Shown here one piece after another: positions 1 through 64,000 of a stretch of 64,000 nucleotides of DNA (positions are counted from its first letter, which is position 1; each line of letters opens with the position of its first letter). The stretch is taken from NCBI RefSeq assembly GCF_004340785.1, contig NZ_SLXS01000001.1, forward strand, positions 248,001-312,000, read 5' to 3'. The notes under the pieces are model-generated. The model saw nothing but the letters and a program-made list of their open reading frames with translations, was not told where the DNA came from and did no database searches. The translations under genes and the position numbers were made by a program. The stretch is from Tumebacillus sp. BK434. Its GTDB lineage: Bacteria; Bacillota; Bacilli; Tumebacillales; Tumebacillaceae.

Positions 1-1
1 G

Positions 2-517
2 CGCGAGACGTTGACCGGCGGTGATCTGCGGGCGCATCTGAAAGACCGTCTGCCCGAGTACATGGTGCCGTCCGCCTTCCTGCAGCTGGACGCGTTTCCG
101 CTGACCGGCAACGGCAAGATCGACCGCCGCGCCCTGCCTGCGCCGGAGACGGGCCGCCGCGATGTCAGCACTCAGTACGCCGCGCCGAAAAATGAACTGC
201 AGCGGCAATTGGCTGAAGTCTGGCAGGAGGCGCTCGGGATGGAGCAGGTCGGCATTTACGACAACTTCTTTGACCTCGGCGGCCACTCCCTGTCGCTGGC
301 GAAGGCACATCATCTGATTCAGGAAAAGCTCCTGCGCAAGTTCTCGATCGTGGAGATGTTCAAGCATCCGACGATCGAAGCGCTGGCCGGTTTCTTGCAC
401 GGCGAAGCGGACGAAGCGGAGCCGCAGCAGAAGGTCGAGCAGCTGCGCGACAAGGCGAACCGCAAGAAGGAGGCGCTGAACAGACAGAAACAGTTCCGAA
501 AAGACAGGAGGAAGTAA
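2..517 (+). CDS. NRPS, C-terminal fragment (end of A domain plus carrier protein), 5' end outside window
   Basis: The reading frame is open from base 2, so the gene begins left of the window; the TTG at 11 is only an internal leucine. Visible first is the end of an adenylation domain: the LPEYMVPSAF stretch and the A10 motif NGKIDRRAL, whose lysine contacts substrate and ATP. A peptidyl carrier domain follows, with core DNFFDLGGHSL and the phosphopantetheine serine at 287-289. The protein ends in a lysine/arginine-rich amphipathic helix (LRDKANRKKEALNRQKQ...). Such tails are common where an NRPS hands its chain to a PKS, which fits the next gene. The stop overlaps the next start (TAATG), so the two are translationally coupled. 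The substrate cannot be read because the specificity pocket is outside the window. Confidence 0.93.
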   Translation, partial: RETLTGGDLRAHLKDRLPEYMVPSAFLQLDAFPLTGNGKIDRRALPAPETGRRDVSTQYAAPKNELQRQLAEVWQEALGMEQVGIYDNFFDLGGHSLSLAKAHHLIQEKLLRKFSIVEMFKHPTIEALAGFLHGEADEAEPQQKVEQLRDKANRKKEALNRQKQFRKDRRK

Positions 518-3500
518 TGTTGACAACAAGAGCGTCTTTGCATGGAATTGCGATCATCGGAATGGCCGGAAAGTTTCCGGGTGCTGCGAACGTGGAGGAG
601 TATTGGAACAACTTGTGTGCGGGAACGGAATCGATCCGTTCCCTTTCCGAAGAGGAGCTCAAAGCGGCGGGGACGGACCCGGCGCTTTTGAGCGATCCTT
701 ACTTTGTGAAACGAGGAGCGGTGCTGGACGGGGCCGATCAGTTTGATGCGGCGTTTTTTGAGATGGTCGCCAAGGAAGCGGAAGTGACCGACCCGCAGCA
801 GCGCATCTTTCTCGAATGCGCGCACGAAGCGCTGGAGGACGCCGGGTACGACCCGCAGCAGTTCGCCGGGCAGGTCGGCGTGTTTGGCGGCGCGGGGCGC
901 AACACGTATGTCAATCATCTTTACAAGCAACCCGAGCTGGTGCAGGCGGTGGGCAGCTACGGGGCATTGATCGGCAACGACGCCGATTTTCTGGCCACGC
1001 GGGCAGCCTACAAGCTGAACCTGCGCGGACCGGCGCTTACCGTGCAGACGGCGTGCTCGACCTCTCTGGTCGCCGTGCATCTGGCATGCCAGAGTCTGTT
1101 GACTTACGAGTGTGACATGGCGCTTGCCGGGGGAGTGGCGATCAAAGATCCGCAGACGGAAGGGTACTTGTACCAGGACGGCGGCATCTTGTCGCCGGAC
1201 GGGCATTGCCGCGCGTTAGACGCCAAAGCGCAAGGCACGGTGGTCGGCAACGGGGCGGGGGTCGTGCTGTTGAAGCGGCTGGATGAGGCACTGGCCGACG
1301 GCGACCACATCTATGCGGTGATTCGCGGGTCGGCGGTGAACAATGACGGCTCGCAAAAAGTCGGCTTTACCGCGCCCAGCGTCAACCGGCAGGCGGCGGT
1401 GATCGCGGAGGCGCTGGCGCTGGCCGAAGCGGAGCCGGAGACGATCACCTATGTCGAAGCGCACGGCACAGGAACGGCGCTCGGCGACCCGATCGAAGTC
1501 GCGGCGCTGACTCAGGCCTTTCGGGAGTCGGGAGCGGAGGGCACCGGCTATTGCGCGCTCGGCACGGTGAAACCGAACATCGGGCACCTCGACGCGGCGG
1601 CCGGGGTGGCCGGGCTGATCAAAGCGGTCTTGTCGCTCCAGCGCGGGCAGATACCGCCGACCCTGCATGTTCAAGAGCCGAATCTGCAGATCGACTGGGC
1701 GGGCTCGCCGTTCTATGTCAACAGGGAGCTGCAAGAATGGAAGCCGGATGGAGTGCGCCGTGCAGGGGTGAGTTCGTTTGGCATCGGCGGGACGAACGCG
1801 CATGTGATCCTGGAAGAAGCGCCCGCTGTGGAAAAAGGGAATGGGGCAAAGGAGCATCAGCTGCTGGTGGTCTCCGCCAAGACGGAGACCGCATTGAAAA
1901 GGGCTGCAGCCCGGCTGGCCGACCATCTGGAACGCCGTCCGGCAGCAGAGCTTGCCGACGTGGCATTTACGCTGCAGGCGGGGCGCACGCTGCATCCGCA
2001 CCGGTTGGCGCTGGTCTGTCGTGACGTGCCGGAAGCGGTGCGGTTGCTGCGCGAGCCGGACTGGGGCGGGCAGGCGCGGGTGGTCAGCGCAAGTGCGGAG
2101 CCTTTTGTCGTGTTCCTTTTCTCCGGGCAAGGGTCGCAGTTTGTGAACATGGGGCAGGAACTGTACGAGCAGATTCCGGCGTTTCGCGAGGAGATCGACC
2201 GGCTGGCCGTGCTGGCCGAGCCGTATGTTGGCTGTGATCTGCGCGCGATGCTGGCACGGGACGAGCTGCATCAGACGCAATATGCGCAGCCCGCGCTGTT
2301 CGTGACCGGGTATGCGCTGACCACGCTGTTGCAGGCGTGGGGCGTGGAACCGCAGGCGATGATCGGGCACAGCATCGGCGAGTATGTCGCGGCGGCCCGA
2401 GCCGGGGTGCTGTCGCTGGAGGCTGCTCTTGAGATCGTCGCGGCGCGCGGCCGCCTGATGCAGGAGATGCCGCGCGGGGCGATGACCGCCGTGACGCTCG
2501 GCGAGCAGGAGGTCATATCGCTGCTTGTAGCCGAGCAAGCACACTTGTCGGTCGCAGCTGTCAACGGAACGCGCTCAACCGTTGTGTCGGGCAGCTTTGA
2601 AGCGGTGGAGAGGCTGGAATCGAGTCTGGCAGCGCTGGACATTGCCTACCGTCGATTGGACACCTCCCATGCGTTTCATTCTAATATGATGGAGCCGATG
2701 CTGGAGCGGTTCGCCGAAGTGGTGGCAGGGGTGGAGCTCCGGGCGCCGCAGCAGCCGTATCTGTCCAATCTCACCGGGACGTGGATCACGGCGGAGCAGG
2801 CGACCGATCCGGCCTACTATGTGCGCCATCTGCGCGAGACGGTGCGCTTTGCCGACAATCTGGCAGTCGTCAAGCAAGAGCCGAACGCCGCAATCGTGGA
2901 AGTCGGCCCGAAACAGACCGCGCTGGCGGCGCTGCTGGAAACGGTCGGCCAGCTGGTGCTGCACGGCGTGAAGGTCGATTGGCAGGCGATGCATGCCGGC
3001 GAGCGCCGCCTGCGCCTGTCCTTGCCGACCTATCCGTTTGAGCGCCAGCGCTATTACGTCCCGACCGGCGCGGCCAAACCGTTTTCGCAGGCGGGCAAAC
3101 TCGCCGAACTGTCCGACTGGTTCTATCTCCCGTCCTGGAAGCGTTCCGCTCCGATCTTGGAGACCGAGAACGGGCACAGGTGGCTGATCTTCCTCGACGC
3201 GCACGGACTGGGCGAAAAGCTGGTGCGGCGCCTCCGGGACAGCGGGGAAGACGTGCAGACCCTCGCGCCGGGCGAAGCGTTTGCCGATTCGCTGATGAAC
3301 TGGCGTCCGACGCGAATCGTCTTTTTGCGAAGCTTGACGGAAGAAAAGCAGAACGAGAGCTTTTTTACCTTGCTGTCGATCGCGCAAGTGTTCGGCGAGC
3401 ATATGGCTGAGCATCGCTGTCAAATTATCGCTGTCACCGACCAGTTGCAGGATGTGACAGACGATGAAGTGCTGCATCCGGAGCGCGCCACGCTGTTCGG

Positions 3501-4806
3501 CGCGGTCAAAGTGATCCCGCAAGAGTATTCGCAGCTCAGATGCCGCACCGTCGATGTCGCGCTCGGAGCGAACGAAGACCGGCTGGCCGGCCAACTGTGC
3601 GCCGAATTCGCCGCTGCCGGCGCGGAAGAGACGTTTGTCGCCTACCGCGGCAAACACCGCTATGTGCAGACGTTCGAAAAAGTGTGCTTGAAAAACAGCC
3701 TGCCCCTGCGCAAGAACGGAGTCTACCTGCTCACCGGCGCCGGCCACGAAGTCGGGAAAAAGTTCGCCGAGCGTCTTTCCGCAGCTGTGCAGGCCCGGCT
3801 TGTCCTCATCGCCGAACCGGGCACGCCCCGTCCGCACCTTGGCTCAGAGCACCTGTTCTTTCACGCCGATGTCGCCGACCCGGCGGTGATGAACAGCATC
3901 GTTGCAGCCGCCCAAGCCCGCTTTGGCCACCTGCACGGGGTGATTCATGCGGAAGAGGTGATCGGCTCCGGCCTGATCCAGCTCAAAACGCGGGAGGCGG
4001 CGGAGCGCGTGCTGCGTCCCAAAGTGCAGGGCACCTTGGCGCTCCATGAAGCGCTGCAAGGAACGCAGCTCGACTTTTTCGCACTCTTCTCGCGGACGAT
4101 TTCCTTTACGGGAGGGTTCGGCCAAGTGGACAACGCGGCGGCCAGTTCATTTCTGGACGCGTTTGCGCGCAGCAGGCCGGGCACGGTGGCCGTCAACTGG
4201 AGCGGCTGGCAGTTCGATGCGTGGCAGAGTGCGCAGACAATGATTTTGCCGGAGCTGCAGCAGCATCTGCAAGACTTGCAGCAGCGGTTTGGACTCTCGG
4301 CGGACGAAGGCTGGGAGGCGTTGCTGCGGGCGCTCGGCAGCGGGCAGCCGCAGGTGGTCGTCTCGACGCAGGACTTCCAGACGGCACTGGAGGAGCTGGC
4401 GTTTTTCCATACGTCCGCCTATCTCTCCTCCTTGCAAAAAGGGGCCACTGCTGCCGCCCGCAGCGAAGGGCGCACGCATATCGCGCCGCGCAATGAAGTG
4501 GAAGCGGCGGTGGCTGCGCTGTGGCAGGAGCTGTTCCAAGTCGAGCAGATCTCCGTGTGCGACAATTTCTTCGATCTTGGAGGCAACTCGCTGCTTGGGG
4601 TGCAGCTCGTGATGCGCCTGCGCAACGCGTTTGGCCTGGACGTGCCGATGAGCCTGCTGTACGAATCGCCCACGGTGGAAGGGCTCGCGCAGAGCATCGT
4701 GTTGCAGCAGATCGAGCAGACGGAACTGGAAGAGTTGGAAGCGCTGCTCGAGGAGATCGAGACGCTGTCGGCCGAAGAAGCACGGGCGATCTTGACAAGC
4801 AAGTGA
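517..4806 (+). CDS. Type I polyketide synthase, one module: KS-AT(malonyl)-inactive KR-ACP
   Basis: This 1429-aa protein adds one C2 unit to the chain from the preceding NRPS. AGGAGG at 506-511 sets the ATG. Ketosynthase, about residues 8-430: Cys180 in TACSTS, His316 in EAHGTGT, His357 in NIGHLDAA, all intact. Acyltransferase, about 530-830: Ser619 in GHSIGEY and HAFH at 718-721, the malonyl-CoA signature. The ketoreductase-like region, about 870-1290, is dead by motif. The nucleotide loop reads TGAGHEVG (1073-1080), and the Ser/Tyr/Asn catalytic positions are Arg1193, Asn1206 and Ser1210; only Lys1169 remains. A carrier domain follows, with Ser1358 in DLGGNSL. The acidic C-terminal helix (ELEALLEEIETLSAEEA) resembles docking tails of hybrid systems. 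There is no dehydratase, enoylreductase or methyltransferase, so a beta-keto group should be retained. Confidence 0.95.
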   Translation: MLTTRASLHGIAIIGMAGKFPGAANVEEYWNNLCAGTESIRSLSEEELKAAGTDPALLSDPYFVKRGAVLDGADQFDAAFFEMVAKEAEVTDPQQRIFLECAHEALEDAGYDPQQFAGQVGVFGGAGRNTYVNHLYKQPELVQAVGSYGALIGNDADFLATRAAYKLNLRGPALTVQTACSTSLVAVHLACQSLLTYECDMALAGGVAIKDPQTEGYLYQDGGILSPDGHCRALDAKAQGTVVGNGAGVVLLKRLDEALADGDHIYAVIRGSAVNNDGSQKVGFTAPSVNRQAAVIAEALALAEAEPETITYVEAHGTGTALGDPIEVAALTQAFRESGAEGTGYCALGTVKPNIGHLDAAAGVAGLIKAVLSLQRGQIPPTLHVQEPNLQIDWAGSPFYVNRELQEWKPDGVRRAGVSSFGIGGTNAHVILEEAPAVEKGNGAKEHQLLVVSAKTETALKRAAARLADHLERRPAAELADVAFTLQAGRTLHPHRLALVCRDVPEAVRLLREPDWGGQARVVSASAEPFVVFLFSGQGSQFVNMGQELYEQIPAFREEIDRLAVLAEPYVGCDLRAMLARDELHQTQYAQPALFVTGYALTTLLQAWGVEPQAMIGHSIGEYVAAARAGVLSLEAALEIVAARGRLMQEMPRGAMTAVTLGEQEVISLLVAEQAHLSVAAVNGTRSTVVSGSFEAVERLESSLAALDIAYRRLDTSHAFHSNMMEPMLERFAEVVAGVELRAPQQPYLSNLTGTWITAEQATDPAYYVRHLRETVRFADNLAVVKQEPNAAIVEVGPKQTALAALLETVGQLVLHGVKVDWQAMHAGERRLRLSLPTYPFERQRYYVPTGAAKPFSQAGKLAELSDWFYLPSWKRSAPILETENGHRWLIFLDAHGLGEKLVRRLRDSGEDVQTLAPGEAFADSLMNWRPTRIVFLRSLTEEKQNESFFTLLSIAQVFGEHMAEHRCQIIAVTDQLQDVTDDEVLHPERATLFGAVKVIPQEYSQLRCRTVDVALGANEDRLAGQLCAEFAAAGAEETFVAYRGKHRYVQTFEKVCLKNSLPLRKNGVYLLTGAGHEVGKKFAERLSAAVQARLVLIAEPGTPRPHLGSEHLFFHADVADPAVMNSIVAAAQARFGHLHGVIHAEEVIGSGLIQLKTREAAERVLRPKVQGTLALHEALQGTQLDFFALFSRTISFTGGFGQVDNAAASSFLDAFARSRPGTVAVNWSGWQFDAWQSAQTMILPELQQHLQDLQQRFGLSADEGWEALLRALGSGQPQVVVSTQDFQTALEELAFFHTSAYLSSLQKGATAAARSEGRTHIAPRNEVEAAVAALWQELFQVEQISVCDNFFDLGGNSLLGVQLVMRLRNAFGLDVPMSLLYESPTVEGLAQSIVLQQIEQTELEELEALLEEIETLSAEEARAILTSK

Positions 4807-4830
4807 CCGGGAGATGGGGGAACAGGAAAG

Positions 4831-6273
4831 ATGAAGAGTTTGCAAGAGCGGCTGGCCGCACTATCGCCGGAGCAGCGCGCTCTGTTTGAGCAGCAAGTGA
4901 TGCGCAAGACGCTGTCGGTCAGAAGCGAGCGGACGGCGCAGCAGATCCCGCGCCGCGGGCACAACCGGCCAAGCCCGCTGTCGTTCGATCAGGAGCGGCT
5001 GTGGCGGTTGCATCAGAAGGCGCCCGATTTGCCGACGTACAATGTCTACGGCGCGATCCGGCTTTCCGGCACGCTCCACGCCGGGGCGATGGAGCGTGCG
5101 GTCAACGAGATCATTCGCCGCCACGAAGCATGGCGGACAGTGTTTCGCACGGTGGACGGCGAGGTCAGGCAAATCGTGCAGCAGCACTTGCAGCTGCAAA
5201 TGGCAGAAGTGGATCTGACACACCTGCCGCTTGGGGAGCAGGAAGCGGCCGTGCAGCAGGTGATCGGGGAGGAAGTCACACGCCCGTTCGATCTGGAGAC
5301 CGGGCCGCTCCTGCGGGTGAAGCTGGTGCGGCTTGCGGAGGGGGAAAGCTGTCTGGTGCTGACGGTGCACCATCTGGTGACCGACCGGGTGTCGTTTTCG
5401 ATCGTATTTGAGGAGCTGACGGCGCACTACCGGGCGTTTTTGCAAGGCGCAGCGCCGACGCTCCCGGAGCCGGCGATTCAATATGCGGATTACGCAGAAT
5501 GGCAGCACGGGTACTTGACGGGGGAGGTGCGCGAGAAACTGCTGGGCTATTGGAAACACAAATTGGCCGGCAGCGCGTTCGTGCTGCAGCTCCCGGCCGA
5601 TTTCCCGAGGCCCGACGTGCAGTCGCATCGCGGGGCGCGCGTGTTTTTCACGATCCAAAAGGCGCTGGCCGCCCGGCTGAAAGCGCTCGGACAGCGCGAA
5701 GGGGCGACCGGGTTCATGGTGCTGCTGGCAGCCTTTCAGGTGCTCCTGCACAAGCTGAGCGGACAGGAAGACATCCTCGTCGGCACGCCGGTCGCCAATC
5801 GCGGGCGGAAAGAGACGGCAAGGGTGATCGGGTATTTTTTGACCAGCTCCGTGCTGCGGACCGAGCTGAACGGGCAGCTGAGCTTTTGGGACGTGCTCAG
5901 ACGTGTGCGCGAGACGGCGCTGGAAGCGTTTGCTCATCAGGAGCTGCCGTTTCGCCTGCTGCACGAAGCGTTGGAGCTGCCCGAGGATACGAGCCGCAAC
6001 CCTGTTTTTCAAGCGATGTTCGTCTACGTCGATGTCGACGACCATCCTTTGCAGTTGCCGGGCCTGTCGATCCGCTACGACCTGCTCGATGCCGGAACGG
6101 CCAAATATGACCTCACCGTCGGGCTCGTCGAGCGCGAAGGCGGACTGGAATGCTTTTTGGAGTACAGCCCCGACCTGTTCCTCGCCGAGACGGTGGAGGA
6201 GTTCGCCGCGAGCTGGCTCCTGATGCTGCAAAACATCATCGAGAATCCTGCAGGCAGAATTTGCACATTCTAA
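4831..6273 (+). CDS. Free-standing NRPS condensation domain
   Basis: The 480-aa protein is a single condensation domain after a short N-terminal helix (LAALSPEQRALFEQQV). The catalytic motif reads HHLVTDR at residues 180-186. Both histidines and the aspartate are present, but the usual final glycine is arginine. The N-terminal PLSFDQERLW core, the RRHEAWRTVF core and the late PVANR core are recognisable. It ends at ENPAGRI plus three residues, just where a module would continue into the C-A linker (compare DPAGRIGELPLL in the first module of the 17515 gene). There is no adenylation or carrier domain. It lies 24 bp after the PKS in the same operon, so it may act on the PKS-bound chain. It could release the chain onto a free amine, as VibH-type stand-alone C domains do, pass it to a protein outside the window, or be a decayed module. 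The family call is firm; the role is inference. Confidence 0.9.
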   Translation: MKSLQERLAALSPEQRALFEQQVMRKTLSVRSERTAQQIPRRGHNRPSPLSFDQERLWRLHQKAPDLPTYNVYGAIRLSGTLHAGAMERAVNEIIRRHEAWRTVFRTVDGEVRQIVQQHLQLQMAEVDLTHLPLGEQEAAVQQVIGEEVTRPFDLETGPLLRVKLVRLAEGESCLVLTVHHLVTDRVSFSIVFEELTAHYRAFLQGAAPTLPEPAIQYADYAEWQHGYLTGEVREKLLGYWKHKLAGSAFVLQLPADFPRPDVQSHRGARVFFTIQKALAARLKALGQREGATGFMVLLAAFQVLLHKLSGQEDILVGTPVANRGRKETARVIGYFLTSSVLRTELNGQLSFWDVLRRVRETALEAFAHQELPFRLLHEALELPEDTSRNPVFQAMFVYVDVDDHPLQLPGLSIRYDLLDAGTAKYDLTVGLVEREGGLECFLEYSPDLFLAETVEEFAASWLLMLQNIIENPAGRICTF

Positions 6274-6305
6274 GCGTGACACCATGATGCAGGGAGCGAT
6301 CGTTG

Positions 6306-6443
6306 ATGGAAGAGAACAAACAGCAGCATCAGCCGGCCGATGACACGCTCAAGCAGCGTGCGGAAGGCGAATACACGCTGGAGGAGTTGGACCGCCGCAT
6401 CCCGTCTCGTCCACCTGAGAAAAGCGACGGCGCGCGGGCATGA
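6306..6443 (+). CDS. Small hypothetical protein, 45 aa
   Basis: An ATG-TGA frame of 45 codons starts 32 bp after the condensation-domain gene, with AGGGAG at 6291-6296 at a reasonable distance, and ends directly before a strong terminator. The product is hydrophilic and charged (MEENKQQHQ... TLEELDRRIPSRPPEKSDG), with no membrane segment, signal peptide or cysteine. I do not recognise a family; it lacks the length and tryptophan motif of MbtH-like proteins. Its position as last frame of the operon and its ribosome site support translation, but chance cannot be excluded at this length. Confidence 0.45.
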   Translation: MEENKQQHQPADDTLKQRAEGEYTLEELDRRIPSRPPEKSDGARA

Positions 6444-6444
6444 G

Positions 6445-6475
6445 AAAAGCACCCTGATCGGGTGCTTTTTCTATT
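6445..6475 (+). terminator. Rho-independent terminator of the PKS operon
   Basis: A 10-bp perfect stem (AAAAGCACCC at 6445-6454, GGGTGCTTTT at 6460-6469) with a 5-nt loop runs into further T residues. It begins one base after the small ORF stop. The same stem sequence, with different loops, ends the genes at 37587 and 51322. Because the stem is flanked by A's on the left, it could also terminate minus-strand transcription. Confidence 0.88.
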
Positions 6476-6623
6476 TGGCGAGCGAGATGTTGCGCCAAGT
6501 GATGAAGACCCCGTCCGGGAATGCGGGAAACGCGGAAAGTTCAGTAACAGCCGCGGGCGCGGTCTTGCCCACGATGGTGCAGCCGACTTTTTGATAGAAG
6601 TATAAAACACAAAAATAGCACAT
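6471..6623 (-). pseudogene. Possible remnant of a minus-strand gene (50-codon open fragment)
   Basis: Read on the minus strand, an open frame runs from ATG at 6623-6621 to TAG at 6473-6471. It contains FYQKVGC and ends AFPDGVFITWRNISLAK. The FYQKVG piece recalls the C-terminal part of GNAT acetyltransferases (FYEKxGF), but the rest is too short to confirm this. It ends at the bidirectional terminator, as a real gene end would. Its start lies inside the 6618-6646 hairpin, so no upstream part of a gene survives. I read it as a decayed leftover of the chromosomal setting before the NRPS genes arrived, with low confidence. Confidence 0.25.
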
Positions 6624-6646
6624 GACCTGCGCCACAGGTCATGTGC
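6611..6646 (-). terminator. Perfect 12-bp hairpin, terminator-like on the minus strand
   Basis: GCACATGACCTG (6618-6629) and CAGGTCATGTGC (6635-6646) are perfect inverted repeats around a 5-nt loop. On the minus strand the stem is followed by TATTTTT, giving a terminator shape; on the plus strand no T-run follows. No minus-strand gene feeds into it in the window, so it may be a relic or may block antisense transcription. An operator role is possible, but the loop and the T-run favour a terminator. Confidence 0.5.
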
Positions 6647-6686
6647 CCATCACAAGGAAGGAAGTGTGCAACCACTCCAAGAGGTA

Positions 6687-6746
6687 GGTTGGCGGGGAGA
6701 AACGCGCGAGAGGGAACTCAACTCGTTATGCTCGAGCCCGCCAACC
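6687..6746. other. Long-range hairpin in the intergenic gap (possible structured RNA)
   Basis: GGTTGGCGGG (6687-6696) is exactly complementary to CCCGCCAACC (6737-6746), enclosing a 40-nt region with local pairing potential (CTCG...CTCGAG). It lies 235 bp upstream of the three-module NRPS start and upstream of the promoter-like element, so it is probably not part of that gene's leader. I do not recognise a riboswitch or T-box core. The remaining sequence to about 6840 holds nothing I can identify. Confidence 0.3.
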
Positions 6747-6873
6747 GTAACCGCCTATTACAGATACGCAGGGTGTGACGGTTTTCTGACGTGTTTTTGA
6801 AGAAAATATTAATGAAATATTTTCCTGCATGAGCTTCGGTTTGTCATTTCTATTTATACATATATTTAACACT

Positions 6874-6941
6874 TTCAAGCCCTCACAAAGGAAGAATCGT
6901 GTTCATGTCGTAATCATCTTTAAGATATGGAATTATATTCA
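6874..6941 (+). promoter_or_regulatory. Conserved upstream element, copy 1
   Basis: TTCAA (6874-6878), 11 nt, GGAAG (6890-6894), 10 nt, ATGTCGTA (6905-6912), 24 nt, ATTCA (6937-6941). The same boxes with the same spacings precede three other NRPS genes in the window. The sequence just upstream is AT-rich (CATTTCTATTTA). The GGAAG and CGTA boxes resemble an ECF-type -35/-10 pair with a slightly short spacer. GAAT-N3-ATTC forms a small palindrome at the right end. It lies 40 bp before the chosen ATG, so the mRNA leader would be short. Confidence 0.65.
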
Positions 6942-6980
6942 CTTAGCTCTTTATACCTTTTGGAAGCAGGTGTCAGATCG

Positions 6981-9900
6981 ATGACCGATCTTGAACTTTG
7001 GTATGACGAAACGATCGAGGATATCGAAATGCCGCTCTCGTTTGCGCAAGAGCATGTGTGGCAAAGCGGCCAGATTCATTCGGGTTCGCCGCTCTTCAAC
7101 ATCTCGCTGGTGATCCGTCTTGGCGGCAAATTGAATGTGCGAGCGTTGGAAGCCGGCTATCATGAGCTGATCGCCCGCCATGAAACGTTGCGCACGGTGT
7201 TTGGTACGCGCGACGGCGAGCCGGTGCAGGTGATCAAGGAAGCGAAACGGCTTCCCCTGCACCGGCAGGACATTCAAGGGGCGGCAGATGTGGAAGCGGA
7301 AATGCACAAGGTCGTTTTGGCAGAGCGTTCCCGCCCGTTCGATCTGGAAAAAGGGCCGTTGATTCGTCTCTTGCTGCTTCAGACAGGGACGGAAGAGCAT
7401 GTGCTGGTGCTGACGATGCACCAGATCATCTCGGACGCTTGGTCGATGGGCGTATTCATGCAGGAGATCAGCGCGCTGTATCAGGCGTTCGCGACGGGAG
7501 GGCCGGTGCCACTGGCGGAACTGGACATTCAGTACGCCGACTACGCAGGCTGGCAGCGGGATGCGCTGCAGGACGGGGTGTGGAACGAGAGCTTGGCCTA
7601 CTGGCGGCAGCAGTTGGGCGGGGAGCTGAGCGTGCTCCGGCTGCCGACCGACCGTCCGCGCCAGGCGGTGCAGACGCAACGCGGGCGGTCGGTCGATTTT
7701 GCGCTGCCGCATGGAGTCCATGACAGGCTGATCTCCTTCGGTCAGCGTGAAGGTGCCACTGCCTATATGATCTATCTGGCCGCGTTTCAAGTTCTGCTCA
7801 GCCGCTACACCGGGCAAACCGATCTGCTGGTCGGTTCGCCGGTCGCCGGACGCAACCGCAAGCAGTTGGAGCAGTTGATCGGTTTTTTTGTCAACACCCT
7901 CGTCATGCGCACCGACGCCTCGGGCGACCCTGCGTTTGCCGAGCTGCTGCAGCGGGTCAAGCGGACGGCGCTCGATGCGTTCGCCCATCAGGACGTCCCG
8001 TTTGCGAGGCTGGCGGAAGACGTGCAGACGGAGCGGAAACCGGGCCAGTTGCCGCTGGTTCCCGTGATGTTTTCACTGTTTAACACGCCTTCGCGCCATG
8101 TGCAAGTGGAAGGGATCAAGTTCGAACAGCTCGTCGTCGGCGGTGAGCAGGCCCAGTTTGAATTGACCTTGAACCTGCAGGAAAACGCAGACGGTGTTTC
8201 CGGGCAATTCGAATACAACGCCGATCTGTTTGACGAAGCGACGATCTCGCGGATGAGCGAACATTTTCGGCAACTGCTTCGCGCGATCGCCGACCAGCCC
8301 TATACGAAGATCTCGTCGCTGCCGCTGTTGACGCAGCGCGAGGGATACCGGCTGCTGGTCGAGTGGAACCGCACGGAGGCGGAGGTGCCTGCTTTGCCAG
8401 TGCATGCGCTCTTTGAACAGCAGGCGGAACGGACGCCGGGGCAGTCGGCGATCGTGTTTGCGGACGAGCGCGTTTCCTATCGCGAACTGAACGAGCGGGC
8501 AAACCGCTTGGCACGCCATTTGCAAAAAATCGGCATCGGCGCCGGGCAACTGGTCGGGCTGGCGATGGAGCGCTCGGTGGAACTCTATGTGGCGATGATC
8601 GCCATTTTAAAGGCGGGCGGCGCTTATGTGCCTTTGGATACGTCGTATCCGGCAGAACGGCTGACCTACATGCTGGCTGACACAGGCATCAGCGTGCTGG
8701 TGAGCGTGCAGCGTCTGGCCGGGCTGTTGCCGCCGCATGAGGCGCAGGTAGTCTGTTTGGATGAGCTGCAACTCGGCCCGGACATCGCAGCGGACAACCT
8801 TCCGCTCCTCGCCGGCCCGGACAGCGTCGCGTACGTGATGTATACGTCGGGGACGACGGGGCGGCCGAAGGGCGTCTTGACGCCGCATCGCGGGATCGTG
8901 CGCTTCGTCTGGGGCGAGACGGCGGCAATGCCGTATCGGGCAGACGATGTGGCGTTCCAATACGCGCCGATCGCGTTTGACGGATCTACGTTGGAGATCT
9001 GGGGGGCACTGCTGAACGGGGCGACGCTTTCTGTATTTCCGCCGCATCAAGCTTCTGTGGAGGAGATCGGACAGGCGGTGCAGGCGCATGGCGTGACGGC
9101 GCTGTTTTTGACGGCGGGGCTGTTTCATCAGATCGTCGATGTCTATCCTGACGGTCTGCGCGGTCTGCGCCTGCTCGCGTCGGGCGGCGATACGATCTCT
9201 GCGCCGCATGTAAAAAAGGTGGTCGGGGAGCTCGGCATTCGATTTCGCAATCTATACGGACCGACCGAAGCCACAACGGTCGCCACAGCCTGCGACGTGC
9301 AATCGGTGGACAAGATCGGCGCGAACCTGTCGATTGGACGGCCGATCGCCAACACCACCGTCTATGTGCTGGACGGCCGCATGCAGCCGGTGCCGATCGG
9401 GGTAGCAGGGGAACTGCACGTCGGCGGGGAAGGGCTGGCGCTTGGATATTTAAATCGCCCGGAGCTGACGGAGGAGAAATTTGTGCGCAGCCCGTTTCGG
9501 CCGGGGGAGCGCCTGTATAAAACGGGCGACCTGGTGCGCTGGCTGCCGAACGGCACGCTGGAATTCATCGGCCGCATCGACAAGCAGGTGAAAATTCGCG
9601 GCTTCCGCATCGAACCCGCCGAAATCGAAGCGGTGCTGGACCAGCATCCGTCCGTTGCGCGCTCGGTGGTGACGGCGCGGGAAGATGTGCCGGGGCTGAA
9701 GCGCCTCGTCGCCTATGTGATCCTTGAAAAGCGGGTTAACGGTGGGGACATTCGCGCCTATCTGCAGGCCAAACTGCCGGACTACATGGTGCCGAGCGCC
9801 ATACTCGCGCTGGATGAATTTCCGCTCACCGTCACTCAAAAAGTCGACTACCGCGCGCTGCCCGCCCCGGAAGGACGCCTTGAGCAAGCGGGCGCGTATG

Positions 9901-12900
9901 TTGCGCCGCGCAATGAGGCGGAAGCGAAGGTGGCCGCGCTTTTTGCCGAACTGCTCGGCGTGAAGCAAGTCGGCGCGCACGACCATTTCTTCGAGCTGGG
10001 CGGCCATTCGCTGCTCGCCGGACGTCTGGTGTCCCGCATCCGCCACGCGTTTGCGGCCGAACTGCCGTTGCGGGAACTGTTTAAACATCCGACCGTCGCA
10101 GGGCTGGCCAAGCTGGTGACGGAAGACAAGCTGGGCATCCCGGCCGTGTCGTTGCCTCCGTTGCTCAAAGCGGAGCGCGGAGCTGCCATCCCGGTCTCTT
10201 ACGCCCAACAGCGCCTGCTGTTTCTCGACCAGTTGACGCCGGGCAGCAGCGCGTACAACATGCCGTCCGCTTTGCGGCTGCACGGCGTGCTCGATGTCCT
10301 CGCGGTGCGGCAAAGCTTTCAGGAGCTGGTGCGCCGCCATGAGTCGCTGCGCACCACCTTCCAAGAGGTGGAGGAGCAGGCGGTGCAAGTGATCGCACCG
10401 CAGCTGGAACTGGATGTGCCCCTGATCAACTTGTCCGCGCACCCGGAGCGTGAGGCAGAGCTGAAACGGCTGGCAGAAGCAGACGCAACCGCGCCGTTCA
10501 ACCTGCAGCAAGGGCCGCTGTTGCGCGCAGCGCTGGTGCGTCTGGACCGCAAGGAGCACGCGCTGCTCGTCAACATGCACCATCTCATCGCCGACGGCTG
10601 GTCGAGGAGCGTGTTCATCCGCGAGTTCGCCGCGCTGTATCGTGCGTTTGCAGAGCAAAAGCCTTCACCGCTCAGCGAACTGCCTGTGCAGTTTGCCGAT
10701 TATGCACTCTGGCAGCGGGGCTGGATGCAGGGCGAGGTGTTGCGCGAACAGCTGGAGTATTGGAGATCGAAGCTCAGCGGTGACCTCCCCGTTTTGGAGC
10801 TGCCCACCGACCTCTCTCCTGTTGAGAATCAGGACCGCGGCCAGAGCGGGAAGGAGGTCGTCTTCCTCTCACCAAGCCTGACGCAGCAGTTGAAGAAGCT
10901 GAGTGTAGACGCGGGGGCGTCCCCGTTCATGACCCTGCTGGCCGTTTTCAACATGCTGCTGGCTCGCCTGACCGGTCAAGTCGACATCATCGTCGGCACT
11001 CCGGTCGCCGGGCGCAGTCAGGTCGAAACGGAAGGGTTGATCGGCCTGCTGCTCAATACGCTCGCCTTGCGCACCGACCTGTCCGGCGCACCGACCTTTC
11101 GCGAACTGCTCGACCGCGTGCGCAAAACGGTATTGGAAGCGTTTGCCCGTCAGGAAGTGCCGTTTGAAAAGATCGTGGAAGAGATTCAGCCCGACCGCAA
11201 CTTAAACCGCAACCCGGTGTTCGATGTCATGGTCAACTTTCTCAACACGCCGCAAAGCGATCTGTCACTTCCGGGGCTGACCATCACAGGGCTGGACGGA
11301 GGAGAGGAACCGGCGTCCAAATTCATGATGACCTTGTACATCTCCGAGCAGGATGAGCAGTTATGCCTGCAACTGGTCTATCGGTCGGCGCTGTTTTCCG
11401 GGGAGCGGATGCAGGTGCTCATGGAGCAGTTCCACTCGCTTCTGGAGCAAGTAACCTCAAATGCGGACCGTGCGGTGAATGCGTATCCGCTGCTCACCTC
11501 ATCGTCCCGCGCCCTGTTGCCCGACCCGACCTCTCCGATCTCCGAACCGCAGTATCCGTCTGTTGGCGAGCTGTTTGCAAATTGGGCAACACACGCGCCG
11601 CAACATCCCGCGGTGCTGCAAGGGGAGCGGACTTGGACGTATCAGGAACTGCTGGAACGTGCGGCCGAACTGGCACGCGTGTTGGTGGCCGACGGCGTGC
11701 AGCGAGGAGATCCGGTAGCGATCATCGGCACGCGCAGCTTCGGTTTTGTCGCCGCCATGCTCGGCGTGCTGAACAGCGGCGGCGTGCTCGTGCCGGTCGA
11801 CGCGTATCTCCCTGCGCAGCGCCGGCAGGTGATGGTCGAGCAGTCGGGTGCGCGGCGCCTGCTGCTCGTCGGTGCAGAGGGGGAAGATCTGCCCGAGCTT
11901 GACGCGATCCGCCTCGATCCGCTGACAGGCCGGGTTTTGGAAAGATCGGCCCCGACCGACACGGAGCTGCCGGAGCTGGCCCCGAACGATCCGGCCTACA
12001 TCTTCTTCACCTCAGGCACGACCGGCCTGCCCAAAGGAGTTCTGGGCACGCACAAAGGGCTCAGCCACTTCCTCGCCTGGCAGCGCAGCACGTTTGACAT
12101 CGGGCCAAGCGACCGGGTGGCGCAACTGATCCATCTGTCCTTTGACGCCGTGCTGCGCGACGTGTTTCTGCCGCTGACCAGCGGGGCGACGCTTTGCCTG
12201 CCCGACGTGACGGACGATCTCAGCGGCGATGCGATCCTCCCATGGCTGGAGCGCACAGGCGTCACCGTCCTGCACACTGTGCCCTCGGTCGCACAGGCGT
12301 GGGCGACCGATCACCCGGACGGCATCAGCTTGCGCGCCCTGCGCCATCTGTTCCTCGCAGGCGAGCCTTTGACCGATGTGCTGGTCAACCGGCTGCGCGG
12401 CGCATTCCCGGAGCTGGGGGAGATCATCAATCTCTACGGCCCGACGGAAACGACGATGGTCAAATGCTGGTATGTCGTGCCGGAACGGCCGCTTGCCGGC
12501 ATCCAACCGGCCGGACATCCGTTCCCGGAGACGCAAGCGCTCGTCTTGAATGCGGCGGGGCAGCTCGCCGGGGTTGGCGAGCAGGGCGAGATCGTCCTGC
12601 GTACGTCGTTTCGCACGCTCGGGTATGTCAATGCGCCGACCGAGAACCAAAATTTCAAGCCCAACCCGTTCCGTCCGCATGACACCTCCGACCTGCTCTA
12701 TTTCACCGGCGACAAAGGGCGCTACCGCCCGGATGGCAGCCTGGAGATTCTCGGCCGCGTCGACGATCAAGTCAAAGTGCGCGGCGTGCGGGTACAGCTG
12801 CAGGAAGTGTCGGCCGTGCTCCTGCGCCACGAAGCGGTCGATGCCTGTGCCGTGATCGACTGGAAAGACGAGAATGGCCAGACACAACTCGCCGCCTACA

Positions 12901-15900
12901 GCGTGTTAAAACCGGGTCATGACGCGGCCGCCGAGGATCTGCGCGCTCACCTCCAGCGCCATCTGCACGCCGCGATGGTGCCGGGCGTGTATCAGTTCCT
13001 CGACGAGCTGCCGCGCCTCGCAAACGGAAAAGTCAACCGCAAAGCATTGCCGAAGCCGGATCGCTCAGGCGGCACGAAGGTGGCTTTTGTTGCCCCGCGC
13101 ACCCCTGTTGAGGAAAAATTGGCCGGGTTGTTCTCCGAGGTGCTCAAGGTGGAGCGAGTGGGCATCCACGACGACTTTTTCACCCTCGGCGGGCACTCCC
13201 TGCTGGCGGCTCAATTGATGTCCCGCATCCGTCGCGGGCTGCAGGCGGAGTTGCCCTTGCGCCTGCTGTTTGAACGATCGACCGTCGCGGCGCTCTCCGC
13301 GGTCGTTGGGGAGCAGCAGGCCCTTACGACGTCCGCACCGCCCTTGATCGCAGCCGGTGCTGTACGCGGCGGGACGCGCCCGGCCTCCTATGCGCAACAG
13401 CGGCTGTGGTTCCTCGATCAATTGTCGCCGGGAAGCAACGCGTACAACATGCCGCGGGCGATGTTACTGCACGGCAAACTCGATCAGGCGGCGGTGTTCC
13501 GCACGTTCCGCGAGATCGTTCGCCGTCATGAAGCGCTGCGCACCACATTCCGTGTCGAAGGCGAGCATGTGCTGCAAGTGATCGCCTCCCGATTGGAACT
13601 TGATGTGCAGGTACTCGATCTCTCTGCCGCGGAGGAGCGCGCGGAGCGGTTGCACCTCGTGGCGGAGGAAGAGTCGCTGCGTCCGTTTGACTTGGCAGCA
13701 GGGCCGCTGCTTCGCGTCACCCTCGTCCGCATGGCGGAGCAGGAGCATGCGCTGCTGTTCAACATGCACCACATCATCTCCGATGCCTGGTCGCATGGCG
13801 TGCTGAGCACCGAGTTTGCCTCCCTCTACGCCGCCTATTCGCAAGGCTTGCCTTCACCGCTTGCGGAACTGCCGGTACAGTTCGCCGACTATTCATACTG
13901 GCAGCGGGAGTGGCTGCAAGGGGAGACGCTCGCGCAGCAGCTTGCTTATTGGAAAACGAAGCTGGGCGGCGACCTTCCCGTGCTGGAACTGCCGATGGAT
14001 CGTGCTTCCGAAGAAAGCCAGGACAGCCGGAGCGCCGCCTGCACGATGCGGCTGCCCAAAGAGCTGTCGCAAGGGCTCAAGTCGTTGAGCCTGCAAGAGC
14101 GGGCGACTCCGTATATGACCTTGCTCACCGCGTTTCAAACGCTGCTCGCACGACTCTCCGGGCAGGAAGACATCATCGTCGGGGCGCCGATCGCCAACCG
14201 GAGCCAGGTGGAGACGGAAGGGCTGATCGGCCTGTTCGTCAACACGCTCGCGCTGCGCACCGACCTGTCCGGGGCACCCACGTTCCGCGAACTGCTCGGC
14301 CGTGTGCGCGAAACCACGCTGGAAGCGTATGCCTGCCAAGACGTGCCGTTTGAAAAGATCGTGCAAGAGATCCAGCCGGAGCGCAGCTTGAGCCGCAACC
14401 CGGTGTTCGACGTTATGGTGAACTATGTGAACACGCCGGACAGCGGTGACTTGTCGCTGCCGGGGCTGACGATTTCAGAATTCCGCACGGAACGCGAGCG
14501 GGCTTCCAAGTTCCTGATGACCTTGTATATCGCCGAGCAGGGGGAGGAACTGCTGCTCAAACTGGTGTACCAGTCGGAACGGTTTTCCCCCGAGCGCATG
14601 GCTGTGTTCATGGGGCAGTACGAAAGCATTTTGACACAGGTGCTGGCCGATGCAGACCGCGCTATCGGCGCTTACACGCTGTGCATCAAAGACGCGAATC
14701 AGCTCCCCGATCCGCAAGCGGCGCTGGCGAGCCCGTCATATCCGTTTGTCCGCGAGCTTTTTGAGAAATGGGCATTCGACATGCCGGACCAACCGGCCGT
14801 GCAGCAAGGTGGACGCCAGTGGTCGTATGGTGAACTGCGCGAACAGGCGCATGAGCTCGCCTGCGAACTGGTGGTCAAGGGCGTACGCAGTGGCGAAGCG
14901 GTCGCCGTGGCCGGGACGCGCAGTTACGGGATCGTGGTTACGATGCTGGCTGTGCTGTTCAGCGGCGGCGTTCTGGTTCCGGTGGACAGTCAATTGCCGC
15001 TCAACCGTCAACGTGTCATGGTGGAGCAGTCGCACGCGCGGCATCTGCTGCTCGTCAGTGAAAATGAGATGCATCACGAATGGCAGGAGCTGTTCCCGAC
15101 CTTTGATCTTTTGCAGATCGATCCACACACGGGCCGGGCATTGCACCAAATCGCCCCGGCTGGCGTCGTGCTGCCGGAGCTGTCCCCGGACGACCCGGCC
15201 TACATTTTCTTCACATCTGGCACCACCGGTCTGCCCAAAGGGGTCTTGGGTACCCACAAAGGGCTCAATCACTTCCTCGCCTGGCAGCGCAGCACGTTTG
15301 ACATCGGGCCAATCGACCGCGTGGCGCAGTTGATCCACTTGTCGTTCGATGCGGTGCTGCGCGACGTGTTCCTGCCGCTGACCAGCGGAGCGACGCTCTG
15401 TCTGCCGGAGGTAACAGACAACCTTGGCGGTGATGTCATTCTGCCATGGCTGGAGCGGACAGGCGTCACCGTCCTGCACACCGTGCCGTCTGTCGCGCAG
15501 GCATGGACGACAGACGTTCCGCCGAACGTCGCCTTGCGCTCCCTGCGCCATCTGTTCCTCGCCGGTGAGCCTTTGACCGACGTGCTGGTCAACCGTCTGC
15601 GCAGCGCGTTCCCGAAGCTGGGGGAGATCATCAATCTCTACGGCCCGACGGAAACGACGATGGTCAAATGCTGGTATGTCGTGCCGGAACGGCCGCTGTC
15701 CGGCATCCAACCGGCCGGACATCCGTTCCCGGAGACGCAAGCGCTCGTCCTGAATGCGGCGGGGCAGCTCGCCGGGATCGGCGAACCGGGCGAGATCGTC
15801 CTGCGCACGCCGTTCCGCACGCTCGGCTATGTCAATGCGCCGACCGAGAACCAAAATTTCAAGCCCAATCCGTTCCGTCCGCATGACGCGTCCGACCTGC

Positions 15901-17339
15901 TCTATTACACCGGCGACAAAGGGCGCTACCGCCCGGATGGCAGCTTGGAGATTCTCGGCCGCGTGGACGATCAGGTCAAAGTGCGCGGCGTGCGGGTACA
16001 ACTGCAGGAAGTGTCGGCCGTGCTCCTGCGCCACGAAGCGGTCGATGCCTGTGCGGTGATCGACTGGAAAGACGAGAGCGGCCAGACACAGCTCGCCGCC
16101 TACAGCGTGTTAAAAGCGGGCCTTGACGCGACTGCCGAAGACTTGCGCGACCATCTGGAGCGCCATCTGCCGGTGGCGATGGTGCCGGGTGTGTATCAGT
16201 TCCTCGACGAGCTGCCGCGCCTCGCAAACGGAAAGGTCAATCGAAAAGCCCTGCCGAAGCCGGAGCGCGGGCTCGGAGCTTCCGACCGCTATGTGGCGCC
16301 GCGCACGGCGGTTGAGCAAACATTGGCCGACATCTTCTGTGAAGTGCTTCAGTTGGAACAGGTCGGCGTGCATGACAACTTCTTCACTCTCGGCGGTCAC
16401 TCATTGCTCGCCGTCCGGCTGATCGCGCAGATCGAACGTCGCTGCGGGCACAAGCTGCCTTTGTCTGCGCTCTTCCGCGAAGGGACGATCGGCCGTCTGG
16501 CTGCGCGTATGCACCAGGACGGGCAGGAGTTGCCCGCCTCGCCGCTCGTCACGATCCAACCGGGTCTGCCGGGCACGGCAGAGCGGCCATTGTTCCTCGT
16601 CCACCCGGTCGGCGGCAGCGTGTTCGCCTATCGCAGCCTCGCCTGCGAACTGGGCGAGGAGCAACCGGTGTACGGCTTGCAGGCGCGGGGGGTCGATGAT
16701 GAGCGAGAACCGCTGGCGACGATGGAGGAGATGGCGGCCGAGTACGTGGCAGCCATCCGCACCGTGCAGCCAGCCGGACCCTATCGTCTCGGCGGCTGGT
16801 CGCTGGGCGGCTCGATCGCCTTCGAGATGGCCGGCCAACTGCGCAGCATGGGAGAGACGGTCGAACTGCTCGCCTTGATCGACTCGCGGTCGCCGCTGGA
16901 CCCCGATCGGGGTGAGCTGACCGAACACGACCTGCTCCTCGCCTTCGCCGGCGACCTTGCGGGACAGCACGGGCTTGACCTCCAAGCGCTGTCGCAGGCG
17001 GAGCTGTCCTTGAACGAAGGGGCGCTGTCCGTGCTCCTCGACTTGGCCCGCGAGCATCAGGTGCTGGGGGCAGACCTCGAACTCGGGGACTTGCAACGCC
17101 TGCTCAACGTCTTCCGTAGCAATTATGCGGCGTTGCATCGCTACACCCCCGTGCACAAGGTGGAGCATCTGCTGCTGATCCAGGCGCATCATGACGATGC
17201 CGGTTGGCGCGAACTCGTGGCGCAAGTGGAGATACACCGTCTTGGCGACGATCACTTTACGCTCCTCCAACACCCGCTCGTTCAAGAACTTGCCAGCATT
17301 TTGAAAGATCACCTGCACAGCAGCAAGCACGGGATCTAA
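6981..17339 (+). CDS. Three-module NRPS with thioesterase (C-A-T, C-A-T, C-A-T-TE)
   Basis: This 3452-aa enzyme should make and release an X-Z-Z tripeptide. I start at ATG 6981, not the in-frame ATG at 6927. The latter lies inside the conserved upstream element; 6981 has AGGTG before it and gives an N-terminus (ELWYDETIEDIEMP) matching two sister proteins. C1 (17-450) is abnormal: HQIISDA at 147-153 replaces HHxxxDG, so the catalytic histidine is glutamine. A1 (472-967) code D-G-L-F-L-S-L-T-V, unassigned. T1 Ser1010. C2 (1070-1507) HHLIADG. A2 (1527-2028) code D-A-R-H-F-A-L-M-V (Z type). T2 Ser2073. C3 (2135-2573) HHIISDA. A3 (2586-3097) same Z code, with DNA nearly identical to A2 in long stretches. 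T3 Ser3141. TE (3192-3452): Ser3274 in GWSLGG, His3425. No epimerase. With C1 impaired, module 1 may act as the initiating module. Confidence 0.95.
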   Translation: MTDLELWYDETIEDIEMPLSFAQEHVWQSGQIHSGSPLFNISLVIRLGGKLNVRALEAGYHELIARHETLRTVFGTRDGEPVQVIKEAKRLPLHRQDIQGAADVEAEMHKVVLAERSRPFDLEKGPLIRLLLLQTGTEEHVLVLTMHQIISDAWSMGVFMQEISALYQAFATGGPVPLAELDIQYADYAGWQRDALQDGVWNESLAYWRQQLGGELSVLRLPTDRPRQAVQTQRGRSVDFALPHGVHDRLISFGQREGATAYMIYLAAFQVLLSRYTGQTDLLVGSPVAGRNRKQLEQLIGFFVNTLVMRTDASGDPAFAELLQRVKRTALDAFAHQDVPFARLAEDVQTERKPGQLPLVPVMFSLFNTPSRHVQVEGIKFEQLVVGGEQAQFELTLNLQENADGVSGQFEYNADLFDEATISRMSEHFRQLLRAIADQPYTKISSLPLLTQREGYRLLVEWNRTEAEVPALPVHALFEQQAERTPGQSAIVFADERVSYRELNERANRLARHLQKIGIGAGQLVGLAMERSVELYVAMIAILKAGGAYVPLDTSYPAERLTYMLADTGISVLVSVQRLAGLLPPHEAQVVCLDELQLGPDIAADNLPLLAGPDSVAYVMYTSGTTGRPKGVLTPHRGIVRFVWGETAAMPYRADDVAFQYAPIAFDGSTLEIWGALLNGATLSVFPPHQASVEEIGQAVQAHGVTALFLTAGLFHQIVDVYPDGLRGLRLLASGGDTISAPHVKKVVGELGIRFRNLYGPTEATTVATACDVQSVDKIGANLSIGRPIANTTVYVLDGRMQPVPIGVAGELHVGGEGLALGYLNRPELTEEKFVRSPFRPGERLYKTGDLVRWLPNGTLEFIGRIDKQVKIRGFRIEPAEIEAVLDQHPSVARSVVTAREDVPGLKRLVAYVILEKRVNGGDIRAYLQAKLPDYMVPSAILALDEFPLTVTQKVDYRALPAPEGRLEQAGAYVAPRNEAEAKVAALFAELLGVKQVGAHDHFFELGGHSLLAGRLVSRIRHAFAAELPLRELFKHPTVAGLAKLVTEDKLGIPAVSLPPLLKAERGAAIPVSYAQQRLLFLDQLTPGSSAYNMPSALRLHGVLDVLAVRQSFQELVRRHESLRTTFQEVEEQAVQVIAPQLELDVPLINLSAHPEREAELKRLAEADATAPFNLQQGPLLRAALVRLDRKEHALLVNMHHLIADGWSRSVFIREFAALYRAFAEQKPSPLSELPVQFADYALWQRGWMQGEVLREQLEYWRSKLSGDLPVLELPTDLSPVENQDRGQSGKEVVFLSPSLTQQLKKLSVDAGASPFMTLLAVFNMLLARLTGQVDIIVGTPVAGRSQVETEGLIGLLLNTLALRTDLSGAPTFRELLDRVRKTVLEAFARQEVPFEKIVEEIQPDRNLNRNPVFDVMVNFLNTPQSDLSLPGLTITGLDGGEEPASKFMMTLYISEQDEQLCLQLVYRSALFSGERMQVLMEQFHSLLEQVTSNADRAVNAYPLLTSSSRALLPDPTSPISEPQYPSVGELFANWATHAPQHPAVLQGERTWTYQELLERAAELARVLVADGVQRGDPVAIIGTRSFGFVAAMLGVLNSGGVLVPVDAYLPAQRRQVMVEQSGARRLLLVGAEGEDLPELDAIRLDPLTGRVLERSAPTDTELPELAPNDPAYIFFTSGTTGLPKGVLGTHKGLSHFLAWQRSTFDIGPSDRVAQLIHLSFDAVLRDVFLPLTSGATLCLPDVTDDLSGDAILPWLERTGVTVLHTVPSVAQAWATDHPDGISLRALRHLFLAGEPLTDVLVNRLRGAFPELGEIINLYGPTETTMVKCWYVVPERPLAGIQPAGHPFPETQALVLNAAGQLAGVGEQGEIVLRTSFRTLGYVNAPTENQNFKPNPFRPHDTSDLLYFTGDKGRYRPDGSLEILGRVDDQVKVRGVRVQLQEVSAVLLRHEAVDACAVIDWKDENGQTQLAAYSVLKPGHDAAAEDLRAHLQRHLHAAMVPGVYQFLDELPRLANGKVNRKALPKPDRSGGTKVAFVAPRTPVEEKLAGLFSEVLKVERVGIHDDFFTLGGHSLLAAQLMSRIRRGLQAELPLRLLFERSTVAALSAVVGEQQALTTSAPPLIAAGAVRGGTRPASYAQQRLWFLDQLSPGSNAYNMPRAMLLHGKLDQAAVFRTFREIVRRHEALRTTFRVEGEHVLQVIASRLELDVQVLDLSAAEERAERLHLVAEEESLRPFDLAAGPLLRVTLVRMAEQEHALLFNMHHIISDAWSHGVLSTEFASLYAAYSQGLPSPLAELPVQFADYSYWQREWLQGETLAQQLAYWKTKLGGDLPVLELPMDRASEESQDSRSAACTMRLPKELSQGLKSLSLQERATPYMTLLTAFQTLLARLSGQEDIIVGAPIANRSQVETEGLIGLFVNTLALRTDLSGAPTFRELLGRVRETTLEAYACQDVPFEKIVQEIQPERSLSRNPVFDVMVNYVNTPDSGDLSLPGLTISEFRTERERASKFLMTLYIAEQGEELLLKLVYQSERFSPERMAVFMGQYESILTQVLADADRAIGAYTLCIKDANQLPDPQAALASPSYPFVRELFEKWAFDMPDQPAVQQGGRQWSYGELREQAHELACELVVKGVRSGEAVAVAGTRSYGIVVTMLAVLFSGGVLVPVDSQLPLNRQRVMVEQSHARHLLLVSENEMHHEWQELFPTFDLLQIDPHTGRALHQIAPAGVVLPELSPDDPAYIFFTSGTTGLPKGVLGTHKGLNHFLAWQRSTFDIGPIDRVAQLIHLSFDAVLRDVFLPLTSGATLCLPEVTDNLGGDVILPWLERTGVTVLHTVPSVAQAWTTDVPPNVALRSLRHLFLAGEPLTDVLVNRLRSAFPKLGEIINLYGPTETTMVKCWYVVPERPLSGIQPAGHPFPETQALVLNAAGQLAGIGEPGEIVLRTPFRTLGYVNAPTENQNFKPNPFRPHDASDLLYYTGDKGRYRPDGSLEILGRVDDQVKVRGVRVQLQEVSAVLLRHEAVDACAVIDWKDESGQTQLAAYSVLKAGLDATAEDLRDHLERHLPVAMVPGVYQFLDELPRLANGKVNRKALPKPERGLGASDRYVAPRTAVEQTLADIFCEVLQLEQVGVHDNFFTLGGHSLLAVRLIAQIERRCGHKLPLSALFREGTIGRLAARMHQDGQELPASPLVTIQPGLPGTAERPLFLVHPVGGSVFAYRSLACELGEEQPVYGLQARGVDDEREPLATMEEMAAEYVAAIRTVQPAGPYRLGGWSLGGSIAFEMAGQLRSMGETVELLALIDSRSPLDPDRGELTEHDLLLAFAGDLAGQHGLDLQALSQAELSLNEGALSVLLDLAREHQVLGADLELGDLQRLLNVFRSNYAALHRYTPVHKVEHLLLIQAHHDDAGWRELVAQVEIHRLGDDHFTLLQHPLVQELASILKDHLHSSKHGI
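11560..13065 (+). repeat. Z-type adenylation domain, copy 1 (of 6)
   Basis: This is the A domain of module 2 in the 6981 gene. The subfamily is marked by SGGVLVPVD where most A domains have AGGAYVPLD, by FTSGTTGLPKGVLG, FDAVLRDVFLPL, YGPTETTMVKC, GDKGRYRPDGSLEILGR and VRGVRVQLQEV. The pocket code by alignment to PheA is D-A-R-H-F-A-L-M-V with the A10 lysine. From about 12421 the DNA differs from copy 2 (from about 15625) at about three positions over roughly 150 nt. Boundaries are approximate. Confidence 0.8.
14739..16270 (+). repeat. Z-type adenylation domain, copy 2
   Basis: A domain of module 3 in the 6981 gene. It carries the same subfamily motifs and pocket code as copy 1, and the A4-to-A10 half is almost the same DNA, while the N-terminal half (RSYGIVVTMLAVLF) has drifted. 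This looks like module duplication followed by local gene conversion. It feeds directly into the T-TE end of the protein, so Z should be the released C-terminal residue. Confidence 0.8.
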
Positions 17340-17354
17340 CCCCCACTTTTCTGG

Positions 17355-17395
17355 ACGACCTTAACTCGATGTTCAACCGGGCTAAGGTCGTTTAA
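17355..17395 (+). terminator. Putative terminator of the three-module NRPS
   Basis: ACGACCTTA (17355-17363) pairs perfectly with TAAGGTCGT (17383-17391) around a 19-nt loop, followed by TTTAATTATA. The T-run is weak and the loop long, so termination may be partial. It differs from the AAAAGCACCC terminators elsewhere in the window. Confidence 0.55.
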
Positions 17396-17400
17396 TTATA

Positions 17401-17469
17401 TTCAAATCTCATAAAGGGAAGCAGTGCCTTGATGTCGTAATGGTTGTTTAGTTTAGAAAATAAGATTCA
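17401..17469 (+). promoter_or_regulatory. Conserved upstream element, copy 2
   Basis: TTCAA (17401-17405), 11 nt, GGAAG (17417-17421), 10 nt, ATGTCGTA (17432-17439), 25 nt, ATTCA (17465-17469). Box spacings match the other copies exactly except for one extra base before ATTCA. The terminal palindrome GAAT-N3-ATTC is not kept in this copy. It starts only ten bases after the hairpin that ends the previous gene and lies 45 bp before the next ATG. Confidence 0.65.
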
Positions 17470-17514
17470 CTAATTCACTTGTCGTTACAATCTCTTTAGG
17501 AGGTCTGATACATC

Positions 17515-20500
17515 ATGGATCATAGCAAAAAGTCAGCGCTTTCCCCGGAGAAGCGGGCGCTGTTAGCCAAGCGGATTCGCGGGGAACTGGCGAACGAAAC
17601 ATTCACCGGAATTCCCAAACGGCCGTCCGGCCAGACGGCTCCGCTATCATTTGCGCAGGAGCGCATGTGGTTCTTGGAGCAGTTTACTCCGGGCACCCCG
17701 ATGTTCAACATCCCGCGGATGATCCGCATCGACGGACCTTTCCAGGTCGAAGTGCTGGAACTGAGTGTCAACGAACTGCTTCGCCGCCATGAGGTGCTGC
17801 GGACGAAGTTTGCGACGATCGACGGCGAGCCGTGCCAGCTCATCGCCGACGAGGTGACCGCAGCGATCCGGATTCACGACTTGACCTGTCTGTCAACGGC
17901 TGAACAGCAAGCGGAAACCGTGAGGCTGGCGCGGGCCGAAGCGGAGCAGCCGTTCGATCTGTCGCAGGGGTCGCTCTTGCGCATCACCGTGCTGCGGCTC
18001 CATGAACAGGAACACAAAGTGCTGCTTACTTATCATCACATCGTGTCGGACGGCTGGTCGCTCGGGGTGACGACAGGTGAGCTGGCCGCATTGTACGAAG
18101 CGTTTGCGCAAGGTCGTCCGTCGCCGCTTGGTGAACTGCCGGTGCAATATGCCGACTATGCAGTCTGGCAGCGGGAGCAGATGCAGCGCGTGCTCGCCAA
18201 GCAACTGGACTATTGGAAACAGCAGCTCGGGACGCCTGCCGATCCGTTGGAACTGCCTTTGGACAAACCGCGTCCGGCCGTATCGAAGCATCAAGGCGCC
18301 ATCTGTTCTGAGCCGATTGCATCGGAGTTGACGACCGCGTTGCGGGCGCTGTGCGAACGCGAAGGCGTCACGCTGTTTATGCTGCTCTTGTCTGCCTTTT
18401 CGGTGTTTCTGCACCGCTACACGGGGCAGGAGGACATCCGGGTCGGCACGCCGGTCGCAGGACGCAACCGCGGGGAGATCGAAGGGCTGATCGGTCTGTT
18501 CGTCAACACTTTGACGATGCGGGCCGAACTGGGCGGCAACCCTGCTTTTCACGAGCTGCTGCACGCGGTGCGCCAAACGTGTTTGGATGCGTATGCCCAT
18601 CAGGATCTGCCGTTTGAAAAGCTGGTCGAGGAACTGCACGTCGAGCGCAGCGTGTCGCAGACGCCCTTGTTCCAAGTGATGTTCGCCGTCCACGGCACGG
18701 TTGACGCGTCGATCGAACTTTCCGGCTTGACCTGGACGCCGGAGGATCAGCCGTTTGCGGCTGCGATGTTCGACCTGAACGTGCTGTTTGTCGAGCGCGG
18801 GTCTGAGTTATCGCTTGATTTTGAGTACAGCACCGAGCTATTTGAAGCGGCGACGATTCAGCGGATGATGAAGCATTTTCTGAACCTGCTGGCCGGGATC
18901 GCCGAAGATCCGGCCGGACGCATCGGCGAGCTTCCGCTGTTGGACGCAGCGGAACGGGAGCAGTTGCTCTTCGGGTGGAACGAGACCTCAAGCGACTATC
19001 CGCGCGACATGGCGGTGCATCAAGTCTTTGAACGTCAGGCGGCATTGACCCCGAATGCGGTGGCGCTGGCGTTCGAAGGCGAGACGCTCACCTACCGCGA
19101 GCTGAACGAACAGGCGAACCGGCTGGCGCGCAAACTGCTGCAGCTGGGCGCGGGAGGGCAATTGGTCGCGGTGTATATGGAACGTTCTTTGGAACTGTTT
19201 GCGTCGTTCTTGGCGGTGTTAAAAGCGGGTGCGGCCTATGTGCCGCTCGATGTGGCGTATCCGCAGGAGCGCCTTGCCTACATGCTGGAAGATGCGCAGG
19301 CGGCCGTCTTGCTGACCCAGACTCATTTGGGTGACCGGATCGAGTGGGCCGGGAAGGAAGTGCCGGTGCTGGCCGTCGATGGGAACGAAGAAGATTGGGC
19401 GGCTTTTGACCCGAGCGACCTGCAAGAGCCGGTCACGGCAGACTTCATGGCGTACATGATGTACACGTCCGGCTCGACCGGCCAACCGAAAGGCGTCTGT
19501 GTTCCTCATCGCGGCATCGTGCGGCTGGTGAAAGGCACCGAGTATTTGTCGTTCACTCCGCAGGATGTTCATCTCCAACTGGCTCCGGTCGCGTTTGACG
19601 GCTCGACCGGCGAGATCTGGGGCGCCCTGCTCAACGGAGGCAAGCTGGTCGTCTACCCGCCGCACCCGGTCTCGCTGGAAGAGCTGGGCCGCCTGGTGCA
19701 GGAGCAGGGTGTGACCACGCTGTTTTTAACGAGTGGACTGTTCACGCAGATGGTCGACCACAGCCTGGAGTCGCTCCGCGGTCTGCGCCAGCTCGTGTCG
19801 GGCGGGGATGTCATGTCGGCCGCTCATGCCCAAAAAGTGCTGGAGCGCCTGTCCTGTCGGCTGGTCAACGTGTACGGCCCGACCGAAAACACCACGATCA
19901 CGACCGCGCATGATGTGACGAAATCAGACGACTTGCGGCAAGGGGTGCCGATCGGCAAGCCGATCGCGAACACGACCGTCTATCTGCTGAATGAGCAGCT
20001 GCAGCCCGTTCCGATCGGGGTGCCCGGTCAGCTTTTGACCGGCGGCGACGGGGTGGCGCTCGGCTATTGGCAGCTGCCGGAACTGACGGTGGAGCGGTTC
20101 GTGGAAGATCCGTTCGCCAAAGGGCCGGGTGCGTACTTGTACAAGACGGGCGACTTGGCGCGCCGCCGTGCGGACGGAACGCTGGAGTTCCTCGGGCGGC
20201 GCGACCAGCAGGTGAAGCTGCGCGGGTTCCGCATCGAGCCGGGAGAGATCGAAGCGTGTCTGCACGAGCATTCTGACGTACAGGAAGCTTTGGCGATGGT
20301 GCGGGAAGACCGGCCCGGCGAGAAGCGGTTGACCGCCTATGTGGTCTGGCGCGGGCCGAGAGCCGAACAGGACGAAGCGGTCAAGCAAGAGCTGCGGGCG
20401 TTTTTGAAAGCGCGCCTGCCGGAGCACATGCTGCCGTCTGCCTACGTCTTGTTGGCGGCGATGCCGCTGACCGCCAACGAAAAAGTGGATCGCCGCGCCT

Positions 20501-23500
20501 TGCCCGCCCCGGAGGAAGCTGGGGTCGGCAGTCAGGCGGCGTATGTGGCGCCGCGCACGCAGACCGAGGCGCAGCTCGCGGCGATCTTTGCCGCGCTGCT
20601 TGGTGTGGAAAAGGTCGGCGTGCTGGATGACTTCTTCGATCTTGGCGGGCACTCGCTGCTGGCGACCCGGCTCTTGACGCGAATACGGACGGAGCTCGGC
20701 GTCGAACTGCCGATGCGCGAGCTGTTTGCCGGCCTTTCGACGGTGGAAGCCCTGGCCCGGCGCTGGGAAGACGAACAGGCGCTTCCGGCCGGGACGGTGG
20801 CGGTCGCGCTCCCGACGATTCCGCTCGTGCCGCGCGGCGCGGCACATCCGCTCTCGTTCAGCCAGCAGCGGCTGTGGTTCCTCGACCGGCTGCTGACGAA
20901 CCGGGCGGCGTACAACATCCCGGCGGCCGTCAAGTTCAGCGGCGCGCTCGATGTGGCCGTGTTGGCGGCGAGCTTCCGGGAGATCGTGCGCCGCCACGAA
21001 GCGCTGCGCACGACGTTCCAGCTCCTCGACGACGCACCGGTGCAAGTGATTCTGGAGGACGTGACGACAGAGTTTCCGATCATCGACCTGTCAGACCTTC
21101 CGGCCGAGCTGCGTGACTGCGAGGTGCAGAGGCAGATCAGGCTGGAAGCGGAGCGTCCGTTCGACTTGAGCCGTGATCGGCTGCTGCGCACCACCTTGCT
21201 GAAATTGTCGCCGAGCGAGCATGTGCTTGTGGCGGTGATGCACCATATCATTTCGGATGGCTGGTCGGTGGGTGTGTTCACCGCTGAGCTTTCCGCGCTG
21301 TATCGGGCGTTTTTGCAAGGGGAAGCTTCGCCGCTGCCGGAGCTGGCCGTCCAATATGTCGATTTTGCCGCCTGGCAGAGAACGTGGTTGCAAGGAGCCG
21401 TCCTGGAGGAACAGGTTGCGTATTGGACGAAACAGCTCGGCGGCGAGCTCCCGGTGCTGCAGCTGGCGGCCGACCGGTCGCGTCCTGCGCAGCAGAGCTA
21501 TACGGGAGCCGGGGTGCCGGTCGCGATCTCCAAACGGCTGACGGAAGGGTTGAAGAAGTTGGGCAAGGTCGAGGGATCGACTTTGTTTATGACCCTGCTG
21601 GCCGGTTTTCAAGCGCTGCTCTTCCGCCATTCGGGGCAGGAGGACATCATCGTCGGCTCGCCGATCGCCGGGCGCAGGCTGGCCGAAGTGGAAGGGCTGA
21701 TCGGCTTCTTCACCAACACGCTGGCGATGCGCACCGACCTGTCGGGCGATCCGACGTTTCGCGAACTGCTCGCCCGCGTGCGGCAAACGGCTGTGGATGC
21801 CTATGCGCATCAAGACTTACCGTTTGAGCGGCTGGTCGAAGAGCTGCGCGTGACCCGCGACCTGAGCCACTCGCCGATCTTCCAGAGCATGCTGGTGCTG
21901 CACAACGCGCCGTCCGCCGCGGTGGAGCTGCCGGGCGTGGAACTGTCCGTGATGCCCAATGAGACGACGGCGGTAAAGTTCGATCTGCTGCTCGAACTGC
22001 AGGAGACGGAAGACGGTCTGAGCGGGGTGCTCGAATACAGCACCGATCTTTTTGCCACCGCCTCAGCGGAGCGGCTGGTGCGTGATTTTGAACGGATGAT
22101 CGTAGGCGCGGTGGAGAATGCGGAGCAGAAGGTGAGTGAGATTCTTTTGCTCACGGAGGCAGACCGTGCCCAACTGATGAGCTGGAGCAGAGGCGAAGAG
22201 AAAGAATTGGAGGAGCTGTGCGTCCATCAGCGTTTTGAGCGTCAGGCCGCCCAAACGCCGGATGCTGTGGCGGTGCGGTTCCGCGACGGGCAGACGACCT
22301 ACCGCGAACTGAACGAGCAGGCGAACCGTCTGGCGCATCGGCTGGCAGAGCTTGGCGTGACGCCTGGCGTGCGCGTGGCGCTCTGCTTGGAGCGTTCGCC
22401 GGAGCAGGTCGCGGCGGTGCTCGCCGTCCTGAAAGCGGGCGGTTGTTATGTCCCGCTGGATCCGACACATCCCGAGGAGCGCCTGACGTATGTGCTGACC
22501 CAGTCGGAAGCGGAGGTGGTGATCACCACAGGTTCGCTGCTCGGCTCGCTCCCGGCGCATGACGTCACGGTGCTCTGCCTCGACGAAGAAGCGCTGGCGG
22601 AACTGCCGCTCGACAACCTGCACAGCGGCGTCTCGCTGGAAGCGGATGCCTACCTGCTGTACACCTCGGGCACCACGGGTGTGCCCAAAGGCGTCTTGAT
22701 GCACCATCTCCCGCTGGCGAACCTGATCCAGTGGCAGCTCGGCGCCGGGGCTTTTGCGGCCGGACAGCGCACGCTGCAGTACGCGGCACTCACGTTTGAC
22801 GTGTCGTTCCAGGAACTGTTCAGCACATTATGCACGGGCGGTACGCTGGTGCTGGTCGAGAACGAAGTGCGGATCGATGCCGCCCGTCTGCTGCGCCAGT
22901 TGAGCGCGGAGCGGGTGGAGCGGATGTTCCTGCCGTTTGTCGCTTTCCAGCAACTCGCCGAGGCGTTTGCGGCCGATGCGGCAGCGGAGCTGTTTCTGCA
23001 GGAGATCTACACGGCAGGCGATCAGCTGCAGATGACGCCATTGATTCAACACCTGTTGCAAAAGCTGCCCGGGTGCCGTTTGTTCAATCACTATGGGCCG
23101 ACCGAGTCGCATGTCGTGACCGCCTGTGAGGTGGTAGGCGCAGCGGAAGCACTACCGCCGATCGGCCGTCCGATCCACAATGCGGAGATCTATCTGCTGG
23201 ATGCCAAAGGGAATCTGCAGGGGATCGGCATTCCCGGCGAGCTGCACATCGGCGGGCTGAGCGTGGCGCGTGGGTATGCGGGCCGCCCCGACTTGACTGA
23301 GGAGCGCTTCCTCGCCACCGCGTTCGGCCGTCTGTACAAGACGGGCGACTTGGCGCGCTGGCTCCCGGACGGCAATTTGGAGTTCCTGGGGCGCGCCGAT
23401 GATCAGGTCAAAATCCGCGGCTACCGCGTTGAGCTCGGCGAAGTGGAAAGCATGCTGCGCCAACACCCGGACGTGCAGGATGCGGCAGTGCTGGCGCGGG

Positions 23501-26500
23501 AAGATGCGGCAGGCGCCAAGCGTCTCGTCGCCTATGTGGTCGCCCAAGCAGGAGCGGACGTTTCGTCGGCCGGGCTGAAAACATTTCTGGCCGCCTCGCT
23601 GCCGGAGTACATGGTGCCATTGTTCTTCGTCTTTTTGGATGCGCTGCCGATGAACGCCTCGCGCAAAGTGGACCGCAAAGCCCTGCCTGCACCGGAGCTG
23701 ACGACGCCGGACAACCAAGCGGCGTATTTGGCACCGGCTACTCCGCTCGAGGAAAAGCTGGCCGGGCTGTATGAGCAGGTGCTGGGCATCGGGCGCGTCG
23801 GCGTCCAAGACAGCTTTTTCGAACTGGGCGGGCATTCGCTGCTCGCCACCCGCTTGCTGGCGAAAGTGTTAACCGAACTGCAGGCGGAGGTTCCGGTCAG
23901 TATCCTGTTCCAGCACCCGACCGTCTCCGGGCTGGCGCAATGGCTGGAACAACAGACCCCGACTCTTGCCGACAGCCGCCTGGCCCCGCTTCGCAAACGG
24001 GAGCGGGACGGCGAGATTCCGCTGTCTTATTCCCAGCAGCGCATCTGGTTCCTCGATCAGTTGACGCCGGGCAGCAATGCCTACAATCTGCCGACAGCGT
24101 TGCTGTTTCGCGGCGAGCTGGATGTGGAAGCGGTCAGACGCAGTTTTCACGAGATCGTCCGCCGCCACGAAACGCTGCGCACCACCTTCGAGGTCCGCGA
24201 CGAGCAGATGATGCAAGCGGTGCAGCAGATCGCCGCCGAGTGGGAGCTTGAGATTCCGCTGCTCGACCTCACGGGCTGTGAAGACCGCGAGGCGGAACTG
24301 CATCGCATCGCAGGCGAAGAGGCGTTGCGTCCTTTCGATTTGGCGCACGGGCCGCTGCTGCGGGTGTCGCTGGTCCGTCTGGCGGAGCAGGAGCACGCGC
24401 TGCTCATCAACATGCACCACATCATTTCGGACGGCGGGTCGCTCCGCGTCCTGATCGAAGAGTTTGTGGCGCTCTACGGCGCGTTTGCCCAAGGGCTGCC
24501 CTCACCGCTGCCGGAGCGCCCCGTGCAGTTTGCCGACTATGCGCTCTGGCAGCGCGAATGGATGCAGGGGGAGACGCTCGAACGTCAACTCGCCTATTGG
24601 AAAACCAAGCTCGGCGGCCCGCTTCCTGCGCTGGAACTACCGGCCGACCGTCTGGCGGACGCAGGCACGGGCCACAGCGCGACCTCTACGGTGCTGTTGT
24701 CGCAAGAGATGACCATCGCGCTGAAAAAATTGGGTCGGGAAGAAGGCGCGACGCCGTTCATGGCTCTGCTCGCCGTCTTCAAAACGCTGCTGTTCCGCCT
24801 GTCGGGACAGGAAGACATCATCGTCGGCACGCCGGTCGACAACCGCGGCAAGGCGGAGACGGAAGGCATGATCGGACTGCTGTTGAACACGCTGGCCCTG
24901 CGCACCGACCTGTCCGGCGCGCCGACGTTCCGTGAACTGCTGCAGCGGGTGCGAGCCACGACTTTGGCGAGCTATGAATACCAGGAAGTGCCGTTCGAGA
25001 AGATCGTGGAAGAGATTCAGCCGGAGCGCAATCTGCACCGCAACCCGGTGTTTGATGTGATGATCAACTTCATCAACGCATCGCTCGACGAGCTGAAGCT
25101 GCCGGGACTAACGATCTCCGGGCTGGAAGCGGGCCATGAGCCGGCGTCCAAGTTTCAGCTGACCTTCTACATCTCCGAGCAGGAGGAGCAGCTCACCTTG
25201 GGCTTCGTGTACCAGAAAGAACGCTTCTCCGCCGAGCGCATGGGTGCGTTTTTGGAACAGTTCCAAGCCTTGCTGGAGCAGGCGCTGGTGAATGCCGATC
25301 TCGCCATCACCGAGTACACACTGCTGACAGACAGCGCCCGTGCCGTGCTGCCCGACCCTCGGGCTGTGATCGGGGAGCCGTCGTATCCGTTCGTGCGCGA
25401 CCTGTTTGCAAAATGGGCGGCAGACGCGCCGGAGCAGACGGCGGTGCTGCAAGGGGATCGCGTGTGGTCGTACGCCGAACTGCAGGCGCGGTCTACCGAA
25501 CTGGCGCGCATGCTGGTGGCAAACGGCGTCCGGCGCGGTGACGCGGTGGCTGTGGCGGGAACGCGCAGCTATGGTTTTGTCGCCGCCATGCTTGGCGTGC
25601 TGTGCAGCGGCGGAGTGCTGGTGCCGGTCGACCTTGCGCTGCCGCCCGATCGTCAACGGGTGATGGTGGAGCAGTCGGGTGCACAGCGCGTGCTCTCTGT
25701 CAGTGCAGAGCCGATGACAGAGGACTGGCAGGCGATGTTCTCCTCGCTGGAACTCGTGGTGGTCGACCCGCAGTCGGGCGTCGCGCATGCGTCTGTCGTC
25801 TCCGATGCAACGCCGCTGCCGGAACTGGCGCCGGACGACCCGGCCTACATTTTCTTCACCTCCGGGACGACCGGCGTGCCGAAAGGTGTGCTCGGCAGCC
25901 ACAAAGGGTTGAACCATTTCCTCGCCTGGCAGCGCGACACGTTCGACATCGGCCCGGACGACCGGGTGGCGCAATTGATCCACCTGTCGTTCGATGCGGT
26001 GCTGCGCGATGTGTTCTTGCCGCTGACCAGCGGCGCGGCGCTGTGCCTGCCCGATGCGGGGGCAGACCTCGGCGGCGACGTGATTCTGCCGTGGCTGGAG
26101 CGCAATCGTGTGACCGTTCTGCATACCGTCCCATCGGTCGGGCAAGCGTGGACGGCCGATCATCCGGCCGGCATCACCCTGCGCGCGTTGCGCCACCTGT
26201 TCCTCGCCGGCGAACCGCTGACCGACGTGCTGGTCGATCGTCTGCGCGGCGCGTTCCCGGAGCTCGGCCGCATCATCAACCTGTACGGACCGACCGAAAC
26301 GACGATGGTCAAATGCAGCTATGTCGTGCCGGAGCGGCCGATGGCGGGCATCCAGCCGGTCGGGCTGCCGTTCCCGGAGACGCAAGCGCTTGTCCTGCGC
26401 GAGAACGGGCAGCTCGCCGGCATCGGCGAAAGCGGCGAGATCGTGCTGCGCACGCCGTTTGCGACGCTCGGCTATATCAACGCGCCGGAAGCGCAGCAAG

Positions 26501-29500
26501 CATTCCGACCCAACCCGTTCCGGCAACATGACCCGTTCGACCGGCTGTACTTCACCGGCGACAAAGGGCGCTATCGCCCGGACGGCGCGCTGGAGATCCT
26601 CGGGCGGACGGACGATCAGGTCAAAGTGCGCGGCGTGCGCATCCAACTCCAGGAAGTCGCCGCCACGCTGCTGCGCCATGCGGCGGTCGACGCCTGCGCG
26701 GTGATCGATTGGCAGGACGAAAGCGGCCAGACCGCGCTCGCCGCCTACAGCGTGTTGAAGCCGGGACAGCAAGCGTCCGCCGTCGAACTGCGCACCCATC
26801 TGGAACAGCATCTGCCGGCGGCGATGGTGCCGGGCACGTACCTGTTCCTCGACGCCTTGCCGCGCCTGGCCAACGGCAAAGTCAACCGCAAGGCGCTGCC
26901 CAAGCCGGAGCGTGCGGGCACCGAAGCGGAAGTATACACAGCCCCGCGCAACGCGCTGGAAGAGCAGCTGGCCGGGTACTTTTCCGAAGTGCTCAAAGTG
27001 GAGCAAGTCGGCATCTACGACCACTTTTTCACCTTGGGCGGCCATTCGCTGCTTGCGACCCAACTGATCGCCCGCATCCGTCGCGGGTTGCAGATCGACC
27101 TGCCGCTGCGTCTGCTGTTTGAGCGGCCGACGATCGCTGCGCTCGCGGAGGGGATTCAGCAGCAAAGGGGATTGGGCCAGAACGCGCCGCCCCTGCTGCG
27201 CTCCACAGGCGCACGCGAGACGGCGCGAGCGGTGTCGTACGCTCAGCAGAGGCTGTGGTTCCTCGACCAACTGACGCCGGGCAGCAATGCCTACAACATG
27301 CCGACCGCGCTGTTGTTGCGCGGTGAGCTTGACCGGGCGGCGGTGATCGCCAGCGTCCAAGAGATCGTCTGCCGCCACGAGACCTTGCGCACGACATTCT
27401 CCGTGGTCGGGGAGCAGGTGATGCAAGTGGTCGCGCCAGAGCTGGATCTGGAAGTGGCAGCGCTTGACCTCTCCGGGTCGGAAGGTCGCATGGAACAGCT
27501 GCGCCGTCTGGCGGAAGAAGATGCGCTCCGTCCGTTCGATCTCCGCCAAGGCCCGCTGCTTCGCGTCAGCCTGGTGCGGCTGGCCGCAGAGGAGCACGCC
27601 CTGCTGGTCAACATGCACCACATCATCTCAGACGGCTGGTCGATCGGTGTGCTGATCCGCGAGTTTACGGCGATCTACGGCGCATTTTCCCAAGGGCTGC
27701 CGTCGCCGCTCGCCGAGCTCCCGATCCAGTTTTCCGACTATGCGGACTGGCAGCGGGAGTGGCTGCAAGGCGAAACGCTCGCCCGCCAGCTCTCCTATTG
27801 GAAAAACAAGCTCGGCGGCGAGCTGCCCGTGCTGGAGCTGCCGATGGACCGCGCGGAAGAAGGGCAAGGCGGGGGCCGAAGTGCAAGCTGCTCCGTGCTG
27901 TTGCCGTCCGATCTGACCCATGGCTTGAAAGAGCTGGGGCTGCAGCAGCAGGCGACGCCGTACATGACGCTGCTCGCCGTGTTTCAAACGCTGCTCTCCC
28001 GTCTGACCGGACAGGAAGACATCATCGTGGGGACGCCGTTCGCCAATCGGGGGCAGGTGGAGACGGAAGGCTTGATCGGCCTCCTGCTGAACACGCTGGC
28101 CATGCGCACCGATCTGTCCGGCACGCCGACGTTCCGCGAACTGCTCGGCCGCGTGCGCGAAACGGTGCTCGAAGCGTACGCCAACCAAGACGTGCCGTTT
28201 GAGAAAATCGTGCAGGAGATCCAGCCGGACCGGAATTTGAACCGCAACCCGGTGTTCGACGTGATGATCAACTTCGTGAACACGCCGGGCAGCGATGCGG
28301 CGCTGCCGGGGCTTGTGATTTCCGAACTGGTGCCGGAGGAAGAGAGAGCTTCCAAATTCCTGATGACCTTGTACATCGCCGAGCAGGGCGAAGAGCTGCT
28401 GCTGAACCTCGTCTACCAAGCCGACCTGTTCGCGCCGCAGCGCATGCAGGTGTTCATGGCGCAGCTGGAAGGCCTGCTGCGTCAAGTGCTGGCCGATGCG
28501 GACCGCAGGCTCGACGCGTACACGCTGCTCACCGCCCGCGATCATGCGCTGCTGCCCGACCCGGCAGCAGCGCTGGACAGCCCGGTCTATCCGTCTGTCC
28601 GCGAGCTGTTTGTAAAATGGGCGTCCGACACGCCGGAGCGGACGGCGGTGTCGCAAGGGGAGCGGCGCTGGTCCTATGCCGACTTGCACGAGCGGGCGCA
28701 CGAGATCGCCCGCGAACTGGTGGCGAGCGGCGTCCAGCAAGGCGATGCGGTCGCCGTGGCCGGGACGCGCCAGTACGGATTGGTGGCCGCGCTGCTCGGC
28801 GTGCTGTTTAGCGGCGGCGTGATGGTGCCGGTCGACATGCACTTGCCGCTGAACCGGCAGAAGGTGATGGTCGAGCAGTCCGGCGCACAGCGCCTGCTCC
28901 TTGTTACGGAAGAGCGGATGACGGAAGACTGGCAAGCACAGTTTCAGAGCTTCGACATCCTGCAGCTCGACCCACACACCGGGCGGATCCCGCACCCGAC
29001 GGCGTCCGTCCTGACTGCGCTCCCTGAGCTTTCGCCGGACGACCCGGCCTACATTTTCTTCACTTCGGGCACGACCGGGCTGCCAAAAGGTGTGCTGGGC
29101 ACACACAAAGGGCTCAACCACTTCCTCGACTGGCAGCGCAGCACGTTCCAGATCGGGCCGGATGACCGGGTGGCGCAACTGATCCACCTGTCGTTCGATG
29201 CGGTGTTGCGCGACGTGTTCCTGCCGCTGACCAGCGGAGCTGTACTCTGTCTGCCGGGGGCGGCCGATCATCTCGGCGGCGATGTGGTCCTGCCGTGGCT
29301 GGAGCGTGAGCAGATCACCTTGGTGCACACCGTGCCATCTGTCGCTCAAGCGTGGGCGTCCGATCCGCCTGCAGGGATCACTTTGAGCTCGCTGCGCCAC
29401 CTGTTCCTCGCGGGCGAGCCATTGTCTGCAGCACTGGTTGGCCGTCTGCGCGGCGCGTTCCCGGAGCTCGGCGACATCATCAACCTCTACGGGCCGACCG

Positions 29501-32500
29501 AGACGACGATGGTCAAATGCTATTATGTCGTGCCGGAAACGCCGGGCGCAGGCATCCAGCCGGCCGGTCGGCCGTTCCCGCAGACCCAGGCGCTCGTCCT
29601 GAACGCAGCCGGGCAGCTCGCCGGGATCGGCGAAGGAGGCGAGATCGTCCTGCGCACGCCGTACCGCACGCTCGGCTATGTGAATGCGCCCGAGGAAAAC
29701 GAGAAGTTTGCGCCGAACCCGTTCCGCCCGCACGACCTGGCCGACAAGCTGTATTTCACCGGCGACAAAGGGCGCTACCGCCCGGACGGCAGCTTGGAAA
29801 TTCTCGGCCGCGCCGACGATCAGGTCAAAGTGCGCGGCGTGCGGATTCAATTGCACGAAGTGGCGGCGACGCTTTTGCAGCACCCGGCGGTCGACGCCTG
29901 CGCGGTGATCGACTGTAAAGACGACAGCGGCCAGACGCAGCTCGCCGCCTACTGCGTGTTGCAAGCGGGGGCAGACGCGACCCCCGAGGACCTGCGCGCC
30001 TATCTCGAACGCCACCTGCTGGCGGCGATGGTGCCTGGCGTCTTCCTGTTCCTCGACGAACTGCCGCGCCTCGCCAACGGCAAAGTCGACCGCAAAGCGC
30101 TGCCGAAGCCGGAACGGACGCGAGGCACGGCAGGCACCAGAGTGGCCACGCGCACGCCGCTCGAAGAAACACTGGCCGCGATCTACTGCGAAGTGCTGAA
30201 GCTGGAAAACGTCGGCGTGACAGACAACTTCTTCAGCCTCGGCGGGCACTCGCTGATCGCCACCCAGCTCGTCTCCCGCGTTCGTCTGGCGCTCGGTGTG
30301 GAACTGCCGCTCGTAAGCACTTTCGAACGTCCGACCGTCGCGGCTTTGGCGGAAGAGATTGAACAGCGGATGCAGCAAGCGCCGGACGCAGTCGCACCGG
30401 GCGACGCGCCGATCGAGCGGAAGCGGCGCGGTAGTGACGAAGCATCTCGCGCAACCCCGCAGCCGATCCTGCCCATCCCGCGTGCCGAAGGAACGGTGCT
30501 CCCGCTGTCGTTTGCCCAGCAGCGCCTCTGGTTCCTCGACCAGCTCGATCCGGGCAGTGTGGCCTACAACCTGCCGCAAGCGATGCAGATCGGCGGCCCG
30601 CTGGACGTTCCGGTGCTGGAGCGGGCGCTGCGGGAGATCGTTTCCCGCCACGAAGCGCTGCGCACCAATTTCCAGACACGGGACGGACAGGCGGTGCAGG
30701 TGATCGCACCGACGCGCAGCCACGTGTTGCCGATCGTGGATCTGCAGCAGGTTTCGGCAGAAGAGCGGGACGCGGTGATCAGCGACTGGGCCGCCCGAGA
30801 GCTGAACACGCCGTTCGACCTCACCTGTGATGCCTTGCTGCGCACCACCCTGCTCAAATGTGGCGCAGAAGAGCACGTACTGCTGATCACCATGCACCAC
30901 ATCATCTCGGATGGCTGGTCGCTCGGCGTATTCGCGGGAGAGCTGATGGCGATCTACACCGCTTTGCGGCAGGAGTTCCCGTCGCCGCTCGGCGAGTTGG
31001 CGATTCAATACGCCGACTACGCGGTCTGGCAGCGGGAACAGCTGCAAGGCGCCAAGCGGGCCGAATTGCTCGCTTATTGGAAAGAGCAGTTCGCAGGCGA
31101 GATTCCCGTGCTGGAGCTGCCGACAGACCGTCCGCGTCCGGCGGTGCAAAACTTTGCCGGAGATGTGGTTCGCTTTTCGCTGCCAAGCGCACTGCAGGAA
31201 GCGCTGCATGCCTTGGCGCAGCAGGAAGGCGCGACGCTGTACATGACCCTGCTCGCCGCGTTCACCACGTTGCTGTCCCGCTACAGCGGGCAGGAAGAGC
31301 TCGTGCTTGGTGCACCGGTCGCCGGGCGCAACCGGGTGGAGACGGAGCCGTTGATCGGCTTTTTCGTCAACACGCTGGCTATGCGCACCGACCTGTCGGG
31401 CAATCCGAGTTTCCGCAGCCTGTTGCAGCGGGTGCGGGGTGCTGCGCTTGGCGCGTTTGCCCATCAGGACCTGCCGCTGGAGATGTTGATCGACGAGCTC
31501 GGCATCGAACGCGACCTGAGCCGCAGCCCCTTGTTCCAAGTCACGTTCCTGTTGCAAAATGCGCCCGGTGCTGAGAGCGGGCAGTCCGGCCTCACCGTGG
31601 CTCCGCTGCCTTCCGCCCGCACGGCGGCCAAGTTTGACCTGACGCTGTCGATGCAGGAGAGCGGGCAGGGGCTGACCGGCAGCTTTGAGTTCCGCACCGA
31701 TCTGTTTGACAGAGCGACGATCGAGCGCATGGCGCTGCACTTCGGTCAACTGCTCAGCTTTGCCGCACAGAACCCGGACGCCTTGCTCGCCGATCTGCCA
31801 TTGCTGACCTCGGAGGAAGAGCGCTTGATCCTCGACGAGTGGAGCGGAGCGGTCGCAGCGTTCCCGGACGACACCTGCCTGCACACGCTGTTCGAAGCGC
31901 AGGCGGCACGCACCCCCGATGAGCCGGCCGTGCTGTTCAACGAACAGACCTTGACCTACTGCGAACTGAACGAAAAAGCCAACCAGTTGGCACACCGGCT
32001 GGTCAGGCAGGGCGTAGAGCAGGAGCAGTTGATCGCCATTTTGATGGAGCGCTCCGTGGAGCTGATCGTTGCGATCCTCGCGGTGCAAAAGGCGGGCGGG
32101 GCATACGTCCCGATCGATCCGTCCGTTCCGGCGGAGCGCATCGCCTACATGCTGGAAGATTCGGGAGCCGCTGTGCTCCTGACCCAAGCGCACTTGCTGG
32201 ATGCCCTGCCGGCACACCGTGCGGAAGCGATCGCTGTCGACGCGGCGTGGGAGAGCATCGCCGTGGAGTGTGGCGAGAATCTGGATCTCGACTTGCCGCC
32301 TGCAACGCTCGCGTATGTCATCTACACCTCCGGCTCTACAGGCCGTCCGAAAGGCGTGCTGATCGAGCATTACGGAGCGTGCAATGCGGTCGACCAGCAT
32401 CGCGAACTGCTGCAGATCGGCACCGGCCGCCGCATGCTGCAATTCGCTTCCGCCTCGTTTGACGCGTCGGTCATGGAGATCTTCACGGCGCTGACGTCCG

Positions 32501-35500
32501 GCGCGACGCTGGTGCTGGCGACTCAAGACCAACTGATGCCGGGTGACGGGCTCGCGGAGCTGATCCGCGAGCGGGAGATCACCGACGTGACGCTGACTCC
32601 AGCCGTCCTTGCCTTGCTGCCCGAACACGACCTGCCGTCCCTGCTTACTGTCGTCTCAGCCGGGGAAGTGTGCCCGGCCGAACTGGCAGCACGCTGGATC
32701 GGGGCCGGGCACACGTTTATCAACGCGTACGGCCCGACGGAAGCGACGATCGAAGCGACCGTCTCCGTCAACCCGGACACGTCCCGCGCACCCGACATCG
32801 GACGTCCGATTCCCAACGCCAGCGTGTACATCCTCGACCGCTCGCTGCGGCCGGTGCCGATCGGCGTTCCGGGCGAGCTCTACCTCGGCGGACCGGGGGT
32901 GGCGCGCGGTTATCTCAACCGCCCGGACTTGACGGAGCAGGCGTTCCTGCCCCATCCGTACCACATCGACCCGGACGAGCGGCTGTACCGCACGGGCGAT
33001 CGGGCGCGCTGGCTCCCGGACGGGCGCATCGAATCGCTTGGCCGACTCGACGATCAGGTGAAGATCCGCGGCTTCCGCATCGAAACCGGCGAGATCGAAA
33101 CCGCGCTGATGCGCGATCCAATGGTGGAAAAAGCGGTCGTGGTGCCGCACACCGACCATCTCGGTCAGAAGCGCCTCGCCGCCTATTATGTGGCGGCGGG
33201 AGGCGGAGCGGTCTCTGCGCAGGAACTGCGCGCCGCCCTCCGGCAGTCCCTGCCCGACTACATGGTGCCTGCTGTCTTCCACAGACTCGACGCCCTGCCG
33301 CTCAACGCCAGCGGCAAAGTCGACCGCCGCGCCTTGCCGGAGCCGGACGTCATGGGGGGCGCAGGGCGTGACTTCCAGCCGCCGCAGAGCGGGACGGAAC
33401 AAACGCTGGCCACGCTCTGGCAGGAATTGCTCGGCCGTGAGGAGATCTCGCGCCATGACAATTTCTTTGAGATCGGCGGCCACTCACTGTTGGCGACGCA
33501 GTTGGCGTCCCGCGTCCGCGAGATGTTCCGCGTCGAACTGCCGCTGCGCACGCTGTTTGAAGCGCCGACGATCGAACGCTTGGCCGAGCGGTTGGAAAAA
33601 ATGGGGCCGGGCGTCGCAATCGAGCCGGAGCTGACGGCGTTCGCCGCAGGTGCAACGGGCGCAGCACCGCTGTCATTTTCCCAACAGCGCCTCTGGTTCC
33701 TCGACCAGTGGGAGCCGGGGTCGGCCGCCTATAACATCGCCAACCTTGTGCGCTTGGAAGGTCTGCTTGATCTTCATGTGCTGGAGCAGAGCCTGGCCCT
33801 GTTGACCGAACGCCACGAGTCCTTGCGCACCGTCTTCCCGGCGCGGGACGGCGAGCCGTTCCAGCAGGTGCTGGCCGAACTTACGCTGCCGCTTGTGGTC
33901 ACCGACCTGCAAGGGCTGGCAAACGGGGAGGCCCAAGCTTTGCAGTCCGCACAGGCCGAATCCCGGCGCCCGTTCGATCTGGCGGCCGGCCCGCTTGTGC
34001 GCCTGCACGTGTACAAGCTGAGCGACACGGAGCATCTGCTGCTTCTGCTGATGCACCATATCATCTCCGACGGCTGGTCGATGCGCGTCTTCCTGCGCGA
34101 ACTGATCGCGCTGTACGATGCCCTGCAGCAGGGCGCACCGTCGCCGCTTGCACCGCTGCCTGTGCAATACACCGGTTACTCCCGCTGGCAGCGCCAACGC
34201 TTCCAAGGCGAAGCGATGGCGAAACAGCTCGACTACTGGAAACAGCAGCTCGGCGGCGAACTTCCGATCTTGGAACTGCCGACCGACCACCCGCGTCCGG
34301 CGGCTGCCACCGGCAGCGGCGCCAAATACGCGTTTGCGCTTTCCGCGCCGCTGACCGCCGCCGTCCGCCAGCTGAGCCAAGAGCAGGGGACGACGCTGTA
34401 CATGACACTGCTGGCTGCCTTTCAGACTTTGCTCGCCCGCTATACCGGGCAGAGCGACCTGCTGGTCGGCTCGCCGATCGCCGGGCGCAACCGTCAGGAG
34501 ATCGAAGGCTTGATCGGCTTTTTCGTCAACACGCTGGTCTTGCGCACCGATCTGTCGGGCAGCCCCGGCTTTGCCGAACTGCTGCAGCGGGTGAAACGGA
34601 CCACGCTGGATGCGTATGCCAACCAGGACGTGCCGTTCGAAATGCTCGTCGCCGAACTGCAGCCGGAGCGTGACAGCGGGCGCACCCCGCTGTTCCAGGC
34701 GATGTTCGCCTTGAACCACACGCCGGACACGGTGCAAGCAGTCTCGGGACTGATGCTGAGCGGCCTGCCGCTGGAAAGCGGCACCGCCAAATTCGACATG
34801 TCTCTGATGATGTACGAAACGGAAGATGTGCTCTACGCCGCCTTCGAATACAACGCCGACCTCTGGGACGAGGCGGCGATGGCGCGGATGAGCGGACATA
34901 TGCTCACGCTGCTCGAAGGCATGATCGCCGACCCAGAGCAGCCGGTCGGCACGCTGCCGCTGCTGACCGCAGCGGAAGCCCGCCAGGTGCTCCTCGAATG
35001 GAACGAGACGGCGACCGAGTACCCGCGCGAGTCGACCGTGCATGAGCTGGTCGAACATTTTGCCGCGACGACGCCGGACGCGGTCGCGCTGCTGTTTGAA
35101 CGGACGACCGTGTCCTACCGCGAGCTGAATGAAGCGGCCAACCGTCTGGCCCGCCGCCTGCAGCAGCTCGGCGTGGCACGGGGCGGGCTGGTCGGGATCT
35201 CGATCGAGCGCTCGATTGAGATGATCGTCGCCATGGTCGCCATCCTCAAGGCTGGGGCTGCGTTTGTGCCGTTTGACGTGACCTATCCGCACGACCGGCT
35301 GAGCTACATGTTCGAAGACACGCAAGTCGGCGTGCTGCTGACCCAAGCGCATCTGGCTGACCGCCTGCCGCAGCACAGCGCTACCGTTCTCATTGTCGAC
35401 AGCGATCTGACGGTCGCCGAAGAGAGCAGCGCCAACCTGCAGTTGGCGGTCGGCAAGGACGATGCGGCCTACGTCATGTACACCTCCGGCTCGACCGGCC

Positions 35501-37587
35501 GACCCAAAGGCGTCGTGGTGCCGCACCGCGGGATCGTGCGCCTCGTGCGTGAGGTTGATTACACCGACTACACCCGTGATGATGTGTTCCTCCAGTTCGC
35601 GCCGATCGCTTTCGACGTGTCGGTACTGGAGATCTGGGGCGCGCTGCTCAACGGCGGGCGGTTGGCGATCTTCCCGCCGCAGCAAGCAACGCTGGCCGAC
35701 CTCGGGGACGCGATTCAAACGTACGGCGTGACGACCTTGTGGATCACCACCGGCCTGTTCCACAGTATGGTCGAGCACCATCCGGATGGGTTCCAAGGCG
35801 TCCGCCAAGTGCTCACCGGCGGTGACGTGCTGTCGGTGCCGCACGCGCAAAAGGCGCTGCAGCATTTTGACGGCAGCTTGTTCAACGCCTATGGGCCGAC
35901 CGAAAACACGACGTTCACCACCTGTCACAAAGTGACGGCCGAGGCGATCAACCAGACCGTTCCGATCGGCCGACCGGTCGCGAACACCACCGTCTATGTG
36001 CTCGATGCCAAGCTGCAGCCGGTGCCGGTCGGCGTGCCGGGCGAGCTGTACACGGGCGGCGACGGCCTCGCGCTCGGCTACTTGAACCGTCCGGAGCTGA
36101 CCGCCGAGAAATTTGTGCCGAATCCGTTTGGCGAAGGGAAGCTGTACCGCACAGGCGACGCGGTGCGCTGGATGTCAAACGGGGAGCTGGAGTTCATCGG
36201 CCGGATCGACAATCAGGTGAAAATCCGCGGCTTCCGTGTGGAGATCGGAGAAGTTGAAGCGGCGCTCGCGCAGCATCCGTCCGTCCGCGATGCGGTGGTC
36301 GTCGTGCGCACGGAGGCCGGGGGCAAACTGCTCGCCGCCTACGTGACGGCAGAACCGGATACGGTGCTCACCTCGCCCGACCTGTCCGGCTTCCTCCAGC
36401 AGACCTTGCCGGACTACATGATCCCGACCGCCTTCGTCGTGCTGGATGAACTGCCGCTCAATCCGAACGGCAAAGTCGACCGCAAAGCATTGGCCGCCCG
36501 TGCCCTCGACTTTGCGCGCGAAACGGCATTCGCAGCGCCGCAGGACCGCATCGAGCTGGAACTGCTGCAGCTGTGGAGGGAAATGCTCGGGCATCATGCG
36601 CTTGGCGTCACCGACGACTTCTTCAAAGTCGGCGGACATTCGCTGCTCGCCGTGCGCCTGATCGCGCAGATCGAAAAGCGCTTCGGGCAGAAGCTCCCGT
36701 TGTCGGTCCTCTTCCGCGCCGGGACGGTCCGCCGCCTCGCTGCCCAGTTGCGTCAAGGCGGGCAAGCGCTACCCGCAACACCTCTCGTCACGATCCAGTC
36801 GGGTCTGCCGGGCACAGCGGAGACGCCGCTGTTCCTCGTTCATCCGGTCGGCGGCAGCGTGTTTGCCTACCTCGACCTCGCCCGCGAACTGGGCTCTGAC
36901 CAGCCAGTCTACGGCTTGCAGGCTCGGGGGCTGGAGGACCACCGCGCACCGCTTGTGGTGATGGAGGAGATCGCGGCGGAGTACGTCGCGGCGATCCGCA
37001 CCGTGCAGCAGAGTGGACCGTACCGTCTCGGCGGCTGGTCGCTTGGCGGCTCCATCGTGTTTGCGATGGCGGGGCAACTGCGTGCGCTGGGCGAAGAGGT
37101 GGAACTGCTCGTCTTGATCGATGCCAGAGCGCCGCTCGCCGACTACCAGCGCGAGATGGACGACCAAGAGTTGCTGCTCGCCTTCGCCCGTGACCTGGCG
37201 GGGCAGCACGGACACCAGCTGGAAGAACTGGCCCATGCGGAACTGTCGCTGCGCGAGGATGCGCTGGCCGCCTTGCTCGCACTGGCGCGGGAGCATCAGG
37301 TGTTCGGCTCCGACCTCGGACTTGAGGACTTGCAGCGGCTGCTCAACGTTTTCCGCAGCAATTACACAGCTTTCAACCGCTACGCCGCTCTGCACCGTGC
37401 GGAGCGCGTGCTGCTGATTCAGGCAGAAAACGCCGAGTCGGACGCGTACGGCTGGACGGAGCTGGCGGAAGAAGTGGAAGTCCACCGCATCGGCGGCAAC
37501 CACTTCACGCTGCTCCAGGCGCCGCATGTGCAAGAGCTTGCCGGCATTTTGAAACAGCATCTGCAAAGCATCAAGCTCAGTCGCTGA
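17515..37587 (+). CDS. Six-module NRPS with thioesterase, 6690 aa
   Basis: The start is set by AGGAGG at 17498-17503. The N-terminus (LSPEKRALLAKRIRGE...GIPKR) is the common C-domain leader. Module 1: C HHIVSDG; A (499-999) code D-G-G-F-L-S-V-T-I, unassigned; T Ser1047. Module 2: A (1569-2060) code D-V-Q-F-Y-A-H-V-V, proline; T Ser2108. Modules 3 and 4: Z-type A domains (2623-3134, 3690-4200), D-A-R-H-F-A-L-M-V; T Ser3178 and Ser4246. Module 5: A (4789-5279) D-A-M-T-V-A-A-I-E, uncertain, possibly aromatic; T Ser5324. Module 6: A (5841-6332) D-V-L-W-V-T-A-T-F, on the valine-type scaffold; T Ser6376. TE: Ser6509 in GWSLGG, His6663. All six C domains keep HHxxxDG. The module 4-5 linker holds DAPIERKRRG, like the C-terminus of the 51512 protein, suggesting fusion of two older genes. 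Predicted product: X'-Pro-Z-Z-?-?, released by hydrolysis or cyclisation. Confidence 0.95.
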   Translation: MDHSKKSALSPEKRALLAKRIRGELANETFTGIPKRPSGQTAPLSFAQERMWFLEQFTPGTPMFNIPRMIRIDGPFQVEVLELSVNELLRRHEVLRTKFATIDGEPCQLIADEVTAAIRIHDLTCLSTAEQQAETVRLARAEAEQPFDLSQGSLLRITVLRLHEQEHKVLLTYHHIVSDGWSLGVTTGELAALYEAFAQGRPSPLGELPVQYADYAVWQREQMQRVLAKQLDYWKQQLGTPADPLELPLDKPRPAVSKHQGAICSEPIASELTTALRALCEREGVTLFMLLLSAFSVFLHRYTGQEDIRVGTPVAGRNRGEIEGLIGLFVNTLTMRAELGGNPAFHELLHAVRQTCLDAYAHQDLPFEKLVEELHVERSVSQTPLFQVMFAVHGTVDASIELSGLTWTPEDQPFAAAMFDLNVLFVERGSELSLDFEYSTELFEAATIQRMMKHFLNLLAGIAEDPAGRIGELPLLDAAEREQLLFGWNETSSDYPRDMAVHQVFERQAALTPNAVALAFEGETLTYRELNEQANRLARKLLQLGAGGQLVAVYMERSLELFASFLAVLKAGAAYVPLDVAYPQERLAYMLEDAQAAVLLTQTHLGDRIEWAGKEVPVLAVDGNEEDWAAFDPSDLQEPVTADFMAYMMYTSGSTGQPKGVCVPHRGIVRLVKGTEYLSFTPQDVHLQLAPVAFDGSTGEIWGALLNGGKLVVYPPHPVSLEELGRLVQEQGVTTLFLTSGLFTQMVDHSLESLRGLRQLVSGGDVMSAAHAQKVLERLSCRLVNVYGPTENTTITTAHDVTKSDDLRQGVPIGKPIANTTVYLLNEQLQPVPIGVPGQLLTGGDGVALGYWQLPELTVERFVEDPFAKGPGAYLYKTGDLARRRADGTLEFLGRRDQQVKLRGFRIEPGEIEACLHEHSDVQEALAMVREDRPGEKRLTAYVVWRGPRAEQDEAVKQELRAFLKARLPEHMLPSAYVLLAAMPLTANEKVDRRALPAPEEAGVGSQAAYVAPRTQTEAQLAAIFAALLGVEKVGVLDDFFDLGGHSLLATRLLTRIRTELGVELPMRELFAGLSTVEALARRWEDEQALPAGTVAVALPTIPLVPRGAAHPLSFSQQRLWFLDRLLTNRAAYNIPAAVKFSGALDVAVLAASFREIVRRHEALRTTFQLLDDAPVQVILEDVTTEFPIIDLSDLPAELRDCEVQRQIRLEAERPFDLSRDRLLRTTLLKLSPSEHVLVAVMHHIISDGWSVGVFTAELSALYRAFLQGEASPLPELAVQYVDFAAWQRTWLQGAVLEEQVAYWTKQLGGELPVLQLAADRSRPAQQSYTGAGVPVAISKRLTEGLKKLGKVEGSTLFMTLLAGFQALLFRHSGQEDIIVGSPIAGRRLAEVEGLIGFFTNTLAMRTDLSGDPTFRELLARVRQTAVDAYAHQDLPFERLVEELRVTRDLSHSPIFQSMLVLHNAPSAAVELPGVELSVMPNETTAVKFDLLLELQETEDGLSGVLEYSTDLFATASAERLVRDFERMIVGAVENAEQKVSEILLLTEADRAQLMSWSRGEEKELEELCVHQRFERQAAQTPDAVAVRFRDGQTTYRELNEQANRLAHRLAELGVTPGVRVALCLERSPEQVAAVLAVLKAGGCYVPLDPTHPEERLTYVLTQSEAEVVITTGSLLGSLPAHDVTVLCLDEEALAELPLDNLHSGVSLEADAYLLYTSGTTGVPKGVLMHHLPLANLIQWQLGAGAFAAGQRTLQYAALTFDVSFQELFSTLCTGGTLVLVENEVRIDAARLLRQLSAERVERMFLPFVAFQQLAEAFAADAAAELFLQEIYTAGDQLQMTPLIQHLLQKLPGCRLFNHYGPTESHVVTACEVVGAAEALPPIGRPIHNAEIYLLDAKGNLQGIGIPGELHIGGLSVARGYAGRPDLTEERFLATAFGRLYKTGDLARWLPDGNLEFLGRADDQVKIRGYRVELGEVESMLRQHPDVQDAAVLAREDAAGAKRLVAYVVAQAGADVSSAGLKTFLAASLPEYMVPLFFVFLDALPMNASRKVDRKALPAPELTTPDNQAAYLAPATPLEEKLAGLYEQVLGIGRVGVQDSFFELGGHSLLATRLLAKVLTELQAEVPVSILFQHPTVSGLAQWLEQQTPTLADSRLAPLRKRERDGEIPLSYSQQRIWFLDQLTPGSNAYNLPTALLFRGELDVEAVRRSFHEIVRRHETLRTTFEVRDEQMMQAVQQIAAEWELEIPLLDLTGCEDREAELHRIAGEEALRPFDLAHGPLLRVSLVRLAEQEHALLINMHHIISDGGSLRVLIEEFVALYGAFAQGLPSPLPERPVQFADYALWQREWMQGETLERQLAYWKTKLGGPLPALELPADRLADAGTGHSATSTVLLSQEMTIALKKLGREEGATPFMALLAVFKTLLFRLSGQEDIIVGTPVDNRGKAETEGMIGLLLNTLALRTDLSGAPTFRELLQRVRATTLASYEYQEVPFEKIVEEIQPERNLHRNPVFDVMINFINASLDELKLPGLTISGLEAGHEPASKFQLTFYISEQEEQLTLGFVYQKERFSAERMGAFLEQFQALLEQALVNADLAITEYTLLTDSARAVLPDPRAVIGEPSYPFVRDLFAKWAADAPEQTAVLQGDRVWSYAELQARSTELARMLVANGVRRGDAVAVAGTRSYGFVAAMLGVLCSGGVLVPVDLALPPDRQRVMVEQSGAQRVLSVSAEPMTEDWQAMFSSLELVVVDPQSGVAHASVVSDATPLPELAPDDPAYIFFTSGTTGVPKGVLGSHKGLNHFLAWQRDTFDIGPDDRVAQLIHLSFDAVLRDVFLPLTSGAALCLPDAGADLGGDVILPWLERNRVTVLHTVPSVGQAWTADHPAGITLRALRHLFLAGEPLTDVLVDRLRGAFPELGRIINLYGPTETTMVKCSYVVPERPMAGIQPVGLPFPETQALVLRENGQLAGIGESGEIVLRTPFATLGYINAPEAQQAFRPNPFRQHDPFDRLYFTGDKGRYRPDGALEILGRTDDQVKVRGVRIQLQEVAATLLRHAAVDACAVIDWQDESGQTALAAYSVLKPGQQASAVELRTHLEQHLPAAMVPGTYLFLDALPRLANGKVNRKALPKPERAGTEAEVYTAPRNALEEQLAGYFSEVLKVEQVGIYDHFFTLGGHSLLATQLIARIRRGLQIDLPLRLLFERPTIAALAEGIQQQRGLGQNAPPLLRSTGARETARAVSYAQQRLWFLDQLTPGSNAYNMPTALLLRGELDRAAVIASVQEIVCRHETLRTTFSVVGEQVMQVVAPELDLEVAALDLSGSEGRMEQLRRLAEEDALRPFDLRQGPLLRVSLVRLAAEEHALLVNMHHIISDGWSIGVLIREFTAIYGAFSQGLPSPLAELPIQFSDYADWQREWLQGETLARQLSYWKNKLGGELPVLELPMDRAEEGQGGGRSASCSVLLPSDLTHGLKELGLQQQATPYMTLLAVFQTLLSRLTGQEDIIVGTPFANRGQVETEGLIGLLLNTLAMRTDLSGTPTFRELLGRVRETVLEAYANQDVPFEKIVQEIQPDRNLNRNPVFDVMINFVNTPGSDAALPGLVISELVPEEERASKFLMTLYIAEQGEELLLNLVYQADLFAPQRMQVFMAQLEGLLRQVLADADRRLDAYTLLTARDHALLPDPAAALDSPVYPSVRELFVKWASDTPERTAVSQGERRWSYADLHERAHEIARELVASGVQQGDAVAVAGTRQYGLVAALLGVLFSGGVMVPVDMHLPLNRQKVMVEQSGAQRLLLVTEERMTEDWQAQFQSFDILQLDPHTGRIPHPTASVLTALPELSPDDPAYIFFTSGTTGLPKGVLGTHKGLNHFLDWQRSTFQIGPDDRVAQLIHLSFDAVLRDVFLPLTSGAVLCLPGAADHLGGDVVLPWLEREQITLVHTVPSVAQAWASDPPAGITLSSLRHLFLAGEPLSAALVGRLRGAFPELGDIINLYGPTETTMVKCYYVVPETPGAGIQPAGRPFPQTQALVLNAAGQLAGIGEGGEIVLRTPYRTLGYVNAPEENEKFAPNPFRPHDLADKLYFTGDKGRYRPDGSLEILGRADDQVKVRGVRIQLHEVAATLLQHPAVDACAVIDCKDDSGQTQLAAYCVLQAGADATPEDLRAYLERHLLAAMVPGVFLFLDELPRLANGKVDRKALPKPERTRGTAGTRVATRTPLEETLAAIYCEVLKLENVGVTDNFFSLGGHSLIATQLVSRVRLALGVELPLVSTFERPTVAALAEEIEQRMQQAPDAVAPGDAPIERKRRGSDEASRATPQPILPIPRAEGTVLPLSFAQQRLWFLDQLDPGSVAYNLPQAMQIGGPLDVPVLERALREIVSRHEALRTNFQTRDGQAVQVIAPTRSHVLPIVDLQQVSAEERDAVISDWAARELNTPFDLTCDALLRTTLLKCGAEEHVLLITMHHIISDGWSLGVFAGELMAIYTALRQEFPSPLGELAIQYADYAVWQREQLQGAKRAELLAYWKEQFAGEIPVLELPTDRPRPAVQNFAGDVVRFSLPSALQEALHALAQQEGATLYMTLLAAFTTLLSRYSGQEELVLGAPVAGRNRVETEPLIGFFVNTLAMRTDLSGNPSFRSLLQRVRGAALGAFAHQDLPLEMLIDELGIERDLSRSPLFQVTFLLQNAPGAESGQSGLTVAPLPSARTAAKFDLTLSMQESGQGLTGSFEFRTDLFDRATIERMALHFGQLLSFAAQNPDALLADLPLLTSEEERLILDEWSGAVAAFPDDTCLHTLFEAQAARTPDEPAVLFNEQTLTYCELNEKANQLAHRLVRQGVEQEQLIAILMERSVELIVAILAVQKAGGAYVPIDPSVPAERIAYMLEDSGAAVLLTQAHLLDALPAHRAEAIAVDAAWESIAVECGENLDLDLPPATLAYVIYTSGSTGRPKGVLIEHYGACNAVDQHRELLQIGTGRRMLQFASASFDASVMEIFTALTSGATLVLATQDQLMPGDGLAELIREREITDVTLTPAVLALLPEHDLPSLLTVVSAGEVCPAELAARWIGAGHTFINAYGPTEATIEATVSVNPDTSRAPDIGRPIPNASVYILDRSLRPVPIGVPGELYLGGPGVARGYLNRPDLTEQAFLPHPYHIDPDERLYRTGDRARWLPDGRIESLGRLDDQVKIRGFRIETGEIETALMRDPMVEKAVVVPHTDHLGQKRLAAYYVAAGGGAVSAQELRAALRQSLPDYMVPAVFHRLDALPLNASGKVDRRALPEPDVMGGAGRDFQPPQSGTEQTLATLWQELLGREEISRHDNFFEIGGHSLLATQLASRVREMFRVELPLRTLFEAPTIERLAERLEKMGPGVAIEPELTAFAAGATGAAPLSFSQQRLWFLDQWEPGSAAYNIANLVRLEGLLDLHVLEQSLALLTERHESLRTVFPARDGEPFQQVLAELTLPLVVTDLQGLANGEAQALQSAQAESRRPFDLAAGPLVRLHVYKLSDTEHLLLLLMHHIISDGWSMRVFLRELIALYDALQQGAPSPLAPLPVQYTGYSRWQRQRFQGEAMAKQLDYWKQQLGGELPILELPTDHPRPAAATGSGAKYAFALSAPLTAAVRQLSQEQGTTLYMTLLAAFQTLLARYTGQSDLLVGSPIAGRNRQEIEGLIGFFVNTLVLRTDLSGSPGFAELLQRVKRTTLDAYANQDVPFEMLVAELQPERDSGRTPLFQAMFALNHTPDTVQAVSGLMLSGLPLESGTAKFDMSLMMYETEDVLYAAFEYNADLWDEAAMARMSGHMLTLLEGMIADPEQPVGTLPLLTAAEARQVLLEWNETATEYPRESTVHELVEHFAATTPDAVALLFERTTVSYRELNEAANRLARRLQQLGVARGGLVGISIERSIEMIVAMVAILKAGAAFVPFDVTYPHDRLSYMFEDTQVGVLLTQAHLADRLPQHSATVLIVDSDLTVAEESSANLQLAVGKDDAAYVMYTSGSTGRPKGVVVPHRGIVRLVREVDYTDYTRDDVFLQFAPIAFDVSVLEIWGALLNGGRLAIFPPQQATLADLGDAIQTYGVTTLWITTGLFHSMVEHHPDGFQGVRQVLTGGDVLSVPHAQKALQHFDGSLFNAYGPTENTTFTTCHKVTAEAINQTVPIGRPVANTTVYVLDAKLQPVPVGVPGELYTGGDGLALGYLNRPELTAEKFVPNPFGEGKLYRTGDAVRWMSNGELEFIGRIDNQVKIRGFRVEIGEVEAALAQHPSVRDAVVVVRTEAGGKLLAAYVTAEPDTVLTSPDLSGFLQQTLPDYMIPTAFVVLDELPLNPNGKVDRKALAARALDFARETAFAAPQDRIELELLQLWREMLGHHALGVTDDFFKVGGHSLLAVRLIAQIEKRFGQKLPLSVLFRAGTVRRLAAQLRQGGQALPATPLVTIQSGLPGTAETPLFLVHPVGGSVFAYLDLARELGSDQPVYGLQARGLEDHRAPLVVMEEIAAEYVAAIRTVQQSGPYRLGGWSLGGSIVFAMAGQLRALGEEVELLVLIDARAPLADYQREMDDQELLLAFARDLAGQHGHQLEELAHAELSLREDALAALLALAREHQVFGSDLGLEDLQRLLNVFRSNYTAFNRYAALHRAERVLLIQAENAESDAYGWTELAEEVEVHRIGGNHFTLLQAPHVQELAGILKQHLQSIKLSR
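25381..26915 (+). repeat. Z-type adenylation domain, copy 3
   Basis: A domain of module 3 in the 17515 gene. It has RSYGFVAAMLGVLCSGGVLVPVD, FDAVLRDVFLPL and YGPTETTMVKC, and the pocket code D-A-R-H-F-A-L-M-V. Its condensation domain reads HHIISDGGS, with glycine in place of the usual tryptophan after the motif. Boundaries are approximate. Confidence 0.8.
28584..30115 (+). repeat. Z-type adenylation domain, copy 4
   Basis: A domain of module 4 in the 17515 gene, tandem with copy 3. Slightly more diverged around the pocket (EQITLVHTVPS instead of GVTVLHTVPS), but the nine pocket residues are unchanged. Keeping the code while neighbouring residues drift argues that the specificity is under selection. 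Confidence 0.8.
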
Positions 37588-37599
37588 GCACAGGAATGG

Positions 37600-37628
37600 A
37601 AAAGCACCCGAACAGGGTGCTTTTCTTT
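37600..37628 (+). terminator. Rho-independent terminator of the six-module NRPS
   Basis: AAAAGCACCC (37600-37609), 5-nt loop, GGGTGCTTTT (37615-37624), then CTTTC. It begins 12 bp after the stop codon. The stem is identical to those at 6445 and 51339. Confidence 0.88.
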
Positions 37629-37673
37629 CGTACTGGCAGAGTAGTATTTTCAATTACATTTCTATTTAATAGA

Positions 37674-37741
37674 TTCAAATTTAGTGGAGGGAAGTTGCCG
37701 CTACATGTCGTACTTATCATTTAGATGTAGAATCAAATTCA
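37674..37741 (+). promoter_or_regulatory. Conserved upstream element, copy 3
   Basis: TTCAA (37674-37678), 11 nt, GGAAG (37690-37694), 10 nt, ATGTCGTA (37705-37712), 24 nt, ATTCA (37737-37741). It is preceded by AT-rich CATTTCTATTTAAT. GAATCAAATTC at the right end is a GAAT-N3-ATTC palindrome. It lies between a strong terminator and the ATG at 37778, so this gene must have its own promoter close by. Confidence 0.7.
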
Positions 37742-37777
37742 ATTTATTGCTCTTTCTCTCTTATGGAGGTGTAGATC

Positions 37778-40700
37778 ATGACAGAACATACAGGAAGTGT
37801 GATCGGAGCAGATACGGAAGAACTCTGGTACGACGACACGATTGAAGACATCCAGATGCCATTGTCATTTGCTCAACAGCGTCTGTGGCTCCTCGATCAG
37901 CTGGCTCCGGGGTCGCCGCTCTATAACATACCGCTGGTAATGCGTATGACCGGCAACTTGAACGTACAAGCGCTGGAAAAGAGCTACAACGAGATGATTT
38001 TCCGCCATGAATCGCTGCGCACCGTGTTTGCCCAGATTGACGGCGAGCCGGTGCAACTGATCCGGGAAGCCATTCCCCTTCCGATCAAGATCTTGGACAT
38101 CCAAGATGCAAAGGATGTGGAAGCGGAGATTCATGAGATTGCCGCAGCGGAGCGTGCCCGCCCGTTCGATTTGGAAAAAGGGCCCCTGTCGCGTCTTCAG
38201 TTGCTGAAATCCGGCCCGGAAGAGCATGTGCTGCTCCTGACGATGCACCACATCATTTCGGACGGCTGGTCGATGAACGTCTTCATCCAAGAGATCGGGT
38301 TGCTCTATCAGGCGTTTTCGACGGGACGGCCCTCGCCGCTCTCGGAATTGCCCATTCAATACGCCGATTACGCATGCTGGCAGCGCGACAATCTGCAGGG
38401 AGAGGCGCTGGAGGAAAAGCTGGCCTACTGGCGGCAGAAGCTGAGCGGCGAGCTCAGCGTCCTGCAACTGCCGACCGACCGGCCGCGCCCGGCGGTGCAG
38501 ACGCATCGCGGGCATACGCGCTACTTTTCACTGCCGATGACAGTGGTTGAGAAACTGCATGCCATCGGCATACGCGAACGGGCCACCTCCTATATGATCT
38601 GTCTGGCCGCATTCAAAATCTTGCTTAGCAGGTACAGCGGTCAAACGGATCTCTTGGTCGGCTCGCCGATCGCCGGGCGCAACATCACGCAGGTCGAGCC
38701 TTTGATCGGATTCTTTGTCAATACATTGGTCATGCGCACCGATCTGTCGGGCGATTTGACGTTTGTCGAGCTTTTGCGCCGCGTCAAGCAGACGACGGTG
38801 GATGCGTACGCTCATCAGGATATGCCGTTTGAAATGCTCGTCGCCGACCTGCAGCCGGAACGCAACCTGAGCCATTCGCCGTTGTTCCAAGTGATGTTTT
38901 CCCTGCAAAACACGCCGGCGGGCAAGCTGGAAGTCGCAGGCATCACCTTCCAGCAGATTGATGACGAGGGGGAAACGGCCAAATTTGACCTGACTTTGGG
39001 TCTGCAGGAAATGGAGGACCAGCTTTCGATCGTGTTCGAATACGATACCGATCTGTTTGACGAAGCGACCATCGTGCGGATGGGCGGGCATTTCTGCGAG
39101 TTGTTGACAGCCATCGCGGAGCAGCCGGACGCGAGAGTCGCAGCGCTTCCGCTGTTGAAGCCGGAGGAACTGCAGCAACTGCTGTTCGAGTGGAACCGCA
39201 ACGAAGTTGCTCTTCCGGAACTGCCTGTGCATGCGCTGTTTGAGCAGGTGGCGGCGCGGATGCCGGAGCAGACGGCGATTCGCTTTGCAGACCAGACGGT
39301 CACCTACCGCGAACTGAACGAGCGTGCGAACCGTCTGGCTCGCCATCTGCAAGCGAGCGGCATTAGGGCCGGGCAGTTAGTCGGCGTGGCGCTGGAGAGA
39401 TCGGTGGAACTGTATGTGGCGGTGCTCGCCATCTTGAAAGCGGGCGGTGCGTATGTGCCGTTCGACACCGCCTACCCGCAGGAGCGGCTGTCGTATATGC
39501 TGGAAGACACCGGCATCACCGCGATGCTGACCGTGCAAAAACTGGCAGCTCTGCTGCCGCCGCATGGTGCTGAGCTCTGCCTGCTGGACGATGAGCAGGT
39601 CGGCGCCGCCATCGCACAGGAAAGCGGTGCCGATCTGCCAATGGCTGCAGACTCCGACAGCGTGGCCTACGTGATGTACACGTCTGGCACGACGGGCAAA
39701 CCGAAGGGCATTCTGACGCCGCATCGCGGGATCGTGCGCCTCGTGTATGGAACGAGCGCGGCGCTGCCGTACACCGCTGACGATGTGGCGTTGCAATATG
39801 CGCCGATCTCGTTTGACGGATCGACGTTGGAAATCTGGGGAGCTTTGCTGAACGGTGCCACGCTGGTTGTGTATCCCCCGCAGCAGGCGTCTGTGGAAGA
39901 GATCGGACAGACGGTGCAGGAGCAAGGGGTGACGGTGCTGTTTTTGACGGCCGGGCTGTTCCACCAGATGGTGGATACCCATCCGGAAGGTCTGCGCGGT
40001 TTGCGTCTGCTGGCATCGGGCGGCGATGTGATCTCCGCGCCGCACGTGCAAAAAGTCGTCGGACAGCTCAGCATCCCCTTTGTGAATCTCTACGGGCCGA
40101 CCGAAGTGACCACTGCCGCCACGGCGCACCTGGTCGGTCATGCTGCGCAAGTCGGCACGACCCTGCCGATCGGGCGTCCGATCGCCAACACGACCGTCTA
40201 TGTGCTGGACGAACGCATGCAGCCGGTGCCAATCGGTGTCGCAGGTGAACTGCATGTCGGCGGGCAAGGGATTGCGCTGGGCTACCTGAACCGCCCGGAG
40301 CTGACAGCCGAAAAGTTTGTGTCAAGCCCGTTCTGTGCGGGGGAGCGACTGTACAAGACGGGCGATCTCGTGCGCTGGCTGGCCGATGGGACGCTGGAGT
40401 TCATGGGACGCAGCGACCAACAGGTGAAAATCCGCGGTTTCCGCATCGAGCCGGGCGAAGTGGAAGCGGTGATCGAGCAGCATCCGGCGGTGATCCGTTC
40501 GGTGGTGATGGCAAGAGAAGACGTGCCGGGGCTGAAGCGTCTTGTCGCCTATCTCATCCTTGATCCCGCAGCCGAGGCTGACACAGGCAGCTTGCGCGCC
40601 TTTTTGCAGGGCAAACTGCCCGACTACATGGTGCCAAGCGCGTTTGTCACCCTGGAGGAGTTCCCGCTGAATGCCAATCAAAAGGTCGACTACCGCGCCC

Positions 40701-43700
40701 TGCCGGCGCCGGAGGGGCGATTGGAGCAGACGGTCGAATACGTCGAGCCCCGCGATGCAGCAGAAGTAAAAGTGGCGGAGCTCTTTGCCAAGCTACTTGG
40801 GGTGCAGCAAGTGGGGGCACACGACCATTTCTTCGAGCTGGGCGGCCATTCGTTGCTCGGGGCGAGACTGGTGTCGCGCATCCGGGAGGAATTTGCGGCC
40901 GAACTGACGCTGCGGGCTCTGTTTGAACACCCGACCGTCGCCGGGCTGGCAAAACTGCTGACCGGTGATGATCCGAGCCTTGCGAACGTGCAAGTGCCGC
41001 CATTGGTGAAAGCGGAGCGCGGCGATACCATTCCGCTTTCCTACGCCCAGCAACGCCTGTGGTTCCTCGACCAACTCGCGCCGGACAGCAGCGCGTACAA
41101 CATGCCGGCCGCCTTCAAACTGCACGGGAAGCTGAATGTGGCGGCGGTGCAGCAAAGCTTTCGAGAGATCGTGCGCCGCCATGAGTCGCTGCGCACCAGC
41201 TTCCAACTGGTCGAGGAGACAGCGGTGCAAGTGATCTCCCCGCAGACGGAGCTGGAAGTGCGGATGATCGATCTGACCAACTTCGCTGACAGAGCAAGGG
41301 AGACAGAATTGCGGCGCCTGGCTGTCGAGGACGCGACCGCTCCGTTCGACTTGCAGCAAGGGCCGCTCTTGCGAGCAGCTTTGGTGCGCTTGGAGAGCGA
41401 AGAGCATGCGCTGCTCGTCAACATGCACCACATCATCTCCGACGGCTGGTCGATGAGCGTTCTGATCGAAGAGTTTGCGGCGCTGTACAGCGCGTTCTCG
41501 CAACACCAGCCTTCGCCGCTCAGCGAACTGCCTGTGCAGTTTGCCGACTATGCCATCTGGCAGCGTCGCTGGATGCAGGGGGAAGTCTTGCGCGACCAGT
41601 TGGATTACTGGAAATCCAAGCTCGGAGGCGACCTTCCCGTCCTGGAAATGCCGACCGATCCTGTCCCGGAACCGAACCGCGGCCAAAGTGCGCGCCAAGA
41701 GCTGACGTTGTCACCCAACTTGACCCGTCAGTTGACCAAGCTCAGCCATGAGGCGGGTGCGAGCCCGTTCATGACGCTGCTGGCCGCATTCAAAACGTTG
41801 CTGCACCGCTTGACCGGGCAGGAAGATCTCATCGTCGGCACACCGATCGCCGGGCGCGGTCTGGTGGAGACGGAAGGGCTGATCGGCTTGCTGTTAAACA
41901 CGGTCGCTCTTCGCACCGATCTATCAGGAGCCCCGACATTTCGTGAAGTGCTCGGCCGCGTGCGGGAGACGGTGTTGGAAGCGTTCGCCCGACAAGAGGT
42001 GCCGTTTGAAAAGATCGTCGAAGAGATTCAGCCTGACCGCAATTTGAACCGCAATCCGGTGTTTGACATCATGGTGAACTTTGTCAATACGCCGAGTCGT
42101 CATTTGATACTTCCGGGACTGACCCTCTCCGACCTGGAGAATGACGGTGCAACGGCTTCCAAATTCCAGATGTCCTTGTACATCTCGGAGTATGCAGAGC
42201 AATTGAACTTGAGTCTGGTCTACCAGTCCGCGCTGTTCTCCACGGAGCGGATGGAGGCGTTCATGGAGCAGTTCCGCCTGCTCTTGCAGCAAATCGCCAC
42301 GGAACCAAACGGCCAGGTGAACAACTACCCGCTGGTCACGGAAGCGGCCCGCTCCAAACTGCCCGACCCTGCTGCTCCGATCCAGGAACCGCAGTATCCG
42401 ATCGTTGGCGAGCTGATTGCCGCATGGGAACGGCGCGCGCCGGAACATCCGGCCGTGACGCAAGGAGCGCAGCAATGGAGCTATCGGTACCTGCTCGAAC
42501 GTGCGAACGAACTTGCCGGTCAGCTCGCAGCCTGCGGAGTTCGCCGCGGCGATGCAGTCGCAGTCGTCGGCACGCGGAGTTTCGGTACGATCACAGCGAT
42601 GGTCGGCGTGTTGAACAGCGGCGGTGTGCTGGTGCCCGTCGACGCAGCTCTCCCGAAGCAACGACAGCAGGTGATGGTAGAGCAATCCAAGGCAAAACAT
42701 CTGATCTCCATAGGCGCGGACAACGACGGGTGTGCGCTCGATATCACCGGGGTTGATCCGATGACGGGACAGATCCTCGGTGCACCGGCGCCAGCTCAGA
42801 CTGCACTACCCGACTTGTCACCCGACGACCCGGCCTACATCTTTTTCACCTCTGGTACCACGGGCGTGCCAAAAGGCGTTCTGGGCACACACAAAGGCCT
42901 CAGCCACTTCCTTTCGTGGCAGCGCAATACGTTTCATATCGGACCGGAAGACCGCGTGGCGCAACTGATCCATCTGTCGTTCGATGCGGTGTTGCGCGAC
43001 GTGTTCCTGCCGCTGACCAGCGGGGCGACGCTCTGCTTGCCCGACGTGACGGACGATCTCGGCGGCGATGTGATCCTCCCATGGCTGGAGCGCACAGGCG
43101 TCACCGTTCTGCACACCGTGCCCTCGGTCGCTCAAGCATGGACCACAGATCCTCCGCAAGCGATCACCTTGCGTTCCTTGCGCCATCTGTTTCTGGCGGG
43201 TGAACCGCTGACCGATGTGCTGGTGAATCGTCTGCGCAGTGCGTTCCCGGAGATCGGGGACATCATCAATCTGTATGGCCCGACGGAGACGACGATGGTC
43301 AAATGCTGGTACGTCGTGCCGGAACGGCCGATAGCAGGCATTCAACCGGCAGGCGATCCGTTCCCGGAAACACAAGCGCTGGTGCTGGGCGCAAACGGAC
43401 AGCTGGCCGGCATCGGCGAGCAGGGCGAAATCGTCCTGCGCACACCATTTTGCACGCTCGGCTATGTCAACGCGCCAGATGAAAACAAGCGATTTGCGCC
43501 GAATCCGTTCCGCCCGCACGACCCGGCCGATTTGCTCTATTACACGGGTGACAGAGGGCGCTACCGCCCCGATGGCAGCTTGGAAATCCTGGGACGCGTC
43601 GACGATCAGGTCAAAGTGCGCGGCGTGCGGATTCAACTGCACGAAGTGTCGGCGGTGCTCTTGCGTCACGAAGCGGTCGACGCCTGCGCCGTCATCGACT

Positions 43701-46700
43701 GGAAGGACGAGAGCGGAGCGACGCAGCTCGCCGCTTACAGCGTGTTAAAACCGGGTCTTGTTGTGACCGCAGAAGACATTCGCGCCCATTTTGAGCATCA
43801 TCTTCCGGCGGCGATGGTGCCTGCGGTGTTCCTGTTCCTGGAAGAGCTGCCTCGTTTGGCAAACGGCAAAGTCAATCGAAAAGCGCTGCCCAAGCCGGAG
43901 CGCGGTGGCAGCAGCGCCGACGCCTACGCTGCGCCGCGAAACGAAGTCGAAGCAATGCTTGTCGCGATCTTCTGTGAAGTGCTGAAGCTGGACCGTGTCG
44001 GCGTGCACGACAACTTCTTCACGATCGGCGGACATTCGCTGACGGCTACGCAGGTCGCTTCACGCATTCGAAAGCGTTTCGAGGTGGAGATGCCGCTGAG
44101 CCTCCTGTTCGAACGGCCCACGGTTGCCGCGCTGGCGGTAGAAGTGGAGCGCCGTCAGCATGCGCTGCAGCCAGACAGTTGGAACAACGCGTCGATCGCA
44201 CCGGTTCCGCGGGACGGAACAACTGCGTTGCCGTTGTCCTACGCTCAGCAGCGCCTGTGGTTCCTCGACCAGCTTGAGCCTGGCAGCATCGCCTACAACG
44301 TCCCGTTTGGCGTGCGGATCACCGGTGCGTTGAACACAGATGTGCTGGCGCGGACGATCAATGAGATCGTCGCACGTCACGAAGCGCTGCGCACCAATTT
44401 CCATGCCACAGGCGGGCTGGCCGTCCAGGTGATCGCCGCCGAGCGGATGCAAGCCCTGCCGGTCATCGACTTGCAACAAATGGCGGCCGCGGAAAAAGAC
44501 GCCCAACTTGACGAATGGACCGTCCGTGAAGTGAACACCCCCTTCAACCTGGCGACCGATGCGCTGCTGCGCACCACGCTGCTCAAGCTCGGCCCGGAGG
44601 AGCACGTCTTGCTGATCACCTTCCACCATATCATCGGCGACGGCTGGTCATTTGGCGTGTTTGCGCAGGAGTTGACCACGATTTATGCCGCCTTCGAAAA
44701 CGGGCGCCCGTCGCCGCTGGAAAGACTGCCGATTCAATACGCAGATTTTGCAGTCTGGCAGCGGGAACAATTGCAAGGCACGGGCAAAGAGGCGCTGCTT
44801 TCGTATTGGAAACAGCGCTTCGACGGCGACATCCCCGTCCTCGACTTGCCGACCGATCGTCCACGACCGGCTGTGCAAAATTTTGCCGGCGATACGGTGC
44901 GGTTCGAACTGTCGGGTGACCTTCGCGATGCGCTGCTCGCACTCTCGCAACAAGAAGGCGTCACGTTGTACATGACCTTGCTCGCCGCGTTCAACACGTT
45001 GCTGTTCCGGTACAGCGGACAGGAAGACATCGTGCTTGGTGCGCCGATCGCTGCCCGCACCCGGGCGGAGATCGAGCCTTTGATTGGCTTTTTTGTCAAC
45101 ACCCTCGCGCTGCGCACCGATCTGTCCGGCAACCCGAGCGTCCGCAGCTTGTTGCAGCGGGTGCGTGCAACAACGCTCGATGCGTTTGCCCATCAGGATC
45201 TGCCCTTGGAAATGCTGATTGAGGAGCTCGGGATCGAGCGTGATCTGAGCCGGAGCCCCTTATTCCAAGTCGCGTTTTTGCTGCAAAATACACCGGCTGC
45301 AGCACCGGCCGAGACCGAGGTGACGCTGGAGCCGTATGAAGCGCAGCGCACGACGTCCAAGTTTGACTTGACTCTGATGTTGTCGGAGAGCGAACAGGGG
45401 CTGAGTGGCAATCTGGAATATCGCACCGATCTTTTTGACAGGTCGACGGTAGAGCGCTTGGCAGCACACTTTGGCCAGCTGCTGGCCGCCATCGTGGAGA
45501 ATCCTGATGGTTTGATCGAGCACCTGCCGCTGATGTCGCGGGACGAAGAGCGGATGATCCTCGACGATTGGAGCGGGTCGACGGCCGACTATCCGCAGGA
45601 CGCCTGTCTGCACAGCCTGTTTGAACAGCAGGCAGAGCGCACGCCGGATGATACGGCAGTCCTGTTCCACGACCGGTCGCTCACTTATCGCGAACTGAAC
45701 GAAAAAGCGAATCAACTGGCGTACGTCTTGCAGCGGCGCGGCTTGCAAGCGGAGCAGCCGGTCGCCATTCTGATGGACCGCGCCCCGGAGCTGATCGTCT
45801 CGATCTTGGCTGTGCTCAAGGCGGGAGGGGCCTACGTGCCGCTCGATCCGTCCGTCCCGGCGGAGCGCCTCGCCTACATGCTGAGTGATTCACAAACGTC
45901 TCTGCTCCTGACGCAGCAGCGTCATTTGAACGCCTTGCCTGCGCACAGCGCGCAGGTGATCGCCGTTGACGGAGAGTGGGAGCGCCTCGCCTTGGAAGAC
46001 GTTGCGAATCCGCCTCTCGATCTGGTGTCGACACAGCTCGCCTACATCATTTACACCTCCGGTTCCACCGGACGTCCGAAAGGCGTGCTGCTGCAGCATG
46101 CCGGAGTATGCAATACGGTTTACCAGCACCGGAAGATTCTGCAGATTGGCGCGAGACGCCGCATGCTGCAATTTTCTTCCCCTTCGTTCGATGCGTCCGT
46201 TCTGGAGATTTTCACCGCGCTGACTTCTGGCGCCGCGCTGGTGATGGCGAGCAAAGAGCAGTTGATGCCAGGCGCCGGTCTTGCCGAACTGATTCGCGGT
46301 CAAGAGATCACCGACGTGATCCTCACGCCGTCCGTTTTGGCGCTGCTTCCCGAACACGACCTGCCGTCGCTTTGCACCGTCCAGTCGGCCGGGGAAGCTT
46401 GCCCGGCTGAGCTGGCCGCGCGGTGGATTCGTACCGGCATCATGTTTATCAACGGGTATGGTCCGACCGAAACGTCGATCGAAGCGACGTTCTCGGTGAA
46501 TCCGAACTCTTCGCACACTCCTGACATCGGACGTCCCATTCCGAATTGTCAAGTGTACATCCTCGACCGCCATCTGCGGCCGGTGCCAGTCGGAGTGCAG
46601 GGCGAGCTCTATATCGGCGGGCCCGGAGTGGCGCGCGGGTATCACAATCGCCGTGATCTGACGGAACAGTCCTTTTTGCCGCATCCGTATCATGCGGATG

Positions 46701-49700
46701 CGAACCAGCGGCTCTATAAGTCGGGTGACATGGCACGCTGGCTGCCAAGCGGCAAAATCGAATATCTCGGCCGCCGCGACCAACAGGTGAAGATACGAGG
46801 TTTTCGCATTGAAACGGGTGAGGTAGAAGCCGTCTTGACGCGACACCCGCATGTTGAAAAAGCGGTCGTTGCGCCGCATACCGACCGAGGTGGACAAAAG
46901 CGCCTGGTCGCCTATTATCTCGCTGCGCCGGAAACAAAGAGCAGCGCACAGGAACTGCGCGCCTTCCTCGGGCATTCGTTGCCCGACTATATGGTACCGG
47001 CGGTCTTTTTGAAACTGGATGAACTGCCGCTCAGTTCCAGCGGGAAAGTCGATCACCGGGCATTGCCTGCGTTACACGACATTCACAGCGAGCGGCGCGA
47101 GCTGCTGCCGCCTCGGACCGCAACTGAGCAAACGCTGGTGCTGCTCTGGCAGGAGCTGCTCGCAATCGGTGCGATCTCTAGGGACGACAATTTCTTTGAG
47201 GTGGGCGGGCATTCGCTGCTGGCCACACAGTTAGTTTCCCGCATTCGTGAGACGTTTGACATCGAATTGCCGCTGCGCACACTCTTTGAAGCACCGACAA
47301 TCGAAACGCTCGCCTTGCGCTTAGACGAGCTGCACCCGGGCACTGCGGGCGGACCTGAACTTGCCGCATTCGCCGAAGCGGGTGCCGATGATGCACCGCT
47401 GTCGTTTGCCCAGCGGAGACTTTGGTTCATCGATCAGTTGGAGCCGGGGTCGTCCGCTTACAACATCGTGAATCTGATGCGGCTCCAGGGTCCGTTCGAC
47501 TTCGAGGTGTTTGAAAACAGCTTTGCTGAACTGGTCAAGCGCCACGAATCTTTGCGCACCGTCTTCCCGTTCCAAATGGGAGAACCGACCCAGAACGTGC
47601 TGGACGAGTTCCCGCTCCCGCTGGTGCTGGTCGATCTGCAAGGCATGGCGAACGGTGAAGCGCTGGCTTTGCAAGCGGCACAAACTGAAGCGGAGCGCCC
47701 CTTCGACCTTGCACAGGGTCCGCTGGTGCGCCTGCACGTATACAAGCTGCAGCCAGACTCGCACCTGCTGCTGCTGGTGATGCATCACATCATCTCCGAC
47801 GGCTGGTCGATGGGCGTCTTGGTCCGCGAACTGGCTGCGCTGTACGATGCGTTCCGAGCAGGGAATCAGTCACCGTTGGCGCCTTTGCCGCTCCAATACT
47901 CGGGATATTCCCGCTGGCAGCACCAGCGATTCCAAGGCGAGTGGATGCAGCAGCAGCTCGGCTATTGGAAAAGACAGCTCGGCGGCGAACTGCCAGTCTT
48001 GGATCTTCCGACCGACCGTCCGCGCCAGCCCGCACGGAGCGCCATGCAGGCAGGTCGCTGCGCCTTTGAACTTGACGCACCGCTCACGCAAGCGATCAAG
48101 GAACTGGGCCGTAAGCAGGGAGCAACGTTGTATATGACCTTGCTGGCCGCCTTCCAAACCCTGCTCTTCCGCTACAGCGGGCAGACCGATATCTTGGTTG
48201 GCTCGCCGATCGCGGGGCGCAGCCACAAGGAGCTTGAGCAGCTGATCGGATTTTTCATCAACACGCTGGTTCTGCGTACCGACCTGTCAGGAGATCCCGG
48301 CTTTGCGGAGCTGTTGCAACGGGTGGTGCAAACGACGCTCAATGCGTACGCCAACCAGGATGTCCCGTTCGAGATGCTGGTCGCCGAGCTGCAGCATGAG
48401 CGCGAGAAAGGGCGGACGCCGCTGTTCCAAGCGTTATTCGTCTTGCAAAACACCCCTGAATCAGGTCAGGAATTTCCGGGACTGGTGCTGACGAGCATGC
48501 CGCTTGAAAGCACCACGGCGAAATTTGAACTTTCCCTGATGATGGCGGAGAGCGAATCGGGGCTGCAGGGTGTTTTCGAATACAGCTGCGACCTATGGGA
48601 TGCGGGTACCATCGAGCGGATGAGCGGCCATCTGATCAAGCTGCTCGAGAGCCTGACAGCCGACCCGGCTCAGCCTGTTGGCAAACTGCCGATGCTGACC
48701 GCAGCGGAAGAGCGCCAACTGCTCATCGATTGGAATCAAACGGGGACCGGCTGCTCCGGCGAATCGACCGTTCACGAACTGGTGGAGCGGTATGCAGCAA
48801 CCACGCCGTCCGCCATCGCCCTGATGTTTGAACAGGAGACCATGTCCTACCTCGATCTCAACGAGCGGGCGAACCGTCTGGCGCACCGCTTGCAAAAGCT
48901 TGGGATCGGGCAAGGCGGACGAGTCGGGATTTACATGGAGCGTTCGTTCGAGATGATCGTGGCGATGGTTGCCATTCTGAAAACGGGTGCAGCCTATGTT
49001 CCTTTTAACGTCAACGATCCGCAAGAGCGGCTGCTCTACATGCTCGAAGACACGCAAGTGGGAGTGCTGCTCACGCAGCAACGTCTGGCCGACCGGCTGC
49101 CGAAATGTGAAGCAGCCACAGTCAGTGTGGACATCGCAGGGGAATTTGCTGACGAATGCGCTGCGAATCTCGAGGTTCCGGTCAGCAAAGACGCGGCTGC
49201 CTACATCATGTATACCTCTGGATCTACCGGACAGCCCAAAGGAGTCGAGGTGGCGCATCGGGGGATCGTGCGGCTTGTGCGTGAAGCCGGGTACGCGGAG
49301 TTTACGTCGGAGGATGTGTTCCTGCAATTCGCCCAGATCGCCTTCGATGCCTCGACGCTGGAAATCTGGGGTGCGCTGCTGAACGGAGGCAAACTGGCGA
49401 TCTTCCCGCCGCATCAGGCATCGCTCGCCGAACTGGGTGCTGCGATCGAAGCGTATGGCGTGACCACTTTATGGTTGACCGCCGGTCTGTTCCACAGCAT
49501 GGTCGAGCATCATCCGGAAGGACTGCGCGGTCTGCGCTGGCTCCTCGCCGGTGGTGACGTCTTGTCGGTTCCGCATGTGAAAAAAGCGCTGGAGCATTTC
49601 GACGGCTGCTTGATCAACGGCTACGGCCCCACGGAAAATACGACATTTACCACTTGCCATCAAGTGGTTGATCCAAGCCGGCTTGAGCAGACCGTTCCGA

Positions 49701-51322
49701 TCGGACGTCCGGTCGCCAACACGACCGTCTACGTGCTGGATGCAGCGGAACAGCTTGTGCCGGTCGGTGTTCCCGGTGAGCTGTACACGGGCGGTGCAGG
49801 TCTGGCGCTGGGCTATTTGAATCAGCCTGAGCTGTCTGCCGAGAAGTTTGTTGCGAACCCGTTTGGCGAAGGCAAACTGTACCGAACGGGTGATCTGGTG
49901 CGCTGGATGCCGTGCGGCGAACTGGAGTTTATCGGCCGCATCGACTCGCAAGTGAAAGTCCGCGGTTTCCGGGTGGAGATCGGTGAGATCGAAGCTGCGC
50001 TCGTCCAGCATCCTTGGATTCGGGAGGCGGTGGTGATCGTCCGCGAGGAAGGAGGGAGTAAGCGTCTCGCCGCCTATGTGACTGCCGAAGGAATGGGAGA
50101 GCTTGCTATGTCCGACCTGACCGGCTTCTTGCAACAGACCTTGCCAGACTATATGATCCCGGATGTCTTGGAGGTGCTGGCGGACCTTCCGCTCAACCCG
50201 AACGGCAAGGTTGACCGTAAAGCGTTGGCCGCCCGCTCCGTCTCCTATGAGCGCGAAGCAGTTTTTGCCGCGCCGCAGGACCGCATCGAACTGGAACTGC
50301 TGCAGCTGTGGAACGAACTGCTCGGGGACGGCTCATATGGCGTCACCGACGACTTCTTCAAAGTCGGCGGACATTCGCTGCTCGCCGTGCGCCTGATCGC
50401 GCAGATCGAAAAGCGCTTCGGGCAGAAACTTCCTTTGTCTGTCCTCTTTGATGAAGGGACGATCCGCCGCCTGGCCGCACGTTTGCGTCAAGGCGGGCAA
50501 GCGCTTCCTGCCACACCGCTCGTCACGATCCAGTCGGGTCTGCCGGGCACAGCGGAGACGCCGCTGTTCCTCGTCCATCCGGTCGGCGGCAGCGTATTTG
50601 CCTACCTCGACCTCGCCCGCGAACTGGGCTCTGACCAGCCAGTCTACGGCTTGCAGGCTCGGGGGCTGGAGGACCACCGCGCACCGCTTGTGGTGATGGA
50701 GGAGATCGCGGCGGAGTACGTCGCGGCGATCCGCACCGTGCAGCAGAGCGGGCCGTACCGTCTCGGCGGCTGGTCGCTTGGCGGCTCCATCGCGTTTGCG
50801 ATGGCGGGGCAACTGCGTGCGCTGGGCGAAGAGGTGGAACTGCTCGCCTTGATCGATGCCAGAGCGCCGCTCGCCGACTACCAGCGCGAGATGGACGACC
50901 AAGAGTTGCTGCTCGCCTTCGCCCGTGACTTGGCGGGGCAGCACGGACTCCAGCTGGAAGAACTGGCCCATGCGGAACTGTCGCTGCGTGAGGATGCGCT
51001 GGCCGCCTTGCTCGCACTGGCGCGGGAGCATCAGGTGTTCGGCTCCGACCTCGGACTTGAGGACTTGCAGCGGCTGCTCAACGTCTTCCGCAGCAATTAC
51101 ACAGCTTTCAACCGCTACGCCGCTCTGCACCGTGCGGAGCGCGTGCTGCTGATTCAGGCAGAAAACGCCGAGTCTGACGCGTACGGCTGGACGGAGCTGG
51201 CGGAAGAAGTGGAAGTCCACCGCATCGGCGGCAACCACTTCACGCTGCTCCAGGCGCCGCATGTGCAAGAGCTGGCCGGCATCATGAAACAGCATCTGCT
51301 CAAGCTGAAGTCCAGCGTCTAA
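37778..51322 (+). CDS. Four-module NRPS with thioesterase, 4514 aa
   Basis: GGAGGTG lies just before the ATG. The N-terminus carries the ELWYDDTIEDIQMP leader shared with the 6981 and 51512 proteins. Module 1: C HHIISDG; A (483-981) D-G-L-F-L-S-L-T-A, unassigned; T Ser1025. Module 2: Z-type A (1538-2043) D-A-R-H-F-A-L-M-V; T Ser2087. Module 3: C HHIIGDG; A (2610-3101) D-A-L-I-Q-A-G-I-E, unassigned; T Ser3146. Module 4: A (3665-4158) D-A-L-W-L-A-G-T-F, close to the valine code D-A-F-W-I-G-G-T-F; T Ser4200. TE (4248-4514): Ser4333 in GWSLGG, nearly identical to the TE of the 17515 gene. Modules 3-4-TE are the counterpart of modules 5-6-TE of that gene but with changed pockets. Predicted product: X-Z-?-Val. 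Confidence 0.95.
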   Translation: MTEHTGSVIGADTEELWYDDTIEDIQMPLSFAQQRLWLLDQLAPGSPLYNIPLVMRMTGNLNVQALEKSYNEMIFRHESLRTVFAQIDGEPVQLIREAIPLPIKILDIQDAKDVEAEIHEIAAAERARPFDLEKGPLSRLQLLKSGPEEHVLLLTMHHIISDGWSMNVFIQEIGLLYQAFSTGRPSPLSELPIQYADYACWQRDNLQGEALEEKLAYWRQKLSGELSVLQLPTDRPRPAVQTHRGHTRYFSLPMTVVEKLHAIGIRERATSYMICLAAFKILLSRYSGQTDLLVGSPIAGRNITQVEPLIGFFVNTLVMRTDLSGDLTFVELLRRVKQTTVDAYAHQDMPFEMLVADLQPERNLSHSPLFQVMFSLQNTPAGKLEVAGITFQQIDDEGETAKFDLTLGLQEMEDQLSIVFEYDTDLFDEATIVRMGGHFCELLTAIAEQPDARVAALPLLKPEELQQLLFEWNRNEVALPELPVHALFEQVAARMPEQTAIRFADQTVTYRELNERANRLARHLQASGIRAGQLVGVALERSVELYVAVLAILKAGGAYVPFDTAYPQERLSYMLEDTGITAMLTVQKLAALLPPHGAELCLLDDEQVGAAIAQESGADLPMAADSDSVAYVMYTSGTTGKPKGILTPHRGIVRLVYGTSAALPYTADDVALQYAPISFDGSTLEIWGALLNGATLVVYPPQQASVEEIGQTVQEQGVTVLFLTAGLFHQMVDTHPEGLRGLRLLASGGDVISAPHVQKVVGQLSIPFVNLYGPTEVTTAATAHLVGHAAQVGTTLPIGRPIANTTVYVLDERMQPVPIGVAGELHVGGQGIALGYLNRPELTAEKFVSSPFCAGERLYKTGDLVRWLADGTLEFMGRSDQQVKIRGFRIEPGEVEAVIEQHPAVIRSVVMAREDVPGLKRLVAYLILDPAAEADTGSLRAFLQGKLPDYMVPSAFVTLEEFPLNANQKVDYRALPAPEGRLEQTVEYVEPRDAAEVKVAELFAKLLGVQQVGAHDHFFELGGHSLLGARLVSRIREEFAAELTLRALFEHPTVAGLAKLLTGDDPSLANVQVPPLVKAERGDTIPLSYAQQRLWFLDQLAPDSSAYNMPAAFKLHGKLNVAAVQQSFREIVRRHESLRTSFQLVEETAVQVISPQTELEVRMIDLTNFADRARETELRRLAVEDATAPFDLQQGPLLRAALVRLESEEHALLVNMHHIISDGWSMSVLIEEFAALYSAFSQHQPSPLSELPVQFADYAIWQRRWMQGEVLRDQLDYWKSKLGGDLPVLEMPTDPVPEPNRGQSARQELTLSPNLTRQLTKLSHEAGASPFMTLLAAFKTLLHRLTGQEDLIVGTPIAGRGLVETEGLIGLLLNTVALRTDLSGAPTFREVLGRVRETVLEAFARQEVPFEKIVEEIQPDRNLNRNPVFDIMVNFVNTPSRHLILPGLTLSDLENDGATASKFQMSLYISEYAEQLNLSLVYQSALFSTERMEAFMEQFRLLLQQIATEPNGQVNNYPLVTEAARSKLPDPAAPIQEPQYPIVGELIAAWERRAPEHPAVTQGAQQWSYRYLLERANELAGQLAACGVRRGDAVAVVGTRSFGTITAMVGVLNSGGVLVPVDAALPKQRQQVMVEQSKAKHLISIGADNDGCALDITGVDPMTGQILGAPAPAQTALPDLSPDDPAYIFFTSGTTGVPKGVLGTHKGLSHFLSWQRNTFHIGPEDRVAQLIHLSFDAVLRDVFLPLTSGATLCLPDVTDDLGGDVILPWLERTGVTVLHTVPSVAQAWTTDPPQAITLRSLRHLFLAGEPLTDVLVNRLRSAFPEIGDIINLYGPTETTMVKCWYVVPERPIAGIQPAGDPFPETQALVLGANGQLAGIGEQGEIVLRTPFCTLGYVNAPDENKRFAPNPFRPHDPADLLYYTGDRGRYRPDGSLEILGRVDDQVKVRGVRIQLHEVSAVLLRHEAVDACAVIDWKDESGATQLAAYSVLKPGLVVTAEDIRAHFEHHLPAAMVPAVFLFLEELPRLANGKVNRKALPKPERGGSSADAYAAPRNEVEAMLVAIFCEVLKLDRVGVHDNFFTIGGHSLTATQVASRIRKRFEVEMPLSLLFERPTVAALAVEVERRQHALQPDSWNNASIAPVPRDGTTALPLSYAQQRLWFLDQLEPGSIAYNVPFGVRITGALNTDVLARTINEIVARHEALRTNFHATGGLAVQVIAAERMQALPVIDLQQMAAAEKDAQLDEWTVREVNTPFNLATDALLRTTLLKLGPEEHVLLITFHHIIGDGWSFGVFAQELTTIYAAFENGRPSPLERLPIQYADFAVWQREQLQGTGKEALLSYWKQRFDGDIPVLDLPTDRPRPAVQNFAGDTVRFELSGDLRDALLALSQQEGVTLYMTLLAAFNTLLFRYSGQEDIVLGAPIAARTRAEIEPLIGFFVNTLALRTDLSGNPSVRSLLQRVRATTLDAFAHQDLPLEMLIEELGIERDLSRSPLFQVAFLLQNTPAAAPAETEVTLEPYEAQRTTSKFDLTLMLSESEQGLSGNLEYRTDLFDRSTVERLAAHFGQLLAAIVENPDGLIEHLPLMSRDEERMILDDWSGSTADYPQDACLHSLFEQQAERTPDDTAVLFHDRSLTYRELNEKANQLAYVLQRRGLQAEQPVAILMDRAPELIVSILAVLKAGGAYVPLDPSVPAERLAYMLSDSQTSLLLTQQRHLNALPAHSAQVIAVDGEWERLALEDVANPPLDLVSTQLAYIIYTSGSTGRPKGVLLQHAGVCNTVYQHRKILQIGARRRMLQFSSPSFDASVLEIFTALTSGAALVMASKEQLMPGAGLAELIRGQEITDVILTPSVLALLPEHDLPSLCTVQSAGEACPAELAARWIRTGIMFINGYGPTETSIEATFSVNPNSSHTPDIGRPIPNCQVYILDRHLRPVPVGVQGELYIGGPGVARGYHNRRDLTEQSFLPHPYHADANQRLYKSGDMARWLPSGKIEYLGRRDQQVKIRGFRIETGEVEAVLTRHPHVEKAVVAPHTDRGGQKRLVAYYLAAPETKSSAQELRAFLGHSLPDYMVPAVFLKLDELPLSSSGKVDHRALPALHDIHSERRELLPPRTATEQTLVLLWQELLAIGAISRDDNFFEVGGHSLLATQLVSRIRETFDIELPLRTLFEAPTIETLALRLDELHPGTAGGPELAAFAEAGADDAPLSFAQRRLWFIDQLEPGSSAYNIVNLMRLQGPFDFEVFENSFAELVKRHESLRTVFPFQMGEPTQNVLDEFPLPLVLVDLQGMANGEALALQAAQTEAERPFDLAQGPLVRLHVYKLQPDSHLLLLVMHHIISDGWSMGVLVRELAALYDAFRAGNQSPLAPLPLQYSGYSRWQHQRFQGEWMQQQLGYWKRQLGGELPVLDLPTDRPRQPARSAMQAGRCAFELDAPLTQAIKELGRKQGATLYMTLLAAFQTLLFRYSGQTDILVGSPIAGRSHKELEQLIGFFINTLVLRTDLSGDPGFAELLQRVVQTTLNAYANQDVPFEMLVAELQHEREKGRTPLFQALFVLQNTPESGQEFPGLVLTSMPLESTTAKFELSLMMAESESGLQGVFEYSCDLWDAGTIERMSGHLIKLLESLTADPAQPVGKLPMLTAAEERQLLIDWNQTGTGCSGESTVHELVERYAATTPSAIALMFEQETMSYLDLNERANRLAHRLQKLGIGQGGRVGIYMERSFEMIVAMVAILKTGAAYVPFNVNDPQERLLYMLEDTQVGVLLTQQRLADRLPKCEAATVSVDIAGEFADECAANLEVPVSKDAAAYIMYTSGSTGQPKGVEVAHRGIVRLVREAGYAEFTSEDVFLQFAQIAFDASTLEIWGALLNGGKLAIFPPHQASLAELGAAIEAYGVTTLWLTAGLFHSMVEHHPEGLRGLRWLLAGGDVLSVPHVKKALEHFDGCLINGYGPTENTTFTTCHQVVDPSRLEQTVPIGRPVANTTVYVLDAAEQLVPVGVPGELYTGGAGLALGYLNQPELSAEKFVANPFGEGKLYRTGDLVRWMPCGELEFIGRIDSQVKVRGFRVEIGEIEAALVQHPWIREAVVIVREEGGSKRLAAYVTAEGMGELAMSDLTGFLQQTLPDYMIPDVLEVLADLPLNPNGKVDRKALAARSVSYEREAVFAAPQDRIELELLQLWNELLGDGSYGVTDDFFKVGGHSLLAVRLIAQIEKRFGQKLPLSVLFDEGTIRRLAARLRQGGQALPATPLVTIQSGLPGTAETPLFLVHPVGGSVFAYLDLARELGSDQPVYGLQARGLEDHRAPLVVMEEIAAEYVAAIRTVQQSGPYRLGGWSLGGSIAFAMAGQLRALGEEVELLALIDARAPLADYQREMDDQELLLAFARDLAGQHGLQLEELAHAELSLREDALAALLALAREHQVFGSDLGLEDLQRLLNVFRSNYTAFNRYAALHRAERVLLIQAENAESDAYGWTELAEEVEVHRIGGNHFTLLQAPHVQELAGIMKQHLLKLKSSV
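42391..43905 (+). repeat. Z-type adenylation domain, copy 5
   Basis: A domain of module 2 in the 37778 gene. The N-terminal part (RSFGTITAMVGVLNSGGVLVPVD) has diverged most among the six copies. From FTSGTTGVPKGVLG onward it matches the others and keeps the pocket code D-A-R-H-F-A-L-M-V. A8 uses the QLHEV variant seen also in copies 4 and 6. Confidence 0.8.
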
Positions 51323-51338
51323 ACGATCACATCACCGG

Positions 51339-51368
51339 AAAAGCACCCGTTCAGGGTGCTTTTTCTCT
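51339..51368 (+). terminator. Rho-independent terminator of the four-module NRPS
   Basis: AAAAGCACCC (51339-51348), loop GTTCA, GGGTGCTTTTT (51354-51364), then CTCTTG. It begins 16 bp after the stop codon and has the same stem as the terminators at 6445 and 37600. Confidence 0.88.
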
Positions 51369-51408
51369 TGTCTCCGCAACGCTTTTATTTACACTTTCAT
51401 TTAATATG

Positions 51409-51476
51409 TTCAAGTTTAGCGGAGGGAAGTTGCCGCTTCATGTCGTACTTATCATTAAGGTGTAGAATCACATTCA
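51409..51476 (+). promoter_or_regulatory. Conserved upstream element, copy 4
   Basis: TTCAA (51409-51413), 11 nt, GGAAG (51425-51429), 10 nt, ATGTCGTA (51440-51447), 24 nt, ATTCA (51472-51476). It has the GAAT-N3-ATTC palindrome (GAATCACATTC). It is very like copy 3, as expected from duplication. No copy precedes the two downstream genes, which follow with 12-bp gaps and so share this promoter region. Confidence 0.7.
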
Positions 51477-51511
51477 ATTAGAGCTCATTGTCTCTTATGG
51501 AGGTGCGGATC

Positions 51512-54500
51512 ATGATGGAAGAACTCTGGTATGATACCGAGATCGAAGACATACAGATGCCGTTGTCGTTTGCACAACAGCGTCTGTGGCTCCTCGATCA
51601 GTTGGCTCCGGGATCGCCGCTCTATAACATACCGCTGGTGATGCGTCTGACCGGCAACTTGAACGTGCAAGCGCTGGAAAAGAGCTACAACGAGATGATC
51701 TTCCGCCATGAATCGTTGCGCACCGTGTTTACCCAGATCGAGGGCGAGCCGGTGCAACTGATCCGGGAAGCCATTCCCCTTCCGATCAAGATCTTGGACA
51801 TCCAAGATGCGAAGGATGTGGAAGCGGAGATTCATGAGATTGCCGCAGCGGAGCGTGCCCGCCCGTTCGATTTGGAAAAAGGGCCTCTGTCGCGTCTTCA
51901 GTTGCTGAAATCCGGCCCGGAAGAGCATGTGCTGCTCCTGACGATGCACCACATCATCTCCGACGGCTGGTCGCTGAACGTCTTCATCCAAGAGATCGGC
52001 CTGCTCTATCGGGCGTTTTCCACGGGACGGCCCTCGCCGCTCTCTGAGTTGTCCATTCAATACGCCGATTACGCATGCTGGCAGCGCGACAACCTGCAGG
52101 GGGAGGCGCTGGAGGAAAAGCGGGCCTACTGGAGGGAGAAGCTGGGCGGCGAGCTCAGCGTCCTGCAGTTGCCGACCGACCGGCCGCGCCCGGCGGTGCA
52201 GACGCATCGCGGGCATGTGGTCGACCTTTCGGCGCCCCAGGCGCTGATGGAGAAACTGCATGCCATCGGGCGGCGCGAAGGCGCCACCGCCTATATGGTC
52301 TATCTGGCCGCCTTCAAAGTTCTGCTCAGCCGGTACAGCGGCCAAACCGATCTGCTGGTCGGCTCGCCGGTCGCCGGGCGCAACAACACGCAGCTGGAGC
52401 CGTTGATCGGCTTTTTCATCAATACGTTGGTCATGCGCACCGATCTGTCGGGCGACGTGACGTTCACCGAGCTGTTGCGCCGCGTCAAGCGGACGACGCT
52501 GGATGCGTTCGCCCATCAGGATGTGCCGTTTGAGATGCTCGTCGCCGACCTGCAGCCCGAGCGCAACTTGAGCCATTCCCCGCTGTTCCAAGTGATGTTT
52601 GCCCTGCAAAACACGCCGGCGGGCAACTTGGAAGTCGAAGGCATCACCTTCGAGCAGCTCTTGGTGGAGGGCGATACGGCCAAATTCGATCTGACATTGA
52701 ACCTGCAAGAGCTGTCCGACCGGCTGCATATCACGTTCGAATACAATGCTGATCTGTTTGACGCAGCGACCGTTCTGCGGATGGGCGGGCATTTCGTCCG
52801 GCTGCTGACCGCCATCGCGGGGCAGCCCGATGCGGAAATTGCGGCACTGCCGCTTTTGTCGGCCGTTGAGACGGAACGGGTGCTCATCGAGTGGAACCGC
52901 ACCGCGGAAGATCTCCCGGAGCTGCCCGTTCCTGCGCTCTTTGAACAGCAGGCTGCAAGGACGCCGGAGAAGACGGCGCTGCTCGTTGCCGGGCAGACCG
53001 TCACGTACCGCGAACTGAACGAGCGGGCCAACCGCCTGGCGCGCCGCCTGCAAGCGATCGGCATTCGGTCCGGACAGTTGGTCGGCGTCGCGCTGGAGCG
53101 TTCGGCGGAGCTGTACATCGCGCTGCTCGCCATCGGGAAGGCGGGTGCAGCTTATGTGCCTTTTGACACGTCCTACCCGGCCGAGCGCCTGTCGTACATG
53201 CTGGCAGACAGCGGCGTCGAAGCGATGCTGACCGTGCAAAAGCTGGCCGGGCTGCTCCCGGCGCACGATGCTCAGATGCTTTTGCTGGACGATCCGCAGA
53301 CCCGCTCCGCTCTCGCACAGGAAAGCGGGGCCGACCTGCCCCTGTCGGCGACGGCCGACAGCGCAGCGTATGTCATGTACACGTCCGGCACTACGGGCAC
53401 GCCAAAAGGCATTTTGATCCCGCATCGCGGGATTGTGCGCCTCGTCTATGGGCCGCGTGCGGCGTTTCCCTACACGGCAGACGATATGGCGATGCAATAC
53501 GCGCCGATCTCGTTTGACGCCTCGACCTTAGAAATCTGGGGCGCACTCCTGAACGGGGCGACGCTGTTTGTGTATCCGCCGTATCAAGCGTCAGTCGAAG
53601 AGCTTGGGCAGGCGGTGCAATATCAGGGAGTGACGGCGCTGTTTTTGACGGCGGGGCTGTTCCACCAGATGGTCGATACCCATCCCGAAGGCCTGCGCGG
53701 TCTGCGCCTGCTCGCGTCGGGCGGCGATGTGATCTCCGCGCCGCACGTACAAAAAGTCGTTGGGCAGCTCGGCATCCCGTTCTTCAACCTCTACGGGCCG
53801 ACCGAAGTCACCTCCGTCACCACCGCGCACGAAGTGCGGACGGCAGCCGAGGCGGGCACGAGCCTGCCGATCGGGCGTCCGATCGCCAACACGACCGCCT
53901 ATGTGCTGGACAGCCGGATGCAGCCGGTGCCGATCGGCGTTGCCGGCGAATTGCATGTCGGCGGGTCGGGACTGGCGATCGGCTATCTGAACCATCCGGA
54001 GTTGACGGAGCAGAAGTTTGTGCCAAGCCCCTTTCAACCGGGCGAACGCCTGTACAAGACGGGCGACCTCGTGCGCTGGCTGGCCGACGGAACGTTGGAA
54101 TTTAGGGGCCGCCTCGATCAGCAGGTGAAGATCCGCGGGTTCCGCATCGAGCCGGGTGAGGTGGAAGCGGCGATCGAGCAGCATCCGGCGGTGCTGCGCT
54201 CCGCCGTGATGGCTCGCGAAGATGTGCCGGGGCTGAAGCGGCTGGTCGCCTACCTGATTCTCGAGCCGGCGGCAGATTGTGACGCAGTCAGCCTGCGCGT
54301 CTTTTTGCTGGACAAGCTGCCTGATTACATGGTGCCAAGCGCGTTTGTGGTGCTGGAAGAATTCCCGCTGAACGCCAACCAAAAGATCGACTACCGCGCC
54401 TTGCCTGTGCCGGAGGGCGGACTTGAACGGACGGCCGAGTACGTTGCGCCGCGCACGGAAGCAGAAGTCAAAGTGGCAGCGCTTTATGCGGAACTGCTCG

Positions 54501-57500
54501 GTGTGGATCAGGTCGGCGCATACGATCATTTCTTCGAGCTGGGCGGCCACTCGCTGCTCGGGGCGCGGCTGGTGTCCCGCGTCCGCGAAACGTTTGCGGC
54601 GGAACTGCCACTGCGGGCGCTGTTCGAACACCCGACGGTGGCCGGACTGGCCCGCTTGCTGACCGGCGACGACCCGCGCATCACGGGCGTGCAATTGCCA
54701 CCGCTCTTGAAAGCGGGGCGCGGCGACGCGATTCCGCTGTCCTACGCCCAGCAGCGGTTGTGGTTCCTCGACCAACTGACGCCGGGCAACAGCGCCTACA
54801 ACATGCCGGCCGCCTTCAAATTGCACGGGAAGCTCGATCTGGACGCGGTGCGCCGCAGCTTCAATGAGATCGTGCGCCGCCATGAAGCGCTGCGCACCGC
54901 CTTCCAAGTCATGGACGAGCAGGCGGTGCAGGTGATCGCGCCGCCGGCGGGGCTGGATGTGCGGATGATCGACCTGAGCGCTTTGCACGACAGCGAGCGG
55001 GAAGCGGAGCTCAAGCGGCTGGCACACCAAGACGCGACCGCTCCGTTCCACTTGCAGCAAGGGCCGCTCTTGCGCGCTGCCTTGGTGCGCTTGGACGCAG
55101 ACGAGCACGCTTTGCTCGTCAACATGCACCACATCATCTCCGACGGCTGGTCGATGAACGTGCTGATCCAGGAGTTTGCCGCCCTGTACAGCGCGTTTTC
55201 CCAACAGCAGCCTTCGCCGCTTCCGGAACTGCCTGTGCAGTTTGCCGACTATGCGCTCTGGCAGCGTGGTTGGATGCAAGGCGACATCTTGCACGAGCAG
55301 CTGTCCTATTGGAAAACGAAGCTCGGCGGCGACTTGCCCGTGCTGGAACTGCCGACCGACCGCTCTGCACAGCCCAACCAGGGAGAGAGCGCCCGCGAAG
55401 TCCTGCTCCTGCCCGCTACTGTTGTCCGCCAGCTGAAAAAGCTGAGCCGGGATGCGGGCGCTACGCCGTTCATGACGCTGACGGCCGCTTTCAAAACGCT
55501 GCTCGCCCGCCTGACCGGGCAGGACGACATCATCGTCGGCACCCCGATTGCCGGGCGCGGTCTGGTCGAGACGGAAGGGCTGATCGGCCTGCTGCTGAAC
55601 ACGCTTGCTCTGCGCACCGATCTCTCCTGCGCGCCGACCTTCCGCGAGGTGCTGGAACGGGTGCGCGAAACGACTTTGGAAGCGTTTGCACGGCAGGAAG
55701 TGCCGTTTGAGAAGATCGTCGAGGAGATCCAGCCGGAGCGCAGCCTGCATCGCAACCCGGTGTTCGACGTCATGATCAATTTTGTCAACACGCCGGACAG
55801 TGAGCTGATCCTGCCCGGCTTGACGATCTCCGGGCTGAACGGCGGCGAAGAAACGGCATCGAAATTCATGATGACCTTGTACATCTCCGAACAGGAGGAG
55901 TGTCTGCGCCTGAGTCTGGTCTACCAGTCGGCGCTGTTCTCCCGCGAGCGGATGGCAGGCTTCATGGCACAGTTCCAGTCCCTGCTGGAGCAGGTCAGCG
56001 CTGATGCGGACCGGGCGGTGAGCGCCTACACGCTGCACACGGCAGTATCCCGCGCCCAATTGCCCGACCCGGCGGCTCCGATCCCGGAGCCGCAATACCC
56101 GTCTGTCCGGGAGCTGTTTGCAAAATGGGCGGCAGAAGCGCCTGATCAACTTGCCGTGATGCAAGGGGAGCAGGCGTGGACGTATCGGGACCTGCACGAG
56201 CGCGCCGCCGAACTCGCCCGACTGCTCGCGGCTCACGGCGTGCAATGCGGGGAGCGGGTCGCGATCCTCGGTACGCGCAGCTACGGTTTTGTCGCCGCGA
56301 TGCTCGGCGTGCTGAACAGCGGCGGCGTCCTCGTGCCGATCGACGCAGACCTCCCTCCGGAACGGCAGCAGATGATGGCGGAGCAGTCGCAAGCCCGCTA
56401 TCTGCTTTCGATCTGCGGTGCGGCTCGCACCTTGGACTGGCCCGCTTATGACATCCTCCGTCTCGATCCGGCAACGGGCCGTGTTCTGGAAAAAACGGCC
56501 CCGCCAGACTTCGCGCTGCCCGAGCTGTCCCCGGACGACCCGGCTTACATTTTCTTCACCTCCGGCACCACGGGCGTGCCAAAAGGCGTCTTGGGCACGC
56601 ACAAAGGGCTCAACCACTTCCTCGCCTGGCAGCGCAGCACGTTTGGCATCAGCCCGAGCGACCGCGTGGCGCAACTGATTCACCTGTCGTTCGATGCGGT
56701 GCTGCGCGATGTGTTCCTGCCGCTGACCAGCGGCGCGACGCTCTGCCTGCCCGATGTGACCGACGACCTCGGCGCCGACGTGATCCTGCCGTGGCTGGAG
56801 CGGACAGGCGTCACTGTGCTGCACACTGTACCGTCTGTCGCTCAAGCGTGGACGGCCGACGGCACGGACGGCGTCACCTTGCGCTCGCTGCGCCAACTGT
56901 TCCTCGCAGGCGAACCTTTGACCGACGTGTTGGTCAACCGTCTGCGCAGCGCGTTCCCGGCGCTCGGCGACATCATCAACCTCTACGGCCCGACCGAGAC
57001 GACGATGGTCAAATGCTGGTATGTCGTACCGCAGGAGCCGCTGGCAGGGATGCAACCGGCAGGCACTCCGTTCCCGGAGACGCAGGCGCTTGTGCTGAAC
57101 GCAGCCGGGCAGCTCGCCGGGATCGGCGAACAGGGAGAGATCGTCCTGCGCACGCCGTTCCGCACGCTTGGCTATATCAACGCGCCGGAAGAGAACAAGC
57201 GGTTCGCGCCGAACCCGTTTCGCCCGCACGACCCGGCCGACCTGCTGTATCACACCGGCGACAAAGGGCGCTACCGCCCGGACGGCAGCTTGGAAATCCT
57301 CGGCCGCGTCGACGATCAGGTCAAAGTGCGCGGCGTGCGGATTCATCTGCACGAAGTGACCGCCGTGCTCCTGCGCCACGAGGCGGTCGACGCCTGCGCC
57401 GTGATCGACTGGCAGGACGACAGCGGTCAAACGCAGCTCGCCGCCTACAGCGTGCTCAAACCGGGGCAGGAAGCGACCGCACAAGACCTGCGCACTCATC

Positions 57501-57955
57501 TGGAGCGCCACCTGTTGGCGGCGATGGTGCCTGGCGTCTACCTGTTCCTCGACGACCTGCCACGGCTCGCAAACGGCAAAATCAACCGCAAAGCCCTGCC
57601 GAAGCCGAAGCGCGGCCGCGGCGATGCGGCCGCCTATGTCGCGCCGCGAAACGCTGTGGAAGACAAACTGGCCGCGATCTTCTGCGAAGTGCTGAGTGTG
57701 GAAAAAGTTGGCGTACACGACAACTTTTTCACGCTTGGCGGCCATTCGCTGCTCGCCACCCAGCTCGTCTCCCGCATCCGCCTCAGCTTCGAAGTGGAAC
57801 TGCCGCTGAGCGCCCTGTTCGAACGCCCCACTGTCGCCGGACTGGCCGTGGCGGTGGAAGAGCAGAAACAGGCGCCGCAGCCGCCAGTCTTGACGATCAG
57901 CGACGCGCCGATCAAACGCTTAGAACGCGGGAAGAAAACAAAACCCAGAAACTAG
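51512..57955 (+). CDS. Two-module NRPS without thioesterase (C-A-T, C-A-T), 2147 aa
   Basis: I start at ATG 51512, which has GGAGGTG at the same distance as in the 37778 gene; the in-frame TTG at 51488 lies upstream of that ribosome site. The N-terminus is MMEELWYDTEIEDIQMP. Module 1: C HHIISDG; A (472-968) D-A-L-F-L-S-L-S-V, unassigned; T Ser1014. Module 2: C HHIISDG; Z-type A (1527-2033) D-A-R-H-F-A-L-M-V; T Ser2079. It ends with a short basic tail (SDAPIKRLERGKKTKPRN) and no TE. The next gene begins 12 bp later and supplies a proline module plus TE, so the pair forms one line, X-Z-Pro. The tail is the likely docking end, and its look-alike inside the 17515 protein marks a fusion point there. 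Confidence 0.95.
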   Translation: MMEELWYDTEIEDIQMPLSFAQQRLWLLDQLAPGSPLYNIPLVMRLTGNLNVQALEKSYNEMIFRHESLRTVFTQIEGEPVQLIREAIPLPIKILDIQDAKDVEAEIHEIAAAERARPFDLEKGPLSRLQLLKSGPEEHVLLLTMHHIISDGWSLNVFIQEIGLLYRAFSTGRPSPLSELSIQYADYACWQRDNLQGEALEEKRAYWREKLGGELSVLQLPTDRPRPAVQTHRGHVVDLSAPQALMEKLHAIGRREGATAYMVYLAAFKVLLSRYSGQTDLLVGSPVAGRNNTQLEPLIGFFINTLVMRTDLSGDVTFTELLRRVKRTTLDAFAHQDVPFEMLVADLQPERNLSHSPLFQVMFALQNTPAGNLEVEGITFEQLLVEGDTAKFDLTLNLQELSDRLHITFEYNADLFDAATVLRMGGHFVRLLTAIAGQPDAEIAALPLLSAVETERVLIEWNRTAEDLPELPVPALFEQQAARTPEKTALLVAGQTVTYRELNERANRLARRLQAIGIRSGQLVGVALERSAELYIALLAIGKAGAAYVPFDTSYPAERLSYMLADSGVEAMLTVQKLAGLLPAHDAQMLLLDDPQTRSALAQESGADLPLSATADSAAYVMYTSGTTGTPKGILIPHRGIVRLVYGPRAAFPYTADDMAMQYAPISFDASTLEIWGALLNGATLFVYPPYQASVEELGQAVQYQGVTALFLTAGLFHQMVDTHPEGLRGLRLLASGGDVISAPHVQKVVGQLGIPFFNLYGPTEVTSVTTAHEVRTAAEAGTSLPIGRPIANTTAYVLDSRMQPVPIGVAGELHVGGSGLAIGYLNHPELTEQKFVPSPFQPGERLYKTGDLVRWLADGTLEFRGRLDQQVKIRGFRIEPGEVEAAIEQHPAVLRSAVMAREDVPGLKRLVAYLILEPAADCDAVSLRVFLLDKLPDYMVPSAFVVLEEFPLNANQKIDYRALPVPEGGLERTAEYVAPRTEAEVKVAALYAELLGVDQVGAYDHFFELGGHSLLGARLVSRVRETFAAELPLRALFEHPTVAGLARLLTGDDPRITGVQLPPLLKAGRGDAIPLSYAQQRLWFLDQLTPGNSAYNMPAAFKLHGKLDLDAVRRSFNEIVRRHEALRTAFQVMDEQAVQVIAPPAGLDVRMIDLSALHDSEREAELKRLAHQDATAPFHLQQGPLLRAALVRLDADEHALLVNMHHIISDGWSMNVLIQEFAALYSAFSQQQPSPLPELPVQFADYALWQRGWMQGDILHEQLSYWKTKLGGDLPVLELPTDRSAQPNQGESAREVLLLPATVVRQLKKLSRDAGATPFMTLTAAFKTLLARLTGQDDIIVGTPIAGRGLVETEGLIGLLLNTLALRTDLSCAPTFREVLERVRETTLEAFARQEVPFEKIVEEIQPERSLHRNPVFDVMINFVNTPDSELILPGLTISGLNGGEETASKFMMTLYISEQEECLRLSLVYQSALFSRERMAGFMAQFQSLLEQVSADADRAVSAYTLHTAVSRAQLPDPAAPIPEPQYPSVRELFAKWAAEAPDQLAVMQGEQAWTYRDLHERAAELARLLAAHGVQCGERVAILGTRSYGFVAAMLGVLNSGGVLVPIDADLPPERQQMMAEQSQARYLLSICGAARTLDWPAYDILRLDPATGRVLEKTAPPDFALPELSPDDPAYIFFTSGTTGVPKGVLGTHKGLNHFLAWQRSTFGISPSDRVAQLIHLSFDAVLRDVFLPLTSGATLCLPDVTDDLGADVILPWLERTGVTVLHTVPSVAQAWTADGTDGVTLRSLRQLFLAGEPLTDVLVNRLRSAFPALGDIINLYGPTETTMVKCWYVVPQEPLAGMQPAGTPFPETQALVLNAAGQLAGIGEQGEIVLRTPFRTLGYINAPEENKRFAPNPFRPHDPADLLYHTGDKGRYRPDGSLEILGRVDDQVKVRGVRIHLHEVTAVLLRHEAVDACAVIDWQDDSGQTQLAAYSVLKPGQEATAQDLRTHLERHLLAAMVPGVYLFLDDLPRLANGKINRKALPKPKRGRGDAAAYVAPRNAVEDKLAAIFCEVLSVEKVGVHDNFFTLGGHSLLATQLVSRIRLSFEVELPLSALFERPTVAGLAVAVEEQKQAPQPPVLTISDAPIKRLERGKKTKPRN
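56091..57610 (+). repeat. Z-type adenylation domain, copy 6
   Basis: A domain of module 2 in the 51512 gene: RSYGFVAAMLGVLNSGGVLVPID, FDAVLRDVFLPL, YGPTETTMVKC, and the pocket D-A-R-H-F-A-L-M-V. It is close to copies 1 and 5 in sequence. Here Z is passed to a separate protein rather than to an internal C domain. Confidence 0.8.
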
Positions 57956-57967
57956 GTAGGTGACATC

Positions 57968-60900
57968 ATGGATCGCAAAACAGACCTGTTGCAACGACGC
58001 TCCAACCTGTCTGCTGACAAGCGGGCACTGCTCGAAAAACGGCTGCGCGGCGAAATCAAAACTGCCGCGCAGACCGGCATCGCCAAGCGCGAGTCTGCCG
58101 AACGGGCCGCGCTCTCCTTTGCCCAAGCCCGCTTGTGGTTCCTCGACCGCTTGCAGCCGGGCAACCCTGTCTACAACGTGCCATCGATCATCAAGATGCG
58201 CGGACAGTTGCGTTTGGATGTTCTGACCCGCAGTCTAAATGAAATCCTTTCCCGTCACGAAGCGCTCCGCACCACGTTTCGCTCCGAAGGCGGCGTGCCG
58301 TACCAAGCGATCGCCGAGGAGTTGAAGCTGACGATCCCGGTGCTCGACATCGGGGAAGCGGACTGGCGCCCAGTTGCCCGAACAGAAGCAGCGAGACCGT
58401 TCGATCTGGAAAAGGGGCCCTTGCTGCGGGCGACTTTGCTGCGCGTGGCGGAGGAGGAGCACATCCTGCTGCTCACCTTGCACCACATCGTCGCGGACGG
58501 CTGGTCGCTCGGCGTGCTGTTGCAGGAGATGACAGCGCTGTATGATGCGTTTTATCACGGCAAGCATTCGCCGCTGCCAGAGCTGCCGATCCAATATGCC
58601 GACTACGCCAAATGGCAGGGGGAGCAGGGCGATCTGCTGCAAAGACAGCTCAGCTACTGGAAGCAGCAGCTCGGCGACAACCCGCCGGCTCTGCAACTCG
58701 CCACCGACCATCCGCGTCCGGTCAAGCAGTCCATGCGTGGCGCGCAAAAAAAGCTCCCGCTGCCCGACGAGCTGCCCGCCCGGCTGAAAGAGCTGTGCGA
58801 GCAAGAAGGCGTGACCTTGTTCATGCTGCTGTTGGCGGCGTACCACGTGCTCTTGCACCGCTACACGGCGCAGGAGGACATCTCGATCGGCACGCCGATC
58901 GCCGGACGAAGCAGGGGGGAGATGGAAGGGCTGATCGGCCTGTTCATCAACTCCCTGTCCTTGCGCGTACAGGTTGCGGGCGAGCGGACGTTCCGCGAGG
59001 TGCTGCAGCAGGTGCGCCAAGTGTCGCTCGATGCGTTCGCGAATCAGGACGTTCCTTTTGAAAAAGTGGTCGAAGAACTGCAAGTCGAGCGCAGTTTGAG
59101 CCAGACGCCGCTCTTCCAAGCGTTCTTCCGCCATCTGCCCGAGCTGTACACGGAGATGCACCTGCCGGAACTGACCTGGCTGCCCGTGCCGGTGGAAGTG
59201 GAGACCTCGATGTTCGACCTCTCGCTCACCGTCGGCGACACCAACGGCAGCCTGTCCTGCACGCTCGACTACAGCCCCGACCTGTTCGACGGGCAGACGA
59301 TCGAGCGCATGCTGGCACACTACCGCGAACTGCTGGCCAGCGTCGTCAGCAGCCCGGAACAGCCGGTCAGCGCTCTCAACCACATCCCGCCCGTCGAGCG
59401 CCGGACGCTCGACCTGCTCGGCAAGGGGAGTGAGGCTGTTTGGCAAGAGGGTCTCCTCGTCCACCAGATCTTTGAAGCCCAAGCGGCAAGCACACCTGAC
59501 GCCCCGGCGATTCTCATGGGCGATGACAGCATCACCTACGCCGAGCTCAACGAAAGAGCGAACCTTCTGGCATACCGGCTACAAGCCCAAGGCATTCGCC
59601 CCGGCGACCTCGTCGGCATCCGCCTCGAACGTTCGCCCGAGCTGATCATCAGTATCCTGGGCGCATTAAAAGCAGGCGCAGGCTACGTTCCGATCGACCC
59701 GACCCACCCGCAGGAGCGTCAGGAGTACATTTTGCAAGATGCCAAACTATCTGCCTTGATCACCGAGTCGAACTCTATGGCAAGTTCATCTGAAACTATC
59801 ATGCTGAATCCAATCGCTTCCATCGCATCTCAGCCAAACGCCGACAAGTTTGAAAACCCTGTTGTCAGGCCCGACCATCCCATCTACGTCCTCTACACCT
59901 CGGGCACGACCGGCCAGCCCAAAGGCGTCGTCATGCCGCACCGCGCCATCGCCAACCTGATCTGCTGGCAACTGCAAGACGCGCGCTTCGCAGCAGGGCA
60001 GAGAACCCTCCAATACGCGACCGTCACCTTCGACGTGTCGGTGCAGGAGATCTTCTCCACCCTCTGCTCCGGCGGCACGCTCGTGCTGATCGGTGAAGAT
60101 GTGCGCCGCGACCCGATGCGGATGATCTCGTATCTGTCCGGGCAGCGCGTCGAGCGCCTGTTCCTGCCGTACGTCGCCTTCCAGCAGCTCGCCGAGACGG
60201 CAGAAGCGATGCCCGATGCACAGCTGCACTTGACAGAGATCTTCACCGCAGGCGACCAGCTCCAGCTCACCGCGCCGATTCGCAGCTTGCTGCAGCGCCT
60301 GCCCGGCTGCACGCTGTACAACCACTACGGCCCGACCGAGTCGCACGTGGTGACATCCTACCGCCTGCCAGACACGGCAGCAGACACCTTGCCGCCGATC
60401 GGCCGCCCGATCGCCGGTGCCGGAGTGCGCATTCTGGACGCGAACGGCCGACTTGCCCCGCTCGGCGTGCCCGGCGAGCTGTGCCTCGGCGGCGTGTGTC
60501 TGGCCGAGGGCTACCTCAACCGCCATGACCTGACCGCCGAGCGCTTTGTCCTGCACGAAGGACAGCGCTTCTACAAAACGGGCGACCGCGCCCGCTGGCG
60601 TCCCGACGGCAACCTGGACTACCTCGGCCGCCTCGACCACCAAGTCAAAATCCGCGGCTACCGCATCGAGCCGGGCGAGATCGAAAGCATGCTCCGCCAG
60701 CATCCGAACGTGCTCGAAGCTGCGGTCATCCCGCACGAACTCACGCCGGGCGACAAGCGGCTTGTCGCGTACTATGTCAAGCGCAGCGAACCGGCGCCGA
60801 CCGCAGGCGAGCTGCGCGCACACTTGCAGAGCAGGTTGCCAGAATATATGATTCCGTCCCTGTTCCTGCCGCTCGACGCCATGCCGCTCAATGCCAATCG

Positions 60901-61957
60901 CAAGCTCGACCGCCGTGCGTTGCCGTCTCCGGCAGGCATCCGCCTCGAAGCGGAGCAGACCCGCGTCGCCCCGCGCAGCGACCTTGAGCGCGAATTGGTG
61001 CAGATCTGGGAACAGCTGCTCGGCGTGACCGGCATCGGCGTCACCGACAACTTTTTCAGCCTCGGCGGACACTCGCTGCTCGCTGTGCGCCTGATGACGC
61101 AGATCGCCGCCCGTTTCCGCCAATCGCTTCCGCTGGCCACCCTGTTCGAAGGCGGCACCGTCGAGCATCTGGCCGACCTGCTGCGCCAAGAGCGCGCCAA
61201 ACGCTGGTCGCCGCTGGTCGGCATTCAGCCGCACGGCACCCGGACGCCTTTTTTCTGCATCCATGCGGTGGGCGGCACCGTGTTCAGCTATTCCGCGTTG
61301 GCGCAAACGCTCGGCCCTGATCAGCCCTTCTACGGCCTGCAAGCCTGCGGTCTTGAGCCGGAAGAAGAGCCGCTGACCAGCATCGAAGAGCAGGCCGCCG
61401 CCTATCTCGCCGCGATCCGCTCCGTCCAGCCGCAGGGCCCGTACCGCATCGGAGCCTGGTCGCTCGGCGGCACCATCGCCTACGAACTGGCGCACCAGTT
61501 GACCCGGCAAGGGGAGCGGGTGGAACTGCTGGCGCTCTTTGATTCGCTTGCCCCGGTGGCAGAGTATCAAATGCAAGCGGACAGCCTGACCCTGCTCGCC
61601 CTGTTCGCCCGCGACCTGCTCGGCGGCCGCGACCCGGAAGTGCCTTCTGAAGCGATTGAAAGCGAAGAGCAGGCGCTTCAGTTCCTGCAGCGCCAACTTC
61701 CGTTCCCGATCGAGCTCGACAACTTGCGCCGCCTCTGGTCGGTCTTCAAAGCGAACATCCAAGCCTACACCAAGTATCAGCCTGTTCCCTACTCAGGTGA
61801 TCTGCTGCTCTTTCGCTCCAACGCTGCGGGAGACCCGTCCCACGGATGGCAGCAACTGGTGACCGGGGAGTTGCAAATCCAGCACATCGCAGCCGACCAC
61901 TACGGACTGCTGCAAACGCCGCACGTGCAAACACTGGCGGCTGAGATTGCGAACTAG
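57968..61957 (+). CDS. One-module NRPS with thioesterase (C-A(Pro)-T-TE), 1329 aa
   Basis: It follows the two-module gene with a 12-bp gap holding GGTAGGTGA as ribosome site, so the two are co-expressed. The N-terminal leader LSADKRALLEKRLRGE is followed by a C domain (48-478, HHIVADG). The A domain (500-988) has pocket D-V-Q-F-F-A-H-V-V, one change from a known proline code D-V-Q-F-I-A-H-V-V, and the PHRAIANLICWQ and HYGPTESHVV stretches typical of proline activation. Carrier Ser1036. TE (1083-1329): Ser1165 in AWSLGG and His1311 in DHYGLL. It should add proline to the X-Z chain and release the tripeptide. The TE is clearly more distant from the other three in the window, so this gene may have a separate origin. 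Confidence 0.95.
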   Translation: MDRKTDLLQRRSNLSADKRALLEKRLRGEIKTAAQTGIAKRESAERAALSFAQARLWFLDRLQPGNPVYNVPSIIKMRGQLRLDVLTRSLNEILSRHEALRTTFRSEGGVPYQAIAEELKLTIPVLDIGEADWRPVARTEAARPFDLEKGPLLRATLLRVAEEEHILLLTLHHIVADGWSLGVLLQEMTALYDAFYHGKHSPLPELPIQYADYAKWQGEQGDLLQRQLSYWKQQLGDNPPALQLATDHPRPVKQSMRGAQKKLPLPDELPARLKELCEQEGVTLFMLLLAAYHVLLHRYTAQEDISIGTPIAGRSRGEMEGLIGLFINSLSLRVQVAGERTFREVLQQVRQVSLDAFANQDVPFEKVVEELQVERSLSQTPLFQAFFRHLPELYTEMHLPELTWLPVPVEVETSMFDLSLTVGDTNGSLSCTLDYSPDLFDGQTIERMLAHYRELLASVVSSPEQPVSALNHIPPVERRTLDLLGKGSEAVWQEGLLVHQIFEAQAASTPDAPAILMGDDSITYAELNERANLLAYRLQAQGIRPGDLVGIRLERSPELIISILGALKAGAGYVPIDPTHPQERQEYILQDAKLSALITESNSMASSSETIMLNPIASIASQPNADKFENPVVRPDHPIYVLYTSGTTGQPKGVVMPHRAIANLICWQLQDARFAAGQRTLQYATVTFDVSVQEIFSTLCSGGTLVLIGEDVRRDPMRMISYLSGQRVERLFLPYVAFQQLAETAEAMPDAQLHLTEIFTAGDQLQLTAPIRSLLQRLPGCTLYNHYGPTESHVVTSYRLPDTAADTLPPIGRPIAGAGVRILDANGRLAPLGVPGELCLGGVCLAEGYLNRHDLTAERFVLHEGQRFYKTGDRARWRPDGNLDYLGRLDHQVKIRGYRIEPGEIESMLRQHPNVLEAAVIPHELTPGDKRLVAYYVKRSEPAPTAGELRAHLQSRLPEYMIPSLFLPLDAMPLNANRKLDRRALPSPAGIRLEAEQTRVAPRSDLERELVQIWEQLLGVTGIGVTDNFFSLGGHSLLAVRLMTQIAARFRQSLPLATLFEGGTVEHLADLLRQERAKRWSPLVGIQPHGTRTPFFCIHAVGGTVFSYSALAQTLGPDQPFYGLQACGLEPEEEPLTSIEEQAAAYLAAIRSVQPQGPYRIGAWSLGGTIAYELAHQLTRQGERVELLALFDSLAPVAEYQMQADSLTLLALFARDLLGGRDPEVPSEAIESEEQALQFLQRQLPFPIELDNLRRLWSVFKANIQAYTKYQPVPYSGDLLLFRSNAAGDPSHGWQQLVTGELQIQHIAADHYGLLQTPHVQTLAAEIAN

Positions 61958-61969
61958 AGGAGACAACAC

Positions 61970-64000
61970 ATGGACAAACGAGCCAATCTCACCCCGGCGC
62001 AGCGCGCCCTGTTAGAAAAACGCATCAAAGGCAAAGGGCCCGTCATGCCCGCGTCCACCCAAAAGAAAACAGGCATTCCCCGCCGACCGAAAGGGGAGTC
62101 GCCGCTGTCCTTTTCCCAAGAGCGCATCTGGATCATGGAACAACTGGAGCCGGATGCTGCCGTCTACAACTTAGCGTTCGTCGTGACGATCACCGGAGAG
62201 ATTGACCGCGAAGTGCTGGGGAAGAGCATCCACGAAGTGGTACGCCGCCATGAAGCGCTGCGTACTACGTTCCCCGTCAGAGACGGCACACCAACACTTC
62301 AGGTTCATGAGGAACTCCCGGTGCCGATTCTGGCGCTTGATGTTCGGCTGCTGCCGGAGGAGGAGCGTGAAGAAGCGGCAGAACGCTTGGCGCTGGAAGA
62401 CGCCAGACGTCCCTTTGATCTGGTCCAAGGTCCGCTGGTGCGCGTTACGACCATCCAGAAAACGGATCAGGAATCCTTGCTCCTGATCACAATGCATCAC
62501 ATCATTTCCGACGACTGGTCGCTTGGCGTGCTGATCAACGAGTTTTCCATCCTTTACGCGTCCTACAAAAACGGGCTGCCTTCGCCGCTCGCGGAACTGC
62601 CGATTCATTACAGTGATTTTGCATACTGGCAGAAACAGCCGGAACAGCAAGCCTCCTTGCAGAAACAGTTTGACTACTGGCACGAGCAACTCGGCGGCGA
62701 CAGAGAACCGCTGCAGTTGCCGACCGACCGACTGCGCCCGGCGAGCCAGACTTACAACGGCGCGAGGACCGTCTTCCGGCTCTCCCGGCAGTTGTCCGCG
62801 GCGCTGCAGCAACTGAGCGTGGAATCAGGCACCACTCTGTTCATGACGCTGCTCGCCGCTTACCAGACTTTCCTCGCCCGCTATACCGGTCAGAGCGACA
62901 TCCTCGTCGGCTCGCCAATCGCCAACCGCAACCGGCAGGAGATCGAAGGGCTGGTCGGCGTGTTTATCAACACTCTCGTCCATCGCAGCCGCATCGCACA
63001 GGGCATGACCTTCCGTGAGCTGCTCGGCAACGTGCGCCGCACCACGCTCGATGCGTTCGCCAACCAGGACATACCGTTCGAAAAACTTGTCGAGAGGTTG
63101 GAGCAGGACCGCAACCTGGCGTACCCTCCGCTGTTTCAGACCCTGTTCAGTTTGCTAAACAACGCCGAGCGAACGCTGTCTATGCCGGGGCTGACCTTGC
63201 AGACCGAGACGCTGTACACCCAAACAGTTTCGTTTGACATTACATTGACCATCTATGAGACCGGACAGGGGCTGGAAGGGTATTGGGATTACAACACCGA
63301 TCTGTTTGATCCGGAGACGGTGGAACGCATGATCCTGCACTTCCAAACGCTGCTCGGCGGGATTGTCGACCACCCGGATCAGCTTGTGCACAAGTTGCCG
63401 ATCCTGCCGGCGAACGAGCAGCACAAGATGCTCCGCGACTGGAATGAGACGGCCTTCCCATCCCGCGCAGCCTGTCTGCATCAGCTGTTTGAAGCGCAGG
63501 TCGAGCGTAGCCCGGACGCGATCGCCGTGGTGTTTGAAGATCAGCAGATCACCTACCGCGCGTTGAACAACCGTGCCAACCAGATGGCTCAGTTTTTGCA
63601 GGCGTTTGGCGTCGGGCCGGACGAGCGGGTCGGGATCTTTATGGATCGCTCTCCTGACCTGCTCACGGCGATGATTGCCGCGCACAAGGCGGGCGGAGCC
63701 TACCTGCCGCTCGATCCGGGCAGCCCGCAGGACCGGCTCGGGTTCATGATCGGGGACGCCCAGCCGAAAGTGATCTTGACCCAGCCCTCCTTGGCGGGCC
63801 GGCTGCCGGAGCATGAATCGCAAGTGCTGACCTTGCGCAGTGAAGAGCCTTCGCTCTTCCTGCCGAATCCGGTCAGCCTCGTGCAGCCGGAGCATTTGGC
63901 GTACATCATCTACACATCAGGCTCCACCGGCCGACCCAAAGGCGTCATGGTCGAGCACCAGAGCGCCGCTCATTTCTTCACCGGCATGGATCAAGCGGTC
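61970..64000 (+). CDS. NRPS, N-terminal part (C domain and start of A domain), runs off the window
   Basis: The frame opens at ATG 61970 with AGAGGAG at 61956-61962 and stays open to the last base (677 codons seen). The leader LTPAQRALLEKRIKGKG is followed by a C domain whose motif reads HHIISDD (176-182), with aspartate replacing the final glycine. The A domain begins near residue 500 (ITYRALNNRANQ) and reaches the A3 motif YTSGSTGRPKGV near the edge, so its specificity pocket lies outside. It starts 12 bp after a TE-ending gene in the same operon and so probably opens a fifth line, unless it acts in trans. Confidence 0.93.
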   Translation, partial: MDKRANLTPAQRALLEKRIKGKGPVMPASTQKKTGIPRRPKGESPLSFSQERIWIMEQLEPDAAVYNLAFVVTITGEIDREVLGKSIHEVVRRHEALRTTFPVRDGTPTLQVHEELPVPILALDVRLLPEEEREEAAERLALEDARRPFDLVQGPLVRVTTIQKTDQESLLLITMHHIISDDWSLGVLINEFSILYASYKNGLPSPLAELPIHYSDFAYWQKQPEQQASLQKQFDYWHEQLGGDREPLQLPTDRLRPASQTYNGARTVFRLSRQLSAALQQLSVESGTTLFMTLLAAYQTFLARYTGQSDILVGSPIANRNRQEIEGLVGVFINTLVHRSRIAQGMTFRELLGNVRRTTLDAFANQDIPFEKLVERLEQDRNLAYPPLFQTLFSLLNNAERTLSMPGLTLQTETLYTQTVSFDITLTIYETGQGLEGYWDYNTDLFDPETVERMILHFQTLLGGIVDHPDQLVHKLPILPANEQHKMLRDWNETAFPSRAACLHQLFEAQVERSPDAIAVVFEDQQITYRALNNRANQMAQFLQAFGVGPDERVGIFMDRSPDLLTAMIAAHKAGGAYLPLDPGSPQDRLGFMIGDAQPKVILTQPSLAGRLPEHESQVLTLRSEEPSLFLPNPVSLVQPEHLAYIIYTSGSTGRPKGVMVEHQSAAHFFTGMDQAV

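Follow-up and report, generated by a model that had tools for sequence, protein, structure and literature searches.

The analysed window was a stretch of 64,000 nt from Tumebacillus sp. BK434. The draft genome of this strain (hereinafter referred to as G000; 4.65 Mb in 32 contigs) carried a high NRPS load as a whole, with 111 Condensation-domain matches. Four thioesterase (TE) domains were found in the window, each ending one of four consecutive NRPS lines (A to D, window 6927-61957), which were arranged as follows:

6927-17339: line A, three modules, TE-ended
17515..37587, plus strand: line B, NRPS gene of 6690 aa with six C-A-T modules and a TE
37778..51322, plus strand: line C, NRPS gene of 4514 aa with four C-A-T modules and a TE
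51488-57955 plus 57968-61957: line D, 2+1 modules, TE-ended

Pfam assigned four Condensation, four AMP-binding, four PP-binding, and one Thioesterase domain to the 37778 gene, and the motifs and domain order of both the 17515 and 37778 genes were those of modular NRPSs with a C-terminal type I thioesterase. Every module of lines A-D parsed as C-A-T, and module order was related among the lines. An epimerisation domain is expected to appear as an additional C-type match; the domain parse of lines A-D gave no extra match of this type. The window yielded no Rfam match at gathering scores.

Upstream of line A, an A-T-C-A-T gene was followed by a PKS module (KS-AT-KR-ACP) and a stand-alone condensation domain. 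Genes for the PKS module, the condensation domain, and A-T-C-A-T were located at window 517-6273 and at G000 C1:243139-248514, and similar genes precede the lines of a relative of the same genus (G001). The PKS and stand-alone C genes before line A are possibly a shared starter, and we infer that each line forms its own unit and has a partner in common with the others. A similar LWYD...DI..MP.SFAQ stretch opens lines A, C, and D as well as the two G001 lines, while the N-terminus of line B is of a different, LSPEKRALL type. Modules 1 and 2 of the 17515 gene (codes DGGFVGVTI and DVQFYAHVV) had a best whole-module match of only 0.61 in nucleotides among the G000 modules and the G001 cluster. From these low matches and the deviating N-terminus, the front of line B seems to be of another origin. 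The code DARHFALMV, with R at position 239 and a FDAVLRD-type motif, was common to six modules over all four lines (modules 2 and 3 of the 6927 gene, 3 and 4 of the 17515 gene, 2 of the 37778 gene, and 2 of the 51488 gene). Six pocket codes, including DARHFALMV, had no occurrence in the literature searched.

G001 was the only one of 60 related genomes with a TE above 49% identity (71%), and the only one of six relatives to pass 1e-70 in a family search. Among the best 80 of 408 matches in a TE scan of named relatives, from which records of the window's own genome were possibly left out, the closest reached 45% across the greater part of the domain and 55% in short stretches. In place of lines A-C, G001 carries one five-module gene with a TE, followed by a line D homologue; thus two TE-ended lines are present there versus four here. 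The codes of the five modules were DALFAGLTA, DVRHFALLA, DARHFALMV, DAMTVAAIE, and DVFWLGATF, of which the fourth was identical to that of line B module 5 and the fifth matched that of line B module 6 except for one residue.

The analysis focused on the last two modules of lines B and C. The initial annotation had regarded modules 3 and 4 of the 37778 gene as counterparts of modules 5 and 6 of the 17515 gene, and had placed the former at 44230-50490, in agreement with the computed 44234-50491:

30505..33600, plus strand: line B module 5, code DAMTVAAIE, paired with line C module 3 (slot 1)
33670..36756, plus strand: line B module 6, code DVLWLGATF, paired with line C module 4 (slot 2)
44234..47329, plus strand: line C module 3, code DALIQAGIE
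47399..50491, plus strand: line C module 4, code DALWLGGTF
46043..46495, plus strand: A core (A3-A5) of line C module 3 with its pocket, 35/151 residues differing from line B
49202..49660, plus strand: A core (A3-A5) of line C module 4 with its pocket, 36/153 residues differing from line B

From the NRPS-bearing stretches of the genome, 63 NRPS-like open frames were kept and 136 C-A-T modules were aligned, so that the DNA identity of seven sub-segments per module could be compared with 135 other modules. Module 3 of the 37778 gene and module 5 of the 17515 gene were reciprocal best matches in all seven sub-segments. Module 4 found module 6 as its best match in 7/7 and was found by it in 6/7, the exception being A5-A8, where another module reached 0.77 versus 0.76 for module 4 in DNA; by amino acids module 4 was ahead (0.81 versus 0.72). 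The modules are thus counterparts, as proposed.

The codes of the first pair were as previously read, whereas those of the second (given as DVLWVTATF and DALWLAGTF) had been misread at two positions and were corrected to the forms listed above. As claimed, the codes differed within the pairs, at 4/9 positions in slot 1 and 2/9 in slot 2. As an internal control, other modules of the genome yielded at the same columns DASTVAAVC, DAWQFGLID, DFWNIGMVH, and DAFWLGGTF, which we take to be canonical codes. By its codes, slot 1 would contrast a Tyr-like code with something else, and slot 2 a Val-like code with a narrower pocket. The paired modules are predicted from their codes to load different residues.

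It had further been proposed that the change was concentrated in the pocket. Pocket positions were defined by the 9-residue code and by an 8 Angstrom set comprising 31 of 34 positions (210, 213, and 214 left out). Pooled over the two pairs, 6/18 code positions and 275/981 positions elsewhere in the A domain differed (p = 0.60); in the 8 Angstrom set, 14/62 pocket positions had changed compared with 267/937 elsewhere, which is the ordinary rate. Neither set was enriched over the rest of the A domain. Divergence was instead uniform along the modules, the pattern that the initial annotation had set against its own proposal: no breakpoint inside 44234-50240 exceeded block permutations in a max-chi scan (1170/2000 were as high as the observed value). 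In slot 1, amino-acid difference between lines B and C was 0.32 in the C domain, 0.37 in the A N-terminal segment, 0.23 in the A core, 0.26 in the rest of A, and 0.40 in T plus linker. The respective values in slot 2 were 0.31, 0.37, 0.24, and 0.23, followed by 0.18 in T, a segment already partly within the TE tract described below. The A cores were thus less diverged than the C domains in both pairs. The segment-wise dN/dS between lines B and C was 0.11-0.32 in all module segments and 0.11-0.16 in the A cores; with neither a value above 1 nor an excess at pocket positions, positive selection on the pocket was not indicated by this comparison. Code differences were also compared with all pairs at 70-75% A identity among the fetched G000 modules and the G001 cluster. 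These 39 pairs, four of which were the focal comparisons, had a mean of 1.33 code differences, and 4/39 had at least four; the four differences of slot 1 are high against this null and the two of slot 2 ordinary. The candidate of an A-core swap in the focal pairs was rejected, with no nearer donor among the 135 other modules.

Between line B and G001, 2/62 pocket positions of the 8 Angstrom set had changed, compared with 202/937 elsewhere. The pocket share of differences between lines B and C (14/267) was above this ortholog control (2/202; p = 0.018); with the 9-residue code only, the shares were 6/275 and 1/203 (p = 0.25). Because the pocket surroundings were near-frozen between line B and G001 and changed at the ordinary rate between lines B and C, one of the two lines seems to have had its pocket constraint removed or redirected, and a specificity shift between them is plausible. 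Thus, of the earlier idea that the peptides diversified after duplication, the wider part, divergence in specificity, keeps some support from the larger set, while the focus on the pocket and the young age of the duplication do not.

Among outside modules, those nearest to slot 1 in A-core identity carried the Tyr-like DASTVAAVC, closer to the code of line B and G001; in the whole-A tree, the nearest outside branch was DAHDTGQVS with weak support, and the grouping of line B with G001 was weak too. In slot 2, the nearest outside A cores carried the Val-like DAFWLGGTF, closer to line C, and the line B-G001 grouping was strong (98.6/98, A tree). These neighbours give a hint that the code change may have gone opposite ways in the two slots.

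The TEs behind these modules behaved differently. They had been described as almost identical, which was confirmed over 817 nt (97.8% DNA identity; 4/259 residues differing), although the assembly is a draft of 32 contigs and a 0.8 kb repeat can mislead assembly:

36748..37564, plus strand: homogenised TE tract of line B, 97.8% to 50483-51299
50483..51299, plus strand: homogenised TE tract of line C, 97.8% to 36748-37564

The max-chi scan placed one breakpoint at window 50338, where identity rose from 0.722 on the left side to 0.954 on the right (0/2000 block permutations as high). The start of the tract was patchy, high identity setting in from about 50270-50340 within the T domain, and its end was sharp, before the stop codon; in the next stretch (intergenic plus 60 coding bases), 173/211 ungapped columns were identical. 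The odd residue among the four TE differences was in the 17515 copy in three cases and in the 37778 copy in one, a pattern compatible with transfer in either direction.

Synonymous divergence (NG86) also separated the TE from the modules. The dS between lines B and C was 0.84-1.38 in nine module segments, intermediate in the last T domain that follows them (0.37), and 0.06 in the TE, compared with 0.66 and 0.65 between G001 and the TEs of lines B and C, respectively. In the module segments, dS between lines B and C exceeded that between line B and G001 in 8/9 cases, the exception being the A N-terminal segment of module 3 (0.84 < 0.91), and that between line C and G001 in 7/9. Exceptionally strong purifying selection on the TE, acting without any exchange, would fit the small number of residue differences, but silent sites are alike too and the same TE has accumulated a dN of 0.16 to G001 along with the high dS; of the explanations weighed here, this is the least credible.

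Phylogenies agreed with this division. In the TE tree, lines B and C grouped together at 100 with G001 next at 81, and the AU test rejected both trees parting lines B and C (p = 0.0005 and 0.003; 25 log units). For the whole slot-2 A domain, both trees without the grouping of line B and G001 were rejected (p = 0.007 and 0.011; 21 log units), as they were for the slot-2 A core (p = 0.020 and 0.013); for the A N-terminal segment or the rest of A of this slot alone, joining lines B and C was not rejected. In slot 1, this joining was rejected for the A N-terminal segment (p = 0.005), while for the whole A domain the best tree placed line C with G001 and no tree was rejected. Both C domains leaned to line C with G001 without significance. 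In short, the TE and slot-2 A-domain trees rejected each other, with slot 1 mostly and the C domains undecided, and the paralogues were nearer to each other than to G001 within the tract only, as judged against this one relative; both patterns are those of concerted evolution. Lineage-specific residues numbered 141 in line C versus 66 in line B in the A domains, and 85 versus 112 in the C domains (p = 5e-7). Because of these opposite excesses, the modules are possibly mosaic and may have mixed histories.

The most parsimonious interpretation places the split of the modules before the separation from G001 and the homogenisation of the TEs after it. This timing rests on one outgroup, the only carrier of the cluster among the relatives searched, and horizontal transfer of the cluster between species may be an alternative source of it.

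Taken together, we favour, with a probability of roughly 0.8, the reading that lines B and C are old paralogous lines with evenly diverged modules, whose TEs were later homogenised between the 17515 and 37778 genes. The last two modules of both lines would derive from one two-module ending, and the paired modules would have diverged evenly, with purifying selection acting on them, until their DNA identity was about 72%, their pockets coming to differ during the drift. Later, in this lineage, a TE tract of about 0.8 kb would have been copied between the genes by homologous recombination, either as gene conversion or as a crossover with the same result, both of which leave the same sequence. It was probably exchange between the 17515 and 37778 genes themselves that caused the likeness of their TEs.

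The initial annotation had reasoned from the near-identical TE to a young duplication, a history in which the entire ending was copied recently and its pockets then changed fast under selection. The code differences within the pairs (4/9 and 2/9) and the raised pocket share in the larger set (p = 0.018) would suit such a history. It would leave unexplained why module silent sites are far apart (dS 0.84-1.38) when those of the TE are not (0.06), and it agrees neither with the pocket's lack of enrichment relative to other A-domain positions (p = 0.60) nor with an A-core dN/dS of 0.11-0.16; we regard it as very improbable. By dS, trees, and breakpoint, the TE is a separate tract homogenised later. 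Conversely, the lines could be young and their modules, rather than the TE, replaced, with A and C domains recombined in from elsewhere. Intragenomic A-core exchange is well described (Baunach et al., 2021; PMC8097286), and the A and C domains here do give different branch patterns; nevertheless, no nearer donor was present among 135 other modules, the pairs agree in slot and order across all segments, and no breakpoint lies inside the two modules, which leaves replacement improbable, if less so than a recent duplication.

Homogenised pieces were also found elsewhere. The first C domains of lines C and D shared a near-identical start, with a mutual dS over their first 240 aligned residues of 0.05-0.26 versus 0.48-1.38 to G001:

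37844..38515, plus strand: start of first C domain, line C, 94.9% to 51545-52216
51545..52216, plus strand: start of first C domain, line D, 94.9% to 37844-38515 (672 nt)

Modules 2 and 3 of line A, which have one code, had 583 nt at 94.7% in common. For all 12 ungapped near-identical tracts of at least 200 nt and at least 94% identity in the fetched NRPS DNA, the two copies lay less than 14 kb from each other; with the length limit lowered to 100 nt there were 25 tracts, short tandem repeats among them, all within 20 kb. The TE tract was the only one of the 12 to fall in a TE (16 TE domains were parsed). Since all long tracts lay close together, local exchange or duplication is common here, and the TE tract is one case of it. 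The longest near-identical tract in the fetched DNA (1504 nt, 97.7%) was shared by neighbouring modules of another NRPS gene (L017; G000 C1:791613-793116 and 794793-796296).

The junctions B|C and C|D were alike as well (with 60 coding bases, 173/211 ungapped columns identical) and contained a conserved intergenic element:

37684..37721, plus strand: conserved intergenic element before the 37778 gene, 38 bases
51419..51456, plus strand: conserved intergenic element before the 51488 gene, two mismatches to the 37684..37721 copy

The 38-base element occurred twice in the window at up to three mismatches. Across three genomes of the genus, a 31-base part of it at the same tolerance was found twice in G000, once in G001 (before the line D gene), and not in G002. 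A terminator-like hairpin was scored at C|D and not at B|C, where inspection of the letters shows a similar sequence; neither junction yielded a sigma-70-like promoter.

The direct TE copies (817 nt, 97.8%) are 13.7 kb apart, one just before the 37778 gene and one at its end, and the near-identical C-domain pair (672 nt, 94.9%) is equally spaced. Such an arrangement raises the tentative, rather unlikely idea of line C as a removable and re-insertable cassette. If so, recombination between the TEs would excise or multiply a four-module line, leaving complete genes and a conserved junction; TE homogenisation would be the mark of recurrent exchange, the number of parallel lines would vary among strains, and the two-line arrangement of G001 would fit such a loss.

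For the reading of NRPS duplicates, the locus illustrates a trap: a near-identical release domain does not date the modules upstream of it. The TEs here were made alike after module divergence, so their similarity cannot date the modules. The locus is also a compact natural example of nearly the same TE following diverged modules that carry different codes. This suggests that TEs may be exchangeable between lines, which would be useful for engineering. Further, four adjoining TE-ended lines, compared with two in the relative, offer a small system for the gain, loss, and re-specification of peptide lines.

Several described systems are comparable. In microcystin McyA2, the pocket is known to change both by point mutation and by gene conversion (Shishido et al., 2013; PMC3640908); of point substitution and conversion, the former is favoured here. 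The product change was shown by chemistry for McyA2, whereas the focal lines are known from sequence alone. As in the NRPS genes described for the NRPS recombination landscape (Baunach et al., 2021; PMC8097286), intragenomic recombination shapes diversity at this locus, but the A-core exchange described there was not detected in the two focal pairs.

For the wollamide/desotamide genes wolG1 and wolG2, a pathway bifurcation has been described in which duplication was followed by A-domain replacement (Booth et al., 2022; PMC9205934). Like them, the 17515 and 37778 genes are two paralogous NRPS genes of one cluster whose paired modules differ in specificity, here by prediction. As reported, wolG1 and wolG2 resemble each other except for a marked fall in identity at the A domain, for which the genome contains a donor, whereas identity here was even through A and rose sharply in the TE. 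With A cores less diverged than C domains and no nearer donor among 135 modules, the case lacks a defining feature of wollamide-type replacement.

Concerted evolution by gene conversion has been described for PKS and NRPS clusters (Medema et al., 2014; PMC4256081), in which internal recombination makes domains of one cluster more alike than their counterparts in related clusters, as is the case here. Examples given there include KS, AT, A, and C domains, and its main text does not use the word thioesterase; at this locus, in contrast, the terminal TE of two parallel lines was homogenised and the A and C domains of the same modules escaped. A limited literature search met no precedent for TE homogenisation, which does not imply its absence from print. 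The case belongs with known concerted evolution, and its particular point is the TE as the homogenised piece.
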